This document shows, piece by piece, positions 1 to 64,000 of a stretch of DNA of 64,000 nucleotides. Position numbers and translations under genes: made by a program. The notes beneath the pieces were generated by a model that was not told where the DNA came from, made no database searches, and saw nothing but the letters and a program-made list of their open reading frames with translations. Position 1 is the stretch's first letter. Each line of letters opens with the position of its first letter. The DNA is taken from assembly GCF_017795745.1 (NCBI RefSeq), contig NZ_CP059067.1:3472001-3536000 (forward strand), written 5' to 3'. This DNA is from Rhizobacter sp. AJA081-3 (GTDB lineage: Bacteria > Pseudomonadota > Gammaproteobacteria > Burkholderiales > Burkholderiaceae_C).

Positions 1-1203
1 CTCCTTGAGCGGGAGATCGCCCGGAACACCCTTCAGCTCCAGCGACGACTCCAGCAGAGCGACCGCGTCGTCGTGCTCCAGGTCCCCCAGCTCGAGTTGT
101 TGCTCGGCTGGAACGAGTGCCAGTTGGTCGGCGTGGAACGCACGACCACTCAACACCACCCGCAGGTTCGGCAGGCCCTCCCTCGTGCGCAACTGTCGCA
201 GCCAGCTGCGCAGTCCCTCGAGGTCGAACTCGCTCGAGAGTCCGATCTCTTCCGCGGTGTCGAGGATTAGCACCAGCTTGCTGTCGATCGGCAGGTGATC
301 GCGCATCTCGAACTGCCAGGCCGAGGATGCCTGGTGCTCGCGACTCTGAACCGCCTCGAAGTTCGAGTAATCCAGGGATGCCGTGGCCGAAGCGCCCGAT
401 CTCGCCGCGCGGCGGTAGGCGGACAGCTCGGGCTGCATGGCCGGGAAGCACAGTTCGAGCTGACGAGAGAGCTCCATCATCAGCGTGGTGAGCGTGCCGC
501 GATAGAACGCCGGGCGGTCGAAGTCCAGTTGCAGGACCGGGATCCCGCTCCAGTCCTCACCGCGCAACCTGCGGGCGAACTCGCCCAGCAGCGCGGACTT
601 GCCGCTGCCGCCTACGCCCGTGATCCAGAAGATGTCCTCGGTCGAGACTCCTGACGTCGCCCGTACATACCACCACAACTTCTTCAGCTCAGTGATCCGG
701 CCCACCAGTCGGCGTGGCAGCAGCACCTGCACGGCCTGATCGACATCGTGACGCGACAGCACGAGGTCAACCCGTTGCGCTTCCCTGTCCACGGCCTGCG
801 TGCCCAGTGTGGGACCCAGGAACCGCAAGACGTTGCGCGCCAGGCCGAGACCGGTGGACGTGGTACGGACCGCGGTCTGTCCATTGCGCAGGACGTCCTG
901 GAGCTGCCGCCCAAGCTCGTCGCCCTCTGCCGGTCGGATCTCTTCGATCAGCTGCAGCAGTTCATCGCGCGCAACTTCCGCGAACACGCGGGACCGGACT
1001 GCGGGTTTCAGGATCCAGCGGATCCTCCCGTCCCTCACGACTTCGTCGCAGTCGGTCGCGAGCTTCCCCAGATAGGCGAGGTCGTCTTCCTTGGTGGGAT
1101 CAAGCAGCTGGGTCGGATCGAACTCGCCCAGGGTGGCCGCGATCCCACGCGCGCGCCACGCCGCATCGCGTTCTCGGCCTTGCCCGGGCGAGGTGTCCGT
1201 CAT
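1..1203 (-). CDS. STAND-type P-loop NTPase, third gene of the protease operon (3' end outside window)
   Basis: Open reading frame read on the minus strand from an ATG at 1203 to base 1 with no stop (401 codons), so the gene is cut by the window edge. Residues 1-180 are a mostly helical region I cannot assign. A canonical Walker A, GVGGSGKS, lies at residues 196-203, and a hydrophobic Walker B ending in Asp (LVLILDT, 310-316) follows at the spacing usual for STAND/NACHT-like ATPases. These act as nucleotide-driven signalling switches, usually with a C-terminal sensor region, here beyond the edge. The ATG overlaps the stop of the upstream gene (ATGA), so the two are translationally coupled. Inference: the regulatory or sensor ATPase of a three-gene protease conflict system. 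The motifs are seen directly; the role is inferred. Confidence 0.75.
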   Translation of the reverse strand, partial: MTDTSPGQGRERDAAWRARGIAATLGEFDPTQLLDPTKEDDLAYLGKLATDCDEVVRDGRIRWILKPAVRSRVFAEVARDELLQLIEEIRPAEGDELGRQLQDVLRNGQTAVRTTSTGLGLARNVLRFLGPTLGTQAVDREAQRVDLVLSRHDVDQAVQVLLPRRLVGRITELKKLWWYVRATSGVSTEDIFWITGVGGSGKSALLGEFARRLRGEDWSGIPVLQLDFDRPAFYRGTLTTLMMELSRQLELCFPAMQPELSAYRRAARSGASATASLDYSNFEAVQSREHQASSAWQFEMRDHLPIDSKLVLILDTAEEIGLSSEFDLEGLRSWLRQLRTREGLPNLRVVLSGRAFHADQLALVPAEQQLELGDLEHDDAVALLESSLELKGVPGDLPLKE

Positions 1204-3014
1204 CCTTCCCGCCTCGCCACAACGGTGGCTCGCAACGCCAGTTCAGCCTGGCGTGATCCGTTGACCGCGATGGGAACGTCCTGGAGCAACTCATCCGCGA
1301 GACTCCGCGACCGGCCGGGAAGGCGCGCGATCCCGCAGGCAGTGGATTCGCGGTCGATGTACTGCATCAGCTCGGGCACGCTGAACTCCCGCAGGATCTC
1401 CGCCCGCACCTGCTTCGGCAGAGCACCTGGCACCGCCCCCTGGAAGCCGATGAGCACGACGCGAAGGCTCGGTATCCCCGCGATGCCTGAATACACAGAC
1501 TCGAGGAACACACGGGTGGACGTGTTGGCGACCGGGTAGCGGTCGAGGTCGTCGATGACCAGCCAGATGATGCGTTGCGACGCGGCCGCAACCACAGCAC
1601 GCTTGAACGCGGGCAGCAGCTCCTGCGCGATCCACGCAGGCTGTGCCGAGTCGGCTTCGTTCGCATCCGGCAGGGTCGCGCCGGCAGCTGCCCCGCCGAT
1701 CTCCGCCAGGATCGCCATCGCGGTGTCGCGTGCGGTCACCGCGATCCTGGACGCGGACATCTCCACCACCTGGTGCTCGGCGATCCCCAGCATCTCCCGC
1801 AGGATCCTGGTCGTGAAACTGCGCCCCATGCGGGACGCGCCGGCCACGGTCAGGATGCGCGTCTGGCCTTCGAGCGCCTCCAGCACGCTCGACTGGAAAT
1901 CCTCGCGTCCTATCACCGGCTCGTCGGTCTCCTTGGTCTTCCACACCGGGTCCAGGCCCAGCACGTCGGACAGGGGCAGCTTCAGGCCGGCGATGCACGC
2001 CGTCGGGATGGCGCCGTTGCACACGGGCTTGCTCTGCGCATCCTTGTACGTGCACTGGTGCAGGCCGACCGGCTGGAACTCGCTATCCACCAGCAGCCCG
2101 CCCGAGGATCCTTCCGCCGAGTTCGCGTTGTGGAGCATCCTGGACTTGAAGGTCGGCGGCCATAGGCGGATCGCGGCCCCGGGTGCCGATGATTGCGGAG
2201 CGCCGGCAGGATGCTGCAGCAGCGCCACCATCCCGCCAACCGCGGTAACAACGGGCATCCGGGCGGGGTCGAGCGCATAGAAGCCCCGTTCGTAGCCTAC
2301 AGCGCGGGACAGGCGCACCAGCGCGAAGTCCAGGTGCTCGTCGAACCCGGCTTCCGGCGGATCTTCCCAGTTCAGGACCTGATGCTCCGCCTCCAGCGGG
2401 TGCAAGCCGCGACGGTCGACGAGCCATCTCTCCTGCACCGGCACCACAGTACCGGCGCTCAATCCGTCGATCTGGTCGAAGGCGACGCGGATGCGCTTGC
2501 TGCTCTTATCCACAGGCTGACCGGCGGCGTCCAGCAGCTCATCCAGCAGATGTCCGCTCGTCAGCACGATCTGCGGGCCGACCAGGAACCCGGTGCCGGC
2601 TGCGTGCGGCGTGGCGAGATCGGCTTTGAGGACCGTGATGCAGCAGAGACGCCGGCTCGCAATCACCTTGCCATTGATCTCGACGGCCATGTTCATGAAG
2701 CCGATGTCGGGCCTCATTACGGCCTGGACTTGCGCCGTGACGCTCAGCGGCGCCGTACCAGGCGCTGCGAGCAGTTCCAGGTCCAGCACCTGCGCATGCA
2801 GGAGGTGGCCCAGGAGCGCGTCCAGGAATCCGATCTCTCTGGCGTGGTGGTACGACTTCAGGTAGGGCTGCTGTGCATCGAGCAGCGCCAGCACCTTGAA
2901 CGGAAGCGACGTGCCGGGCGTGCGGACCTGGTCGAAGATCTCCTCGAACCGCTCACGGCTCTTCACCGCCGCGGCCAGGCGGACCAGGTCGTCTTCGTGG
3001 TTGCCTGTCGCCAT
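1200..3014 (-). CDS. Trypsin-like serine protease fused to a P-loop NTPase-like domain
   Basis: About 604 residues from an ATG at 3014, which overlaps the stop of the upstream gene (TGATG); a GGAAG Shine-Dalgarno lies about 7 bases upstream. An in-frame TTG one codon earlier is possible. The N-terminal 80 or so residues are helical and resemble effector-associated (adaptor) domains of NTPase conflict systems. Residues about 115-330 are a trypsin-like fold: GTGFLVGP then TSGH (His155), DFALVRL (Asp229) and GSSGG (Ser304) give a complete catalytic triad. Residues about 370-600 look like a P-loop ATPase: GASRMGRS at 392-399, with Arg instead of the Walker A Lys, and Walker B IIWLVIDD at 482-489. 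No signal peptide, so cytoplasmic. Probably a protease whose activity is set by partner NTPases. Protease assignment firm, NTPase activity doubtful. Confidence 0.8.
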   Translation of the reverse strand: MATGNHEDDLVRLAAAVKSRERFEEIFDQVRTPGTSLPFKVLALLDAQQPYLKSYHHAREIGFLDALLGHLLHAQVLDLELLAAPGTAPLSVTAQVQAVMRPDIGFMNMAVEINGKVIASRRLCCITVLKADLATPHAAGTGFLVGPQIVLTSGHLLDELLDAAGQPVDKSSKRIRVAFDQIDGLSAGTVVPVQERWLVDRRGLHPLEAEHQVLNWEDPPEAGFDEHLDFALVRLSRAVGYERGFYALDPARMPVVTAVGGMVALLQHPAGAPQSSAPGAAIRLWPPTFKSRMLHNANSAEGSSGGLLVDSEFQPVGLHQCTYKDAQSKPVCNGAIPTACIAGLKLPLSDVLGLDPVWKTKETDEPVIGREDFQSSVLEALEGQTRILTVAGASRMGRSFTTRILREMLGIAEHQVVEMSASRIAVTARDTAMAILAEIGGAAAGATLPDANEADSAQPAWIAQELLPAFKRAVVAAASQRIIWLVIDDLDRYPVANTSTRVFLESVYSGIAGIPSLRVVLIGFQGAVPGALPKQVRAEILREFSVPELMQYIDRESTACGIARLPGRSRSLADELLQDVPIAVNGSRQAELALRATVVARREG

Positions 3015-5806
3015 CAAGGCTTCCAGTTGATCCCGGCCACGTTCAGGAACCCCTGAGCGCGCAGTTGCGCCAGGCTGTGCGCGTAGTTCTCGCTGCGCCA
3101 GGCGCCACCGAAGTGCAGGCCCACGGCACGCAGCGGAGCGTCGATGGTTGCAACCAGCGAGCCCGAACTGCCGCCCAGTGTCGTGGCGTCGTGGAACGAG
3201 GTGATGGGCACTTCGGCGGGCGAGACCTTCACCCTGCCGGGCGAGAAAAACTTGGTGCCGTAGTCGGCGCCGAAGAGGGCCTGCAGCCGGTCAAGGCCAT
3301 GGCGGTCCACGCTCCCGTCCGGCGCCCGCGGAAGCGTCGCCTGGCGCGCCGGGTAGCCCACGATCGCGACCGGCTTGTCGGGGTCCATCCATCCCACCGT
3401 GCGGGAGAGCTCCAGCGGCACCGGCAACGCGTTGTTCCCGGACAAGCTCCTGCCCTCCACCCGCAACAGCGCGAAGTCCGCTTTCTTCAGATCGATCGCC
3501 TCAAAGTTGATGTGCAGCGGGCCGGCCTGCACGACCTCGAGGATGCTGAACTTGCTTGCCGTGGTCTGCGCCGACGGCTCTTCCGCGAAGTCGATGCAGC
3601 ACTGGCCATCCTTGAGAACCCACTGCGCGGGCCGGTTCCGCTGCGGCGTCGGATACGCGATCAGCTGCAAGACGTGCCGGTTGGTGAGCACGAGACCATC
3701 ACCGACGACGTAGCCGGTGCCCAGGTGGACGCCGTCGAGGTCGATGCGGCCGACAGCGTCCATGCGCTCCTTGAAGCGCGAGTTCGACTTGAGCATATAG
3801 ATGGGCGCACCCCACTGCTCGGCGCGCGGATCCTCCTCGTCGACGTCCCCCTGGCGTACGCGCAGCGCGGGTCGGCCCTTGAGCAGGATGAGCGCCTCCA
3901 GACCCAGACGGCCCTGCGGCGACCGAACCACGCCCGTGCGCATCTCGTCAACGAAGCTGTGCACGGAGTCGAGAACGAAGTCGCGCTCGGCCGAAGGCGC
4001 GGAAGTGGTCTGCACGATCCTGCGAACGGTCTGCTCGAGCTCACTGCCGCCGTCACCCTGGAGGTACAGGCGCGCCGACTCGATCGCGTCGGCGCCGAGC
4101 GCCGTTTCAGGCATCGCACCGGAGGGCAGCGCGAGCTTCAGCCCGGTGATATCCATCTCCGGTGCGGGCAGCAGAGGTCTCGACACCGAAGCGGAGGATG
4201 CCTGGCCAAAGCGGCGCAGCCTTCGGTCATGCGAGCCTTTCACCGCATCACGCAGACGACGTGAAGGCTGTGTTCCTTCGGTCTTGGCCTCGACCGTGAG
4301 CCCGGACAGTTGCTGATCGAACTTCGCCTGCGACACGGCGATCGCCGAGATCTCTGCTTGGAAGCGATCCATCGGGAACGTGGCGTCGTGCGCCCCGGGC
4401 CCGAACTGCTCAAGCAACAGCTCCGAATCACCCTCGTCGGATTCGGCGGCCTCGACGGCACCCTGCGGAATCTCACCAAGCGCCAGATTCACCAGCTTCT
4501 CGGCGTCAAGGATGCCGGCGCCAAAGTCGAAGTCCCAGTCGCCCGGCGTGCGTGCAGTGGCCGTCACCGCGATCTTGAACAGCCGCGCGACCGTGATGCC
4601 GCGACGTCGCGCTTCCTCGATGACCTCGTCGCGTCCGTGCCGGGACAGCCACACGGCCGCCGCGCCGGCGATCATCGCGGTGGCATAGGAGGTGCCCTGG
4701 CTGGCCGACACCTTGTCCAGCGGATCGCCGTCGGAGGCCCTGTCCGCCCGCCAGACGAACTCGGCCGGGGCTGAGAGAGCAACGCGGGAACCGCGCGAGC
4801 TGCCCTTCCAGGGGAGATCGGTCGGCCCGGTGCCGCCGGCCGCGATGACCTCCGCGTAGCGGGCCGGCCAGACGACAAGCCCCACGCAGTTGCCGGCGGC
4901 CGCAACGACGATGACGTCGCGGTCGACGGCGTCCTGTATCGCCGCGTGCATGGCACGCCCGGCGATTCCGCCCAGGCTCATGGAGATCACGTGGCAGCCC
5001 TGCTCGACCGCGTGCGCGATCGCCGCGGCCACCGGGGCGGTATTGAAGACCTTGACGTCGTCGATGCAGCGGATCGGCACGATCCGCGCCGCAGGCGCGG
5101 CACCCTGGATCCGACCCGCCGACCGGCTGGCCAGGACGCTGGCAGTCGACGTTCCGTGGCCCGGATTGGCCGTGCCGGGCGTCAGCGGATCGGTCGGATC
5201 GGCGTCGCCGTCCATGATGTCCGCGGCACGCTCGAGGTCGAACATGTCACCCGCCAGCTCGGCATGGGACGTAATGCCCGTGTCCGGGTGGCCCACCAGC
5301 ACGCCCTCACCCTGCCCGACCCTCCAGGCGAGATCGAGCTTCGTCAGTTTGACGGCCCAGAGCGCATCCCCCGGCGCCTGCCCATCAGCCCAGCATAGCG
5401 AGCTGAGGACGGTGGACTCCGCCACCGGTCCTGGCTGGGATGGCGTCGGGTCGCGGAAGACCTGGATGCCCAGGTCCGGCTCGGCGCTGACCAGGCCGAG
5501 CTGGTCCCCCAGTTCATAGCCGATGTCGAACAGGTCCTGCTGCGGAAACACGCGCTCCAGCGTCGGAAAGCGCAGCACGTGGAAGCGGCCGGCGCTGGCC
5601 TGACCCACCTCGAGCGGCTGGAGCAGGAACCGGTCGCTGGCAAGCAGGCGTTCGATTCGGTCGCGGAGGCCCGCCAGGTCGCCGGCGGCAGCGAGTTCGA
5701 GGGTGAACCTCAACTCGTCCGGCGGCAGACCCGGACGGGCCAGGGCCGCGGTGACGACAGGCACCGAAGAAAGGACGCGGCGCAACTGCTCAATGGCGTT
5801 AGCCAT
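3014..5806 (-). CDS. Double serine protease: subtilisin (S8) domain plus trypsin-like domain
   Basis: 930 residues from the ATG at 5806, chosen because GGGGAAGA lies just upstream; a longer frame to 5923 has no such site. Residues about 160-440 are a subtilisin domain with the full triad and oxyanion Asn: HPDTGI (Asp175), GHGTSTAS (His217), AAAGN (Asn306) and GTSYATAMIAG (Ser373). A linker of about 230 residues follows, partly helical and acidic. Residues about 690-920 are a trypsin-like domain: GTGYVVGDGLVLTNRH (His711), ADFALLRV (Asp777) and GGSSGS (Ser881). No secretion signal is seen, unlike most subtilases, so it probably acts inside the cell. First gene of an operon whose next two genes start inside or at the preceding stop codon. 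Both proteases look intact. Inference: effector protease with an internal activating or substrate-cleaving partner domain. Confidence 0.85.
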   Translation of the reverse strand: MANAIEQLRRVLSSVPVVTAALARPGLPPDELRFTLELAAAGDLAGLRDRIERLLASDRFLLQPLEVGQASAGRFHVLRFPTLERVFPQQDLFDIGYELGDQLGLVSAEPDLGIQVFRDPTPSQPGPVAESTVLSSLCWADGQAPGDALWAVKLTKLDLAWRVGQGEGVLVGHPDTGITSHAELAGDMFDLERAADIMDGDADPTDPLTPGTANPGHGTSTASVLASRSAGRIQGAAPAARIVPIRCIDDVKVFNTAPVAAAIAHAVEQGCHVISMSLGGIAGRAMHAAIQDAVDRDVIVVAAAGNCVGLVVWPARYAEVIAAGGTGPTDLPWKGSSRGSRVALSAPAEFVWRADRASDGDPLDKVSASQGTSYATAMIAGAAAVWLSRHGRDEVIEEARRRGITVARLFKIAVTATARTPGDWDFDFGAGILDAEKLVNLALGEIPQGAVEAAESDEGDSELLLEQFGPGAHDATFPMDRFQAEISAIAVSQAKFDQQLSGLTVEAKTEGTQPSRRLRDAVKGSHDRRLRRFGQASSASVSRPLLPAPEMDITGLKLALPSGAMPETALGADAIESARLYLQGDGGSELEQTVRRIVQTTSAPSAERDFVLDSVHSFVDEMRTGVVRSPQGRLGLEALILLKGRPALRVRQGDVDEEDPRAEQWGAPIYMLKSNSRFKERMDAVGRIDLDGVHLGTGYVVGDGLVLTNRHVLQLIAYPTPQRNRPAQWVLKDGQCCIDFAEEPSAQTTASKFSILEVVQAGPLHINFEAIDLKKADFALLRVEGRSLSGNNALPVPLELSRTVGWMDPDKPVAIVGYPARQATLPRAPDGSVDRHGLDRLQALFGADYGTKFFSPGRVKVSPAEVPITSFHDATTLGGSSGSLVATIDAPLRAVGLHFGGAWRSENYAHSLAQLRAQGFLNVAGINWKP

Positions 5807-6509
5807 GTTCTTCCCCGATCGGCCAAAGGCGCAATCTTGCCAGCACTTCGCAGTGCCGCAGTCCGTAAATATGCCGAGGCGCGCCGGCCGGTTTCGGCCA
5901 GCAGTCGATCTGTGGCGCCGCAAGCCGTCAGCACTTCGCGAATCAGGCTGGAGCGGCGGAGCGGCCGTGGCCGTGCGAGCCCTGCCGCCAGCTGCATTTC
6001 CGCGGCCTTAGGATCTCATCGTCGGACAGCCGTTGGCTGGCTCGGATTCCGCCGACCACATGGGCCTGCCACGTCAACCGCTGCACGGAGGATTGGTGGG
6101 TCGCGTGGCCAGGATCTCGTTGGCGCTCAGAGTGAAGCGCAGCCCCGGCACGCCCCATAGAAGGTGCGCGTACGCGTCGTATTTCGCTGCTGGTACTTCA
6201 ACCGTTCCACAAAGCCGACCTTCGCCAAGGTCCCCTCATGGCCGGCTCCGGGTTCTCGAGTGCGCACCGGACAGCTGTCGGCCGCGGTTGGGCGGCGCCG
6301 CGACGGATCGACGCTTCAGGTCGCCCCCTAAGTTGAAGGGCTGCTGACCGCAGCTACCGATTCGGCAGCAGCCGGCCATTTGCGGAAGTTGGTGACCGTC
6401 AGCAATATGGCCGGCCGTTGCACGGTGGGAAACAGGGGTTCCGACCAAGGCTGTCTGCGCACTGCTACAGATTCCCAGCCTCGTGTCCCACATTGCACGA
6501 GCAGCGCGA
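5807..6509. other. Non-coding stretch upstream of the protease operon
   Basis: About 700 bases without a credible gene; open frames here lack family features and start sites. On the operon side there is a short perfect hairpin (GCACT-TCGC-AGTGC, 5843-5856), 37 bases before the protease ATG, and the 11-mer CAGCACTTCGC occurs twice (5841-5851 and 5929-5939). An AT-rich patch reading GCATATTTAC on the minus strand (about 5866-5875) could hold a -10 element. Towards the sensor kinase an inverted repeat with 9-base arms is found (6371-6379 and 6407-6415, GCCGGCCAT/ATGGCCGGC). The rest looks like decayed intergenic repeat DNA. Confidence 0.4.
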
Positions 6510-7553
6510 TCACTTGGCGCGCGGCAGATCCAGCATCGCACGCAAACCGCCGCCGACCCTGTTCGCCAGGGCGAGGGTCCCGCCGTGGTACGCCGCCGCG
6601 TCCCGCACGATCGCCAAACCGAGCCCCACACCCCCGGTGTCCAGACTGCGCGACGCGTCCAGGCGAACGAAGGGCTCGGTGACTCGGGCCAGGTCGGCTT
6701 CCGGAATCCCAGGCCCGTCATCTTCGATCACCACGCGCAGCGCCGCCGCGGAGTCTTCGATCTGCACGGTCACGTTCTTGCCATGTGCCACCGCGTTGTC
6801 GATCAGGTTGGTCACTGCACGCTTCAGGACCGACAGCTTGCCGGCATAGGGCGCTGGCGTCGCGTGTCTGGGTGGAGTTTCTTCCAGGCGCACCTGGCGC
6901 CCGAGTGCCTGCTCGTCCTCGACGATGCTCGACAGCAGCGCCTCCATGTTGATCGGCTGGATCGGCTCGGCATCCTCCAGACCGCGCAGGTAGGCCAGCA
7001 CGCTGTTGACCATGCCCTGCATGGCGTCGATGTCGGCATTCAGCTTGTCCTGCAGGTTTGGATCGTCGACCAGCTCCGCGCGCAGCCGCATGCGGGTGAG
7101 CGGCGTACGCAGGTCGTGTGATACGGCGGCCAGCGCGCGCCCGCGCTCCACCACCAGTTGGCGCAGGCGATGCTGCATGAAGTTGAAGGCCTCGGCCGCG
7201 CGTCGCACTTCGGTCGGGCCGCTCACGGGCAGCGGGGCAGCATCCAGGTCGTGCGCAAACGCCTTCGCGGCCGTCGCCATCTGCTGCAGCGGCTTGGTCG
7301 CCCAGCGTACCGCCACCAGCGACACGATGATGACCACCGCGAGCGTGATAGAGACGTGCCAGATGAAGCGCAGCGGCAGCGCTTCGAGCGCGGGCATGCC
7401 CGGGTGCACATGACCGTCGGCCAGCATCGCGGCGCGCTCCTGCAGGTGCAGCAGCAGGCTGGCGAACTGCGCGGCCAACAGGCCGAGCACCAGGATCAGC
7501 GTCATGCGGCCGGACAGCGAGCGCGGCAGCAGTTTGGCGAGCATCAATCGCAT
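6510..7553 (-). CDS. Two-component sensor histidine kinase (HAMP-HisKA-HATPase)
   Basis: 347 residues. An N-terminal membrane helix (about 16-37), a very short periplasmic loop (about 38-60) and a second helix (about 63-85) are followed by a HAMP linker, the phospho-acceptor helix with His146 in AAVSHDLRTPL, and an ATPase domain with N-box (NLIDNAVAHG), G1 (DDGPGIP) and G2 (GVGLGLAIV). It resembles EnvZ/RstB-type kinases paired with OmpR-type regulators. Its start overlaps the regulator's stop by 10 bases, so the two are co-translated. The tiny periplasmic loop argues against a large ligand-binding sensor. Signal unknown; the divergent neighbour at 8447 is a possible target. Confidence 0.92.
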   Translation of the reverse strand: MRLMLAKLLPRSLSGRMTLILVLGLLAAQFASLLLHLQERAAMLADGHVHPGMPALEALPLRFIWHVSITLAVVIIVSLVAVRWATKPLQQMATAAKAFAHDLDAAPLPVSGPTEVRRAAEAFNFMQHRLRQLVVERGRALAAVSHDLRTPLTRMRLRAELVDDPNLQDKLNADIDAMQGMVNSVLAYLRGLEDAEPIQPINMEALLSSIVEDEQALGRQVRLEETPPRHATPAPYAGKLSVLKRAVTNLIDNAVAHGKNVTVQIEDSAAALRVVIEDDGPGIPEADLARVTEPFVRLDASRSLDTGGVGLGLAIVRDAAAYHGGTLALANRVGGGLRAMLDLPRAK

Positions 7554-8275
7554 GAGGGCAGACCCTCCACGGCGGCAGCCAGTACGTAGCCTTCTCCGCG
7601 CACCGTCTTGATTAGTCCGGACTCGCGCCCGGTGTCCTGCAATCGCTGGCGAAGTCGACTGATCTGCACGTCGATCGCGCGGTCATAGGGCTCAGCCTCG
7701 CGGCCATGGATGAGTTCGACCAACTGGTCGCGGTTGAGCACCCGGTTGGGGTGATCCAGCAAGATGCGCAGCAGACGGTACTCGGCACCCGACAACGGGG
7801 TGGCCACGCCATCGGCGCCCGTCAGCACGCGAGTCGCCGTGTCAAGCTTCCAGCCGGCGAAGGCCAGGCAACGCTGGGTGTCCGGCTTCAGGTTGGGCGG
7901 AAGCGAACGCGTGCGGCGCAGGATGCCCTTGATGCGCGCCAGCAGCTCACGTGGGCTGAAGGGCTTGACCAGGTAGTCGTCCGCGCCCATCTCGATGCCG
8001 AGGATGCGGTCGGTCTCCTCGCCGCGCGCGGTGAGCATCAACACCGGCACGTTGGACTTGGCCCGCAGGTCGCGGCACAGCACCAGGCCGTCGGTGTCAG
8101 GCAGCATCAGGTCGAGCACCACCAGGTCGATGGCGTGCTTGTCGAGCACCTGCCACATCTCCCGGCCACTGCCAGCCGGCTTGGCATCGAAGCCGTTGCG
8201 CGCCAGGTAGTCCACAAGCAACTGGCGAATCTCGGGGTCGTCATCGACGATCAGGATGCTGTCTTTGGGGTCCAT
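7544..8275 (-). CDS. OmpR/PhoB-family response regulator
   Basis: 243 residues starting at MDPKDSILIVDDD; the frame stays open further upstream but without family similarity, so the start is set at 8275 by the receiver domain. The receiver domain (about 1-120) has the acidic pair DD, the phospho-acceptor Asp in VVLDLMLPDTDG, and the conserved Thr and Lys (MLTARG, VKPF). The C-terminal winged-helix DNA-binding domain (about 140-235) ends with the usual TVRGEGYVL. It sits directly upstream of and overlaps its kinase (6510-7553) and is divergent from the DUF4395 gene, so it may control the intervening promoter region with its inverted repeats. Confidence 0.93.
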   Translation of the reverse strand: MDPKDSILIVDDDPEIRQLLVDYLARNGFDAKPAGSGREMWQVLDKHAIDLVVLDLMLPDTDGLVLCRDLRAKSNVPVLMLTARGEETDRILGIEMGADDYLVKPFSPRELLARIKGILRRTRSLPPNLKPDTQRCLAFAGWKLDTATRVLTGADGVATPLSGAEYRLLRILLDHPNRVLNRDQLVELIHGREAEPYDRAIDVQISRLRQRLQDTGRESGLIKTVRGEGYVLAAAVEGLPSCD

Positions 8276-8321
8276 GACGATAGCGTCGCCGAGCGGTGTG
8301 CTCGGCCACGGCGAGTTTTGT

Positions 8322-8364
8322 ATCGCAGTGTTGCATGCGATCAAAACGCAAGCTGGCGATGCAA
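8322..8364. promoter_or_regulatory. Nested inverted repeats in the divergent promoter region
   Basis: The 171-base gap between the response regulator (start 8275) and the DUF4395 gene (start 8447) holds two overlapping inverted repeats: ATCGCA (8322-8327) with TGCGAT (8336-8341), and TTGCATGCG (8331-8339) with CGATGCAA (8357-8364). Such dyads between a regulator and a divergent operon are typical operator positions; binding by the adjacent OmpR-type regulator is a guess. Confidence 0.35.
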
Positions 8365-8446
8365 TTCCCTCGACCGCCGCCATTTGGCCGGCACCTTGCA
8401 GCGGTTTCAATGCTGGCAGGTCCACACACCCCGGGGTGATCCCAGC

Positions 8447-9202
8447 ATGTCTGCCATCTTTTCGTTCGGAGAGCGCCTCGACGGCTACTCCGTGCCGGTG
8501 CTCAACGAGCGCGCTGTGCGCGCTGCCGCCGGCATCGTCTTCTTCTTCGCCATCGTGTCGTTCATGAACGCCTGGCTGATCGGCAACTTCCAGCCAACCC
8601 GGGTCTTCGTGGTGGCCTTCCTGATCGACTTCACGCTGCGCATCTTCGTCAACCCGAAGTTCGCGCCCAGCCTGATCCTGGGGCAGTGGATGGTGCGCAA
8701 GCAGCAGCCCGAATACGTCGGCGCACCGCAGAAGCGATTCGCGTGGGCGATCGGCTTCGTGCTGGCGGTGGTGATGTTGTACCTGGTCGTGATCAAGCAT
8801 GTCATCGGGCCGATCAACCTGATCGTCTGCGCGGCCTGCCTGGTGCTGCTGTTCTTCGAGACGGCCTTCGGCATCTGCATCGGCTGCAAGGTCTACAACT
8901 GGTTCAACAAGGACCAGGCGCAGCTTTGTCCGGGCGGTGTGTGCGAGTTCGAGCCGGCACGCGGTGCTGGCGGCAGCTGGGCGCATGCGGCCGTGGTGCT
9001 GGCCTTCATCGGCGTCGTCGGGGCCTGGACCAGCCACGTGGCGGCCAACGATCCCTACGCCCGCGCGGTTGCCCCTACCGCCGTGCCGGCCGCGGCCTCG
9101 CCTGCCGTGGATGCGGCCGAAACCGAGCGCTGCAAGGTGCCCGACTTCGCCAAGGCCATGGGCCATGAAGAAAAGTGGAAGCTCCACAACAACTGCAAGT
9201 GA
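8447..9202 (+). CDS. DUF4395 family integral membrane protein
   Basis: 251 residues from the ATG at 8447, preceded by GGGGTGAT; the frame is open far upstream but that part is antisense to the response regulator. At least four hydrophobic helices are visible (about 25-47, 95-115, 120-140 and 180-200), with a cysteine-containing cytoplasmic motif GICIGCKVYNW. DUF4395 proteins are small membrane proteins often found with thioredoxin-like or sulfur-handling proteins; their function is unknown. The downstream genes (thioredoxin-like secreted protein, metallo-beta-lactamase-fold protein, ABC ATPase) are on the same strand with short gaps and probably form one transcription unit. The C-terminus contains extra Cys/Asp residues (ERCKVPDF) that could bind metal. 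Confidence 0.75.
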   Translation: MSAIFSFGERLDGYSVPVLNERAVRAAAGIVFFFAIVSFMNAWLIGNFQPTRVFVVAFLIDFTLRIFVNPKFAPSLILGQWMVRKQQPEYVGAPQKRFAWAIGFVLAVVMLYLVVIKHVIGPINLIVCAACLVLLFFETAFGICIGCKVYNWFNKDQAQLCPGGVCEFEPARGAGGSWAHAAVVLAFIGVVGAWTSHVAANDPYARAVAPTAVPAAASPAVDAAETERCKVPDFAKAMGHEEKWKLHNNCK

Positions 9203-9213
9203 GATCGCCCGCC

Positions 9214-9639
9214 ATGAACCACCCACTTCACACCCGTCGACGCTGGATCGCCGCCCTGGCGGCGGCCGGGGCCTCGCTCACGATGCTTTCTGTGGCCCGT
9301 GCAGCCCAGCCCGTCGTCGAGATCATCGCCTTCGCCCACCCGCCGGTGCAGTCCGCGCTCAAGCCGCTGCGCGAGCGGCTGGCCGCGCAGAGCACCCGAT
9401 TGAAGGTGGTCGAGATCGACATGGAGACGCCGGCTGGCGAGAAACGACTTCAGGCCGTAGGCGTGACGGGCCATGTGCCCGTGGTCGTGCTCATCGATGG
9501 CCACCACTTGCACAAGCGCGCCGACGGCAGCAGCGTCGATCTAGTGAGCTTCCCCGCTGGACCGGGCACGCCGCAGGGTGTCAAGGGCACCTGGTCTGCC
9601 GCGGATGTCGAAGCCATCCTGAAGACGCGCCTGAAGTGA
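9214..9639 (+). CDS. Secreted thioredoxin-like-fold protein of unknown function
   Basis: 141 residues. The ATG at 9214 begins a clear signal peptide (RRRW then a hydrophobic stretch ending about ARA-AQ), so the start 13 codons upstream is rejected. The mature part has beta-alpha pattern segments (VVEIIAFAHPPV, LKVVEIDMETPAGEKRL, VPVVVLIDGHHL) like a thioredoxin-fold protein, but there is no CxxC, so redox activity is not expected. It follows the DUF4395 gene by 11 bases and precedes the metallo-beta-lactamase-fold gene by 19. Role inferred only from neighbours: periplasmic partner in a sulfur or thiol-related module. Confidence 0.6.
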   Translation: MNHPLHTRRRWIAALAAAGASLTMLSVARAAQPVVEIIAFAHPPVQSALKPLRERLAAQSTRLKVVEIDMETPAGEKRLQAVGVTGHVPVVVLIDGHHLHKRADGSSVDLVSFPAGPGTPQGVKGTWSAADVEAILKTRLK

Positions 9640-9658
9640 ACTACCCGTGCGTGCCTTC

Positions 9659-10621
9659 ATGAACCGCATCTGGGCCGTTGGTCCGGCGAACTGGCTCCGT
9701 CTCACCGGCCTGCTCGCAACATGCTGCATCTGGCTTGCGCTGCCCACGACGGCCCACGCACAGGAAGTGCGCTTCGAGCGCGTAGCCGAAGGCGTCTACG
9801 CGCACATCGGCGACCTCGGCGGCCGCACAACGGCGAACCAAGGGCTGAACGCCAACATCGGGCTCGTGGTTACGCCTGGCGGTGCGGTCCTGATCGACAG
9901 CGGCGCCACGGCCCGCGGCGCCCAGCGTATCCACGAGGCGGTGCGCAAGCTCACGTCGCAACCGCTGAAGTGGGTCATCAATACCGGTGGCCAGGACCAC
10001 CGCTGGCTCGGCAATGGCTACTTCAAGGCCCAGGGCGCGCAGTTGATCGCCCACGCGAAGGGCGAGCCCGACCTGCGCAACCGCGGCAACGACCATGTGG
10101 ACGCGCTGCGCGCGGCGTTGGGCGAAGGGATGGACGGCACCTTACCGACACTGCCGGACCGCTGGATCACGGGCACCGATGAAAGGCTGGACCTGGGTGG
10201 CGTGACCTTCGAGTTCAGGCATCGCGGCGGCGCGCACACCCCGGGCGACATGCTCGTGTGGCTGCCGCAATCGCGCGTGCTGTTCAGCGGTGACGTGGTC
10301 TATGTCGACCGCTTGCTGGGAGTGATCCCGGTGAGTCAGACCAAACCATGGCTTGCCACCTTTGCCGAGATCGAGCGTCTCGCACCAGCACGCATCGTGC
10401 CGGGCCACGGCCGCGTGACCGATCTGGCGACCGCGCAGGCCGACACCCGCGACTACCTGATGGCGCTCCGGACGCACATGAAGAAAGCAGTTGACGACGG
10501 CCAGGACATCAGTGCGGCGGCCAAGGCCTTCAACGCAAGGCCGTGGATGCGCCTGATGAACGCGGCCGATCTGATGCCGGGCAACGCCAGTCGCACCTAC
10601 CTCGAACTGGAACGGGAGTAG
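9659..10621 (+). CDS. Secreted metallo-beta-lactamase-fold protein with degenerate metal motif
   Basis: 320 residues from the ATG at 9659; a GTG four codons earlier is also possible and neither has a strong Shine-Dalgarno. A signal peptide ends about AHAQ. The fold is that of SoxH/quinoprotein-relay MBL hydrolases: GLVVTPGGAVLIDSG, GGAHTPGDMLVWL, VLFSGDVVYVDR and VPGHGRV are the later metal and fold motifs. The first metal motif, normally HxHxDH, reads GGQDH, so two His ligands are missing while Asp and His stay. One metal site may therefore be lost or re-formed. The protein is probably periplasmic and co-transcribed with the two genes upstream. Confidence 0.8.
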   Translation: MNRIWAVGPANWLRLTGLLATCCIWLALPTTAHAQEVRFERVAEGVYAHIGDLGGRTTANQGLNANIGLVVTPGGAVLIDSGATARGAQRIHEAVRKLTSQPLKWVINTGGQDHRWLGNGYFKAQGAQLIAHAKGEPDLRNRGNDHVDALRAALGEGMDGTLPTLPDRWITGTDERLDLGGVTFEFRHRGGAHTPGDMLVWLPQSRVLFSGDVVYVDRLLGVIPVSQTKPWLATFAEIERLAPARIVPGHGRVTDLATAQADTRDYLMALRTHMKKAVDDGQDISAAAKAFNARPWMRLMNAADLMPGNASRTYLELERE

Positions 10622-10665
10622 TGCGTGGTCATGCTGTCCGGAGCGAAGTTCCCTAGGAGAACCCC

Positions 10666-10989
10666 ATGAGTCTTGTCATCGCAGAAGGCCTGACCAAGAC
10701 CTACCGCGCAAGCGAAGTCGAGGTGCACGCCATCAAGGGCGCAGACTTTGTCATCGAGCCAGCGTCGTTCGTCGCCTTCGTCGGTCCCTCGGGCAGCGGC
10801 AAGAGCAGCCTGCTGAACATGATCGGCTGCCTCGACCACCCGACCTCCGGCAAGCTGACCGTGCTGGGCACCGACATCTCGACGCTCGACCGCCGCGCCG
10901 CGGCCGACTTCCGCGGCAAGAACATCGGCTTCATCTTCCAGGACTTCAACCTGGTGCCGGTGCTCACCGCCTACGAGAACATCGAGTAG
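10666..10989 (+). pseudogene. Truncated ABC-transporter ATPase (LolD/MacB type)
   Basis: 107 residues with a good start (ATG after TAGGAGAACCCC). Walker A GPSGSGKSS and the Q-loop FIFQDFNL are present and typical of LolD/MacB-like ATPases that work with FtsX-type permeases. The frame stops right after ENIE, where family members continue with about 110 more residues carrying the LSGGQ signature, Walker B and H-loop. The next 50 bases show no continuation and run into the convergent transporter gene. No permease gene is present. Seen: truncation. Inferred: a deletion or insertion boundary near 10987 removed the rest of the operon; the product cannot hydrolyse ATP normally. Confidence 0.8.
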
Positions 10990-11042
10990 CATCGCCCGCG
11001 CTTGCCACACGGCGAAACACGGCCCCGCGGACGGCCGGCTGA

Positions 11043-12215
11043 TCAGACCCGGTTGGTCTTGCGCAGCAGCAGGACTTGCAGCAGCAGCCCCACGCCGAAG
11101 CCGATGCCGACGTTCCACATCGACAGTCCGGCAGTCACCAGCAGCACGGTCGACTCATGGCCTTGGCGGCCCTGGTCGAACTGGCCGCCGGCCAGTTGAA
11201 CGCCGGTCATGAATAGGATCGTGCCCAACACGGCTTGCGGCATGACCTCGAACAAGGCGACGACCGAGGCGCTGAAGCCAACGGCGAGCACCAGCAGCAG
11301 TCCTCCCAGGATCACCAACGAGCCGCCGGTCCGTGCGCCGAATGCCACGTGGCCGGCCATGCCACCGGCGCCGTGGCACATCGGCACGCCGCCGACCGCC
11401 GAACCGAACACGTTCATCACTCCTGTCGAGACGGCGACCTGGCGGTCGGTCACCGGACGGTCCGGAAAGAGTCGGTTGTTCTCCTCGCGCACGCCGATGA
11501 TCGCGTTGCCCAGCGTGAGTGGCACCTGCGGCAGCGCCAGGAACAACGTGCCCAACACGATGTCGTTCCAGCCGATGCTGGGCCAGGCCCAGGTCGGCCA
11601 CCGAAGCTCCGGACGGACCTCCTGAAGCTTGCGCAGCAACTCGGGTTGCTGCACGGCGGTCCAGGCGACTCCCAGCAGCAGCAGCACGAAGATGCCGGGA
11701 ACGCGACGGCTCTTCGCCAGCAGCACGACCACCAGCAGACCCACACCCGCCAGCAGCCACTCGTTGGCCATGAGACGGGCGCCTTGCCACATGAAGGCCA
11801 TGCCCAGACCGAGCACCACGCCCTGGGCGACCGGTCGGCTGATCCAGCGGGTGATGCGCTCGGCCAGACCCGTGGTGCCGAGGACCAGCCAGATCAGGCC
11901 CGTGACGAGTCCGGCTGCGTAGACCGCTCCCGAGGTGATGACTGCAGACTGGGCCGCCTGCGTGGTGGCCACCGCGCCCGCTGCCTTCATCGGCTGCACC
12001 GGGAAGGGTGTCTTGTAGACCCATCCACAGACCACCATCGACACGCCGAATCCGAACAGCACGCCAAATGCGTCGAGCTTCATGACGCTCAAGTAGGCGA
12101 TCACGAAGGGCACGAGCGTGCCGAGATCGCCGAAGGCCCCGGCCCATTCGAGGCGGTCGTAGCGGTTGACGGGGACCGGCTTGGGTGGGCTGGACGGTGG
12201 TGACTGAAGCGACAA
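11043..12215 (-). CDS. MOT1-type sulfate/molybdate transporter
   Basis: 390 residues, about ten membrane helices. The N-terminal GAFGDLGTLVPFV and the later segments with PLTLGNAIIG, NVFGSAVGGVPMCHGAGGMAGH and ARTGGS are hallmarks of the MOT1 (molybdate transporter, SulP-related) family. It probably carries molybdate or sulfate across the inner membrane. The start is a TTG at 12215 with no convincing Shine-Dalgarno and no good alternative before the first helix, so the exact start is uncertain. It is convergent with the truncated ABC ATPase (53-base gap). Whether it belongs to the mobile cargo or to older chromosome is not clear. Confidence 0.88.
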   Translation of the reverse strand: MSLQSPPSSPPKPVPVNRYDRLEWAGAFGDLGTLVPFVIAYLSVMKLDAFGVLFGFGVSMVVCGWVYKTPFPVQPMKAAGAVATTQAAQSAVITSGAVYAAGLVTGLIWLVLGTTGLAERITRWISRPVAQGVVLGLGMAFMWQGARLMANEWLLAGVGLLVVVLLAKSRRVPGIFVLLLLGVAWTAVQQPELLRKLQEVRPELRWPTWAWPSIGWNDIVLGTLFLALPQVPLTLGNAIIGVREENNRLFPDRPVTDRQVAVSTGVMNVFGSAVGGVPMCHGAGGMAGHVAFGARTGGSLVILGGLLLVLAVGFSASVVALFEVMPQAVLGTILFMTGVQLAGGQFDQGRQGHESTVLLVTAGLSMWNVGIGFGVGLLLQVLLLRKTNRV

Positions 12216-12592
12216 AGTTGCGGGGCTCGAAGACGAGGTTTCAGTCTAGCCTGAGAGACCAGGGTGCCTGTATGAGGTCTCGAAGACCGGCACTGATGGC
12301 ATACGGGCGCGAGGCCGCGAACACGACTGTCCTATGGCTGGTTTCGGGTGCCCCGCCAGCCATCTGCTACTTCGGCAATGGGTCGGGACCACCACTTGAC
12401 GGCGAGGGGAAGCTGTCACTCGCCAGCGCAGCGTCGGTACGCGCGCCGTCGTCGAACCGATGATTGGCGTGTGGCGGCTTCCAGGGTGCACCGGTCATTC
12501 ACCCAGAGGAGGCGCGAATGGCAGGAATCGGCCGCCGCCGTCACTCGACCTTAGAAGTTGACCGGCTGCAGTCAGTCTAGTTTGGTCATCCG
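12216..12592. other. Non-coding gap between transporter and giant recombinase gene
   Basis: About 380 bases in which I see no gene. Short open frames occur on both strands but without start signals or family features. The DNA has the look of decayed intergenic sequence. No terminator with a T-run was recognised at the 3' end of the giant gene. Confidence 0.4.
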
Positions 12593-15500
12593 CTACTGCG
12601 ACGCCGCGGCGAGTAGGCCTGCGCTGTGCGCGCAAGCCAATCCCAGGATCGCGCGATGCAGATCCCGCTCTACGGGCAATTGCCTTGACGCAGCGACGAC
12701 CACGCCAAACTCGGTACGTGCACCAATCTTCGCAGCCCGGCTAAGCCGCCGTGGCGATTCCTCTAGGCTAGGCAGAATCTTTCTCGCATCCTCCAGCGTG
12801 TCGGCACTGGCAGCGAAATAGTTCAGCCGGAGCTCTGTCGCGTCGTAGCCCACCGTTTTGAGCCATTTGATATGTCGACCCAACTGTTGAATGTTTCGAC
12901 TCACCAAGTACGGCCGATGTGCTTCGCCGTCAACTTCAGTCTGCCAATCGCTGAGGATCTCGAACGTCGCCTTCGCAAACGCCATGTCCGATGCCATTGC
13001 CTCAAGAACGGTAGCCACCAATCGATCCCTGCGATCCGCCCCGCCCTGAACGTCCATACCCGCGAACGGCTCGACCCGCAGCGCATCCGGCTCAAAGTCC
13101 TGCATGCTGGTTCTACTCCCGACATCTTCGTAGGCTGCAAAGAACGCCTTGGCCTCCTCCGGTGGAACCGAGAGCGTTTCAGCGGCCACCTCGTGCAGCA
13201 CGTTCAGTTCTTCCCCGCGCGCACGTCGCTGCATCAGCAGCGCATCGAGGACGGAAGCAACCGGGCGTACACCGGCTTCTTGGCTGGCTGCATCAACCTG
13301 CGATTCAACTTGCACGGGAGCAACCGTCAGTTCCCTGACGTCAAGGGCACCAATGAACTTCGCCACCGCTGCCGCCGTGCGCGTACCGTCCGTTGCACGC
13401 TTGCCATCCTGCCGCTTGGGGAAATGATGACGCACAGCGGAGGCCGAAACACCGAGCAGAAGGCCCATCGTGTCGGAACGCCATGCGTGCTGCAGGGCCA
13501 CCTGTGCGCAGATGTCACCAGCCACCCACCATGCACCGTGCCAATAGGTCCGCGACAGGGTGCCGACCCCGGATTGGCCCATCCACAGTCCAAGCCGATC
13601 GATCTGGCTGGGCCAACGCTCCGGAGAAGGCGACAAGGATCTCAGACGAGTTTGCGCGTGGGATGGCAGCAGCAGCGATTGACAGAGCTGCACAGCGATC
13701 GGCGAAGCTTGCGGGTCCGGCATCAGCATGTGGCTCATCATTGAGGTGGCGTAGGTGTGGCGCATGCTGTAGTTGATCGCGAAGTGATCGCCGGACGCCC
13801 GCTTGACCGCCCAGTTTCCCAGCGCGTACAGCGGCGCATCGTCGTAGAGCAGATCCGCCCCTGCAGCAAACAAGGCGTATTTCGCTTGCCCACCAAGCTT
13901 GTCTGCGGCTCGGTAGCGCGTATTGATCAGTTCGTTAGCTGCCTCGCTCGCCAGACTGACCGGGATCGTGCGCGGAAGCGTCTTGAGCGATCGGATCACA
14001 TTGATTCGCACGCGAAGGCTTGTGCGCTCGTCGTCCTGGAAATCGGTCACCTTGACGCCGTAGCCTTCGGCCGGCCGCAGGCCATACGCCTGATTCAACG
14101 CCAACAGCGCTGCGCCCGTTTCCCCGACCTCTGTGGCTTTTCCATCCGGCGTCCTCGCGAGATTGAAGGCTCGCTCGACGATGTGAGTGGGCAGCACCAC
14201 GTTGCGAGCGTTTCGGAGCCGGGACTCGGTATGCGCGTCGAACCTGGAGTTCTGCATGCCGTGCCATTCGTGCAGATACCGGAGAAACAGTCGCAGCGGC
14301 GCCTTTGCAGCCTGCTGCTCCGCTTCCGCCACTCGGGCAATCACCGCTCGGAAGAACGCTGCCAGCGCCTCTTCGTCGCACTGCAGGAGGTCGACGTTCC
14401 AGGCCACTTCAAGAATATGGGCGACGATTCGCTGCCGGTAGGTCTGCAGGGAGCCAAAGCTGTAGGTGTCGACGCGGAATCCGCCGATGGCCAGCATGTA
14501 ATAGATGAACTCGACCGCCAGCGCGACGATCTGCTGACGTTGCATCCACGCCTCGAGCTCGGGCCGGTGGCGGCCGCTGAACATGCGGTGCAGCCTCATG
14601 CGCTGCTGGCGCGACGCCGCCTGGAACTTGGTGACCTCCCCTTCTGCTTCGTCCACGAGCCGACGGATTGCAGCCACCGCCGCCTTGATGTCCGCGTCTC
14701 GGTGCTTCCGCGGCCCGCGGGGCGAAGGGGGCGCTGCGCGGAGCACTCGAGGTTCTGCGCCCAAGAGGAGCGCCGTGCTTTCCGGGGACGGCGCGTTGCA
14801 TTCGTTCGCACCCGTGATGCTGGCGTAGACCGAACCCGGCACACGCAAGAACCAGTAGGGTCGCATCACCACGAGAAGCTTGCGCAGATTCATCGATCCT
14901 CGCAGCGCCGTCATCTGCGCCAAGAACCTGCGCGCCTCGGCCTCCACCTTCTCGAACGCCACGGGCCCCGTCTCCTGGCGAACACCAAGGTATCCAGCCA
15001 CTGCAGCGGCAGTCTTGTACGTGAGGTCGACCGTCCTGTCGTACTCCGCGGCCATCGTCTCGATGGACGCTCGCAGCTGCAACTGCCCCGCGAATCGAGC
15101 CGGCCCCTCGGTCTGCAGGACCATGATCAACCGCTCCAGCTCCTGCCGGTCCAGAACGGCCTCACAGCACACCAGCAGAACGGCGATCAAGCCAAGCACG
15201 CGCTGTGCCGTCCGCTCTTCACGAAGGTAGTTCTTGATTTGGTCCTCGAGGCCGTCCGCCACGCAGTTCGCCAGCGCGAGATGGCGGCCAAAGTTCAGTT
15301 CGACGGGACCTTCGCTGATTCGTGCAAGGTTGAGCGATGCCGCCGTGACCCTGTATTTGCCGGACCGGCGCCATCCCGTCGCCAGTTCCGCGAACGCCGT
15401 CCTGACTCTCGCCTTCGCTCGAGGGTCGTCGCGGAGTTCGTCCTCGATCCCGTCCATCAGCTTGCGCACGGTCTCGTCGTCGAGCAAGAGAACCCGCCGG

Positions 15501-18418
15501 CCGCGCAGCTGGGATTTCTTGAGCACGCGAGTGGCGACACGTCGAATGGCGTCGAGCTCTGCATTGAACTGCCCGTCGACGCTGAAGTGCACGTTTGTTG
15601 GTCCTGCCGGCTTGAGCAGCTCGGACCGGGGCGCAGCGTATCCCGCTTCGGTTCGCCACTCTTGCTTCAGTACTTCGAGCTGCGTGATGACCGCTTCGAC
15701 TACAGCGGGCTCGCCTCCATAGCGGTCCCGTATCCCGTTTTCAATCCGCTTCAGGTCGGCGTCGTTGAGGTCGACGCAGGTGCCGTCCAGCAACATCGAT
15801 TCCGGCACCACCTCGAGCACTGTCCGACGCGCCCGTCGGTTCGCCTCGTCGGTTTCCAGCTTGCGCGCCTCGTAGGCTTGATTGCTGGACACGAGCGAAG
15901 GAAGCGGCGCGTTCAGCCGACCCAGGTAGTCCTTGGCCCAAGGGGCAGCAATGGCCTTGCCGCCCATTTCGACCAGGTACCGCTCGAGCGGCTCCTGCAG
16001 ACGCTTGAGCTCGACTGCCGGAATCCAGACCGAGGCTGCGCCAAAGGGATGCTGCTCTCGCACATGCCCGAGCAGGAGTTCTATGTGGGCGCCGCTTACT
16101 CCGTCATCAGCGAGCCAGGTCGCGACGTTCCGCCGCAGTGCCCGGATGTCGAACGGAGCCGGTCCGTCGAACTGCAAGGCCTTCCACGCTCTGCGAATGG
16201 CCCACTGCACGAGGCGGGTCGACAGCGGCACGACCCGCCGGGTTCCGATCCGGAAGAGCAGCCCGACCTGCTGAACTGCATCGGCACCCTTCTGGGGTTG
16301 GAGAAACCCGAGCGCTGTGCGCAGGCGGTCGGCGTGTGCTGGATTGGAGCGGGCCAGCGCGGCGATCAGCCATGCGATATGTGCGCGGCACCACCGCAGT
16401 TGCTCGACCACTGGCTTGACGAGCGGCACGAAGCGAGCCTCGCTGCCGACGTTGATCTTGTCGGCAACGAAAGCGATCGCGTCATCGAGACTCACGTCGT
16501 GCAGGAACGGCAGCAAGGCACGCGCGTTACGGTGACCGATGGCGGTGACGACGAGTGCGCCCGCATACAGCATGAAATCGTTGCTGTGCCGGTAGGCCGG
16601 CTTTCCCTTCCTGTCGATCGCGCGTTCGGCAAGCCAGTCCAGGACAGCAGCCATGCGTGTGGCGTCGACCCAGGTGTCACCTTCGATGGCTTCCCGCGGC
16701 TTTGCGCTTGCCTGGGGGTGTGGGACCTCCGGGTAGCGGATGGCATGTACTGCCATCCGATAGGCATGCCGGACCGCTGCGCAGCGCGGGTGCACGTAGT
16801 GGGACAGCGACTCCCGCCGAACCTCCAATTCCTCATCGTCCTCCTGCAATGTCTGGTCGTCCGCAGAGCCTGCAGCGTCGTTCTCGTCGGAAATTTCGCT
16901 GTCGTCGTCCTGGTCAACGCCCTCCCCGACGTTCAGCTCATCCGGCTCGGACTCGTCATCGGCCGTTTTTCCTGTCGGCCGTGTGCTGCACAGATGCGTC
17001 ACGATTGCCCGGTTGGCCGTCGAGAGAAAGATCTGCCGGGCAAGGATGTGCTTGACGCAGAGATCGACCTGATGACTCGAACGCCCCAGGCGCTCGCCGA
17101 GGTGCTCGAGCACTTGCAGCCAGATTTCGTCAATGGGAAGTGGCAGCAACTCGTCGATGACAAAGTCGCGCTGGAACGGGTGCAGGTGCAGGTCCAAGTC
17201 TTCGACCTCCAGCCACAGGGCTACACCTGCGGCCTGCTTCGGCGCCCATAGCACTGTGTCGCCACGCCGGGGGTCGCGACGCTCGATGACGAACTGCCGT
17301 CCGCCTGGACGGGCTGCCGACGGCTCGGACGATATGCCGTCTGATCGCACCGAGACCGGTAGCAGTGCAGCCTCGGTCATCGTGCTGGCGGTCAATGCTC
17401 CCACCTGAGCTAGCAGTCCGCCCGCTGCGGCCAGCATGTCGGCCTTGAGCACTATCCGATCAGCCGCTGGAGCAGGACTTGCGCTGAAGCTGGCGGCCAA
17501 GGCGGAGGCTTCGAGAGCATTCAGGCCGTAGGTCCACTCCGCGAGCAGTTCCCGGTCCCGCAACTGCTGACTGCCGCGATTACCCCATCGCCTAGTCGTC
17601 GGCGCGGGTGTCTTCTCCTCTGGCACGGGCGGCAATGGCCCCACCCCTTCGATGAGGCGCGGCGAGTATGGCCGGCGCGCGTCGGTTTTGCGGAGCAGGT
17701 CAACAAACGCCACATATTCTTGGGGTGCATCGGGCAACCCGAGTGACTCGAAGTCCTTCGCCGCACCTTGCCCCGCAGTGAGACGATCGATCAACGATTG
17801 GCAGACGATTTCCGGCGAAAGCTGATCGAGAGAGGCTGCGTGCGCCACTTCACCGAGTTCGGCGAACTGCGCCCCCGCTCCCATCGGTCGGCCAAAGGCC
17901 CCCAAGACCCTGTAGCACGCCGGCCGCTTCTCCGCGTGGCCACTCCACACGCGGATGAGCAGGTGACTTGCCGCCATCATGAGCTGCTCGGCGGGGTCAG
18001 GTGCAGCAGCAGAAGGCCAGTGCAGCAGCCCGGAGTGCGCGGATGGGAGCGCGAACGCGGCGTGAAGGGCCTGGGTCAGCAGCGGATCTACCGACTTCGG
18101 GCCTCGCGCTAGAACATCGTGTCGGACATCGCGAAGCGCCTCCGACAGATCTGCTGCCTGCAGCGCCAAGCTGCAGGCTGGTACCAACGGCGCGTGGAGA
18201 TCAGCAAGACGAGCGAACGCCGGACTCAGCCGATCAAGGTACTCGAGGTGGCCGGCTAGGCCGTACGCTGAGCCGCGACACCCGAACCAGCGCAGCAAGC
18301 GGTGCAATTGGGCCGCCGCCGCGGGGTGTGGCGCCATCGTCCGGCACAAGACGACTAGCTCAGTGTCCGCGGCTGCAGGCGCTGGTGAGGTAGTAGCGTC
18401 GAAGCTTGTGAACTGCAC
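12593..18418 (-). CDS. Giant protein with two tyrosine-recombinase-like modules
   Basis: About 1941 residues, five times the size of a normal tyrosine recombinase; start at GTG 18418 is provisional (no clear Shine-Dalgarno). Module 1 (about 610-800): Arg I in GHRNARALLPF (Arg630), Lys654, Arg II in IRALRRNVATWL (Arg762), and LLLGH (His785), but no Tyr at the expected place (Trp798 nearest), so probably inactive. Module 2 (about 1430-1630): Arg I in YGLRPAEGYGV (Arg1447), Lys1479, Arg II in SMRHTYAT (Arg1553), MGQSG (Gln1615 instead of His) and Tyr1625 in SRTYWH, the likely nucleophile. An acidic linker (about 485-530) and long helical regions of unknown fold surround them. The 5' end faces a tRNA-Thr fragment 190 bases away, as expected for an integrase. 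G+C is lower and more variable than in the rest of the window (48-65% on sampled lines). Confidence 0.8.
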   Translation of the reverse strand: MQFTSFDATTSPAPAAADTELVVLCRTMAPHPAAAAQLHRLLRWFGCRGSAYGLAGHLEYLDRLSPAFARLADLHAPLVPACSLALQAADLSEALRDVRHDVLARGPKSVDPLLTQALHAAFALPSAHSGLLHWPSAAAPDPAEQLMMAASHLLIRVWSGHAEKRPACYRVLGAFGRPMGAGAQFAELGEVAHAASLDQLSPEIVCQSLIDRLTAGQGAAKDFESLGLPDAPQEYVAFVDLLRKTDARRPYSPRLIEGVGPLPPVPEEKTPAPTTRRWGNRGSQQLRDRELLAEWTYGLNALEASALAASFSASPAPAADRIVLKADMLAAAGGLLAQVGALTASTMTEAALLPVSVRSDGISSEPSAARPGGRQFVIERRDPRRGDTVLWAPKQAAGVALWLEVEDLDLHLHPFQRDFVIDELLPLPIDEIWLQVLEHLGERLGRSSHQVDLCVKHILARQIFLSTANRAIVTHLCSTRPTGKTADDESEPDELNVGEGVDQDDDSEISDENDAAGSADDQTLQEDDEELEVRRESLSHYVHPRCAAVRHAYRMAVHAIRYPEVPHPQASAKPREAIEGDTWVDATRMAAVLDWLAERAIDRKGKPAYRHSNDFMLYAGALVVTAIGHRNARALLPFLHDVSLDDAIAFVADKINVGSEARFVPLVKPVVEQLRWCRAHIAWLIAALARSNPAHADRLRTALGFLQPQKGADAVQQVGLLFRIGTRRVVPLSTRLVQWAIRRAWKALQFDGPAPFDIRALRRNVATWLADDGVSGAHIELLLGHVREQHPFGAASVWIPAVELKRLQEPLERYLVEMGGKAIAAPWAKDYLGRLNAPLPSLVSSNQAYEARKLETDEANRRARRTVLEVVPESMLLDGTCVDLNDADLKRIENGIRDRYGGEPAVVEAVITQLEVLKQEWRTEAGYAAPRSELLKPAGPTNVHFSVDGQFNAELDAIRRVATRVLKKSQLRGRRVLLLDDETVRKLMDGIEDELRDDPRAKARVRTAFAELATGWRRSGKYRVTAASLNLARISEGPVELNFGRHLALANCVADGLEDQIKNYLREERTAQRVLGLIAVLLVCCEAVLDRQELERLIMVLQTEGPARFAGQLQLRASIETMAAEYDRTVDLTYKTAAAVAGYLGVRQETGPVAFEKVEAEARRFLAQMTALRGSMNLRKLLVVMRPYWFLRVPGSVYASITGANECNAPSPESTALLLGAEPRVLRAAPPSPRGPRKHRDADIKAAVAAIRRLVDEAEGEVTKFQAASRQQRMRLHRMFSGRHRPELEAWMQRQQIVALAVEFIYYMLAIGGFRVDTYSFGSLQTYRQRIVAHILEVAWNVDLLQCDEEALAAFFRAVIARVAEAEQQAAKAPLRLFLRYLHEWHGMQNSRFDAHTESRLRNARNVVLPTHIVERAFNLARTPDGKATEVGETGAALLALNQAYGLRPAEGYGVKVTDFQDDERTSLRVRINVIRSLKTLPRTIPVSLASEAANELINTRYRAADKLGGQAKYALFAAGADLLYDDAPLYALGNWAVKRASGDHFAINYSMRHTYATSMMSHMLMPDPQASPIAVQLCQSLLLPSHAQTRLRSLSPSPERWPSQIDRLGLWMGQSGVGTLSRTYWHGAWWVAGDICAQVALQHAWRSDTMGLLLGVSASAVRHHFPKRQDGKRATDGTRTAAAVAKFIGALDVRELTVAPVQVESQVDAASQEAGVRPVASVLDALLMQRRARGEELNVLHEVAAETLSVPPEEAKAFFAAYEDVGSRTSMQDFEPDALRVEPFAGMDVQGGADRRDRLVATVLEAMASDMAFAKATFEILSDWQTEVDGEAHRPYLVSRNIQQLGRHIKWLKTVGYDATELRLNYFAASADTLEDARKILPSLEESPRRLSRAAKIGARTEFGVVVAASRQLPVERDLHRAILGLACAHSAGLLAAASQ

Positions 18419-18442
18419 CGGTAGGCTGGGGTTGTGCGATGG

Positions 18443-18467
18443 TCATCATTGTGCTTCAATGTGATGA
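18443..18467. promoter_or_regulatory. Imperfect palindrome upstream of the giant recombinase gene
   Basis: TCATCATTG (18443-18451) and CAATGTGATGA (18457-18467) form an imperfect dyad 25 to 49 bases upstream of the GTG start at 18418. The surrounding 18500-18605 is markedly AT-rich. This is a plausible operator or promoter element for the recombinase gene; nothing identifies the binding protein. Confidence 0.35.
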
Positions 18468-18605
18468 ACGAAGCCCAGCTTGCAAGCCTGATCGCGGCGA
18501 ACAGCGATACCACCCGAAGCGGACTCACAAACAAAGTATAGTAAATCTTAATAAAATCAACTACTTACGTTCAAGTCACAATTTTTGACAAGTTAGATGT
18601 AACGT

Positions 18606-18651
18606 ATTCGTAATGCGAAGGTCGGGAGTTCGACTCTTCTCACCGGCACCA
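18606..18651 (+). other. 3' half of tRNA-Thr(CGU): attachment-site duplication (attR)
   Basis: The bases read as the anticodon loop TTCGTAA (18607-18613, anticodon CGT at 18609-18611), 3' anticodon stem, variable region, T-arm with TTCGACT loop, acceptor strand CACCGGC and an encoded ACCA end. The match to tRNA-Thr(CGU) is to the family consensus from memory. No D-arm or 5' acceptor strand precedes it; the DNA upstream is AT-rich and unrelated. It is therefore not a working tRNA gene but a target-site remnant, the expected product of integration at the anticodon loop. Confidence 0.8.
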
Positions 18652-18656
18652 ATCCA

Positions 18657-18693
18657 GACCAGGGCCCGCCTCGCGCGGGCCCTGGTCTTTTTT
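18657..18693 (+). terminator. Rho-independent terminator of the ancestral tRNA-Thr
   Basis: A 13-base-pair perfect stem (18657-18669 with 18675-18687), a five-base loop and a run of six T (18688-18693) follow the tRNA fragment by five bases. It marks chromosome-side DNA kept from the original tRNA-Thr locus. Confidence 0.92.
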
Positions 18694-18737
18694 GGGGCCG
18701 CCGCAGCGTGACCCGGCGCAGGCGGAGCCTTGCAGAC

Positions 18738-19352
18738 TCAGCGCTCTCGCAAGCGTGCCACTTCGGCTTCCAGCGTGGCGATGCGCTGGTCGCGGTTCTC
18801 GATGGCGGCGCGCACGTCTGCCGCCTCGAAGCGCTGCGGAATGTGCTGCGGGCAATTCACGTCCCATGCCGTGACGCTGAAAAGCATCACCTGCTCGGGC
18901 CGCGCGCGATAGCCTGCCGGCATCAGTCGGCGAAGCAGCGCCTCGTCGCCCTCGACCACGCGGGCCGTGCCCCAGATCTTGATGCGGCGCTGGTTCGCGT
19001 AGTCGATGAGGAACAGATGCGCCTTCGTGTTCTCCTCGAGGTTGCCCTGCGTGATGTACTGGCGATTGCCGGCGAAATCCGCCATGCCGATCGTGTGATC
19101 GTCGAGCACTTTCAGGAAACCGGCCGGCCCGCCGCGGTGCTGGATGTAGGGCTGCCCCTGCGCATTCGCGGTCGCGAGAAAGACGCTGGTCTGCGCTTCG
19201 ATCTCGGCCTTCAGTTCGGCCGTGATCGTCTGCTCCCAGGAGCCTTGGCGTTCCATGCGCTCGTACGAGGCACGCGAACCCTTGCGACCCTGAATGGCCT
19301 TCACGGTGTCGGTGAACGCCACATCGCTGGCGTAGTTCAGTGTTCGATCCAT
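18738..19352 (-). CDS. Pyridoxamine 5'-phosphate oxidase-like FMN-binding protein
   Basis: 204 residues from the ATG at 19352 (GGAG eight bases upstream); a GTG two codons earlier is too close to that site. The central part, TSVFLATANAQGQPYIQHRGGPAGFLKVLDD, DFAGNRQYITQGNL and AHLFLIDYANQRRIKIWGTARV, is typical of the COG3576-type split-barrel flavin proteins. The last 30 residues are a coiled coil (RAAIENRDQRIATLEAEVARL). Likely an FMN- or F420-like cofactor-binding oxidoreductase of unknown substrate. First gene on the chromosome side of the att site. Confidence 0.85.
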   Translation of the reverse strand: MDRTLNYASDVAFTDTVKAIQGRKGSRASYERMERQGSWEQTITAELKAEIEAQTSVFLATANAQGQPYIQHRGGPAGFLKVLDDHTIGMADFAGNRQYITQGNLEENTKAHLFLIDYANQRRIKIWGTARVVEGDEALLRRLMPAGYRARPEQVMLFSVTAWDVNCPQHIPQRFEAADVRAAIENRDQRIATLEAEVARLRER

Positions 19353-19428
19353 GGTCACGACTCCGATGGGCCCGGCCCGCGAGGCGATCGTCCGGGCGAC
19401 GATGGCCCCGCGGTACAGGCTTCCAGTT

Positions 19429-19977
19429 TCAGGCGGCCAGCGCCTGCGCCAGCGGGAAGTCGATTTCGGTCTTCGCGACTTCGTTGATGTAGTTGGTCCA
19501 GGTGTTCAGCGCGACGTGCTGGACGATCTCGACGATCTGCGCGTCGTCGTAACCCGCCATGCGCACGGCCTGCAGGTCGGTGTCGGACACGTGCCCGCGC
19601 TCGCGGACCACCTTGGCCGCGAAGCGCACCGCCGCATCGGCCTTCGGGTCGAGCGAGCCACCGTGGCGGTTGGCGGCGATTTCGGCCTCGCTGAGCTTTG
19701 CCAGGTTCTTGCCCAGGGCGGTGTGGGCCGACAGGCAGTAGTTGCAGCCATTGATCTGCGCCACCGCCAGCGCGATTCGCTCGCGGGTGGGTGCCGGCAG
19801 GCTGCCCTTGGCCAGGGCACCGGACATGCCGAGGTAGCCCTCCAGCGCGGCCGGGCTGTTGGCGACGAGGCGGAACAGGTTCGGCACGACGCCGATCTGC
19901 TTGTGCACGGCTTCGAGCAGCGGCTTCGCCAATGCGGGGGCGGCGTCGATGCTCGCGGGGGTGGGAATACGGGGCAT
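19429..19977 (-). CDS. AhpD-like / carboxymuconolactone decarboxylase family protein
   Basis: 182 residues from the ATG at 19977, with TGGAG eight bases upstream. The core carries the AhpD redox motif in NGCNYCLSAHT (CxxC followed by His) and the helical CMD fold with ERIALAVAQ before it. Family members are peroxidase-related alkylhydroperoxidase-like enzymes that reduce peroxides with a thiol pair. Divergent from a LysR regulator 117 bases away, so that regulator probably controls it, as in many LysR pairs. The PNPOx gene follows on the same strand after 76 bases. Confidence 0.88.
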   Translation of the reverse strand: MPRIPTPASIDAAPALAKPLLEAVHKQIGVVPNLFRLVANSPAALEGYLGMSGALAKGSLPAPTRERIALAVAQINGCNYCLSAHTALGKNLAKLSEAEIAANRHGGSLDPKADAAVRFAAKVVRERGHVSDTDLQAVRMAGYDDAQIVEIVQHVALNTWTNYINEVAKTEIDFPLAQALAA

Positions 19978-20094
19978 GGTGTGGACTCCAGGGGTGGGTT
20001 GAGCCGGTGCAATCCGGTGAAGGAGACTGTAGATATTCCCGCCCAAGCCAACTAGACTGACAAAATGTGAATCTTCCTCTCGATTCTCGGAACA

Positions 20095-21015
20095 ATGGAT
20101 CGCCTCGAAGCCATGTCGGTGTTCGCTGCAATCGTGGATGGCGGCAGCCTGTCGGCGGCCGGCCGGCGCCTCGCGGTGCCCCTGGCCACGGTGAGCCGCA
20201 AGCTCGCGGACCTGGAGGCGCACCTGAAGACGCGCCTCATCACGCGCTCGACCCGCAAGCTCGTGCTGACCGACGCGGGGCGCGACTACCTGGAAGCCTG
20301 CCGGCAGATCCTCGAGCAGGTCGACGAGGCCGAGCGCGCCGCTTCGGGTGCCTACGCGAAGGTCAAGGGCCGGCTCGTGGTGGCGGCACCGATCGTGTTC
20401 GGCCGATTGCACGTGGTGCCGCTGGCCGCCGCATTCCTCGAAGACCACCCCGAGGTCGACATCCAGCTCCGCCTGGGTGACCGCAACGTCAACCTGATCG
20501 AGGAGCATGTCGACCTGGCCTTTCGCATCGGCACCTTGCCCGACAGCAACCTGGTCGCGACCCCGCTCGGGGCCATCCGCCGCGTGGTGTGCGCGAGCCC
20601 CGCCTACCTGCAGCGATTCGGCATCCCGCAGACGCTCGACGAGCTCGCGGCCCACCGATGCATCAGCTTCGACGGCCTGGACGCCGCCAGCGCCTGGACC
20701 TTCGTCGGCGACAACGGAGACAAGCGGCAGGTCGCCGTCCACTCGCGCCTGACCGTCTCGACCGCCGATGCGGCCATCGCGGCATCGAGCCTCGGCCTGG
20801 GCCTGACCCGCGTGCTTTCCTATCAGGTGGCCGATGCCTTGCGCGACGGCCGGCTCGTCCGCGTGCTTGCAGATGCCGAACCGCCCGCGGTGCCAGCCAG
20901 CCTGATCCATCCCGGCCAGGGCAGGCTGCCGATGAAGGCCCGGGCCTTCATCGACTTCGCGGCCGGGCGGATCCGGGAGCAGCTTCAGACGCTCGACGAA
21001 GCCGCTGGCAACTAG
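20095..21015 (+). CDS. LysR-family transcriptional regulator
   Basis: 306 residues. N-terminal winged helix-turn-helix (about 1-60: MSVFAAIVDGGSLSAAGRRL, VSRKLADLEAHL), followed by a helix linker and a periplasmic-binding-like effector domain (about 90-295) of the class with RLHVVPLAAAFL and DLAFRIGTLPDS. Divergently placed to the AhpD-like gene, its likely target. Its TAG stop overlaps the stop codon of the convergent VOC gene. Confidence 0.92.
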   Translation: MDRLEAMSVFAAIVDGGSLSAAGRRLAVPLATVSRKLADLEAHLKTRLITRSTRKLVLTDAGRDYLEACRQILEQVDEAERAASGAYAKVKGRLVVAAPIVFGRLHVVPLAAAFLEDHPEVDIQLRLGDRNVNLIEEHVDLAFRIGTLPDSNLVATPLGAIRRVVCASPAYLQRFGIPQTLDELAAHRCISFDGLDAASAWTFVGDNGDKRQVAVHSRLTVSTADAAIAASSLGLGLTRVLSYQVADALRDGRLVRVLADAEPPAVPASLIHPGQGRLPMKARAFIDFAAGRIREQLQTLDEAAGN

Positions 21016-21491
21016 CCCGCGAAGGCCTTCTCCAATGCGGCGATGTCGAACTTCACCATGCTCATCATCGCCTGCGCCACGCGGGCCGCAGCCGCACGAT
21101 CAGGTGCGCTCATCATGCGGCCCATCGCGCTGGGCACGATCTGCCAGCACAGGCCGTAGCGGTCGCGAAGCCAGCCGCACTGCTCGGCCGTGCCGCCTTC
21201 GAGCAGCGCGTCCCAGTAGCGGTCGATCTCGGCCTGGCTGTCGCAGTTCACGACGAAGGACACGGCGTGGTTGAACGGGTCCAGCGGGCCGGCGCTCATG
21301 GCAACGAAGGCCTGGCCGAACAGTTCGAACTCGACCACTTTCACCGAGCCCGGCGGCCCGCTGGGCGACTCGACGGGCATCGCGTTCACCGCGATGACGC
21401 GGGACTGCGGAAAGATGCCGGCGTAGAACGCAGCGGCCTCGTCGGCCTTCTCGGCGTACCAGAGAAAGGGCGTGATCTTCTGGATCTTCAT
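21012..21491 (-). CDS. VOC superfamily protein (PhnB/3-demethylubiquinone-9 methyltransferase-like)
   Basis: 159 residues from the ATG at 21491, with an AGGAGG site seven bases upstream. KITPFLWYAEKADEAAAFYAGIF at the start, the central FNHAVSFVVNCDSQAEIDRYWDALLEGG and GWLRDRYGLCWQIVP are the usual PhnB-type glyoxalase-fold motifs. Members are small cytoplasmic proteins of unclear substrate, some in stress resistance. The C-terminal tail has RVAQAMMSMVKFDIAALEKAFAG, common in this subfamily. Stop codon overlaps that of the LysR gene. Confidence 0.87.
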   Translation of the reverse strand: MKIQKITPFLWYAEKADEAAAFYAGIFPQSRVIAVNAMPVESPSGPPGSVKVVEFELFGQAFVAMSAGPLDPFNHAVSFVVNCDSQAEIDRYWDALLEGGTAEQCGWLRDRYGLCWQIVPSAMGRMMSAPDRAAAARVAQAMMSMVKFDIAALEKAFAG

Positions 21492-21603
21492 GGCGGGCCT
21501 CCTGTGCCGGTCGCTGCGGGGTGGTCGCGGCCAGGGGCACCGCATTCCCCACGACGAACGGCGCACCGCCGTTTCGACACCCCGGCACGGATGCCGCGAA
21601 CGC

Positions 21604-22044
21604 TCAACCCAGCGAGTCGTTCACCTGCTCGTTGAACTCGGCCAGGCTCACCGCCGTGCCGATCTCGCGCGGCAGCGCATCGCGCACCGAGAACACGCCG
21701 AGGATGTGGCCGCCCTCGCCCACCACCGGCAGGTGGCGGAAGCCGCGCTCGATCATGATGAGCACCGCGTCGGCCACCTTGGTGTCGGGCTTGATGCACT
21801 GCGGGTGCGGCGTCATCACGCTGGACAGCGGCGTCTTGGCCGGGTCGAGCGCCTTGGCCAGCACGCGCGTCATCAGGTCGCGCTCGGTGACGATGCCCAG
21901 CATGGTGCTGGCCGCGTCGATCACCAGCACGCTGCCACAGCCGGCCTTGGTCATCACGCAGGCCGCCTCGTGCACGGTGGCCGCGGGGCCCAGGCTGACG
22001 AGGAGACGACGCGGCATCGATTGGAAGACGGTGCGTTCGGTCAT
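21604..22044 (-). CDS. Two-CBS-domain protein
   Basis: 146 residues from the ATG at 22044, with CAGGAG upstream. Two CBS motifs: about 8-62 (ATVHEAACVMTKAGCGSVLVID then GIVTERDLMTR) and about 75-130 (KVADAVLIMIERGFRHLPVV then GVFSVRDAL). Such stand-alone pairs bind adenine nucleotides and act as energy sensors. It lies 35 bases after the 2-oxoacid oxidoreductase beta gene on the same strand, so it may be read from the same message and could sense energy state for that enzyme; this is inference. Confidence 0.9.
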   Translation of the reverse strand: MTERTVFQSMPRRLLVSLGPAATVHEAACVMTKAGCGSVLVIDAASTMLGIVTERDLMTRVLAKALDPAKTPLSSVMTPHPQCIKPDTKVADAVLIMIERGFRHLPVVGEGGHILGVFSVRDALPREIGTAVSLAEFNEQVNDSLG

Positions 22045-22079
22045 GGTGCAACTCCTGCCGGGTTCGTGGGCGCGGCGGG

Positions 22080-23135
22080 TCAGCGCAGCGCCGCGTTGAT
22101 CTTCTCCAGCGCCGCGGCGCCGGGGCACAGCCTGTCCGGCCCGAGCGAGGCCAGTGGCACGGCGCAGGTGTTCAGCGCCGTGTGCAGGTCGGTGGCCAGC
22201 GGGTCGAGGTAGAGCAGCCCGGTGACCACCTCGCCATGCGCCGCGTGCTGGTGCATGTAGTTCATGGCGGCATAGCGGTCAGTCGGGTCGTGGTCGGCGT
22301 GCAGCTTGCGCAGCCGCAACAGCGAGCCGTCATGGTTGGTGACTTCGACCAGCTCGCCCGGCGCGTACTCGGCGGTGATCTCCTGCCCCGGCGTGATGAA
22401 GTCGATGCGGCTCACCGCGTCGTTGTGCTGGCGCACGTAGTCGTAGCTCTTGGTGCTGCCGCCGTGGTTGTTGAAGGTGACGCAGGGGCTGATGACGTCG
22501 ATGAAGGCCGCGCCGCCGTGTGCCATCGCGCCCTTGATCAGCGGCACCAGCTGCGCCTTGTCGCCCGAGAAGCTGCGTGCCACGTAGGTGGCGCCGAGCT
22601 GCAGCGCCAGGCCGACGAGGTCCACCGGGCTGTCGTTGTTGACCACGCCCTTCTTGCTCTTGCTGCCCTGGTCGGCGGTGGCCGAGAACTGGCCCTTGGT
22701 CAACCCGTAGACGCCGTTGTTCTCGACGATGTAGGCCATGCGCACGCCGCGGCGCATCGCGTTGGCGAACTGGCCCAGGCCGATCGAGGCCGAGTCGCCG
22801 TCGCCCGACACGCCCAGGTAGAGCAGCTCGCGATTCGCCAGGTTGGCGCCGGTCAGCACCGAGGGCATGCGGCCGTGCACGGTGTTGAAGCCGTGCGAGG
22901 CACCGAGAAAGTAGTCCGGCGTCTTCGAGCTGCAGCCGATGCCCGACAGCTTGGCGACGCGGTGCGGCTCGATGTCGAGCTCCCAGCAGGCCTGGATGAT
23001 CGCTGCCGAGATCGAGTCGTGCCCGCAGCCTGCGCACAGCGTCGAGATGCGGCCTTCGTAGTCGCGCCGCGTGTAGCCGACCTTGTTGGTCTGCAGCGTC
23101 GGATGGTGCAGGCGGGGTTTCGCGATGAAGGTCAT
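22080..23135 (-). CDS. korB: 2-oxoacid:ferredoxin oxidoreductase, beta subunit
   Basis: 351 residues. Thiamine-diphosphate domain: the Cys pair in LCAGCGHDSI and GIGCSS, the TPP/Mg motif GDGDSASIGLGQFANAMRRG with VENNGVYGLTKGQ, and PCVTFNNHGG. This pattern matches beta subunits of 2-oxoglutarate- or pyruvate-type ferredoxin oxidoreductases, which oxidatively decarboxylate 2-oxoacids to acyl-CoA and pass electrons to ferredoxin. The start overlaps the alpha gene stop (ATGA). The substrate cannot be fixed by eye; 2-oxoglutarate is favoured by the KorABC-like gene order with a GltD-like subunit. Confidence 0.9.
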   Translation of the reverse strand: MTFIAKPRLHHPTLQTNKVGYTRRDYEGRISTLCAGCGHDSISAAIIQACWELDIEPHRVAKLSGIGCSSKTPDYFLGASHGFNTVHGRMPSVLTGANLANRELLYLGVSGDGDSASIGLGQFANAMRRGVRMAYIVENNGVYGLTKGQFSATADQGSKSKKGVVNNDSPVDLVGLALQLGATYVARSFSGDKAQLVPLIKGAMAHGGAAFIDVISPCVTFNNHGGSTKSYDYVRQHNDAVSRIDFITPGQEITAEYAPGELVEVTNHDGSLLRLRKLHADHDPTDRYAAMNYMHQHAAHGEVVTGLLYLDPLATDLHTALNTCAVPLASLGPDRLCPGAAALEKINAALR

Positions 23136-24952
23136 GCGTACTCCTTGTGCCAGACCATGTTCTTGCGGATCGCACCGGCGATGAAACGCGCGGTGATCGG
23201 CGTGCCGTCGTAGTGCAGCACGCGCACCAGGCGCGCCGGGTCGATGTCGAGTTCGTTGACCAGCATCGAGTGCATCTGCGCGTCGCGGTTCTGCTCGACC
23301 ACGAACACCTTCTCGTGCGCTGCGATGAACTCGGGCACGGATTCCGGGAACGGGAAGGCGCGCAGCCGCAGGCCGTCCAGGTGCACGCCCTCGGCCTGCA
23401 GCACGTCCAGCGCCTCGTGCATCGCCGGGCTGGTCGAGCCGAAATAGATCACGCCGAAGCGCGTGGGCTGGGAGGCAGGGCGATGCACCGGCTGAGGCAC
23501 CAGCGCCGCCGCGGTGCGGAACTTGCGCAGCAGCCGCTCCATGTTGTAGACGTAGTCCGTGCCGCGCTCGGAGTAGCGCGCGTACGGATCGCGCGTGGTG
23601 CCGCGGGTGAAGAAGGCGCCCTTGGTGGGGTGCGTGCCGGGCAGCGTGCGCCAGGGGATGCCGTCGCCGTCGACATCCTTGTAGCGGCCGAAATCCTTGC
23701 CCGCCTCGAGCTCCTCGCGCGTCATCACCTTGCCGCGGTCGTAGCTGCGCGCGTCATCCCACACGAAGGGCTTGCACAGGCGCTGGTTCATGCCGATGTC
23801 CAGATCGGTCATGACGAAGATCGGCGTCTGCAGGCGATCGGCCAGGTCGAGCGCCGCAGCCGAGTGCTCGAAGCACTCGTGCGGATCCTGCGGCAGCAGC
23901 AGCACGTGCTTGGTGTCGCCGTGCGAGGCGTAGGCGCAGGCGATCAGGTCCGACTGCTGCGTGCGCGTGGGCATGCCGGTGGACGGGCCGCCGCGCTGCA
24001 CGTCGATGATGGTCACCGGCACCTCGGCGAAATAGGCCAGGCCGATGAACTCGGTCATCAGCGAGACGCCCGGCCCGGAGGTCGCGGTGAAGGCGCGCGC
24101 GCCGTTCCAGCCGGCGCCCACCACCATACCGATCGAGGCCAGCTCGTCTTCGGCCTGCACGATCGCGAAACGGTGCTGGCCGGTGGACGCTTCGACGCGG
24201 AACTTGTGGCAGTACTTCTCGAAGGCCTCGGGAATCGACGACGAAGGCGTGATCGGGTACCAGGCCGCCACCGTGGCGCCGCCGTAGATCAGGCCCAGCG
24301 CGGCGGCGCTGTTGCCGTCGGTGAAGATCTGGTCACCGACGCGATCGGCGCGGCGCATGCGCAGGCCCAGCGGGCACGGCAGGTGCGCGAGCGCGTAGTC
24401 GCGGCCGAGGTGCAGCGCCTTCATGTTGGCGTCGAGCAGGCGCTCCTTGCCGCGGTACTGCTCGGCGAACAGCTTCTCGAACACGCCGTCCTCCATGTCG
24501 AGCAGCGCCGCCAGCGCGCCGATGTAGGCGATGTTCTTGAACAGCTGGCGCTGCCGCGGGTCGGCGTAGGCCTCGTTGACGATTTCCGTCAGCGGCACGC
24601 CGAGCACGTGCACGCCTTCGGGGAAACGATCCGGCGGGATCGGCCGCGTGCTGTCGTAGAGCAGGTAGCCGCCGGGCTCGATCTCGGCCATGTCGGTGTC
24701 CCAGGTCTGCGGGTTCATCGCCACCATCATGTCGACGCCGCCGCGCCGCCCGTGGTAGCCCTTCTCGCAGACGCGCGCCTCGTACCAGGTCGGCAGGCCC
24801 TGGATGTTGCTCGGGAAGATGTTGCGCGGGCTGACCGGCACGCCCATGCGCATCACCGCCTTGGCGAACAGCTCGTTGGCCGAGGCCGAGCCGGAGCCGT
24901 TGACGTTGGCGAACTTGATGACGAAGTCGTTGACCGCTTCGATGCGCTTCAT
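23132..24952 (-). CDS. korA: 2-oxoacid:ferredoxin oxidoreductase, fused gamma-alpha subunit
   Basis: 606 residues from the ATG at 24952, overlapping the stop of the GltD-like gene (ATGA). Residues about 1-190 are the gamma domain (NDFVIKFANVNGSGSASANELFAKAVMRMG and GGVDMMVAMNPQTW); the alpha domain follows from about 210 with AAALGLIYGGATVAAWYPITPSSS, the SGPGVSLMTEF segment and the Rossmann-like C-terminal part (VFVVEQNRDAQMHSML). Fusion of gamma and alpha is common in aerobic and facultative bacteria. Together with korB it forms the catalytic core; electrons probably pass to the ferredoxin-domain protein encoded upstream. Confidence 0.92.
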   Translation of the reverse strand: MKRIEAVNDFVIKFANVNGSGSASANELFAKAVMRMGVPVSPRNIFPSNIQGLPTWYEARVCEKGYHGRRGGVDMMVAMNPQTWDTDMAEIEPGGYLLYDSTRPIPPDRFPEGVHVLGVPLTEIVNEAYADPRQRQLFKNIAYIGALAALLDMEDGVFEKLFAEQYRGKERLLDANMKALHLGRDYALAHLPCPLGLRMRRADRVGDQIFTDGNSAAALGLIYGGATVAAWYPITPSSSIPEAFEKYCHKFRVEASTGQHRFAIVQAEDELASIGMVVGAGWNGARAFTATSGPGVSLMTEFIGLAYFAEVPVTIIDVQRGGPSTGMPTRTQQSDLIACAYASHGDTKHVLLLPQDPHECFEHSAAALDLADRLQTPIFVMTDLDIGMNQRLCKPFVWDDARSYDRGKVMTREELEAGKDFGRYKDVDGDGIPWRTLPGTHPTKGAFFTRGTTRDPYARYSERGTDYVYNMERLLRKFRTAAALVPQPVHRPASQPTRFGVIYFGSTSPAMHEALDVLQAEGVHLDGLRLRAFPFPESVPEFIAAHEKVFVVEQNRDAQMHSMLVNELDIDPARLVRVLHYDGTPITARFIAGAIRKNMVWHKEYA

Positions 24953-26793
24953 AGGGTCTCCGTGGCGGCGGCGCTGCGCGCCGGTGCGGCCTGGCTGTCG
25001 CGGCAACCGGGGCCGGCCTTGGTGGTGTCGAGCAGGAACTTCTGCATGTCCCAGGCACCGGTCGGGCAGCGCTCGGCACACAGGCCGCAGTGCAGGCAGA
25101 CGTCTTCGTCCTTGACCATCACGCGGCCCGTCTTCAGCGTGGTCGAGACGTACAGGTCCTGCGCCAGGTTGCCAGCCGGCGCCTTCAGCCGGGTGCGCAG
25201 CTCGCCTTCGGGGCCGTCGGCGGTGAAGCTGATGCAGTCCATCGGACAGATGTCGACGCAGGCATCGCACTCGATGCAGGTGTCGCGGTTGAAGACGGTC
25301 TGCACGTCGCAGTTCAGGCAGCGGCTGGCCTCCTTGAAGGCCGTGGCCTCGTCGAAGCCCAGCTCCACCTCGATGCGGATGCTCGCCAGCGCCCGTTCGG
25401 CTTCCGCCCACGGCACCTTGAAGCGCGGGTCGAGCGAGACGTCGTTGTGGTATCGCCACTCGTGGATGCCCATCTTCTGCGACATCAGGTTGCTCATCGG
25501 CGGCGGGCGCTGCGCGACGTCCTCTCCGTGAAGGAAACGGTCGATCGACACGGCCGCCTCGTGGCCGTGGGCGACGGCGGTGATGATGTTCTTCGGGCCG
25601 AAGGCCGCATCGCCGCCGAAGAAGACCTGCGGCAGCGTGGCCTGGAAGGTCTGTGCGTCGAGCACGGGCATGCCATGGCGGTCGAACTCGATGCCGCAGT
25701 CGCGTTCGATCCAGGGGAAGGCGTTCTCCTGGCCGATGGCCACCAGCACGGTGTCGCAGGGCACGTAGACATCGGGTTCGCCGGTGGGCACCAGGCTGCG
25801 CCGGCCCTTGTCGTCGTACACGGCGCTGACCTTCTCGAAGGTCATGCCCTGGATGCGGCCCTGCGTGTGCCGCACGCTCTTGGGCACGTGGAAGTTGAGG
25901 ATCTCGATGCCTTCGTGCTGCGCGTCTTCCTTCTCCCAGGGCGAGGCCTTCATCTCCTCGAAGCCGCTGCGCACGATCACCTTCACGTCACGGCCGCCCA
26001 GGCGCTTGGCCGAGCGGCAGCAGTCCATCGCGGTGTTTCCGCCGCCGAGCACGATGACACGCTCACCCACGCTCGTGATGTGGCCGAACGACACCGAAGC
26101 CAGCCAGTCGATGCCGATGTGGATGGCCGCTGCCGCCTCGGCGCGGCCCGGCACGTCGAGTTCGCGCCCGCGGGGCGCGCCGCAGCCGACGAACACCGCG
26201 TCGTAGCCCTGCCCGAGCAGGGCCTGCATCGACTCGATGCGCTGGCCGCTGCGGAAGTCGACGCCGAGGTCGAGCACCTGTGCGGTTTCTTCGTCGATCA
26301 CCGACTCGGGCAGGCGAAAGCGCGGGATCTGCGAGCGCATGAAGCCACCCGCCTTCGCCTCGCCGTCGAACACGGTGACGTCATAACCCAGCGGCGCGAG
26401 GTCGCGCGCCACCGTCAGCGAGGCCGGCCCGGCGCCGATGCAGGCCACCCGCTTGCCGTTGCGCGACGCGACGGCCGGCATCCGCGCGCGCACGTCGCCC
26501 TTGTGGTCGGCGGCCACGCGCTTGAGCCGGCAGATCGCCACCGGTTCCGGATGTTCGCCGTTGTTCTCCTCGACCCGCCCACGCCGGCAGGCCGGCTCGC
26601 AGGGTCGGTCGCAAGTGCGGCCGAGCACGCCGGGGAAGACGTTCGACACCCAGTTGATCATGTAGGCGTCGGCGTAGCGGCCCTGCCCGATCAGCCGGAT
26701 GTACTCCGGCACGGGGGTGTGGGCCGGACACGCCCACTGGCAGTCGACGACCTTGTGGAAGTAGGACGGACCTGCGCTGTCGGTGCGTTGCAC
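24949..26793 (-). CDS. GltD-like NAD(P)H-dependent flavin oxidoreductase with ferredoxin domains (KorC-like)
   Basis: 614 residues from a GTG at 26793, which has GAGGAG at ideal spacing; the longer frame upstream has no such site. The N-terminal four-cysteine cluster region (CQWACPAHTPVPEY and CDRPCEPACRRGRVEE) is that of GltD. Next come the FAD site (CIGAGPASLTVARDLAPLGY) and the NAD(P) site (VIVLGGGNTAMDCCRSAKRL), then a bacterial-ferredoxin tail with CIECDACVDICPMDC and CLHCGLCAERCP, two [4Fe-4S] clusters. The neighbours are korA and korB with overlapping starts, so it should link NADP(H) to the ferredoxin-type clusters. An analogous third subunit is known from the KorABC enzyme of aromatic-degrading Azoarcus/Thauera. 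Confidence 0.9.
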   Translation of the reverse strand: MQRTDSAGPSYFHKVVDCQWACPAHTPVPEYIRLIGQGRYADAYMINWVSNVFPGVLGRTCDRPCEPACRRGRVEENNGEHPEPVAICRLKRVAADHKGDVRARMPAVASRNGKRVACIGAGPASLTVARDLAPLGYDVTVFDGEAKAGGFMRSQIPRFRLPESVIDEETAQVLDLGVDFRSGQRIESMQALLGQGYDAVFVGCGAPRGRELDVPGRAEAAAAIHIGIDWLASVSFGHITSVGERVIVLGGGNTAMDCCRSAKRLGGRDVKVIVRSGFEEMKASPWEKEDAQHEGIEILNFHVPKSVRHTQGRIQGMTFEKVSAVYDDKGRRSLVPTGEPDVYVPCDTVLVAIGQENAFPWIERDCGIEFDRHGMPVLDAQTFQATLPQVFFGGDAAFGPKNIITAVAHGHEAAVSIDRFLHGEDVAQRPPPMSNLMSQKMGIHEWRYHNDVSLDPRFKVPWAEAERALASIRIEVELGFDEATAFKEASRCLNCDVQTVFNRDTCIECDACVDICPMDCISFTADGPEGELRTRLKAPAGNLAQDLYVSTTLKTGRVMVKDEDVCLHCGLCAERCPTGAWDMQKFLLDTTKAGPGCRDSQAAPARSAAATETL

Positions 26794-27089
26794 TCTCGTC
26801 TCCTCGGGCTGCACGCGCCTGTCATCGATGAGCCCAGGCGGCCTGCAGTCTAAGCACGGCACCTCGAAGCGGGACCCCGGGGGAACGCGGAATCGAGCGT
26901 CTGTCTGTCCCAGGTCAAGCCGGCAGGCCGATCCTGCCCGGTCCGTGGCGGGCGTGCGCCACGGGACTTGCGCGTCACACCAGCGTGCATTACTGCGCTG
27001 CCACAGCGACGATCCGGTTCCAACCCGGGCCGGAAATGCCGTAATGTCAAATGATCGCATCTCCGGCAGATATTCGTTCTGCCATCACG
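26794..27089. promoter_or_regulatory. Divergent promoter region between the 2-oxoacid oxidoreductase operon and the GST gene
   Basis: About 300 bases that must hold the promoters of both the leftward oxidoreductase operon and the rightward GST and GGDEF-EAL genes. I saw no convincing sigma-70 box pair, long palindrome or T-run, and no gene. An in-frame ATG at 27051 would lengthen the GST by 13 residues. Confidence 0.4.
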
Positions 27090-27710
27090 ATGGACACGCT
27101 GTACTACACGGTAGGCTCGGGCAACAGTTTCAAACCCGCGCTGGTTCTGCGCCAGACGGGCCGAAGCTGCGCGATGCGCGGCATCGACGTCCTGGCCGGC
27201 CAGACGCGCCAGCCCGAGTTCCTCGCCATCAACCCGCGCGGCCAGGTGCCCTACCTGGTGACGGCCGGCGGCGTCGGCCTGGGCGAATCCAACGCGATCG
27301 CCTGGTACCTGGCCGAAGGCACGCCGCTGATGCCCGCCGACCCGCTGTCGCGCGCCCAGGCGCTGCAGTGGATGATCTTCGAGCAGACCTCGTTGGAGCC
27401 GAACATCTCGCCGGCGCGCTTCTTCATCCACATCCTGCCCGCGCAGCGGGCAGAGCACGCGGCCGACATCGAACGCTGGCAGGCGGCCGGCCACCGCGCC
27501 CTGCAGGTACTCGACACCTACCTGGCAACACGGCAGTACATCACCGACCAAGGCTACAGCGTGGCCGACATCGCCGTCTACGGCTACACGCACCTGGCCG
27601 CCGAGGGCGGCTTCGAACTGGCACGCTATCCCGCGGTGCAGCGCTGGATGGAGCGGGTGCGGGCTTCGGCGAACTACGCCGACGTGGCCACGCTGCTGCC
27701 GGCCGTCTGA
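27090..27710 (+). CDS. Glutathione S-transferase family protein
   Basis: 206 residues if started at the ATG at 27090, which places MDTLYYTVGSGNSFKPALVL at the first beta strand as in other GSTs; an upstream ATG at 27051 is possible. The thioredoxin-fold N-domain has the glutathione-binding NPRGQVPYL and ESNAIAWYLAEG; the all-helical C-domain has YSVADIAVYGYTHLA. A soluble detoxification or thiol-transfer enzyme. The next gene (GGDEF-EAL) starts 14 bases after the stop and may be cotranscribed. Confidence 0.93.
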   Translation: MDTLYYTVGSGNSFKPALVLRQTGRSCAMRGIDVLAGQTRQPEFLAINPRGQVPYLVTAGGVGLGESNAIAWYLAEGTPLMPADPLSRAQALQWMIFEQTSLEPNISPARFFIHILPAQRAEHAADIERWQAAGHRALQVLDTYLATRQYITDQGYSVADIAVYGYTHLAAEGGFELARYPAVQRWMERVRASANYADVATLLPAV

Positions 27711-27723
27711 GCGCAGCCGGCTC

Positions 27724-29751
27724 ATGAACACGTTGCCACCGCAGGCGAGCCTGCCCTCGTTTCCGGGCGAAGACGAGGCCTATGCGGCGCTCAACCTGAT
27801 CGGCCAGCCGGTCTGGATCTTCGACATCGACCACCGCCGCGTGCACTGGGCCAATGCCGGGGCGCTGCAGGTGTGGGACGCGCCGAGCCTGGCCGCTCTG
27901 CGTGGCCGCGACATGGGCAGCGACATGTCGGAGTCGGTGGCGCGGCGGCTGGCCCAGTACCAGAGCGACTTCGTCAGCCACGGCGCGGTCTTCCACGAAC
28001 AGTGGACGCTCTACCCGGGCGGCAATCCGGTGTCGCTGAACGTGAGCTTCAGCGGCCATCCGCTGGCCGACGGACGCATGGCCATGCTGTGCGAGGGCCG
28101 CATGGCCGGCAGCGACTCGCCGGAGTCGCTGCGCTCGGTGGAGGCGCTGCTGCACACCGCCGTCATGATCACGCTGTACGCCGCCGACGGCACGCCGCTG
28201 TACCGCAACCCGGCGGCCCGCGAGGCCGTGCGCAGCCCCACCGAGACGCTGCAGGATCGGGTCGCCGACGCGCCGCTGTTCGCCTCGCTGAGCAAGCGGC
28301 TGCAGGCCGAAGGCATCGCCACGCTGACGCTGCCGGTGCACACGGCGCGCGGCGCGCGCTGGCACGAACTGTCGGCGCGCGCCTGCCGCGACGCCGCCAC
28401 CGGCGCCGATGCGCTGCTGGTCAGCGAAGCCGACGTCACGCTGCTCAAGGAGAGCGAGGCACAGGCCAGCTACCTCGCCTCGCACGACTCGCTGACCGGT
28501 CTGCCCAACCGCAGCAACGTGCGCCAGCATTTCGCGCTCGCCGTGCGCGACCTGCAGTCTTCGGGGGGCCAGGCCGCGCTGGTCGTCATCGACCTCGATC
28601 ACTTCAAGAACGTCAACGACACGCTCGGCCATGCCGTCGGCGACGAGCTGCTGATCGAGGTGTCCAAGCGGCTGCGGGCCGCGGTGCGTCGCGGCGACCT
28701 GGTGTCGCGCTTCGGCGGCGACGAGTTCCTGCTGCTGGTCGCTTCGCACGACATCGAGGCCGAGGTCGGCCGCATCCACCAGCGCATCAAGCAGACGGTG
28801 TCGGAGCCGATCGCCATCGGCGGCACCAGCGTGCGCGTGACGGCGACGCTGGGCGTGAGCCTGTTCCCGCGCGACGGCACCGATTTCGAGACGCTGCTTC
28901 GCAGCGCCGACCTGGCGATGTATTCGGCCAAGGAGGGCGGGCGCGACGCGCTGGCCTTCTACGAGGCCTCGATGTCGCATGCGTTGCGCGCCCGCACCGA
29001 ACTCGAGAGCGACCTGCGCCAGGCCCTCGAGCAACGCGCCTTCGAAGTGCACTATCAACCACGCGTGTCGGTGGCGACCCATCGCATCGTCGGCGCCGAG
29101 GCGCTGGTGCGCTGGCGGCACCCGACGCGCGGCATGATCCCGCCGGTCGAGTTCATCCCGCTGTGCGAGAGCTCGGGCCTGATCCGCGAACTCGGCCGCC
29201 AGGTGTTCGACCAGGTCACCCACCAGGTGGCCCGCTGGGCCGAGCAGGGCCATGCGCTGGTCGTTTCGGTGAACATGTCCTCGCGCGAGTTCTCCGACGA
29301 CAGCGTGCCGCAGCAGCTGGCGATGGCGCTGGACGCGGCGCGATGCGACCCGGCGCTGCTGCAGATCGAGATCACCGAGTCCATGCTGCTGGGCAGCGAC
29401 GAGCGGCCGCTGGAAACGCTGCGTGCGATCGCCGCGATCGGCATGTCGATCGCGCTCGACGACTTCGGCACCGGCTACTCCAACCTGGCCTATCTGCGCC
29501 GCTTCCCGATCCAGACGCTGAAGATCGACCGATCCTTCATCCAGGGCCTGAGCGAGAACCGTGCGCTCGCCGACCTCATCGTCGAGCTGTGCCGGCTGAT
29601 GAACCTCACCGCCGTGGCCGAGGGTGTCGAGACCGACGAGCAGCTGCAATGGGTGACCGAACGCGGCATCGCCCAGTACCAGGGCTACCTGTTCGCGCGG
29701 CCACTGCCGCCGCGCGAGTTCGAGGACCTGCTTCAGCGCAACGCGGCCTGA
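27724..29751 (+). CDS. PAS-GGDEF-EAL cyclic-di-GMP signalling protein
   Basis: 675 residues, no membrane helix. Two PAS-like sensor segments (about 20-130 and 135-235) are followed by a GGDEF domain with intact RFGGDEF (331-335) and an RxxD inhibitory-site motif five residues ahead (322-325), and an EAL domain with EALVRW, NMSSREFSD, EITESMLLG, DDFGTGYSNLAYL and VAEGVETDEQ. Catalytic residues of both cyclase and phosphodiesterase appear present, so it may make or break cyclic di-GMP depending on the PAS signal. Cytoplasmic. Stop is 13 bases from the convergent MBL gene. Confidence 0.95.
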   Translation: MNTLPPQASLPSFPGEDEAYAALNLIGQPVWIFDIDHRRVHWANAGALQVWDAPSLAALRGRDMGSDMSESVARRLAQYQSDFVSHGAVFHEQWTLYPGGNPVSLNVSFSGHPLADGRMAMLCEGRMAGSDSPESLRSVEALLHTAVMITLYAADGTPLYRNPAAREAVRSPTETLQDRVADAPLFASLSKRLQAEGIATLTLPVHTARGARWHELSARACRDAATGADALLVSEADVTLLKESEAQASYLASHDSLTGLPNRSNVRQHFALAVRDLQSSGGQAALVVIDLDHFKNVNDTLGHAVGDELLIEVSKRLRAAVRRGDLVSRFGGDEFLLLVASHDIEAEVGRIHQRIKQTVSEPIAIGGTSVRVTATLGVSLFPRDGTDFETLLRSADLAMYSAKEGGRDALAFYEASMSHALRARTELESDLRQALEQRAFEVHYQPRVSVATHRIVGAEALVRWRHPTRGMIPPVEFIPLCESSGLIRELGRQVFDQVTHQVARWAEQGHALVVSVNMSSREFSDDSVPQQLAMALDAARCDPALLQIEITESMLLGSDERPLETLRAIAAIGMSIALDDFGTGYSNLAYLRRFPIQTLKIDRSFIQGLSENRALADLIVELCRLMNLTAVAEGVETDEQLQWVTERGIAQYQGYLFARPLPPREFEDLLQRNAA

Positions 29752-29764
29752 GCCGCTCGGACGC

Positions 29765-30514
29765 TCAGCCCTGCGGGCTCTCGGTCATGCGGCCGCAGTA
29801 GGCCTGCATCTGCTCGGGCAGGTCGTCGGGGCACACGCCGCACAGGCGATTGCCCGGCAGCGCATGGTCGATGAACTTCGGGTACGGCAGTTTCAGCCCG
29901 GCCATGATCTGCTCGAACTCGGCCAGTGTGCGGCCCTGCCCGAGACGCGGGTTGCGCGCCTTCTCCTGGCCTATCGACGACACCTGGCGCCCCTGGTAGT
30001 CGTGGCCGGGGTAGACGAGTTGCTCGTCAGGCAGCGCGAACAGCTTCCCGTGCACGCTGCGGTACAGCTCGGCGGCGCTGCCGTTCTGGAAGTCGGTGCG
30101 GCCGCAGCCGTCGATCAGCAGGGCATCGCCGGTGAACACCCGCTCGCCCAGCAGGTAGGCGAAATGCGAATCGGTGTGGCCCGGCGTGTGCAGTGCCTGG
30201 ATCGCAAGGCTGCCCACCGGAAGTGGCACGCCCTCGACGACGCCGATGTCGACGCAGGGCAGGCGCTCCATCGCCGGCGCCGCGATGCGGCAGCCGGTGC
30301 GCTCCTTCAGGTGCAGCGCGCCGGTGATGTGGTCGGCATGCAGATGCGTGTCGAGCGTGCAGGCCAGCGTCAGGCCGAGGCGCTGCAGCTCGGCGAGGTC
30401 GCGGTCGATGCTGTTGACGACCGGGTCGATGAGCACGGCCTGCCCGGTGGCCTCGCACCCAAGCAGGTAGGTGAAGGTGCTCGACAGCGGTTCGAAGAGT
30501 TGTCGAAAGATCAT
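29765..30514 (-). CDS. ETHE1-like persulfide dioxygenase (metallo-beta-lactamase fold)
   Basis: 249 residues from the ATG at 30514. Metal motif THLHADH with later TPGHTDSH, FTGDALLIDGCGRTDFQ and YPGHDYQG gives the single-iron ligand set and the GRTDFQ signature of ETHE1/persulfide dioxygenases, which oxidise glutathione persulfide to sulfite. It starts MIFRQLFEPLSSTFTYLLG, typical of the family. The C-terminus has two Cys (CGVCPDD) common in bacterial forms. Cytoplasmic sulfide detoxification is the likely role. Divergent from the membrane-protein gene at 30609. Confidence 0.93.
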   Translation of the reverse strand: MIFRQLFEPLSSTFTYLLGCEATGQAVLIDPVVNSIDRDLAELQRLGLTLACTLDTHLHADHITGALHLKERTGCRIAAPAMERLPCVDIGVVEGVPLPVGSLAIQALHTPGHTDSHFAYLLGERVFTGDALLIDGCGRTDFQNGSAAELYRSVHGKLFALPDEQLVYPGHDYQGRQVSSIGQEKARNPRLGQGRTLAEFEQIMAGLKLPYPKFIDHALPGNRLCGVCPDDLPEQMQAYCGRMTESPQG

Positions 30515-30608
30515 GGTGCGCTCCGCGTGAGCTCCGATTCTGGCAGTCGGTGGCCGGTGCAGACCATCCCGGTGCAATACTGGTCGGGCGACACCCGAGG
30601 GCCGCACC

Positions 30609-32171
30609 ATGGACTACTCCACCGGCAAGCTCGCGTTCATCTTCATCGTGGCCACGCTGCTGGCCGCGGTGTTCGCGCTGCTGCTCGCCCGCCGCTACCG
30701 CCACGCGATGCGCACGCTGATGAGTGCACCGGCCACCGCCGTGGCATCCGGCGCAGACGTGCGCCTGGCCGCACCGGGCCCTCCGGCGCGAATCGGCCTG
30801 GCCGACAACCGGCGTGCCGGCTGGCGCGTCACCGCGCTGCTGGTGGGGATGTCGGCGCTGATCTCGTTCTCCAGTGCGTGGCTGTTCCTGTCCGTCGCGA
30901 TGGCGAAGGAGGACATCCTCACGCCGGCACGCCTGATCGTGCTGGGACTGCTCAACCTGTGGCCGGTGATCCCGGCGCTGGGCCTGCTGTGGCGCTGGTC
31001 CCGCGCGCGAATGCTCGGCGCATTGGCGCTGTGGCTCGTTGCCAGCCTGGCGCTGATGGCCTGGCGATCCATCGAGGCGCAGCCGCTGTCCACCATGATG
31101 CTGTACCTGGGCAGCGAGATCGGCGTGCCGATGCTGTTCATCGCCGCGCTGTGCCTGGGCGGCGCCACGCGTGCCATCGCGCCCTGGCTGCTGCCGCTGC
31201 TGCTGGTGCTGGTGTGGGCGTCGATCGGCGGGGTCGACCTGCTGGCCTGGATCGTCGCGGCGCGCAGCGACTGGCTGAAGGCCATGCCGGGCTGGCTGAA
31301 CGCCTATGTGGTGATGCTCGGCTTCGTCGTCGCACCCTGGCTGATCGCCTGGTGGCCGGCACGCCAGCTCGGCCGCTGGCTGGGCGCGGCCTACACGCGC
31401 AAGTGGCTGTCCGAGCTCATCGTGCTGTTCACCGCGGTGTGGGGCATCGTGCTGCTGATGCGCGCGCTCGGCGCCGGCGGCGACATGGGCCTGGCCGCCG
31501 CAGTGATGCTGCTGCCGCTGGCCTGGGTTCCGCTGACGATGGCGATCGCCGGCCGCCAGGCCACGCCCCCCGGCCGGCCGCCGACGCTGCTGGTGCTGCG
31601 CGTGTTCCAGCGCGACGCGCAGGTGCAGGCACTGTTCGACGACGTGGTGGAGCGCTGGCGCCTCACCGGCAACACCGTGCTGATCGCCGGCACCGACCTG
31701 GTCGAGCGCACCATCGACGCCAGCGACATCTTCAGCTTCATCGACGGCCGCCTCGCCGAGCGCTTCATCCGCCATCCTTCGGAGGTGAACGCGCGCGTGG
31801 CCGGCTTCGATCTGCAGCGCGACGCCGACGGCCGCCATCGCATCAACGAGGTCTACTGCCACGACAGCACCTGGCAGCAGGCGCTCGACGCGCTGGTGGC
31901 CGGCAGCGACGTGGTGCTGATGGACCTGCGCAGCTTCAAGACGCACAACCGCGGCTGCCGCCATGAACTGGGCGTGCTGGCACGCGCGCCGCGCCTGGGC
32001 CGGGTGGTGGTGTTGACCGATGGCGACACCGACCGCGATGAAGCCGCGGCTGCCACCGCCGACGCGCCGCCAGGTCGCTTCGTCTGGATCGACAGTTCGC
32101 GCGTGAATGCCGCCAAACGCCGCGAGGTGCTCGCCGCGCTGTTCGTCGCCGATACTGCGCCGACCCCTTGA
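30609..32171 (+). CDS. Polytopic membrane protein with C-terminal cytosolic alpha/beta domain
   Basis: 520 residues; about nine hydrophobic helices between 8 and 310, then a soluble domain of about 200 residues. That domain has alternating strands and helices (LLVLRVFQRDAQVQALFDDV, TVLIAGTDLVERTID, SDVVLMDLRSFKTHNRGCRHE, RVVVLTDGDTD) as in Rossmann-like, TIR or SLOG folds. The acidic and Arg/Cys residues in DLRSFKTHNRGCRHE could form an active site, but I do not recognise a named family. The lipase-like gene begins 7 bases after its stop and a small secreted protein follows with overlap, so the three form one operon. Function unknown. Confidence 0.75.
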   Translation: MDYSTGKLAFIFIVATLLAAVFALLLARRYRHAMRTLMSAPATAVASGADVRLAAPGPPARIGLADNRRAGWRVTALLVGMSALISFSSAWLFLSVAMAKEDILTPARLIVLGLLNLWPVIPALGLLWRWSRARMLGALALWLVASLALMAWRSIEAQPLSTMMLYLGSEIGVPMLFIAALCLGGATRAIAPWLLPLLLVLVWASIGGVDLLAWIVAARSDWLKAMPGWLNAYVVMLGFVVAPWLIAWWPARQLGRWLGAAYTRKWLSELIVLFTAVWGIVLLMRALGAGGDMGLAAAVMLLPLAWVPLTMAIAGRQATPPGRPPTLLVLRVFQRDAQVQALFDDVVERWRLTGNTVLIAGTDLVERTIDASDIFSFIDGRLAERFIRHPSEVNARVAGFDLQRDADGRHRINEVYCHDSTWQQALDALVAGSDVVLMDLRSFKTHNRGCRHELGVLARAPRLGRVVVLTDGDTDRDEAAAATADAPPGRFVWIDSSRVNAAKRREVLAALFVADTAPTP

Positions 32172-32178
32172 ACCCGGA

Positions 32179-33396
32179 ATGCCAATGATCTCTCCCTCGA
32201 ACAAGCCGACCAAGGGCGCCGACCTGCGCGGCGCCGCGCGCCTGGCCACCGACGCGACGGCCGGCCTGACCAACCTGGTCGAGGCGATGCACGAGCGCAT
32301 CGCACGGCTGCCGGGCACCGGCGGCACGCTGGACGGGCGCACGGGAGGCATCAGCGGGCTGGTCTACAAGACGATCCGCGGCGTCACGCGCGTGGCCGGC
32401 GGCAGCATCGAGGCGCTGCTCGGCTTGCTGGCGCCGGCGCTGGGCAGCTACACCGAGGGCCGCGAGCGCGATGCGATCGTCGCGGCGCTCAACGGCGTGC
32501 TTGGCGACTACCTCGTGGCCACCGGCAACCCGCTGGCTACGCCGATGGAACTGCGCCACGCCGGCCGGGCTCTGACGCTGGAGCGTGAAGCGCTGGCCGG
32601 CGCCCTGCCCGCAGCCGGCGGCCGGCTCGCGGTGCTGGTGCACGGCCTGTGCATGAACGACCTGCAATGGCAGCGCGACGGCCACGACCACGGCGCCGCG
32701 CTGGCGCGCGAGCTCGGTTACACGCCGGTCTACCTTCGCTACAACAGCGGCCTGCACGTCTCGATCAACGGCCGCGCCTTTGGTCAGCAGCTCGCCCGCC
32801 TGATCGACGCCTGGCCGCAGCCGCTGCAGCGCGTGGCGGTGATCGGCCACAGCATGGGCGGGCTGGTGGCACGCAGCGCGCTGCACTACGCCACGCAGGC
32901 GCAGCAGCCCTGGGTGCAGCGGCTCGACGACCTGTTCTTCCTCGGCACGCCGCACCACGGCGCGCCGCTGGAGCGTGCCGGCCACTGGGTCGACCTGGTG
33001 CTCGGCGCCACGCCCTACGCGGCGCCGTTTGCGCGGCTGGGCAAGGTGCGCAGTGCCGGCATCACCGACCTTCGCCACGGCCACCTGCTCGACGAGGACT
33101 GGGTCGGCCGCGACCGCTTCGCCCGCGGCGGCGACCATCGCCAGCCGGTGCTGCTGCCCGACACGCTGCGCTGCTATGCGCTGGCGGCAAGTCTGGGCGC
33201 GCAGGGCGGCACGCTCAAGGAGCGGCTGCTCGGTGACGGCCTGGTGCCGCTTGACAGCGCGCTGGGCCAGCACAAGGACCCGGCGCGCGTGCTGAGCTTC
33301 CCGCCCGAGAGGCAATGGGTCGGCTACGGCATGAACCACCTCGACCTGCTCGGCCGCCCGGAGGTCTACGCGAAGCTGAAGGAGTGGCTGGCTTGA
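32179..33396 (+). CDS. Alpha/beta hydrolase, probable lipase/esterase
   Basis: 405 residues from the ATG at 32179; a second ATG at 32185 is equally good. Residues 1-130 are an unfamiliar helical region; the hydrolase core follows with LAVLVHGLCMNDLQW (oxyanion region), GHSMGGLVARSAL (nucleophile Ser), LGTPHHGAPLE, LLGDGLVPLDSAL (acid Asp) and GMNHLDLLGRPEV (His). This looks like a PGAP1/triacylglycerol-lipase-like enzyme. No signal peptide. Cotranscribed with the membrane protein upstream and the small secreted protein downstream. Confidence 0.85.
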   Translation: MPMISPSNKPTKGADLRGAARLATDATAGLTNLVEAMHERIARLPGTGGTLDGRTGGISGLVYKTIRGVTRVAGGSIEALLGLLAPALGSYTEGRERDAIVAALNGVLGDYLVATGNPLATPMELRHAGRALTLEREALAGALPAAGGRLAVLVHGLCMNDLQWQRDGHDHGAALARELGYTPVYLRYNSGLHVSINGRAFGQQLARLIDAWPQPLQRVAVIGHSMGGLVARSALHYATQAQQPWVQRLDDLFFLGTPHHGAPLERAGHWVDLVLGATPYAAPFARLGKVRSAGITDLRHGHLLDEDWVGRDRFARGGDHRQPVLLPDTLRCYALAASLGAQGGTLKERLLGDGLVPLDSALGQHKDPARVLSFPPERQWVGYGMNHLDLLGRPEVYAKLKEWLA

Positions 33397-33713
33397 GACG
33401 AGCACTGTGCACCCTGGCGCTGCTGGCCGCGTTGCCGCTGCGCGCCGACGACGACCCGGCCAAGTCACTGCAGTTCGTCGAGGACTTCGCAGCCAGCTGC
33501 GTGTCGCGCAACGGCGTGCAGATCCAGGTGAAGAACACGCACCCGACGCGCAGGCTCCGCGTCTGGCTCGACCGCTTCCACATGGGTGTGGCCACCGCGG
33601 ACCGCTCGCGCTCCGATCTGGCCCCGGGCGCCGACCCCGAGCCGCTGGGCTGCTCACGCACCGACACCGGAGCGCAGGAGTGGCGCGTGGTGCGCGCGAT
33701 CTGGCTTGACTAG
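33393..33713 (+). CDS. Small secreted protein with TTG start
   Basis: 106 residues. The start is TTG at 33393, overlapping the stop of the hydrolase (TTGA), with AAGGAG five bases ahead. The residues after it (RRALCTLALLAALPLRADD) are a signal peptide. The mature protein has two Cys (SCVSRNG, GCSRTD) that could form a disulfide. I do not recognise a family. Its stop codon is shared with the convergent gene at 33710. Likely periplasmic partner of the upstream hydrolase and membrane protein. Confidence 0.65.
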   Translation: MRRALCTLALLAALPLRADDDPAKSLQFVEDFAASCVSRNGVQIQVKNTHPTRRLRVWLDRFHMGVATADRSRSDLAPGADPEPLGCSRTDTGAQEWRVVRAIWLD

Positions 33714-34072
33714 AAGCAGGGCTCCTGCAGCTTCATCCGGCAGCTCCACATGAAGCGCTCGGCGCCGTTCTTCGTCGAGCGGCGGAAGGTCGCCGTGGCC
33801 TCGTTGGAGATCGCGTCGGGCAGCGGCACCGCCAGCGGCGCGCCGGTGGAGTTGGTGTAGAAGTTCAGGAAGCAGGTGCGCTCGGGCTCGCACAGCCGGG
33901 CCACCTGGCGCGCATAGGCCTCGGTGTCCTTCTCCAGCGCCGCCGGCACGATGACCAGGCGCACCAGGCCCTGCTGCCCGGCCACCGCCCAGGGTTCGTC
34001 GGCAGCGAAGGCGCTGGCAGCGGCCGACAGGGCCAGCGCCACGGAGATTCGGGCACGAAGGGCTTTGTTCAT
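33710..34072 (-). CDS. Small secreted protein of unknown function
   Basis: 120 residues starting at the ATG at 34072; the signal peptide NKALRARISVALALSAAASAFA-A is clear, and the frame upstream of it is not convincing. The mature part has three Cys (CEPERTC and CRMKLQEPCF region) and ends with Cys-Phe. No family recognised. Convergent with the previous gene, sharing the TAG/CTA bases at the stop, and divergent from maeB. Probably periplasmic. Confidence 0.65.
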   Translation of the reverse strand: MNKALRARISVALALSAAASAFAADEPWAVAGQQGLVRLVIVPAALEKDTEAYARQVARLCEPERTCFLNFYTNSTGAPLAVPLPDAISNEATATFRRSTKNGAERFMWSCRMKLQEPCF

Positions 34073-34179
34073 CGCGCCATGGTAGGCCCTTCGCGCCTCG
34101 TGGGAAACGCGGATGCCGTTGCACCGCCACAGGAGCACCATCGAAGCGTCGCGATTGCGCACCCCTTCAGGAGACGAGC

Positions 34180-36489
34180 ATGGAAAAGAACAACGCCCCG
34201 CTGTCGCCCGCCGAGCAGGCGCTGCGCGACGCCGCGCTGGAGTACCACCGCACGCCGGTGCGCGGCAAGATCTCGGTGACGCCGACCAAGCCGCTGTCCA
34301 ACCAGCGCGACCTGTCGCTCGCCTACTCGCCCGGCGTGGCCTATGCCTGCCTGGCCATCGAGCAGGACCCGTCGCTCGCTTTCGAGTACACCTCCCGCGG
34401 CAATCTGGTCGGCGTGGTCACCAACGGCACGGCCGTGCTGGGCCTGGGCGACATCGGCCCGCTGGCCGGCAAGCCGGTGATGGAGGGCAAGGGCTGCCTG
34501 TTCCAGAAGTTCGCCGGCATCGACGTGTTCGACATCGAGCTCGCCGAGAAGGACCCGGAGAAGCTGGTCGAGATCATCGCCGCGCTCGAGCCCACGCTGG
34601 GTGGCGTGAACCTGGAAGACATCAAGGCGCCGGAGTGCTTCTACATCGAGAAGAAGCTGCGCGAGCGGATGAAGATCCCCGTCTTCCACGACGACCAGCA
34701 CGGCACCGCGATCATCTCGGCCGCCGCCGTCATCAACGGGCTGGAACTGGTGGGCAAGAAGATCGGCGAGGTGAAGCTCGCGGTGTCGGGCGCCGGCGCC
34801 GCGGCCATCGCCTGCCTGGACCTGCTCGTCGAGCTCGGCATCAAGCGCGAGAACGTCTTCGTGTGCGACTCCAAGGGCGTGATCCACGATCGCCGCGAAG
34901 ACAAGCTCGACGAGTCGAAGAAGCGCTACCAGCAGAAGACCGCCGCGCGCACTCTGGCCGACGTGATGGTCAACGCCGACGTGGTACTCGGCTGCTCGGC
35001 CGCCGGCGCCATCACGGCCGACATGGTCAAGGTGATGGCGCCACGGCCCATCATCCTGGCGCTGGCCAACCCCGAGCCCGAGATCCGCCCCGAGCTGGCC
35101 AAGGCGGCGCGGCCCGACTGCATCATCGCCACCGGCCGCTCCGACTACCCGAACCAGGTCAACAACGTCCTGTGCTTCCCGTACATCTTCCGCGGCGCGC
35201 TGGACTGCGGCGCCAGCCGCATCACCGAGGCCATGAAGGTGGCCTGCGTGCGCGAGATCGCCGAACTCGCCAAGGCCGAGATCAGCGCCGAGGTGGCCTC
35301 GGCCTATGCCGGCCGCGAGCTGCGTTTCGGCTCCGACTACATCATCCCCACGCCGTTCGACTCGCGGCTGATCCTGCGCATCGCGCCGGCGGTGGCCAAG
35401 GCCGCCGCCGAGTCCGGCGTGGCGACGCGGCCGATCGCCGACCTCGAGGCCTACCGGCAGTCGCTGACCCGCTTCGTCACCCACACCGGCATGTTCATGC
35501 GCCCGGTGTTCGCCGCCGCGCGCGCCGAGCCCAAGCGCGTGGCCTATGCCGAGGGTGAAGACGAGCGTGTGCTTCGCGCCGTGCAGATCGCGTTGGACGA
35601 GAAGCTCGTCAAGCCCATCCTGATCGGCCGGCCGGCGGTGATTGCCGCGCGCATCGAGCGCGCCGGGCTGCGGCTGGCCGCGGGACGGGACTTCGAGGTG
35701 GTGAACCCGGAAGACGACGTGCGCTTCCGGCAGTACTGGGAGACCTACCACCACCTGAACGCGCGCAACGGCGTGACGCCCGACGTGGCCAAGGCCAGCG
35801 TGCGGCGCTCCAACACCATCATCGGATCGCTGATGCTGCACCTGGGCGACGCCGACGCGATGCTGTGCGGCCTGGTGGGCCGCTTCGACAACCACTTCGA
35901 GCATGTCAAGGAGGTCATCGGCGCGGCGCCCGGGGCGCGCTGCTACGCCACCATGAACGCGCTGATGCTGGACAAGCACACCTTGTTCATCGCCGACACC
36001 TTCGTCAACGACGACCCCGATGCCGAGCAGCTGGCCGACATCGCCGTGATGGCCGCTGACGAGGTGCGCCGCTTCGGCATCCCGCCCAAGGTGGCCTTCG
36101 TGTCGCATTCGATGTACGGCAGCAGCAAGCGCGCCTCGGCCGTGAAGATGCGCGCGGCGCGCGACCTCTTCGTGCAGCGCCGCCCCGACGTGCCGGCCGA
36201 CGGCGAACTGCAGGGAGACGCCGTGTTCAGCGAGGAACTGCGCGATTCGATCCTGCCCGACGCCACGCTGAGAGGAGCGGCCAACGTGCTGATCCTGCCC
36301 AACCTCGACGCCGCCAACATCCTCTTCAACGTGCTGAAGATCACCGGTGGCAAGGGCGTCACGGTGGGCCCGGTGCTGCTGGGCGTGAAGTCACCGGTGC
36401 ACATCCTTACGCCGGCGGCCACGGTGCGCCGCGTCGTGAACATGACGGCGCTGGCGGTGGCCGATGCGCTCGGGCGCAGCCGCGCCTGA
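34180..36489 (+). CDS. maeB: NADP-dependent malic enzyme with phosphotransacetylase-like tail
   Basis: 769 residues, the usual length of MaeB. Residues about 1-430 are the malic enzyme ([15 protein letters not shown]-like [27 protein letters not shown], the NAD(P) fold [17 protein letters not shown] and NPEPEIRPE). About 440-765 are the phosphate-acetyltransferase-like domain ([29 protein letters not shown]-type [25 protein letters not shown] and [11 protein letters not shown]). It decarboxylates malate to pyruvate giving NADPH; the tail is thought to be regulatory. A GAGACGAGC site precedes the ATG. Monocistronic as far as can be seen. Confidence 0.96.
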
Positions 36490-36530
36490 GCCTGCGAAAC
36501 GGGGCGCCTCTGGGGTTGCCCAGGGCAGGC

Positions 36531-36992
36531 AGCTCGCGGCCCTTTGCGGTCTTCGGGGGTCTGCTTTGCGTGCGACGGGCATGGTCGCAGGTCGACGGCG
36601 GTACCCGCGTTCTCCGGCCCACGCTCGCGGGCGGCCACTGCGTGCCGCAACCGCGGCCGCATCAACACCTGGTTTGCCATGCCCTCGCCAGGGCAACCGC
36701 GAATGGGGCCTGCGCCCGCGGGCACCACCGCCGCCCTGCCGGCATCAGCGGTGGCCTGCCGTCATGAGGGCCTCAGTGCTTGTGGGGCAGGTGGTTCGGG
36801 TGTGCGATCGCAGGCCCCATTCGCGGTCGCCCAGGCGGTGGCAGGACGAAGTTGGTGTTGAGGAGGCATGCGAGGCGAGTCTCGGTGGTCGCCCGCGAGC
36901 GTGGGCCGGAGAGCGCATACCCGGACCGCCTGCCCGCGCGCCCATCATTGCGGACCTTCGTGAATGTCTGCAACGGGCCGCAAGCAGCCTCC
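36531..36992. repeat. Large imperfect inverted repeat (two ~185-base arms)
   Basis: The 510-base gap between maeB and the diguanylate cyclase holds two arms related by reverse complement: 36610-36714 and 36809-36914 are clearly similar, sharing CTCCGGCCCACGCTCGCGGGC and CGCGAATGGGGCCTGCG at the two ends. Weaker similarity extends outward to 36531 and 36992 (GCGGCCCTTTGCGG against GCGGCCCGTTGCAG). The spacer is about 95 bases. No reading frame explains it. It looks like two divergent copies of an intergenic repeat in head-to-head orientation, able to form a large cruciform or a long RNA hairpin. Confidence 0.7.
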
Positions 36993-37003
36993 AGAGGCAG
37001 CGC

Positions 37004-39037
37004 TCAGGCCACGGTTGAATCGCCCGCCACCACGCGCAACATGGGGCGGTGCGCCTGCACCGCGCCACGCCCGGCCGCCTTGGCGGCGTAGCAGGCTGCA
37101 TCGGCCTGCGCCAACCAGTCCTCGACACTGAGCGTCTCGGCGCTCAGCGAGGCCACACCCAGGCTCGCGCCGACACGCAGCGTGTGGCGATCCCAGGGCA
37201 GTTCGATCTCGGTGATGGCGCGGCGCACGTTCTCGGCAATGCGCAGTGCCGTCTCGTGCGTGCATCGCTCCAGCAGCAGCGCGAACTCGTCGCCGCCCAG
37301 GCGCACCACCAGGTCGCTGGCGCGCACCCGTGCCGCAATGGCCGCGGCCACGGCCTTGAGCATGGCGTCACCGGCGGCGTGGCCGGCGCGATCGTTGATC
37401 GGCTTGAAGTGGTCGAGGTCGATCATCACCACCTCGGCCGGCAGCGAGCGCGGCCGCGACTCCAGCACGCGCGCCAGGCGATGCGCGAGCACCTTGCGGT
37501 TGGACAGGCCGGTCAGCGCATCGTGCGTGGCCGACCACTCCAGCTGCTCGCGGGCGGCCACCTGCTCGGTGATGTCGACGACCGACCAGATCGTGCCGGC
37601 GCCGTGGTCCGTCTCGTCCACCGGGCGGCCACGCAGTTCGGCCCAGAAGCTGCTGCCATCGGCACGCAGCATCTGCCATTCGCCGACATAGGCACGGCCG
37701 GCGCGGAAGGCCTCGACCGCCTGAGGCCCGAGCGCGAAGAAGTCCTCGTTGGAGGCGTACACGATCTGCGTGGGCTGGCCCAGCAGCTCCTGTTCGGAAC
37801 GCCCGAACAGGCGGCACAGCTCGGCGCTGACCAGCTCGAATCTGTTGGAACGCGTGAAGGCGATGCCGGTGGGCGCAGCGTTCATCACCGACGAGAGCTT
37901 CTTCAGCACCTGCGCGTTGAACGACTCCAGCTGCGCGCGCTCGGCGCCGACGTGGCGCAGCACGCGCGACAGCCGTTCGATCTCGCCGCTGGCACGCGGC
38001 CAGCCTTCGTGCACTTCCTGGGTGCCGTCGAACAGGTGCTGCGCGCGGTGGGCGAGCTGGGCCAGCGGCCGCAGCAGCCACCAGATCATGCCCAGCATGG
38101 CCAGCGACAGAAGCGCCACCAGGGCGGCAGCCCAGCCCAGCGCCTGCCGCCGCGCAGCGTGCAGCGGCGCGAGCAGCTCTCGCTCGGGCATCGAGTGCCA
38201 GACCATCCAGTCCGGCCCGGCCACACCCGCCGCACTGACCAGTTCGCCCGGCTGCGGCAGTGTCAGCCCACCCGGCTCGACCGAGCCGCCGCTGGCCAGC
38301 CAGTGCGCGAAGGCTTCGGCCATGCGCGGCTCGCTCGCCAGCGACTGCAGCGGCACGCGGCCGGGCGGGTGCGACAGCATCCGCCCGCGCGAATCGGTGA
38401 CCAGCGTGAGCGCCGTCGGGTCGCCGTCACCGGTGTTGGCGCCGTCCTCGAGCAGCCCGTGCTCGGCCAGCTGCAGCGTGCCGGCCAGCACGCCGAACAC
38501 CGCGCCGGAGGCGTCCATCAGCGGATGCGTGAACACGATCACCGGGGCGGCCGAGATCCGGCTGGTCAGCGGCTCAGAGATCAGCGGCCGGCGTTCCTGA
38601 ACGGTGCGCCGGAAATAGTCGCGGTCGGACACGTCGAGGTTCGGCACGCGCACGCCCTGGCTGTCAGCGTAGGCGCGAATGCTTCCATCGGCCGAGGTGA
38701 TGAACACCTCGGTGAACAGGCCGCGCAGCAGCGGCTTGTTGTCCAGCAGGTTCTGCAGGCGGGCGTTGTCCACGAGCATGGCCGCGTCGAACTGGCCCGC
38801 GCTGGCACGCAGGGCACGCTGGCGCTCGACCACCCGCTGCGACAGTTGCGAGGCGGTGTTGACCACCTCCGCCAGTTCGCGGTCGCGCTGGTTGGCCAGC
38901 GTGTCGCGTTCGGCCTGGCGTACCAGCATCACCGCGGTGAGCAACACGCCCAGCGCCATTGCCGCGACCGCCGAGAGCATGACGCGCAGCTTGATCGAGC
39001 CCAGCGCGAAGCCGACGCGGCGGCGCCAGCGGCTCAT
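37004..39037 (-). CDS. Cache-PAS-GGDEF diguanylate cyclase
   Basis: 677 residues from the ATG at 39037 (GGGGGGTGGCG upstream; an ATG at 39076 has no such site). Membrane helix near 17-37, an extracytoplasmic double-Cache (PDC) sensor domain about 40-290 (FITSADGSIRAYADSQGVRV, DRDYFRRTVQERRPLISEPL), a second helix, a PAS domain (SVMNAAPTGIAFT) and a GGDEF domain with RLGGDEF and an RxxD inhibitory site just ahead (RASD). It should synthesise cyclic di-GMP in response to a small periplasmic ligand. Stand-alone gene, transcribed toward the inverted repeat. Confidence 0.94.
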   Translation of the reverse strand: MSRWRRRVGFALGSIKLRVMLSAVAAMALGVLLTAVMLVRQAERDTLANQRDRELAEVVNTASQLSQRVVERQRALRASAGQFDAAMLVDNARLQNLLDNKPLLRGLFTEVFITSADGSIRAYADSQGVRVPNLDVSDRDYFRRTVQERRPLISEPLTSRISAAPVIVFTHPLMDASGAVFGVLAGTLQLAEHGLLEDGANTGDGDPTALTLVTDSRGRMLSHPPGRVPLQSLASEPRMAEAFAHWLASGGSVEPGGLTLPQPGELVSAAGVAGPDWMVWHSMPERELLAPLHAARRQALGWAAALVALLSLAMLGMIWWLLRPLAQLAHRAQHLFDGTQEVHEGWPRASGEIERLSRVLRHVGAERAQLESFNAQVLKKLSSVMNAAPTGIAFTRSNRFELVSAELCRLFGRSEQELLGQPTQIVYASNEDFFALGPQAVEAFRAGRAYVGEWQMLRADGSSFWAELRGRPVDETDHGAGTIWSVVDITEQVAAREQLEWSATHDALTGLSNRKVLAHRLARVLESRPRSLPAEVVMIDLDHFKPINDRAGHAAGDAMLKAVAAAIAARVRASDLVVRLGGDEFALLLERCTHETALRIAENVRRAITEIELPWDRHTLRVGASLGVASLSAETLSVEDWLAQADAACYAAKAAGRGAVQAHRPMLRVVAGDSTVA

Positions 39038-39135
39038 CGCCACCCCCCGAAGGGAGCGGCCACGGCGGGGCGGCATGGGCAGAGGTCCATGGCACGGTAT
39101 CGGGCGAAGCCGTGCCGGACTTGAGGCTCAGCCCG

Positions 39136-39783
39136 TCATTTCTTGGCGCCGATGTGCTGGTGCGAGGTGATGCCCATCGAGACGTAGATGCTGGTCAGCC
39201 CTTCCATGCCCACGTCGGCCGGAGTCACCCAGTCGACCGGCACGTAGAGCAAGCCGCCGCCGATGGGCACCGGCGCGGTGGGCACCAGTACCGCCAGGTA
39301 GTCCCGGTCGCCCAGGCGCACCGGCTCCGGCGTGGACAGCAGGCCCAGCGCCGCCACGCCGCCCACGCCGCCGAAATGCAGCCAGACGGCGCTCATCGAC
39401 TTCAGCTTCGACTCGTCACGCTGGCCGAACAGCTCGACGAACTTCTTCACCATGTCGTAGACGCTGCGCACCACCGGAATGCGCTGCACGATGCTGTCGG
39501 TGACCGCCCCCAGCGCCGCGCGCATCCGCGTCTGCACCAGCAGGCCGAGCAGGAAGATCGCCAACATCACCGCGAGCACGCCGATGGCGTAGCCGACCAC
39601 CTCGGAGCCGGTAATGCCCAGGCCGATGCGCACCAGCATCCCGCCCACCAGGCTCTGCGGGCCGATGTACTCGACCACCAGTCGGGCGCCCCACACGAAG
39701 ATGAGGATCGTGGCCGCCAGCGGCAGCGCGGCCAGCGCGCCGGTGACGAACACGTTGAGCAGGTGGCGGCCGGTGCGCCTCAT
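39136..39783 (-). CDS. DUF502 family membrane protein
   Basis: 215 residues with two hydrophobic helices (about 10-32 and 62-85), then a conserved soluble part: VQRIPVVRSVYDMVKKFVE, LVPTAPVPIGGGLLYVPVDWV and EGLTSIYVSMGI. These are DUF502 family motifs; function unknown, envelope-related. Last gene of a four-gene operon; its ATG overlaps the stop of the preceding gene (ATGA). Confidence 0.92.
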   Translation of the reverse strand: MRRTGRHLLNVFVTGALAALPLAATILIFVWGARLVVEYIGPQSLVGGMLVRIGLGITGSEVVGYAIGVLAVMLAIFLLGLLVQTRMRAALGAVTDSIVQRIPVVRSVYDMVKKFVELFGQRDESKLKSMSAVWLHFGGVGGVAALGLLSTPEPVRLGDRDYLAVLVPTAPVPIGGGLLYVPVDWVTPADVGMEGLTSIYVSMGITSHQHIGAKK

Positions 39784-40985
39784 GGGCAGCGCGCTCCGAT
39801 GAAGCCGCGCACCGCATCCAGGAAGGCCTGCGGCTGCTCGAGCACGCTGATGTGCGCGCTGTCCAGCACCGTGAGCTGCGCGCCGGCGATGCGGGCGGCC
39901 ATGGCTTCAGACATCGCCGGCGGTGCGCCGGCGTCCTGCGCGCCGGCGATCACCAGCGTGGGCGCGCGCACGGCGGCCAGGCGATCGAGCCAGTCGACCG
40001 ACTGCACGGCGCGGCCACAGGCGATGTAGCCGGCCGCCGGCGTGCGCAGCAGCACCTGCCGCGTGCGCTCGACCACCTCGGGCTGCGCGGCGCGGAAGCC
40101 CGGCGTGAACCAGCGCTCCATGGTGCCCTCGGCAATCGTGGCCAGGCCACCCTGCTCGATGGCAGCGATGCGCTGATCCCACATCGCGCGCGCCTCGGCG
40201 GGGTAGCGCGCGCTGCTGTTGGCAATGACCAGGCCGCTCAGCAGCTCCGGGTGGCGAACGGCGAGGCCCTGCCCCACCATGCCGCCCATCGACAGGCCGA
40301 TGAAGACCACCGGCCCGCGGCCCCATTCGAGGATCAGGCGCGCCGCGTCGTCGACCAGGTCGTCCTGCGCGTACGGCCCCGCCGGCACCGCCGAGCCACC
40401 GTGGCCGCGGTGGTCGTAGCGCAGCACCTCGTGCTGCTCGCCCAGGGCGGCAGCCAGCTCGTCCCACAGGTGCAGGTCGGCGCCGAGTGCGTGGCTCAGC
40501 ACCACCGGCGTGCCCTGGCCCTGCAGCGCCACCTTGAGCTGCGGCGTGCTGAAGGTGTGGTGGATCGCCGCGCGCACGCCGGCCGTCAGCGGCGCCGGCG
40601 GCGGCAGCAGGCCCTCGTCGCGCAGGATCTTCGAGGTGATCTTGAACGCCGTGTTGGCCGCCGGCACGCCGCAGTAGATGGCGCCCTGCATCAGCGTCTC
40701 GCGGATCTTCTCCAGCGGCACGCCGGCGCGCACGGTGGCCTTACAGTGCAGCTCGAACTCCTCCCAGCGCGCCGCGGCCATCGTCATGCCCAGCACGAGC
40801 AGGCGGCGCGTCACCACATCCAGCCCCGGGCGGCCCCAGATGTCGAGCCAGGCATGGCGCGTCACCAGGTCCTGGAAGTCGGCATTGAACTGCGTCGTGC
40901 CGCCCAGCGACTGGTCGACCCACTCGTCGCCCAGCACCGCGCGGCGGTTCAACACGCCGCGCTCGAAGTCGTCACTGCGGTCCAT
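39780..40985 (-). CDS. Fused 4-carboxymuconolactone decarboxylase and 3-oxoadipate enol-lactonase, CMD first
   Basis: 401 residues. Residues about 1-125 are a CMD domain (RRAVLGDEWVDQSL, FQDLVTRHAWLDIWGRPGLD, KIRETLMQGAIYCGVPAANTAF as in PcaC); about 145-400 an alpha/beta hydrolase like PcaD (RYDHRGHGGSAVP, IGLSMGGMVGQ with the nucleophile Ser, GAQDAGAPP and LDSAHISVLEQPQ with the acid and His). Together they convert 4-carboxymuconolactone to 3-oxoadipate in the protocatechuate branch. The actinobacterial fusion PcaL has the opposite domain order. No other protocatechuate gene is nearby; the neighbours are SapC, a CorC-like protein and DUF502, all with overlapping starts. Confidence 0.9.
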   Translation of the reverse strand: MDRSDDFERGVLNRRAVLGDEWVDQSLGGTTQFNADFQDLVTRHAWLDIWGRPGLDVVTRRLLVLGMTMAAARWEEFELHCKATVRAGVPLEKIRETLMQGAIYCGVPAANTAFKITSKILRDEGLLPPPAPLTAGVRAAIHHTFSTPQLKVALQGQGTPVVLSHALGADLHLWDELAAALGEQHEVLRYDHRGHGGSAVPAGPYAQDDLVDDAARLILEWGRGPVVFIGLSMGGMVGQGLAVRHPELLSGLVIANSSARYPAEARAMWDQRIAAIEQGGLATIAEGTMERWFTPGFRAAQPEVVERTRQVLLRTPAAGYIACGRAVQSVDWLDRLAAVRAPTLVIAGAQDAGAPPAMSEAMAARIAGAQLTVLDSAHISVLEQPQAFLDAVRGFIGARCP

Positions 40986-41742
40986 CGGAAGCTCCTCGTC
41001 GTTTCAGTTCGCGCCGCGCCTTGCGCTCGATCAGCGCCGGCATGTTCGCCAGCGAGGCGATGTGCAGATTCATCAGCATCAGCATGCCGTTGCGGTGCAG
41101 TTCCAGGACCGCCGGATCGGGCAATGCGCGCAGCTTCTCTTCGTCGATGAGCTTGAAGCCCTCGACGGTGAGCTTCTGCCCGTCGGGCAGCGTGGCATCG
41201 GCCTGCATCGGCCGCAGCAGATCCAATGCGACCAGCTGCGCGCAGAACTGCCGCGTGCGCAGCGCCTCGGCCTCGAAGCGCTCGAGCAGCGCCAGGCGCT
41301 GCTGCAGCGCCGGTGCCGGCCAGCCCTGCGCATCGAAGAGCGCCTCGCCCACGGTCGGCGACAGGCCGCTCCAGGCGGTGTCGATCATCACGCCCGGCGC
41401 GGCATCGTCGGCGCTGCGGCCGGTCAGGAAGGGGTAGCGGCGGATGAAGGCCGGCACGTAGCGCGCCAGCCAGCGGGTGCCGTCGACATACAGGTTCTCG
41501 CCCTGCGCGAGGCCGAGCAGCGCGATCGGCGACACGGTGGCGCGGCCCGCCGCGTCGCGCTCGCCCGAGTGCACGAACAGCACCGGGAATTCCAGTGCCG
41601 CTTCGGGCAGCTCGGTGGCGGCGAGGTACACCGCATGCATGTGACGCGTGATCGACCAGTCCTGCAGCGCCGAGATCCTCAGCGCACCGTGGCGTTGCGG
41701 GTCGAGCAGTTCCGGCGCGCGGTACAGCGCCGAGTGGATCAC
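40972..41742 (-). CDS. SapC family protein
   Basis: 256 residues. HMHAVYLAATELPEAALEFPVLFV, SPIALLGLAQGENLYVDG, WLARYVPAFIRRYPF and GFKLIDEEKLRALPD are standard SapC-family (PF07277) motifs. Function unclear; members are often encoded in S-layer or peptide-sensitivity contexts. No signal peptide. The start overlaps the CorC-like gene stop (ATGA) and its 3' end overlaps the next start by 14 bases. Confidence 0.92.
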   Translation of the reverse strand: MIHSALYRAPELLDPQRHGALRISALQDWSITRHMHAVYLAATELPEAALEFPVLFVHSGERDAAGRATVSPIALLGLAQGENLYVDGTRWLARYVPAFIRRYPFLTGRSADDAAPGVMIDTAWSGLSPTVGEALFDAQGWPAPALQQRLALLERFEAEALRTRQFCAQLVALDLLRPMQADATLPDGQKLTVEGFKLIDEEKLRALPDPAVLELHRNGMLMLMNLHIASLANMPALIERKARRELKRRGASDGPQ

Positions 41743-43055
41743 GCGCCGTTTCCTTCGGTCTCTTCAGGCCGCGGCTCGAGCGCGCTGACCAGCACCTTGT
41801 CGACACGCTTGCCGTCGAGATCGACCACCTCGAAGCGCCAGCCCTCCCACTCGACCGAGTCGGCGGTGGCAGGCAGGCGGCCGAGCAGCAGCATGATCAT
41901 GCCGGCCAGTGTGTTGTAGCGGCCGCGGTCTTCCTCGGGTAGCTCCTTCAGCTCGAGCCGGTCCTTCAGCTCGGGCACCGGGATCAGGCCGTCGAACAGC
42001 CAGCTGCCGTCGTCGCGCCGCACCGCCCAGGAGTCTTCCGACGTCGGCGTGGTGAACTCGCCGGTGATCGCCTCCAGCACGTCGAGCACGGTGATCATGC
42101 CCTGCACCTCGCCGTACTCGTCGACCACGAAGACGAGCTGCGTGGCCGAGGCCTTGAAGTGCTCGAGCAGCTCCATGCCCGAGAGCGTCTCGGGCACGAA
42201 CACCGGCGGCTCCAGGCCGTCGGCCAGCGACAGCTCCAGGCCCTGCATGCTCTGCTGCAGCAGCCGCTGCGCGGTGATCACGCCCTGCACGTCCTCCAGC
42301 CCGCCGCGGCATACCGGGTAGCGCGAATGTTCAGCATCGCCGATCAGCGCGAGCAGCTCGTCGCGCGTGGCGGCCACGTCGATCCAGACGATCTCGGCGC
42401 GCGGAATCATCATCGAGCCCACCTGCCGGTCGTCGAGGCGGAACACGTTGCGCACCATCTGGTGCTCCTGCTCCTCGATCACGCCGGCGTCCACGCCCTC
42501 GACGAGGCTGGCAGCGATCTCCTCTTCCGTGACGCTGCGGTCGGGCCCGCCGCGGATGCCCATCAGGCGCAGCGTGCCCTCGGTGAAGAAGGACAGCAGC
42601 TTGACGAAGGGCCGCGTGCCGATCGACAGCCACTCCATCGGCCGCGACACCAGGCGCGCCACCGACTCCGGGTACATCTGGCCCAGCCGCTTGGGCACCA
42701 GCTCGCCGAAGATGATGGTCAGGAAGGTGATGACCACCACCACCATCGCGGTGGCGGTGATGTCGGCGGCGCGGTCGTGGATCTCGAAGGTCTCGTGCAG
42801 CCACTTCGCGAACGGCGCCGAGAAGGCGGCGTCGCCGACGATGCCGTTGAGCACGCCGATCGAGGTGATGCCGATCTGCACCACCGACAGGAACTTGGTC
42901 GGGTCGTCGTGCAGCTCCATGGCGCACTTGGCGCCGGCATCACCGGTCTCGACCATCACCTGCAGCCGCGCCTTGCGGCTGGCGGTCAACGCCATCTCCG
43001 ACATGGCGAACAGGGCGTTGAGCAGGATCAGGAAGACGAGTAGGGCAACGTCCAT
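41739..43055 (-). CDS. Hemolysin/CorC-like CNNM-domain transporter
   Basis: 438 residues from the ATG at 43055. N-terminal DUF21/CNNM membrane part, helices between 3 and about 150 (LLVFLILLNALFAMSEMALTASR, LTIIFGELVPKRLG), two CBS domains about 210-335 (RAEIVWIDVAATRDELLALIG, VFVVDEYGEVQGMITVLDVLEAITG) and a C-terminal CorC_HlyC domain (SWLFDGLIPVPELKDRL, RFEVVDLDGKRVDKVLV). These proteins are Mg/Co-linked efflux or exchange factors. First gene of the overlapping operon with SapC, the PcaC-PcaD fusion and DUF502. Confidence 0.94.
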   Translation of the reverse strand: MDVALLVFLILLNALFAMSEMALTASRKARLQVMVETGDAGAKCAMELHDDPTKFLSVVQIGITSIGVLNGIVGDAAFSAPFAKWLHETFEIHDRAADITATAMVVVVITFLTIIFGELVPKRLGQMYPESVARLVSRPMEWLSIGTRPFVKLLSFFTEGTLRLMGIRGGPDRSVTEEEIAASLVEGVDAGVIEEQEHQMVRNVFRLDDRQVGSMMIPRAEIVWIDVAATRDELLALIGDAEHSRYPVCRGGLEDVQGVITAQRLLQQSMQGLELSLADGLEPPVFVPETLSGMELLEHFKASATQLVFVVDEYGEVQGMITVLDVLEAITGEFTTPTSEDSWAVRRDDGSWLFDGLIPVPELKDRLELKELPEEDRGRYNTLAGMIMLLLGRLPATADSVEWEGWRFEVVDLDGKRVDKVLVSALEPRPEETEGNGA

Positions 43056-43103
43056 GCAGGGCGCGCGACAGGGCGAGGAGCGGGAGCGTAGCAGAATCGC
43101 GCG

Positions 43104-43925
43104 ATGCATTACCTCGTCGGAGACCTGCAGGGCTGTTGCGATGCCTTCGAGCGCCTGCTCGCGCACATCGGCTTCTCGCCCTCGCGCGACCGCCTCACTG
43201 TGCTGGGCGACCTGGTCAACCGCGGGCCGCGGTCGCTGGCCACGCTGCGCCGCCTGCGCAGCCTGGGCGACGCCGCCACCTGCCTGCTCGGCAACCACGA
43301 CCTGCACCTGCTCGCCGTGGCCTGCGGCGGCCGCAAGGCGCACCGCAGCGACACGATCGCCGAGGTGCTGGAGTCGCCCGAGCGCGAACACTGGCTGGCC
43401 TGGCTGCGCGGCCAGCGCATGGCGGTGGTCGAGGAAGGCTGGCTGTGCGTGCACGCCGGCGTCGTGCCGCAGTGGGACCTGGCCGAGACGCTGGCGCGCG
43501 CCGCCGAGGTGGAGGCGATGCTGCGCAGCGAAGCGCTCGACGACTTCCTGCACGTGATGTATGCCGACGAGCCGCTGCGCTGGAACCCGAAGCTGCGCGG
43601 CGACGAGCGGCTGCGTTTCATCATCAACGTGCTCACGCGCATCCGCTTCACCGATGCGCAGGGCCGGCTCGAACTGAAGACCAAGGACAGCGCCGGCGGC
43701 GCGCCCGAGGGCTATCGGCCCTGGTTCGAGGTGCCGGGGCGGCGCACCGAAGGCGTGCCGATCGCCTTCGGCCACTGGTCGACGCTGGGCTTGATCGAGC
43801 GGCCCGACCTGCTCTCGCTGGACACCGGCTGCGTGTGGGGCGGCCGGCTCACCGCCGTGCGCGTGGACGGCGGCCGGCGCGAGGTGATGCAGGTCGAGTG
43901 CGATCAGGCGCAGCGGCCCGGTTGA
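43104..43925 (+). CDS. apaH: Symmetrical bis(5'-nucleosyl)-tetraphosphatase
   Basis: 273 residues. Metallophosphatase signatures YLVGDLQGC, GDLVNRGP and GNHDLH, then HAGVVPQWD, FGHWS and SLDTGCVWGG are exactly those of ApaH, which splits Ap4A to two ADP. Cytoplasmic. Divergent from the CorC-like gene (48-base gap); tRNA-Ser starts 39 bases downstream. Confidence 0.97.
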   Translation: MHYLVGDLQGCCDAFERLLAHIGFSPSRDRLTVLGDLVNRGPRSLATLRRLRSLGDAATCLLGNHDLHLLAVACGGRKAHRSDTIAEVLESPEREHWLAWLRGQRMAVVEEGWLCVHAGVVPQWDLAETLARAAEVEAMLRSEALDDFLHVMYADEPLRWNPKLRGDERLRFIINVLTRIRFTDAQGRLELKTKDSAGGAPEGYRPWFEVPGRRTEGVPIAFGHWSTLGLIERPDLLSLDTGCVWGGRLTAVRVDGGRREVMQVECDQAQRPG

Positions 43926-43963
43926 GTCTTGCGCACACCCCGGCCGATACAATCGGCGCCACT

Positions 43964-44051
43964 GGAAGCGTGGCAGAGTGGTCGATTGCACCGGTCTTGA
44001 AAACCGGCGGCTCGCAAGGGCCCGTGAGTTCGAATCTCACCGCTTCCGCCA
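43964..44051 (+). tRNA. tRNA-Ser(UGA)
   Basis: 88 bases including an encoded CCA. Seven-base acceptor stem GGAAGCG (43964-43970) pairs with CGCTTCC (44041-44047). The anticodon loop CTTGAAA carries TGA; the anticodon stem is ACCGG/CCGGC-like, a long variable arm (class II) is present, and the T-loop is TTCGAAT in GTGAGTTCGAATCTCAC. All features of a serine tRNA are seen. Confidence 0.97.
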
Positions 44052-44125
44052 GGCGCGGCGCTTCGGCGCGTTTGCCCAGCTGGCTGCAGAAGGGGAAGAC
44101 CGCAGCGGCGTGGCAAACTCGACGC

Positions 44126-45124
44126 ATGGTCGACACTTCTGGGACGCACGGCCTGCGTCGGCGTCGGGTCTTGGCAGCTTCGGCCATGGGAGCCCTCTTG
44201 GCTGCAGCGAAGGCCGCCCCACCCAGGGGTGCCCTGAGAATCGTCACCGGCTTTCCCGCCGGTGGGGGTGCGGACGTTGTCGCCCGCTTGCTGGGCGAAC
44301 AGTTGCGCACCCTCCTCGGCATTGGCGTGGTGGTAGAGAACATGCCGGGCGCCGGCTCTCGCGTTGCCCTCGAACACGTGCGCACCGCTGCGGCCGACGG
44401 CAGCATCGTCCTGCTGGCGCCCGACGCGACCATGTTTCTGTACCCGCACATCTTCAAGTCGCTTCGGTACGAGCCCGTCAGCGACTTCAAGCCCATTGCC
44501 AGACTCGTGAGTCTGCCGCTGGCCATGTTCATCGGCCCGATGGTTCCTGCAGGGGTTGCGACCGTCGCCGACTACATCGACTGGGCCAGGGCCAATGCGA
44601 GCCGCTGGATCTATGGCACGTCCGCACCCGGAGCAACGCCGCACTTCGCCGGCATGATGTTCGGCCGCGCAGCGGGGCTTTCCCTGACACCGATCCACTA
44701 CCAGGGCGGCGCGCCGGGCATCCAGGATCTGGCAGGCGGACACCTGCCGGCGTTCTTCGGGTCGGTTGCCGACGGCCTGGGGTTGCTGGCCGCTGGCAGG
44801 ATCCGTGTCCTGGCCACGACGGCGCCACGCCGCGTGGCGGTCTTGCCGAACACGCCCAGCTTCAATGAACTTGGCTATCGTGAGCTGATCGTCGAGGACG
44901 GGCTCGGCGTCCACGCGCCGAGCGGGCTGCCAGTCGACGTCGGCGCCAGACTGAGCGCCGCCCTGCTCAAGTCCATGCAGGCACCGGCCCTGAAAACCGC
45001 CTTGCTCAATCGGGGCTTCGAGGCCGCGCCGGAAGGGCCGAGTGACTTCGCGGATCGCCTGCAACGCGAGCGAGCCCGCTGGGGCCAGATCGTGCAGGCC
45101 ACCGGATTCGTCGCCGTCGAGTGA
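44126..45124 (+). CDS. Bug-family tripartite tricarboxylate transporter substrate-binding protein
   Basis: 332 residues from the ATG at 44126; a signal peptide with an arginine-rich n-region (GLRRRRVLAASAMG) ends near AKAAP and may be Tat-type. GFPAGGGADVVARLLGEQL, VVENMPGAGSRVALEHV, YGTSAPGATPHFAGMMF, YQGGAPGIQDLAGGHLPAFFGSV and ATTAPRRVAVLPNTPSF are Bug-receptor hallmarks. These bind carboxylates or aromatic acids in the periplasm; ligand unknown and no TctAB partner is present. The family is hugely expanded in Burkholderiales. Convergent with the sensor kinase (3-base gap). Confidence 0.94.
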   Translation: MVDTSGTHGLRRRRVLAASAMGALLAAAKAAPPRGALRIVTGFPAGGGADVVARLLGEQLRTLLGIGVVVENMPGAGSRVALEHVRTAAADGSIVLLAPDATMFLYPHIFKSLRYEPVSDFKPIARLVSLPLAMFIGPMVPAGVATVADYIDWARANASRWIYGTSAPGATPHFAGMMFGRAAGLSLTPIHYQGGAPGIQDLAGGHLPAFFGSVADGLGLLAAGRIRVLATTAPRRVAVLPNTPSFNELGYRELIVEDGLGVHAPSGLPVDVGARLSAALLKSMQAPALKTALLNRGFEAAPEGPSDFADRLQRERARWGQIVQATGFVAVE

Positions 45125-45127
45125 CGC

Positions 45128-47650
<2,523 letters not shown>

Positions 47651-47710
47651 GATCGCCGAGCGCTCCGGCACTGGCAAGAGCGCCAACCCGGCTGCGAGCG
47701 CAGCTCGGAA

Positions 47711-49069
47711 CTACCCGCGCCCCGGCTCGATCGGCCAGCGCGCGCTGACCTCCAGCCCCGGCTGCGCGTTGCGCAGGCTCAGCGTGCCGCCATGCGCCTG
47801 AGCCACCAGCCGGCACAGATACAGGCCCAGGCCCACGCCACCGGTGCTGCGCTGGCGCGCGCTGTCGGCGCGGTAGAAAGGCTCGGCCAGGCGCGCCAGC
47901 TGCTCGTCGCTGACACCGGGGCCGTGGTCGCGCACGCTCACGCGCAGCTGGCCGTCGGCCTCGCGTGCCAGCTCGAGTTGCGGCGGCAACGCGGCACCTG
48001 CGCTGTGGCGCAAGGCGTTGTCGATCAGGTTGCGCAGGAGCAGGCGCACCCGCGTCGGGTCGGCCTGCACAGGCTCCAGCGTTTCGTCGATGCGCAGCGA
48101 GACCGCCGACTGCGCGAACTGCGTGGCCAGCAGCTCGCGCGCCAGCGCCCCGAGGTCCACGCGCTCGGTCTGCAGCGCGGCGTGGCCGGTGGCCAGGCGC
48201 TCGCTCTCCAGCAGGTCGGTGATCAGGTCGCGCATCTCGCCCAGGTCGCGCAGCAGCGCGTCGCGGTGTTCGCCCTCGTCCACCAGCTCGGCGTTCACGC
48301 GGGCCCGCGTCAACGGGCTGCGCAGCTCGTGGCTGATGGCCAGCAGCAGCGCGCGCTTGGCGTCGAGCATGCCGTGCAAGCTGTGCGCCATGAGGTTGAT
48401 GCGCTCGGCCAGCTCGCCGAGCTCGTCGCGCCGCGTCTTCTCGATCGGCTGCGTGAAGTCGCCCGCACCGAAACGCGCCACGCCGGCACCGATGTCGTCC
48501 AGCGGCCTCAGCAGGCTGCGCACTCGCGCGTAGGCGATCACCGTGAGCAGCAGCAGCCCGGCCAGCGTGAGCCAGCCGAACGCGCGCGGCCGGTCGCTCG
48601 GCACAGGCCCGGCCAGGCCGAAGACGATGCGGTGGCCGTCGGCCGTCTGCCGCACCAGGCCCCAGCCTTCGGCGCCGATGTCGCGTTCGCCATCGCCGTT
48701 CCAGCGCCGGTGCACAGCGCGACCAGGGTGCGAGTCGTAGTGCAGCTGCGGGCCGTCGATGCGCACCGAGATCGGCAGGCGTGCCACCAGCCCCTGCGCG
48801 CGAGCCTCGTCGGGCGGCGAGCCGATCTCGGCGGCGAGCCGGTCGACGTAGTCCGCCACCATCGGCTTGGCGTAACCCTGCCAGCCGCCCTGCAGCACCC
48901 GCTGCATGCCGAACAGGAACACGCCGGTGGTGGCCAGCGCGAGCAGCAGGAACATGGTGACCAGGCGCCACTTCAGCGAGTGGCGCCAGCGGTGCCGCGT
49001 GGCGTGCCAGCGCTGGTGCGCGGCGTGCCAGCGCGCGCGCAGCCCGGTGGCCGGTGGCGCGGCCGTCAC
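47711..49069 (-). CDS. CpxA-like sensor histidine kinase
   Basis: 452 residues. Start is GTG at 49069, overlapping the regulator stop (GTGA). Two membrane helices (about 33-55 and 163-182) enclose a periplasmic domain of about 105 residues; HAMP (LRPLDDIGAGVARFGAGDF) and HisKA with His247 in AISHELRSPLTRARV follow. The ATPase domain has NLIDNALRHS, DHGPGV and GGVGLGLYLC. The gene order with an LTXXQ-type lipoprotein suggests envelope-stress sensing like CpxA. Domains are seen; the stress role is inferred. Confidence 0.93.
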   Translation of the reverse strand: MTAAPPATGLRARWHAAHQRWHATRHRWRHSLKWRLVTMFLLLALATTGVFLFGMQRVLQGGWQGYAKPMVADYVDRLAAEIGSPPDEARAQGLVARLPISVRIDGPQLHYDSHPGRAVHRRWNGDGERDIGAEGWGLVRQTADGHRIVFGLAGPVPSDRPRAFGWLTLAGLLLLTVIAYARVRSLLRPLDDIGAGVARFGAGDFTQPIEKTRRDELGELAERINLMAHSLHGMLDAKRALLLAISHELRSPLTRARVNAELVDEGEHRDALLRDLGEMRDLITDLLESERLATGHAALQTERVDLGALARELLATQFAQSAVSLRIDETLEPVQADPTRVRLLLRNLIDNALRHSAGAALPPQLELAREADGQLRVSVRDHGPGVSDEQLARLAEPFYRADSARQRSTGGVGLGLYLCRLVAQAHGGTLSLRNAQPGLEVSARWPIEPGRG

Positions 49070-49743
49070 GCGCGCACCCCGGCGAATCGGTAGCCGGCGT
49101 TGCGCAGCGTGTGGATGCAGTCCAGCGGCTCGAGCTTGCGGCGCAGCCGGCTGACGAGGATGTCGACGGCGCGCGAGTGGATGTCCTCGGCCGAACGGCC
49201 GCGCAGCTTCTCGAGGATGTCGTCGCGGCTGAACACCTTGCCCGGCGCGGCAGCCAGCATGGCGAGCAGCTCGAACTCGGTGCCGGTGAGCTCGACCGCC
49301 TCGCCCTGGCGCTGCACGGCGTGGCGGTCCAGGTCGACCAGCAGGCCCTCGAAGCGCAGCTGGCGCGCCGCGGCCGGCGCCGGAGCGACGCGGCGCAACA
49401 CGGTCTGGATGCGCGCGAGCAGCTCGCGCGGCTCGAAGGGCTTGGGCAGGTAGTCGTCGGCTCCGAGTTCGAGCCCGACCACGCGGTCCATCACGTCGCC
49501 GCGCGCGGTGAGCATGACGATGGGCAGGCTGCTGTCCTTGCGGATCGTGCGGCACAGCTCGAAGCCGTCCATCTCGGGCAGCATGACGTCGAGGATGGCC
49601 GCGTCGAAGCCGCCCTCACGCAGCAGCGCCAGCCCGGCGCTGGGCCGGGTGGCGTGCACCAGCTCGAACTCGAAGCGCTTGAAGTAGGCCGCCAGCGGCG
49701 GCCCGAGCTGTTCGTCGTCGTCGATCAACAGGAGTCGGGGCAT
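49066..49743 (-). CDS. CpxR-like OmpR-family response regulator
   Basis: 225 residues. Receiver domain (RLLLIDDDEQL, phospho-acceptor Asp in AAILDVMLPEMDG, MLTARGD, KPFEPRELLARI) and an OmpR-type winged helix ending TLRNAGYRFAGV. Overlaps the kinase start (GTGA) and follows the ICMT gene by three bases. Likely the transcriptional output of the adjacent kinase, controlling the LTXXQ lipoprotein of its own operon. Confidence 0.94.
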   Translation of the reverse strand: MPRLLLIDDDEQLGPPLAAYFKRFEFELVHATRPSAGLALLREGGFDAAILDVMLPEMDGFELCRTIRKDSSLPIVMLTARGDVMDRVVGLELGADDYLPKPFEPRELLARIQTVLRRVAPAPAAARQLRFEGLLVDLDRHAVQRQGEAVELTGTEFELLAMLAAAPGKVFSRDDILEKLRGRSAEDIHSRAVDILVSRLRRKLEPLDCIHTLRNAGYRFAGVRA

Positions 49744-49746
49744 GCG

Positions 49747-50100
49747 TCAGAGCCATCGGCGCACCGTGGCCGTGTAGTCACTGTACCAACCGCCGAAGGT
49801 GCCGCGCAGTTGCGCCTCCTCGCGCGGGATGCGCACGAGGTGCATGTAGGCCGCGTAGGCGAACGCGGCCACGGCGGCGACGAAGGAGCCGAACGCCACG
49901 GCCGCGCCGAGCAGCGCGACCGTGAGCCCCAGGGACATCGGGTTGCGGCCGAAGCGGTACGGCCCCTCCTCGACGAGCACGCCGGCCGCCGCGCCCGGGC
50001 GGACCGGCGCGCCGGCCCGGCGCAGTTGCCAGGCCGCCCACATGGCCCAGCCGATGCCCGCGAGCATCAGCGCGACGCCTCCCTCAGCCGCGCCAGCCAT
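49747..50100 (-). CDS. Isoprenylcysteine carboxyl methyltransferase-like membrane protein
   Basis: 117 residues with two or three helices (about 8-25, 57-80 and 80-90). The pattern LVEEGPYRFGRNPMSLGLTVALLG and EEAQLRGTFGGWYSDYTATVRRWL is the core of the ICMT/PEMT family: GPYRFxRNPM and the E-x-x-L-x-x-x-[FY]-x-x-x-Y motif. Probably a SAM-dependent methyltransferase of a lipid or a protein, substrate unknown. It sits inside the stress operon between the lipoprotein and the regulator; its 5' end overlaps the lipoprotein gene by 17 bases. Confidence 0.88.
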   Translation of the reverse strand: MAGAAEGGVALMLAGIGWAMWAAWQLRRAGAPVRPGAAAGVLVEEGPYRFGRNPMSLGLTVALLGAAVAFGSFVAAVAAFAYAAYMHLVRIPREEAQLRGTFGGWYSDYTATVRRWL

Positions 50101-50560
50101 GGTGGCCCCGCTTGGCCATGAAGTCGCGCACCTTGGCCTGCTGCTCGGGCTTGAGGCTGTCGTAGAAGTCGGCCATCGCGGTGATCACCTCGGGGCTCTT
50201 GCTGGAGATCGCGCCGGTCTTCGCCTCGACCAGGCTCTTCGCCTTGGCGCGGTCGAAGGTGGGGCCGGCCACCAGCGAGGCCATCTCGGCACGCGGGTCG
50301 GTGGTGGTGCCGACCAGCGCATTGCGCTGCTCGCGCAGCTTGTCGGCCAGCACGCCGAGCTTGGCCTTCTGGGCTTCGTCGAGGTCGAGCTTGCTGCCGA
50401 CACGTTCGACGATCTTCGCCTTCGTCTTGGCGGCGTCTTCCTCGCCCATGGCCTGCCAGCCGTGGGAATACGAGCCGCGGTGCGAGCAGGCCGCCAGGCC
50501 GCCGAAGAGAACGGAAGCGCCGAAGACGCCGATCAGGGCACGTTTGATCCAGGGTTTCAT
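50084..50560 (-). CDS. Spy/CpxP-like LTXXQ-type periplasmic lipoprotein
   Basis: 158 residues from the ATG at 50560 (GAGGCT upstream). A lipobox (GGLAAC) follows the signal helix, so the protein is anchored as a lipoprotein. The mature part is helical, with KLDLDEAQKAKLGVLADKLREQRNALVG and a second repeat DFYDSLKPEQQAKVRDFMAKRG, as in Spy/CpxP chaperones. First gene of the operon with ICMT, CpxR-like and CpxA-like genes, so it probably acts as the periplasmic feedback partner of the kinase. Two His near the C-terminus (GHHGW) hint at metal binding. Confidence 0.85.
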   Translation of the reverse strand: MKPWIKRALIGVFGASVLFGGLAACSHRGSYSHGWQAMGEEDAAKTKAKIVERVGSKLDLDEAQKAKLGVLADKLREQRNALVGTTTDPRAEMASLVAGPTFDRAKAKSLVEAKTGAISSKSPEVITAMADFYDSLKPEQQAKVRDFMAKRGHHGWRG

Positions 50561-50692
50561 GGTGAGAGCCTCGGGGGCCGGTGGGCCCGTGATTGAACAG
50601 GGCTCCATCGTGCGCGGCGGCCCGCGCCGCGTCCTTTCGGCGCGGTATCGCTACGTAACGTTTCTTGTCGACGCGCCGGCGCCGGGCGCACT

Positions 50693-52189
50693 TCAGAGCC
50701 GGTCGTACAGCTGGCACAGGCGGCGCAGCCGCGCGGCGGCGTCGGCCGGCACCTGCGCCCAGCCGAAGCGCCACACCCACCAGCCGGACGGCTGGCCGGG
50801 GAAGTTCATGCGGTGCGCGCCGTCCAGGCCCATCACGTCCTGCATCGGGTAGACGGCGCTGTCGGCCACGCTGGCGCAGGCGGCGCGGATCAGGTCCCAG
50901 TGAACCGCGCGGCCATCGGTCGCGAGGTATTCGCGCAGGTGGTGGCGCGTCGATTCCGCGGCGCTGGCCCACCAGCCCAGCGTGGTGTCGTTGTCGTGGC
51001 TGCCGGTGTAGACCACGGTGCCGGGCTCATAGCGGTGCGGCAGGAAGCGGCGTTCGGCGGTGTCGTCCTCGCCCCAGGCGAACTGCAGGATGCGCATGCC
51101 GGGAAAGGCGAACTCGCGGCGCAGCGCATCGACGTCGGGCGTGATCACGCCCAGGTCCTCGGCGATGATGGGAAGCGGCCCGAGCGCTTCGGCGATGGCG
51201 CGGAACAGTGCCTGGCCCGGCGCCGGCACCCAGCGGCCCTTCTCCGCCGTGGGCTCGCTGGCCGGGATCTCCCAGTAGCCGGCGAATCCGCGGAAGTGGT
51301 CGATGCGCACGATGTCGAGTTGCTCGACGCTGCGCCGCACACGCTCGATCCACCACGCAAAGCCCTGTTGCGCGTGCACGCGCCAGCGGTACAGCGGATT
51401 GCCCCAGCGCTGCCCGGTGGCGCTGAAGCCATCGGGCGGCACGCCGGCGATCACCGTCGGGCGGCCTTGCGCATCGAGCTCGAACAGATCGGGCTGCGCC
51501 CACACGTCGGCGCTCTGGTAGGCCAGGAAGATCGGCATGTCGCCGACGATCTGCACGCCGCGCGCATGCGCGTGCGATCGCAGTGCCTGCCACTGGCGGA
51601 AGAAGCACCACTGGCAGAAGGTCCAGAAGGCGATGCGCGCGCCGTGTGCTTCGCGGGCCGCGGCGAGGGCGAGCGGCGTGCGCGCGGCCTGGCCGTCAGG
51701 CCACTCGCACCAGTCGCGCCAGCCGTGGTGTTCGGCCAGGGCCATGAACAGGGCGTAGTCCGGCAGCCAGTCGGCGTAGCGCTGCACGAAGGCGGCGAGG
51801 TCGGCGCGTTCTTCGGCGCCGGCCTGCGTGGCGAAACGCGCTGCGGCACGCGCCAGGCGCTCCATGCGGAACGACACCATCGCGCCGAAGTCGATGCGCT
51901 GCGCATCCAGGCCGGGCACGGGTGCGACGTCCTCCGCGCTCAGCCAGCCGCGCTGCTGCAGTTCACCCAGGTCGATCAGCAGCACGTTGCCGGCGAAGGC
52001 CGAGCTGCTCATGTACGGTGAGTTGCCCGGGCCGATGCCGCCCAGCGGGAGCACCTGCCACAGCGTCTGCCCGGCTTCGGCGAGCCAGTCGACGAAGCGG
52101 TAGGCCTCGGGCCCGAGGTCGCCGCTGCCGTGCGGGCCGGGCAGCGAGGTGGGGTGCAGCAGGATGCCGCTGCGGCGCGGGAAGCGCAT
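50693..52189 (-). CDS. malQ: 4-alpha-glucanotransferase (amylomaltase)
   Basis: 498 residues, the family length. RRSGILLHPTSLPGPHGSGDLG, TLWQVLPLGGIGPGNSPY, the nucleophile region IVRIDHFRGFAGYWEIP, IIAEDLGVITPDV and YTGSHDNDTTLGWW are the GH77 motifs. It transfers glucan chains in maltodextrin/glycogen metabolism. pgm lies 13 bases upstream on the same strand, so they form an operon. Confidence 0.97.
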   Translation of the reverse strand: MRFPRRSGILLHPTSLPGPHGSGDLGPEAYRFVDWLAEAGQTLWQVLPLGGIGPGNSPYMSSSAFAGNVLLIDLGELQQRGWLSAEDVAPVPGLDAQRIDFGAMVSFRMERLARAAARFATQAGAEERADLAAFVQRYADWLPDYALFMALAEHHGWRDWCEWPDGQAARTPLALAAAREAHGARIAFWTFCQWCFFRQWQALRSHAHARGVQIVGDMPIFLAYQSADVWAQPDLFELDAQGRPTVIAGVPPDGFSATGQRWGNPLYRWRVHAQQGFAWWIERVRRSVEQLDIVRIDHFRGFAGYWEIPASEPTAEKGRWVPAPGQALFRAIAEALGPLPIIAEDLGVITPDVDALRREFAFPGMRILQFAWGEDDTAERRFLPHRYEPGTVVYTGSHDNDTTLGWWASAAESTRHHLREYLATDGRAVHWDLIRAACASVADSAVYPMQDVMGLDGAHRMNFPGQPSGWWVWRFGWAQVPADAAARLRRLCQLYDRL

Positions 52190-52202
52190 CGGCCGCGCCC
52201 CT

Positions 52203-53888
<1,686 letters not shown>

Positions 53889-53932
53889 CTACAGTGCCGC
53901 ACCGGGCCTTGGGCCCCGCCGAGTTACATCGC

Positions 53933-55288
53933 ATGAACGAAATGTGGACGCCCGACAGCTGGCGCCAGCGCACTGCCCGGCAATTGCCGACCTACCCCGA
54001 TGCCGCCGCGCTGGCGCAGGCCGAGCGCCAACTCGCGGGCTGGCCGGCGCTGATCTTCGCCGGCGAGGCCGATGCGCTGCGCACCCGCCTGGCCGCGGTG
54101 GCGCGCGGCGAGGCCTTCCTGCTGCAGGGCGGCGACTGCGCCGAGAGCTTCGAAGACCTCGGCGCCGACACGGTGCGCGACACCTTCCGCGTCATCCTGC
54201 AGATGGCCGTGGTGCTGACCTATGGCGCCGCCTGCCCGGTGGTGAAACTCGGGCGCATCGCCGGGCAGTTCGCCAAGCCGCGTTCGTCAGACGTGGAGAC
54301 GGTGGACGGCACCGCCCTGCCCTCGTACCGAGGTGACATCGTCAACGGCGCCGAGTTCACGGCCGCCGCGCGCACGCCCGACCCGCAGCGGCTGATCCGC
54401 GCCTATTCGCATTCGGCCTCGGTACTGAACCTGCTGCGTGCGCTGGCCCAAGGCGGTTTCGCCGACCTGCACCAGGTGCACCGCTGGACGGCCGACTTCG
54501 TGCGCGACAGCCCGCAGGGCGAGCGCTTCGAGGCGCTGGCCGGGCGCATCGCCGATTGCCTGGCCTTCATGGAGGCCTGCGGCTTCGACGCCGCGCGAAC
54601 GCCGCAACTGCACGCGGTGGAGTTCTACACCTCGCACGAGGCGCTGCACCTGCACTACGAGCAGGCGCTGGTGCGCCGCGACGAGGCCAGCGGCCGCTGG
54701 TACGGCGGCTCGGCGCACCTGCTGTGGCTGGGCGAGCGCACGCGCGAGGTCGAAGGCGCGCATGTCGAGTTCCTGCGCGGGCTGCACAACCCGATCGGCA
54801 TCAAGGTCGGCCCCACGGCCACGCCCAGCGACCTGCAGCGCCTGCTCGACCGCGTCGACCCGGATCGTGTGCCCGGCCGCGTGGTGCTGATCAGCCGCAT
54901 GGGTGCGGGCAAGCTGCCGAATCGCCTGCCGGCGCTGGTGCGCTCACTGCGCGAGGCGCAGCGCGACGTGGTGTGGTGCTGCGACCCGATGCACGGCAAC
55001 ACCGTGAGCAGCGCCAATGGCTACAAGACGCGCGACTTCGCGGCCATCGTCACCGAGGTGCGCGACTTCTTCGCCGTGCACGCCGCCGAGGGCAGCCACG
55101 CCGGCGGCCTGCATTTCGAGATGACCGGCCAGGACGTCACCGAATGCCGCGGAGGCGCTCAGGGCCTGACCGATGCGAGCCTGGAAGAACGCTATCGCAG
55201 CGCCTGCGACCCGCGGCTGAACGGCTCGCAGAGCCTGGAGCTGGCCTTCATGGCGGCGGAGATGCTCAAGGCCGGGCGCAAGGCCTGA
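53933..55288 (+). CDS. Class II DAHP synthase
   Basis: 451 residues from the ATG at 53933; a GTG at 53894 is less likely. WTPDSWRQRTARQLPTYPD, LLQGGDCAESF, VKLGRIAGQFAKPRSS, RGDIVNGAEFT, GIKVGPTA, RMGAGKLPNRLP, CCDPMHGNT and EMTGQDVTECRGG are diagnostic of class II (plant/AroH-type) 3-deoxy-7-phosphoheptulonate synthase, first step of aromatic amino acid synthesis. The length fits. It lies apart from other shikimate genes. Confidence 0.95.
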   Translation: MNEMWTPDSWRQRTARQLPTYPDAAALAQAERQLAGWPALIFAGEADALRTRLAAVARGEAFLLQGGDCAESFEDLGADTVRDTFRVILQMAVVLTYGAACPVVKLGRIAGQFAKPRSSDVETVDGTALPSYRGDIVNGAEFTAAARTPDPQRLIRAYSHSASVLNLLRALAQGGFADLHQVHRWTADFVRDSPQGERFEALAGRIADCLAFMEACGFDAARTPQLHAVEFYTSHEALHLHYEQALVRRDEASGRWYGGSAHLLWLGERTREVEGAHVEFLRGLHNPIGIKVGPTATPSDLQRLLDRVDPDRVPGRVVLISRMGAGKLPNRLPALVRSLREAQRDVVWCCDPMHGNTVSSANGYKTRDFAAIVTEVRDFFAVHAAEGSHAGGLHFEMTGQDVTECRGGAQGLTDASLEERYRSACDPRLNGSQSLELAFMAAEMLKAGRKA

Positions 55289-55300
55289 TCCTTGCCTCGA

Positions 55301-56110
55301 TCAGGACTGCCGCGCCGCCCAGGCGGCGCAGAGCCGGTGCAGTTGCTCCAGACCGTCCGTGAGCGCCGCCGGGCCGGGCTGCAGGATGTCGCAGCTCTTG
55401 ATCTCGTGGAGCTCGCCGTCACGCACTGCCGGCACGTCTTGCCAGGCCGCACGCGCGGCGACGCGCTCGGGGCGGAACTTCTTGCCGCACCAGCTGCCGA
55501 CGATCAGGTCGGGCGCACGCCTGGCCGGCTCGAGCGCGTCGGCGATGACGCGGTCGCGGCCCATCGATTGGCTCGCCAGCTCCGGGAACACGTCGGCGCC
55601 GCCAGCGATGCCGATCAGTTCGCTCACCCACTGGATGGCGCTGATCATGGGCTCGTCCCATTCCTCGAAGTAGATCCGCGGGCGGCGCGGCCAGCGCGCG
55701 GCCTCGGCGGCGATGTCGCGGTGGCGCTGCTGGCAGGCGGCGATCCACGACTCGGCTTCGGTGTGGCAACCCACCAGGCCGGCCACCAGCCGCAGCGTGC
55801 CGAAGATCTGCGCCACGCTGCGCTGGTTGGTGACGAGCACGTTCAGTCCGGCGCGGATCAGCTTGTCGGCCAGCGCCGCCTGCATGTCGGAAAAGCCGAT
55901 CACCAGGTCGGGCTCGAGTGCGACGATGCGGTCGATCCTGCCGTCGAGGAAGGCCGAGACGCGCGGCTTCTCATGGCGCGCGCGGCGTGGCCGCACGGTG
56001 TACCCGGAGATGCCGACGATGCGCCCCTCCTGGCCGAGCAGGTAGAGCCACTCGGTGGTCTCCTCGGTCAGGCAGACGATGCGTTGCGGGCCGGTGCGGG
56101 GGTCGGACAT
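55301..56110 (-). CDS. Cobalamin-binding-like (BtuF-type) periplasmic-binding-fold protein
   Basis: 269 residues from the ATG at 56110. RIVCLTEETTEWLYLLGQEGRIVGISGYTVRP, RIDRIVALEPDLVIGFSDMQ, PRIYFEEWDEPMISA and RAPDLIVGSWCGKKF are those of the BtuF/helical-backbone class III binding family. There is no signal peptide or lipobox at any start in this frame, so it appears cytoplasmic, unlike BtuF. Start at 56110 overlaps nothing; divergent from oligopeptidase B by 44 bases and convergent with the DAHP synthase. Confidence 0.85.
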   Translation of the reverse strand: MSDPRTGPQRIVCLTEETTEWLYLLGQEGRIVGISGYTVRPRRARHEKPRVSAFLDGRIDRIVALEPDLVIGFSDMQAALADKLIRAGLNVLVTNQRSVAQIFGTLRLVAGLVGCHTEAESWIAACQQRHRDIAAEAARWPRRPRIYFEEWDEPMISAIQWVSELIGIAGGADVFPELASQSMGRDRVIADALEPARRAPDLIVGSWCGKKFRPERVAARAAWQDVPAVRDGELHEIKSCDILQPGPAALTDGLEQLHRLCAAWAARQS

Positions 56111-56154
56111 GGGCCGCGAGCATGCCACGTCCGTGCCGCCGTATGCTCGGGTGC

Positions 56155-58191
56155 ATGAGCCGTTCGCCCCCCATCGCCTCGCGCCGCCCACACGACGTCT
56201 CCTTGCACGGCGAAACGCGCATCGACGACTGGCACTGGCTGCGCCAGGTCGACGACCCCGAGGTGCTGGCCCACCTGCACGCCGAGAACGCCCACGCGCG
56301 CGCCTGGCTGGCCCCGCTCGACGGGCTGCGCGACACGCTCTACGCCGAGATGCTCGCGCGCATCCAGGAAGACGACGACGAGGTGCCGTGGCGCAAGCAC
56401 GGCTGGTGGCAGTGGAGCCGCACCGAGACGGGCCGCCAGTACCCGATCTACCTGCGCCGCCGCGACACGCCCGAGGCTCGCGAAGAGCTGCTGCTCGACA
56501 TGAACCGGCTCGCCGAAGGCAAGCCCTTCCTGCAGCTCGGAGCGCTGGAAGTCAGCCCCGATGCCGCTTTGCTGGCCTATTCGCTCGACGAGACCGGCGC
56601 GCTGGACTACACGCTGCGCGTTCGCGACCTGGCCACGGGCACCGACCTGCCGCTGGCCATCGAGAAGACCGAAGGTGCCGTGTGGGCCAACGACAGCCGC
56701 ACCCTCTACTACCTGAGCAAGGACGAAGCCCGCCGCACGCACCGCCTGTGGCGTCACCGGCTCGGCCAGGACGGCGCCGACGAGCTGGTGTTCGAGGAGA
56801 CCGACGAGCTGTTCTGGCTGGACCTGGGCAAGACGCGCGACGATTGCTGGCTGGTGCTGTCCTCGGCGAGCAAGGACACCACCGGGCTGTGGGTGATCGA
56901 CGCCAGCGACGCGCAGGCCGCCCCGCGCGCCGTGCTGCCGCGGCGCAGCGGCATCGAGCTCTCGCTCGACCACCGCGCGGGCCGCTTCTACCTGCTGGTC
57001 AACGACCGCGGGCGCAATTTCCGGCTCGTCGAGACCTCGGCCGAATCGCCGTCGCTGAACGACGCCACCGAGTTGATCGCGCACCGCGACGACGTGATGC
57101 TGGAATCCGTGGACCTGTTCGACCGCCACATGGTGGTGCAGGAGCGCGACCGCGGCGTGCTCAAGCTGCGCGTGTGGGAGCTGGCCAGCGGCCGCGCGTG
57201 GGACGTGCCCTTCGACGAGAGCGTGTACACCGCCGAGGGCGACGTCAACGAGGAGTTCGACACCGACGTCTTCCGTTTCGAGTACACCTCGCTGGTCACG
57301 CCGCACTCGGTGTTCGACCTCGACATGGCCAGCGGCGAGCGCACGCTGCGCAAGCGCCAGCCGGTGCTCGGCGGCTACGACCCGGCGCTGTACGCGAGCG
57401 AGCAGTTCATGGCGCGCGCCGACGACGGCACCGAGGTGCCGGTCTCGCTGGTCTACCGGCGCGATCGACGGCAAGGCGCGCCGCAGCCGCTGCTGATGTA
57501 CGGCTACGGCGCCTACGGCTTCGCCAGCGACGTCTACTTCTCGTCATCGCGCCTGTCCCTGCTCGACCGCGGCGTGGTGTTCGCCGTCGCCCATGTGCGC
57601 GGCGGCGGCGACCGCGGCCGGCTCTGGTACGACGAGGGCAAGCTGGCGAAGAAGGCCAACAGCTTCAGCGACTTCGTGGCCTGCGCGCAGGCACTGGTCG
57701 ACCTCGGCTGGACGGCGCCGGACAAGCTGATCATCGAGGGCGGCAGCGCCGGCGGGCTGCTGGTGGCAGCAGCGGCCAACCTGAGGCCGGATCTGTTCCG
57801 CGCGGTGGTGGCCGAGGTGCCCTTCGTCGACGTGATCAACACCATGCTCGACGAGACACTGCCGCTGACCGTGGGCGAGTTCCTCGAATGGGGCAATCCG
57901 AAGGAGCGCGGCGACTACGAGACGATGCGCCGCTACTCGCCCTACGACAACCTGCGGCGCGCGGCCTACCCGGCGATGTACCTGCGCACCAGCCTGAACG
58001 ACAGCCAGGTGCCGTACTGGGAGGCGGCCAAGTACGCGGCGCGGCTGCGCACGCTGAAGACCGACGATCACCCGGTGCTGCTGTCCATCAACATGGACGC
58101 TGGCCACGGCGGCGCCTCGGGCCGCTACGACGCGCTGAAGGAACGTGCCGAAGTGCTCGCCTTCATGCTCTGGCAGTGGGGATTGGCGTGA
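56155..58191 (+). CDS. ptrB: Oligopeptidase B (S9A prolyl oligopeptidase family)
   Basis: 678 residues from the ATG at 56155, the normal size. N-terminal beta-propeller (DDPEVLAHLHAENAH, SYDETG-like AYSLDETGALDYTLRVRD) and a C-terminal alpha/beta hydrolase with GGGDRGRLWYDEGKL, the nucleophile in IIEGGSAGGLL, Asp in LNDSQVPYWEAAK and His in AGHGGASGRY. It cleaves peptides after basic residues in the cytoplasm. Its product begins with HDVSLHGETRIDDWHWLR, typical of the family. Confidence 0.95.
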   Translation: MSRSPPIASRRPHDVSLHGETRIDDWHWLRQVDDPEVLAHLHAENAHARAWLAPLDGLRDTLYAEMLARIQEDDDEVPWRKHGWWQWSRTETGRQYPIYLRRRDTPEAREELLLDMNRLAEGKPFLQLGALEVSPDAALLAYSLDETGALDYTLRVRDLATGTDLPLAIEKTEGAVWANDSRTLYYLSKDEARRTHRLWRHRLGQDGADELVFEETDELFWLDLGKTRDDCWLVLSSASKDTTGLWVIDASDAQAAPRAVLPRRSGIELSLDHRAGRFYLLVNDRGRNFRLVETSAESPSLNDATELIAHRDDVMLESVDLFDRHMVVQERDRGVLKLRVWELASGRAWDVPFDESVYTAEGDVNEEFDTDVFRFEYTSLVTPHSVFDLDMASGERTLRKRQPVLGGYDPALYASEQFMARADDGTEVPVSLVYRRDRRQGAPQPLLMYGYGAYGFASDVYFSSSRLSLLDRGVVFAVAHVRGGGDRGRLWYDEGKLAKKANSFSDFVACAQALVDLGWTAPDKLIIEGGSAGGLLVAAAANLRPDLFRAVVAEVPFVDVINTMLDETLPLTVGEFLEWGNPKERGDYETMRRYSPYDNLRRAAYPAMYLRTSLNDSQVPYWEAAKYAARLRTLKTDDHPVLLSINMDAGHGGASGRYDALKERAEVLAFMLWQWGLA

Positions 58192-58204
58192 GCCAGGCCA
58201 CCCC

Positions 58205-59356
58205 TCACTGCACGCGCAGTTCCTTCATGCGCTCGAGCTTGCCGGCGTAGAGCTCGCGGTCCGCCGCCCGGGTGCTCGAGGCCTTGGCCAGCGCCAGCTG
58301 GTGCCGCGCCTCGTCGAATTCGCCCAGGCCGAGCAGCGCCATCGCCAGCCCGAAGTGGAACTCGTGATAGTAGGCCGAGCGCGACACTTCCTTCTGGAAC
58401 AGCGTCTTCGCCTGGGCATAGTCGCGTTGCCTGAGCGCCTCGAGACCGCGGTGGAAGTAGTGGAAGGGCGGCGCCGGCTCGATGCTGGCCAGCCGTTGCT
58501 GCGCCGCCTGCGCCTCGGCGAGGCGGCCCTGACGGCTGTACACGCTCGCCAGGTTGGACAGCGCCGCCGCGTTGGCCGGCTCGAGCGCGAGCAGTTGCGT
58601 CAGCACGCGCTCGGCCTGCATCAGCCCGCCGCGCCGCAGGTAGACCACCGCCAACGTGTTGTAGGCGGTCAGGAAGGTCGGCTCGGCCTCGATCGCAGCG
58701 CGCGACCACCAGTAGGCGTCGTCGACCTGGCCCGCCGCCAGGCTCTCCGCAGAGCGGTTGTTCATGAACATCGCCATCACGGTGCTCTCGCCGATCACCC
58801 GCGAGTGCTGGCGCTGGCCGGGCAGCGGCGGGTCGAAGTCGATGGTCACCGCCGCCACCGCGTCGAAGCGCACATTGCTGCCGCCGCCCAGGCGGTTGTT
58901 CAATGTCAGATTGACGTGGCCGCTGGAGACCAGCAGGTTGCCGGCGCGGCCCCACGTCTCGTCGACGAACACGCTGTGGTACTGCACCGGCATGCCCAGG
59001 TGGCGGGCCAGCGCCGATGTCATGATGACCAGCGACAGGCAGTTGCCGGCACGCGCGTCGAAGGCCTGCGACGCGGTGCGCGTGGTCGCGGTGTCGTACT
59101 CCAGGCGAAGGCGTTCGCGGCGGGAGAGCGCTTCGGCCAGCGCGGCACGCTCGCCCTTGTTGCGCACCTCGGCGGAGAGATCGACCTCGAGGTAGCGCTT
59201 CATCGCGTCGGACAGCGCGAACACCTGCGAACGATCGACGGGCTGCGAGGGTGCGGAAAACAGGCTGTCGTCGAACACCGTGCCGGTGGGCACGAGCGGC
59301 GCGGTCGAACAGGCCGACAGCAGCAGCGCGGTCAGCAGGGCCAGGCAGCGTTTCAT
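58205..59356 (-). CDS. TPR lipoprotein with transglutaminase-like segment
   Basis: 383 residues. A signal peptide with lipobox LLSAC anchors it in the envelope. Residues about 95-150 (AFDARAGNCLSLVIMTSALARHLGMPVQYHSVFVDETW) have the Cys-containing pattern of transglutaminase-like proteins, but the full His/Asp pair is not certain. The C-terminal half is made of TPR repeats (AYNTLAVVYLRRG, ALSNLASVYSRQGRLAEA, FHRGLEALRQRDYAQAKTLF, FGLAMALLGLGEFDEARHQL). Probably a periplasmic scaffold or protein-interaction factor. Convergent with oligopeptidase B. Confidence 0.82.
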   Translation of the reverse strand: MKRCLALLTALLLSACSTAPLVPTGTVFDDSLFSAPSQPVDRSQVFALSDAMKRYLEVDLSAEVRNKGERAALAEALSRRERLRLEYDTATTRTASQAFDARAGNCLSLVIMTSALARHLGMPVQYHSVFVDETWGRAGNLLVSSGHVNLTLNNRLGGGSNVRFDAVAAVTIDFDPPLPGQRQHSRVIGESTVMAMFMNNRSAESLAAGQVDDAYWWSRAAIEAEPTFLTAYNTLAVVYLRRGGLMQAERVLTQLLALEPANAAALSNLASVYSRQGRLAEAQAAQQRLASIEPAPPFHYFHRGLEALRQRDYAQAKTLFQKEVSRSAYYHEFHFGLAMALLGLGEFDEARHQLALAKASSTRAADRELYAGKLERMKELRVQ

Positions 59357-59405
59357 GGCGGTCTCCCTCGCGCGGTCGGCGCGACGCCTGCCTACCTTAC
59401 TCCAG

Positions 59406-59987
59406 TCAGCGGCTGTCGTCGGTCTTCGTCACCGACAAGGGCATCTGGCCAGTCCAGCTGCGCTCCATCTCGTCGAACAGCGAGTGGGAGGCTTCGGAGA
59501 CCTGCACCTCATCGTGCCGTGCTTCGGCAGCGGCGCCGCGTGAGCGCACCGCGGCATCGATGCGGGCGCGCAGCTCCGCCAGCGGCTCGGACGTGTCGCC
59601 GCGCATGAGCAGGTCGAGCTGCTCCAGGCCCTTGCGCAGCACCGGCACCGGGATGTCGCGCTTGATGGCCCGCGAGCCCGAACGGCCGAGATGCTGTTCG
59701 ATGAACCCCAGATGGCGCATCAGGTGGCGCGTTTCCGGATGGCGGCGCAGCAGCGCGCGCAGTTCCTCGTGGCTGCGCCGCAACGCTTCACCCGACGTCG
59801 GCGCCACGGTCGGCGCCTCGGGCTCCGGCGGCTTCTCGCCCAGCACCAGATGCAACTGTGCACCGCGGCGCTCCACCTTCAGCGGACGCTTGAGCAGGTC
59901 GCGCACCCAGGTCACCGGGCCGCCCGACTTCTTGGCGGCGCGGGAGGATCGAACAGTCGAGGCAGATGGGGGCTTGAGCGAAGGCAT
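59406..59987 (-). CDS. Conserved hypothetical soluble protein
   Basis: 193 residues from the ATG at 59987; the frame is open further upstream but that part is antisense to the DUF3016 gene. Basic N-terminus (SASTVRSSRAAKKSGG), then a helical body with LRRHPETRHLMRHLGFIEQHLGRSGSRAI and an acidic C-terminus. I do not recognise a family. No Shine-Dalgarno match better than weak. Codon use is like that of the neighbours. Confidence 0.6.
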   Translation of the reverse strand: MPSLKPPSASTVRSSRAAKKSGGPVTWVRDLLKRPLKVERRGAQLHLVLGEKPPEPEAPTVAPTSGEALRRSHEELRALLRRHPETRHLMRHLGFIEQHLGRSGSRAIKRDIPVPVLRKGLEQLDLLMRGDTSEPLAELRARIDAAVRSRGAAAEARHDEVQVSEASHSLFDEMERSWTGQMPLSVTKTDDSR

Positions 59988-60159
59988 GGCGGGGGCGGAT
60001 GTTCCGAGCTGCGAGACTGCCACGCCGCGGGCCGATTCCACGCCTGGCCGGATGCGCTTCCACGAAATAGTCCCGCTTTGTGGCGCTGTTGCACCGAGCG
60101 GAACCCGGCGCGGCGTGCGTGAGTCGAACCAAGGCCCCAACACCCTCGCGGGAATTGCC

Positions 60160-60672
60160 ATGCCGCATCCGATCCGCCCCTTCGCTGCCGCGCTGCTTCT
60201 TGCCCTTGCCGCCTCGGCCGCGCAGGCCGGCGGTGTCGAGGTGAGCTTCGATGCGCAGTCGAGCTTCACCGATGCCGGCAGCACCCCGCGAGAGCGCGAG
60301 CAGCGGCTGGCGGCTCTGGCCGAACACCTCAAGGCGCTGGGCCAGCGCGGGCTCAGCGACGATCGCTCGCTCCGCATCGAGCTGATCGACCTCGACCTCG
60401 CCGGCACGTTGCGGCTGGCGCAGCACCCGGCGGGCACCGAAGTCCGCGTGCTGCGCGGCGGTGCCGACGGGCCGCGAATCGAGTTGCGCTACACGCTCAG
60501 CGACGCATCCCGGGTGATCTCGACCGGCCACGAGACCCTGTTCGATGCCGGCAGTCCGGGCTTGTCGCAGGGCGCCGACAGCAGTGGAGGTGATCCGCTT
60601 CGTCATGAAAAGCGGCTGCTCGATCATTGGTTTGCGCAACGATTTGCAAGCACGGCCCCCGCACCGCGTTGA
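60160..60672 (+). CDS. DUF3016 domain secreted protein
   Basis: 170 residues from the ATG at 60160; the signal peptide ends about AAQA-G. VEVSFDAQSSFTDAG, LRIELIDLDLAGTLRL, EVRVLRGGADGPRIELRYTL and HEKRLLDHWFAQRF match DUF3016, a periplasmic family common in Burkholderiales and other gammas/betas. Function unknown. Upstream frame in the same phase is not coding. Confidence 0.85.
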   Translation: MPHPIRPFAAALLLALAASAAQAGGVEVSFDAQSSFTDAGSTPREREQRLAALAEHLKALGQRGLSDDRSLRIELIDLDLAGTLRLAQHPAGTEVRVLRGGADGPRIELRYTLSDASRVISTGHETLFDAGSPGLSQGADSSGGDPLRHEKRLLDHWFAQRFASTAPAPR

Positions 60673-60776
60673 TCGCGTGTTGCGGGCGGCTGGCGTGAAA
60701 TCCTGCCGCTGTTCCAGCGACCGCGAGGCCGTTCCCGGCGCTAGCCTGTGAACATTGCCCATCCGCCGAGGCCGCC

Positions 60777-61463
60777 TTGGAACAGTTCGAACTCACTTCC
60801 CTAGCCGCCCTGATGATCTCGGCGCTCCTGCTCACCTGGCTGTGGGCGCGCCGCCGTGGCGGTGCCCTGCGGAAGCCGGCCGAGGAGCACCTCGACACGG
60901 TGCAGTCGTGGAAGCCCCAGGCCGTGCGGGTGCTCACCTTGCCCGAGCGCAAGGCCTACGACCTGATGCGCAAGGCGCTGCCGAGCAAGCTGGTGCTCGC
61001 CCAGGTGCCGCTGGCGCGCTTCATCAGCGTGCCGACGCGCCATTCCTACAGCGACTGGCTGACCCGCGTGGGCCGCCTCAGCGTCGACCTGCTGGTCTGC
61101 GACAAGAGCTCGCGCGTGATCGCCGTCGTCGACGTGCGCACCGCCGCCCAATCCGAGCGCAGCCAGCGCCGCCACGAACGCATGTCACAGGTGCTAGAGG
61201 CCGCGGGCGTGCGCGTGATCCACTGGAATGCCGACACGCTGCCCAGCGTGGCCGAAGTGCGCGCTCTCTTCAAGGAGCAGGCTGTCGAGCTGGAGGAAGA
61301 GATCCTCGGCCCGGCCGGCAAGCGGCTGCTGCCGGTGCCCGAGGCGGTGGAGGTGCCCGCCGATGCGCCCGAACTGGCCCTCGGCCCGCAGCTCGAGCCG
61401 GTATCGTCGGATTACTTCGACGACCTCGACGCGCTGGCTCCGCACCCTTCGGCTCGCCGCTGA
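60777..61463 (+). CDS. DUF2726-like membrane-anchored protein
   Basis: 228 residues. Start is a TTG at 60777 with CGAGG five bases ahead. One N-terminal helix (ALMISALLLTWLW), then a soluble domain of the DUF2726 type: LTLPERKAYDLMRKALP, LAQVPLARFI, VDLLVCDKSSRVIAVVDV and MSQVLEAAGVRVIHW. DUF2726 has a restriction-endonuclease-like fold; here the position of the usual acidic residue is VVDV, so catalysis is doubtful. Tail is acidic. Cytoplasm-facing membrane protein, function unknown. Confidence 0.8.
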   Translation: MEQFELTSLAALMISALLLTWLWARRRGGALRKPAEEHLDTVQSWKPQAVRVLTLPERKAYDLMRKALPSKLVLAQVPLARFISVPTRHSYSDWLTRVGRLSVDLLVCDKSSRVIAVVDVRTAAQSERSQRRHERMSQVLEAAGVRVIHWNADTLPSVAEVRALFKEQAVELEEEILGPAGKRLLPVPEAVEVPADAPELALGPQLEPVSSDYFDDLDALAPHPSARR

Positions 61464-61560
61464 ACCGGCTGCACCGGGCCGCGCGAGCAACAACCGGGTA
61501 CAGCCGGCTCGAGGCGAGCTCGTTAGGATCGGCGCTCCAACCAACGCCGAGAGGAAGACT

Positions 61561-62004
61561 GTGCCGAAGCCGTCGATCTGTGCCCTGCTCCTGACCCTGG
61601 CCGCCCTGCCCGGCGCGTATGCGCAAGGCGATGCGGCAGCCGCTTCGGCCAAGGAGCCCGGTGCCGTGGTCACGCCCAGCGGGCTGGTCTACCGGTCCCT
61701 GCAGGACGGCACGGGCGGCAGCCCGGCGGCCACCGACGTCGTCAAGGTGCATTACCGCGGCACGCTGCCCGACGGGCGCGAGTTCGACAGCTCGTACAAG
61801 CGCGGACAGCCGGCAAGCTTCCCACTGGACCGCGTCATCAAGTGCTGGACCGAAGGCGTGCAGCGCATGAAGGTGGGCGGCAAGGCCAAGCTCACCTGCC
61901 CCAGCACGATCGCCTACGGCGAGCGCGGTGCCGGCAACGGCCTGATCCCGCCCAACGCCACCTTGTTCTTCGAGGTCGAACTGCTCGACATCGGCGGCCG
62001 CTGA
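61561..62004 (+). CDS. FKBP-type peptidyl-prolyl isomerase, secreted
   Basis: 147 residues. GTG start at 61561, with GAGAGGA upstream; the signal peptide ends about AYAQG. The FKBP core is complete: VVKVHYRGTLPDGREFDSSY, VIKCWTEGVQRMKVGGKAKLTCP, IAYGERGAGNGLIPPNATLFFEVELLDI. Catalyses prolyl isomerisation in the periplasm. The next gene starts 17 bases after its stop, so they may be cotranscribed. Confidence 0.93.
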   Translation: MPKPSICALLLTLAALPGAYAQGDAAAASAKEPGAVVTPSGLVYRSLQDGTGGSPAATDVVKVHYRGTLPDGREFDSSYKRGQPASFPLDRVIKCWTEGVQRMKVGGKAKLTCPSTIAYGERGAGNGLIPPNATLFFEVELLDIGGR

Positions 62005-62021
62005 GTCCGGCCCGTTCGCCC

Positions 62022-62675
62022 ATGAACAAGCAAGGCACCATCGTTCGCTGGGATGCCGATCGCGGCTTCGGCTTCGTGCGCAGCCCCGCCACCGACACCG
62101 ATGTCTTCTTCCACATCCGCGACTACCGCGGCGGCAGCACCTCGCCAGCCGAGGGGCTGCCGGTGCGATTCGAGGAGATCCACGTGGGCGGCAAGGGGCC
62201 GCGTGCGATGGCGGTGATGCCGCTGGACTACGTCGATCCGCGTCGGCCCGAACCGCCCCCCGTGGAGGCGCCCGGCCGGTCCGCAGGCCGTCGTCGCGGC
62301 CCGCCGCCGCCGCACGTGGTGGCCGAGATGCGCGCCATGCTGATGCTGGTGCCGGCTTATCTGGCGCTGCTGGTCTGGTCGGCCTGGTCGCAGCGCGTGC
62401 CGGTGCCGGTGGTGCTGGCCGCGCCGCTGCTCAGCGTGCTGACCTTCTACCTCTACTGGCGCGACAAGTTCGCGGCGCAGCGCGGCGCCTGGCGCACCCC
62501 CGAGAACGTGCTGCACGTGGCCAGCCTGGTCGGCGGCTGGCCGGGCGCCTGGTTCGCGCAACGGCTGCTGCGCCACAAGTCGTCGAAGCAGGCGTTCCGC
62601 CAGGTCTACTGGGGCACGGTGGCGGCCCACTGGCTTGCGCTGCTGCTGTGGCTGTACAGCGCGCCGGCGCGCTGA
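62022..62675 (+). CDS. Cold-shock-domain protein fused to DUF1294 membrane domain
   Basis: 217 residues. Residues 1-68 are a cold-shock domain (GTIVRWDADRGFGFVRSP, DVFFHIRDYRG), the RNP1 and RNP2 motifs seen; about 105-215 form the DUF1294 membrane part with four short helices (LVPAYLALLVWSAW, LLSVLTFYLYWRDKFAAQRG, HVASLVGGWPGAWFAQR, WLALLLWLYSA). This fusion is widespread in proteobacteria; likely a membrane-tethered nucleic-acid-binding protein, role unknown. Confidence 0.92.
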   Translation: MNKQGTIVRWDADRGFGFVRSPATDTDVFFHIRDYRGGSTSPAEGLPVRFEEIHVGGKGPRAMAVMPLDYVDPRRPEPPPVEAPGRSAGRRRGPPPPHVVAEMRAMLMLVPAYLALLVWSAWSQRVPVPVVLAAPLLSVLTFYLYWRDKFAAQRGAWRTPENVLHVASLVGGWPGAWFAQRLLRHKSSKQAFRQVYWGTVAAHWLALLLWLYSAPAR

Positions 62676-62693
62676 ACCGACCGCGCGACTCGA

Positions 62694-62993
62694 TCAGGCC
62701 TGCACGTCGAGCAGGCTGCCCAGCATGTCGCGCTCCACGCGCAGCGTCTGCAGGTTGGCGCGGTAGAGGGTGCTGGCCTGCATCTGGTTGACGATGTCTT
62801 CGGCCAGCGCCTCGCCCGGCGCGGCGGCCTGGGTCAATTCGGCGCGCACGCCACCGGCCGGCTCGGCGCTCTGAACCACCTGCTGGCGGCGAAAGCCCGG
62901 CGTCTGCGTGTTGGCGATGTTGTGCGCCGAACTCTGCAACTGCAGCGAAGCGGCGTTCAGCCCCGACAGGGCGGTCGACGAGATCGGGCTCAT
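62694..62993 (-). CDS. Flagellar basal-body rod-like protein (short)
   Basis: 99 residues from the ATG at 62993, with GGAGG upstream. STALSGLNAASLQLQSSAHNIANTQTPGFRR at the start is the flagellar rod N-terminal motif (FlgB/C/G class), and EDIVNQMQASTLYRANLQTLRVERDMLGSLLDV is the matching C-terminal helix. The middle section present in other rod proteins is missing. No other flagellar gene is close. Either a special short rod-like protein or a stand-alone paralogue. Confidence 0.85.
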   Translation of the reverse strand: MSPISSTALSGLNAASLQLQSSAHNIANTQTPGFRRQQVVQSAEPAGGVRAELTQAAAPGEALAEDIVNQMQASTLYRANLQTLRVERDMLGSLLDVQA

Positions 62994-63057
62994 GGTGGTC
63001 CTCCGACCCTGTTTTCGGCCGCGAACGCCGGAACTTGAGCCCCCGATCTGTATGCGC

Positions 63058-63651
63058 CTATTCCAGGCCGAGAAGCGCGTCGCGCAATTGCATGTCAGCC
63101 GGCGATTCACCGAACCAGATCTTCAGCACCATGGCAAAGAACTCGTCGTCGCCCACCGGGTTGCCCTGCGGCTTGCCGAGGATGTAGAAGATCGTGCCCT
63201 TGCCCGGAACGAACTCCATCGCGAAAGATTCGCCTGGCAGCATCTTCGAGCGGCCGGAGAACACCTCGATCAGCCGCGCGCTCGACAGCGCATGGCGCTG
63301 CACCTGCTCCTTGGTGGAGTTGTCGCCCATGCCCTTCAGGAACAGGCGGCCCAGGTCGGTGCCCGGCAGCTCGCGCAAGGCGGTGAACTGCAGCCGCTTC
63401 GGGCCAGGCAGCGCGATGACGTCCGCCGCGGTGGACACCTTCTTGGTGGTGTACAGGCCCATGTCGTACACCTTGAAGATCGCTCGGTAGCGCGTGCCGG
63501 TGCCGTTGAGCTGCAGCTTGGTGCCCTGCACGTCCATTGCCGGATCGAACTTGGTCGAGGTGGGCGCGGCCAGCGCGGCCCCCGCGGCCAGGCCGAGGGC
63601 GAGCACGGTGGCGGCCAGGCGAGAAGACGGCGTGACGGGGCTGCGCTTCAT
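63058..63651 (-). CDS. Chalcone-isomerase-like secreted protein
   Basis: 197 residues from the ATG at 63651, with GGAGGAG upstream. The signal peptide ends about AALAAP. GTKLQLNGTGTRYRAIFKVYDMGLYTTKK, PKRLQFTALRELPGTDLGRLF and VGDDEFFAMVLKIWFGESPAD are motifs of the bacterial chalcone_isomerase-like family (PF16036). Periplasmic, function unknown; the plant enzyme activity should not be assumed. Confidence 0.92.
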   Translation of the reverse strand: MKRSPVTPSSRLAATVLALGLAAGAALAAPTSTKFDPAMDVQGTKLQLNGTGTRYRAIFKVYDMGLYTTKKVSTAADVIALPGPKRLQFTALRELPGTDLGRLFLKGMGDNSTKEQVQRHALSSARLIEVFSGRSKMLPGESFAMEFVPGKGTIFYILGKPQGNPVGDDEFFAMVLKIWFGESPADMQLRDALLGLE

Positions 63652-63753
63652 GGGTTCTCCTCCGGTGTCGTTCTGTGCGACGGTTGTCGATGGGCCCATT
63701 ATTCCGCCGCGCCCCGAGCGCGCCCGCGGCGCCGGCCGCGGGCGTGTCGCAGT

Positions 63754-64000
63754 TCACGCCGGCTGGCCGCGCAATCGCTGGAACAGCGTCACTCCAGCCA
63801 GCACGATGGCGCCGGCGACGATGCCCAGCAGCGCGTCGGCCAGCGTCGGCAGGGTGGCTGCGGCGAGCGAGCCCAGGCTCTCGGCCCAGGCCTGGATCGC
63901 ATGGTGCAGCGGCGCAATGCCATGCACGAGGATGCCGCCGCCAACCAGGAACATCGCCGCCGTGCCGGCAATCGACAGCCCCTTCATGAGCCACGGGGCG
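63754..64000 (-). CDS. DUF808 family membrane protein, C-terminal end (cut by window edge)
   Basis: At least 81 codons on the minus strand running off the right edge; the frame upstream of the first internal ATG (63987) stays open to base 64000. GLSIAGTAAMFLVGGGILVHGI and ADALLGIVAGAIVLAGVTLF are the C-terminal helices of DUF808/YedI-type proteins. Two hydrophobic segments are seen. The complete gene should be about 300 residues, so most lies outside the window. Confidence 0.8.
   Translation of the reverse strand, partial: APWLMKGLSIAGTAAMFLVGGGILVHGIAPLHHAIQAWAESLGSLAAATLPTLADALLGIVAGAIVLAGVTLFQRLRGQPA

Follow-up and report, generated by a model that had tools for sequence, protein, structure and literature searches.

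In the 64-kb window (the whole stretch of DNA analysed, 64,000 nucleotides), a single unbroken open reading frame that starts with GTG and has no internal stop codons encodes an exceptionally long protein, hereafter called the giant (Table 1). The position-specific GC content of the frame (0.71/0.47/0.74) is consistent with coding, with a third-position value (GC3) of 0.74 versus 0.85-0.95 in four adjacent genes. Upstream of the start codon lies a leader with a GC content of 0.44, versus 0.69 in the window; relatives show a similar geometry, with leaders of about 145-245 bp. The leader ends at a tRNA fragment that is identical at 46 of 46 positions to the 3' part of an intact tRNA-Thr(CGT) at G000:C1:3416096-3416171, and the two copies are direct repeats 74.5 kb apart. 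In the congener G002 the site is uninterrupted: the tRNA-Thr and its terminator are followed directly by the sequence that the window has from position 18653, so that the 74.5 kb in between represent an insertion. The features of a tRNA-integrated island are present, with an intact tRNA and a displaced fragment at its bounds and an uninterrupted site in a relative. A preliminary description of this DNA had placed the giant where an integrase is expected, beside a tRNA fragment, and its start codon indeed lies 187 bp from the 46-bp repeat.

Table 1. Features of the giant, its island and related loci. Positions refer to the window unless another locus is named.
Feature	Location	Strand	Basis or remark
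Fused A+B tyrosine-recombinase protein (giant), 1941 aa	12593..18418	-	open reading frame; both A and B profile HMMs match
B core, residues 1289-1700: tyrosine-recombinase fold, R1448, K1479, Y1550, R1553, Q1615, Y1625	13319..14554	-	alignments, HMM, Foldseek
Codon of candidate nucleophile Tyr1625	13544..13546	-	column is Tyr in 25/25 B proteins
A core, residues 571-826: tyrosine-recombinase fold, R630, K654, R762, H785, no Tyr (Ala795-Ser796)	15941..16708	-	Pfam, HMM, alignment, AF2, Foldseek
AT-rich leader, 187 bp, recombinase start codon to att fragment; element end	18419..18605		GC content, geometry of relatives
attR: 3' 46 bp of tRNA-Thr(CGT), cut at anticodon loop	18606..18651	+	repeat of intact tRNA
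Native downstream flank of tRNA	18653..18684		contiguous with intact tRNA-Thr in congener G002
Right part of island	1..18651		whole island is G000:C1:3416172-3490651
tRNA-Gly(TCC) fragment	G689		intact copy 66.4 kb away
tRNA-His(GTG) fragment	G620		intact copy 32.9 kb away
tRNA-Val(GAC) fragment	G771		
tRNA-Arg(CCG)-like fragment	G212		probably Arg; identity from reading the sequence
Fused A+B, L099	same genome, ~2.67 Mb		1862 aa
Fused A+B, L025	G212:C4		1825 aa
Fused A+B, L100	G577		1763 aa
Fused A+B, WP_159373139.1	Acinetobacter plasmids		1681 aa

Library searches see only part of the giant. Pfam PF00589 matches residues 725-787 (E 3.9e-6) and PHROG integrase 216 matches as well (E 2.7e-7), but the second module is without a match in Pfam or NCBIfam, NCBIfam names neither catalytic module, and no Arm domain was found anywhere in the 1941 residues. 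Alignments and the predicted folds of both halves nevertheless confirm that the giant contains two tyrosine-recombinase folds in a single chain, as the preliminary description had proposed. The profile HMMs of the two modules, A and B, match the one open reading frame in that order (E 1e-93 and 1e-150, respectively, the giant itself being part of both seeds). AF2 models of the halves were built on family alignments from which the plasmid row was left out. They reach a mean pLDDT of 55.8 for the A half (mostly 70-95 over 580-835) and 61.9 for the B half (mostly 65-90 over 550-795 of that model). Compared with the PDB by Foldseek, the A half resembles XerD, XerA, Tn1549 Int and 3nkh, and the B half XerA, XerH, the integron integrase and Cre, in both cases with a probability near 1, and of 1.00 for XerD, Tn1549 Int and 3nkh (A half) and for XerA, XerH and Cre (B half). 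Tyrosine recombinases are the sole confident fold matches for either model, so both withstand the structural refutation that the preliminary description had named; the N-terminal part of each half is without an assigned fold.

The catalytic columns differ between the modules. All 22 A proteins share Arg I, Lys, Arg II and His III (R630, K654, R762 and H785 in the giant), the His II position is Asn in 19 of them, and the nucleophile position holds Tyr in six, Phe in six and other residues in ten, followed directly by a near-invariant Ser. The giant has Ala795 there, in line with the earlier claim that its first module lacks the Tyr. All 25 B proteins have Arg I, Lys, Arg II and the Tyr (R1448, K1479, R1553 and Y1625 in the giant), which bears out Tyr1625 as the candidate nucleophile. 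The two substitutions reported earlier in this module, Gln for the usual His and Tyr for the HxxR His, are equally visible in the alignment: His III is conserved in 24 of 25 B proteins and is Gln only in the giant (Q1615), and His II is conserved in 23 of 25 and is Tyr in the giant (Y1550) and in L100. The B half of the giant therefore has both arginines, the lysine and the nucleophilic tyrosine of a tyrosine recombinase and lacks His II and His/Trp III, which are usual in these enzymes though not strictly defining. In the tree, its branch is very long (4.15). From these alignments, A is a conserved recombinase fold in which the nucleophile is not conserved and the rest of the catalytic set is kept. 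With Arg, Lys, Arg and His kept throughout and Tyr present in only 6 of 22, A looks like a pseudo-recombinase partner, with B as the catalytic one.

As a single tblastn query the giant found no relatives (plasmids, phages, genome_contigs, viral_contigs and 100 related genomes searched), and these were recovered only through a class-wide genome search followed by profile building. The class-wide search yielded a genuine distant relative for each half: a protein of 1033 residues in G212, which aligns to residues 1370-1629 of the giant, and one in G350, which aligns to residues 600-827. Matches in L012 (a Lon protease) and L013 were due to chance and were dropped. In G212 a 158-residue gene C is followed by adjacent A (831 aa) and B (1033 aa) genes; a blastp comparison of the giant with this unfused A was not significant, so the two are joined through other family members and the HMM. 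Profile searches show the family spread over the Pseudomonadota. A and B are separate genes with abutting or overlapping frames in 18 other loci (A 742-908 aa, B 787-1206 aa), A directly precedes B wherever both were recovered, and the small gene C often, though not universally, precedes A. Gene C is absent before the giant, where the leader leaves no room for it, and none of the C proteins scores above the Pfam cut-off. A single in-frame stop codon interrupts the A gene in G350 (L015:304-3408), and the 300 bp of contig left beyond it are without a B gene.

Including the giant, five proteins are A+B fusions, those of the four other loci measuring 1681-1862 residues. Fusion maps to three changes on the tree, and one origin of all fusions is possible on that phylogeny. 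I had considered a rule by which A loses its Tyr only when fused, and dropped it, as Tyr is kept in none of five fused and six of 17 split proteins, too few to tell. Judged by these comparisons, the giant is a natural fusion of the A and B genes of a widespread two-gene cassette. Its design, which was not a familiar one in the preliminary description, is not a one-off, given 18 unfused pairs and five fused proteins. The more than 1200 residues around the modules, whose folds that description called unknown, are part of the A and B proteins. A second fused giant is encoded in the same genome in the region of G000:C1:2669235 (L099:8287-13875, minus strand). Both of its B histidines are intact, and no tRNA was found within the 20 kb fetched.

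In four other loci the 5' end of the module borders on the 3' half of a tRNA that is truncated at the anticodon loop (Table 1); T-arm-like matches occurred in 107 of 3000 control stretches of 200 bp. The tRNA-sited loci make up roughly a fifth of those examined. Eight copies of the fused module on Acinetobacter plasmids instead share a sharp left end, which lies some 145-165 bp ahead of gene C; their flanks are unrelated, and their cargo varies and includes BREX and phenol degradation. A simple inverted copy of this left end was not found, and the plasmid lacks the other half of the ISAba14 that is interrupted there, so that the right end could not be placed. The fixed end, the unrelated flanks and the varied cargo indicate that the A/B module moves independently and is linked to tRNAs in some loci only. 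The expectation that homologues lie next to tRNAs thus holds for some loci and not for the family as a whole. On a further plasmid with an unfused C-A-B set, Qat genes lie downstream.

As the giant lies flush with the att fragment at the tRNA end of the island, it is probably the enzyme that moves it. The best explanation, to which I assign a probability of roughly two in three, is that the giant is the island's site-specific recombinase, an A+B fusion with a catalytic B half and a nucleophile-less A partner. Two co-operonic genes of a recombination cassette would have fused, and I infer catalysis, a division of labour between the halves, and excision or integration by the giant as follows. 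The B half would be catalytic through its Arg-Lys-Arg set and the Tyr1625 nucleophile, while the A half, having kept the DNA-phosphate-binding Arg/Lys/Arg/His and lost the nucleophile, would probably bind one arm of the att core or an element end and assemble the synapse, with the fusion fixing A:B at 1:1. Recombination at the anticodon-loop region of tRNA-Thr would leave the intact tRNA at attL and the 3' half-tRNA at attR, beside the giant's own promoter region. It is unlikely, though conceivable, that the halves complete each other's active site, A with Arg-Lys-Arg-His and B with Arg-Lys-Arg-Tyr. In that case the giant could act as a single-chain heterodimeric tyrosine recombinase whose active sites are assembled in trans from both halves and whose cleavage inherently favours one strand or one att arm.

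Alternatively, the giant could be a degenerate, inactive relic of an A/B cassette, which is compatible with the best explanation, as it may once have moved the island. The loss of both catalytic His residues of B, together with the very long branch, indicates that activity is possibly reduced or lost, and the missing gene C and the low GC3 point the same way. However, 1941 codons without a stop, the retention of Arg, Lys, Arg and Tyr in B and of Arg, Lys, Arg and His in A, and att repeats without a single mismatch make me consider complete decay somewhat unlikely. A second alternative, the main rival as to mechanism, is that the island's canonical Arm-DNA-bind_2 integrase inserted it and that the giant is a passenger module at the attR end by chance; I regard this as improbable. 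The island does contain a complete Arm/PF00589 integrase of 459 residues (G000:C1:3434977-3436356), and integrases of this type occur near the cassette in nine of 23 other loci (L016, L027, L028, L100, L105, L106, L107, L112 and L114). However, it is far from both att ends (18.8 kb to attL, 54 kb to attR), whereas 187 bp separate the giant from attR; three loci with the same tRNA geometry (L103, L111 and L113) have no Arm integrase in the 14-18 kb read, and in Acinetobacter the module, with a fixed end of its own, has no such integrase nearby. A chance resemblance, with the giant not a recombinase at all, might have been suspected from the silence of Pfam and NCBIfam on the second module, but is refuted by the profile alignment, the fold matches and the invariant catalytic columns.

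Gamma-Mobile-Trio (GMT) elements carry a three-gene recombinase module, and the unfused C-A-B cassette resembles such a trio. None of the A, B or C proteins matched a GMT-named NCBIfam family, although NCBIfam may not include such models. Among named elements, GMT may come closest, and I rate the novelty of the A/B cassette with caution, GMT being set beside it by description only. Like the islands and plasmids described here, GMT elements are described, in a secondary mention, as mobile elements rich in anti-phage cargo (PMC12715929). The strand-biased circularizing integrative elements (SE; intA-tfp-intB-srap; PMC10214605), which are characterised by a strand-biased circle and the lack of an empty site, likewise have a multi-protein module of overlapping genes at one element end, with a small auxiliary protein and a partner, Tfp, that has the recombinase fold without the catalytic residues and is reported to lack the RHRY motif. 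The A proteins, in contrast, keep Arg-Lys-Arg-His, and A and B are two large proteins, often fused, at tRNA sites. The pSEA1 proteins (IntA 467, Tfp 776, IntB 731 and Srap 165 aa) match the A/B profiles only at the generic tyrosine-recombinase level, and by this comparison the cassette does not have the homologous tfp and intB genes of an SE. GInt (ginABCD; PMC5385486) also places a recombinase operon at one island end, followed by cargo, with direct repeats, and one of its recombinases, GinC, is aberrant; compared by description only, it differs in having three recombinase genes plus GinD. The displaced 3' fragment and the intact tRNA regenerated at the opposite end are as in canonical tRNA-targeting integrases (Islander, PMC4383910). 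Those of the Arm-DNA-bind_2 plus PF00589 type, however, have 300-460 residues and a single catalytic domain, versus two folds in the 1941 residues of the giant.

Tyrosine recombinases normally work as tetramers built from one small protein or from two. A partner without nucleophile that keeps all other catalytic residues and has repeatedly become part of the same chain as the active one could offer a direct route to the role of non-cleaving subunits in the synapse, and the fusions a way of asking whether stoichiometry can be hard-wired. The family is carried by defence-bearing islands and resistance plasmids. Current models overlook it, with Pfam detecting a single catalytic module out of two and NCBIfam naming neither.

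The right part of the present island encodes a two-component system and a SulP-type transporter, both named by reading the translations, and beside the transporter gene lies a short ABC-transporter ATPase frame of 107 residues that looks truncated (window 10666-10989). A row of subtilase/trypsin-like and NACHT/AAA-type ATPase genes (window 1200-5923 and the adjoining G000:C1:3470204-3473203) looks like a protease-NLR defence system. Further into the island, C5 methylase, AIPR, Z1-domain and HATPase proteins form a defence-like cluster (G000:C1:3439026-3448288), to the left of which a UvrD-like helicase is found with IrrE and PD-(D/E)XK domains. A recombination cassette of another kind is also present in the island (G000:C1:3455786-3459137): a gene for a large serine recombinase precedes two for ParB-like proteins, which were recognised by reading.
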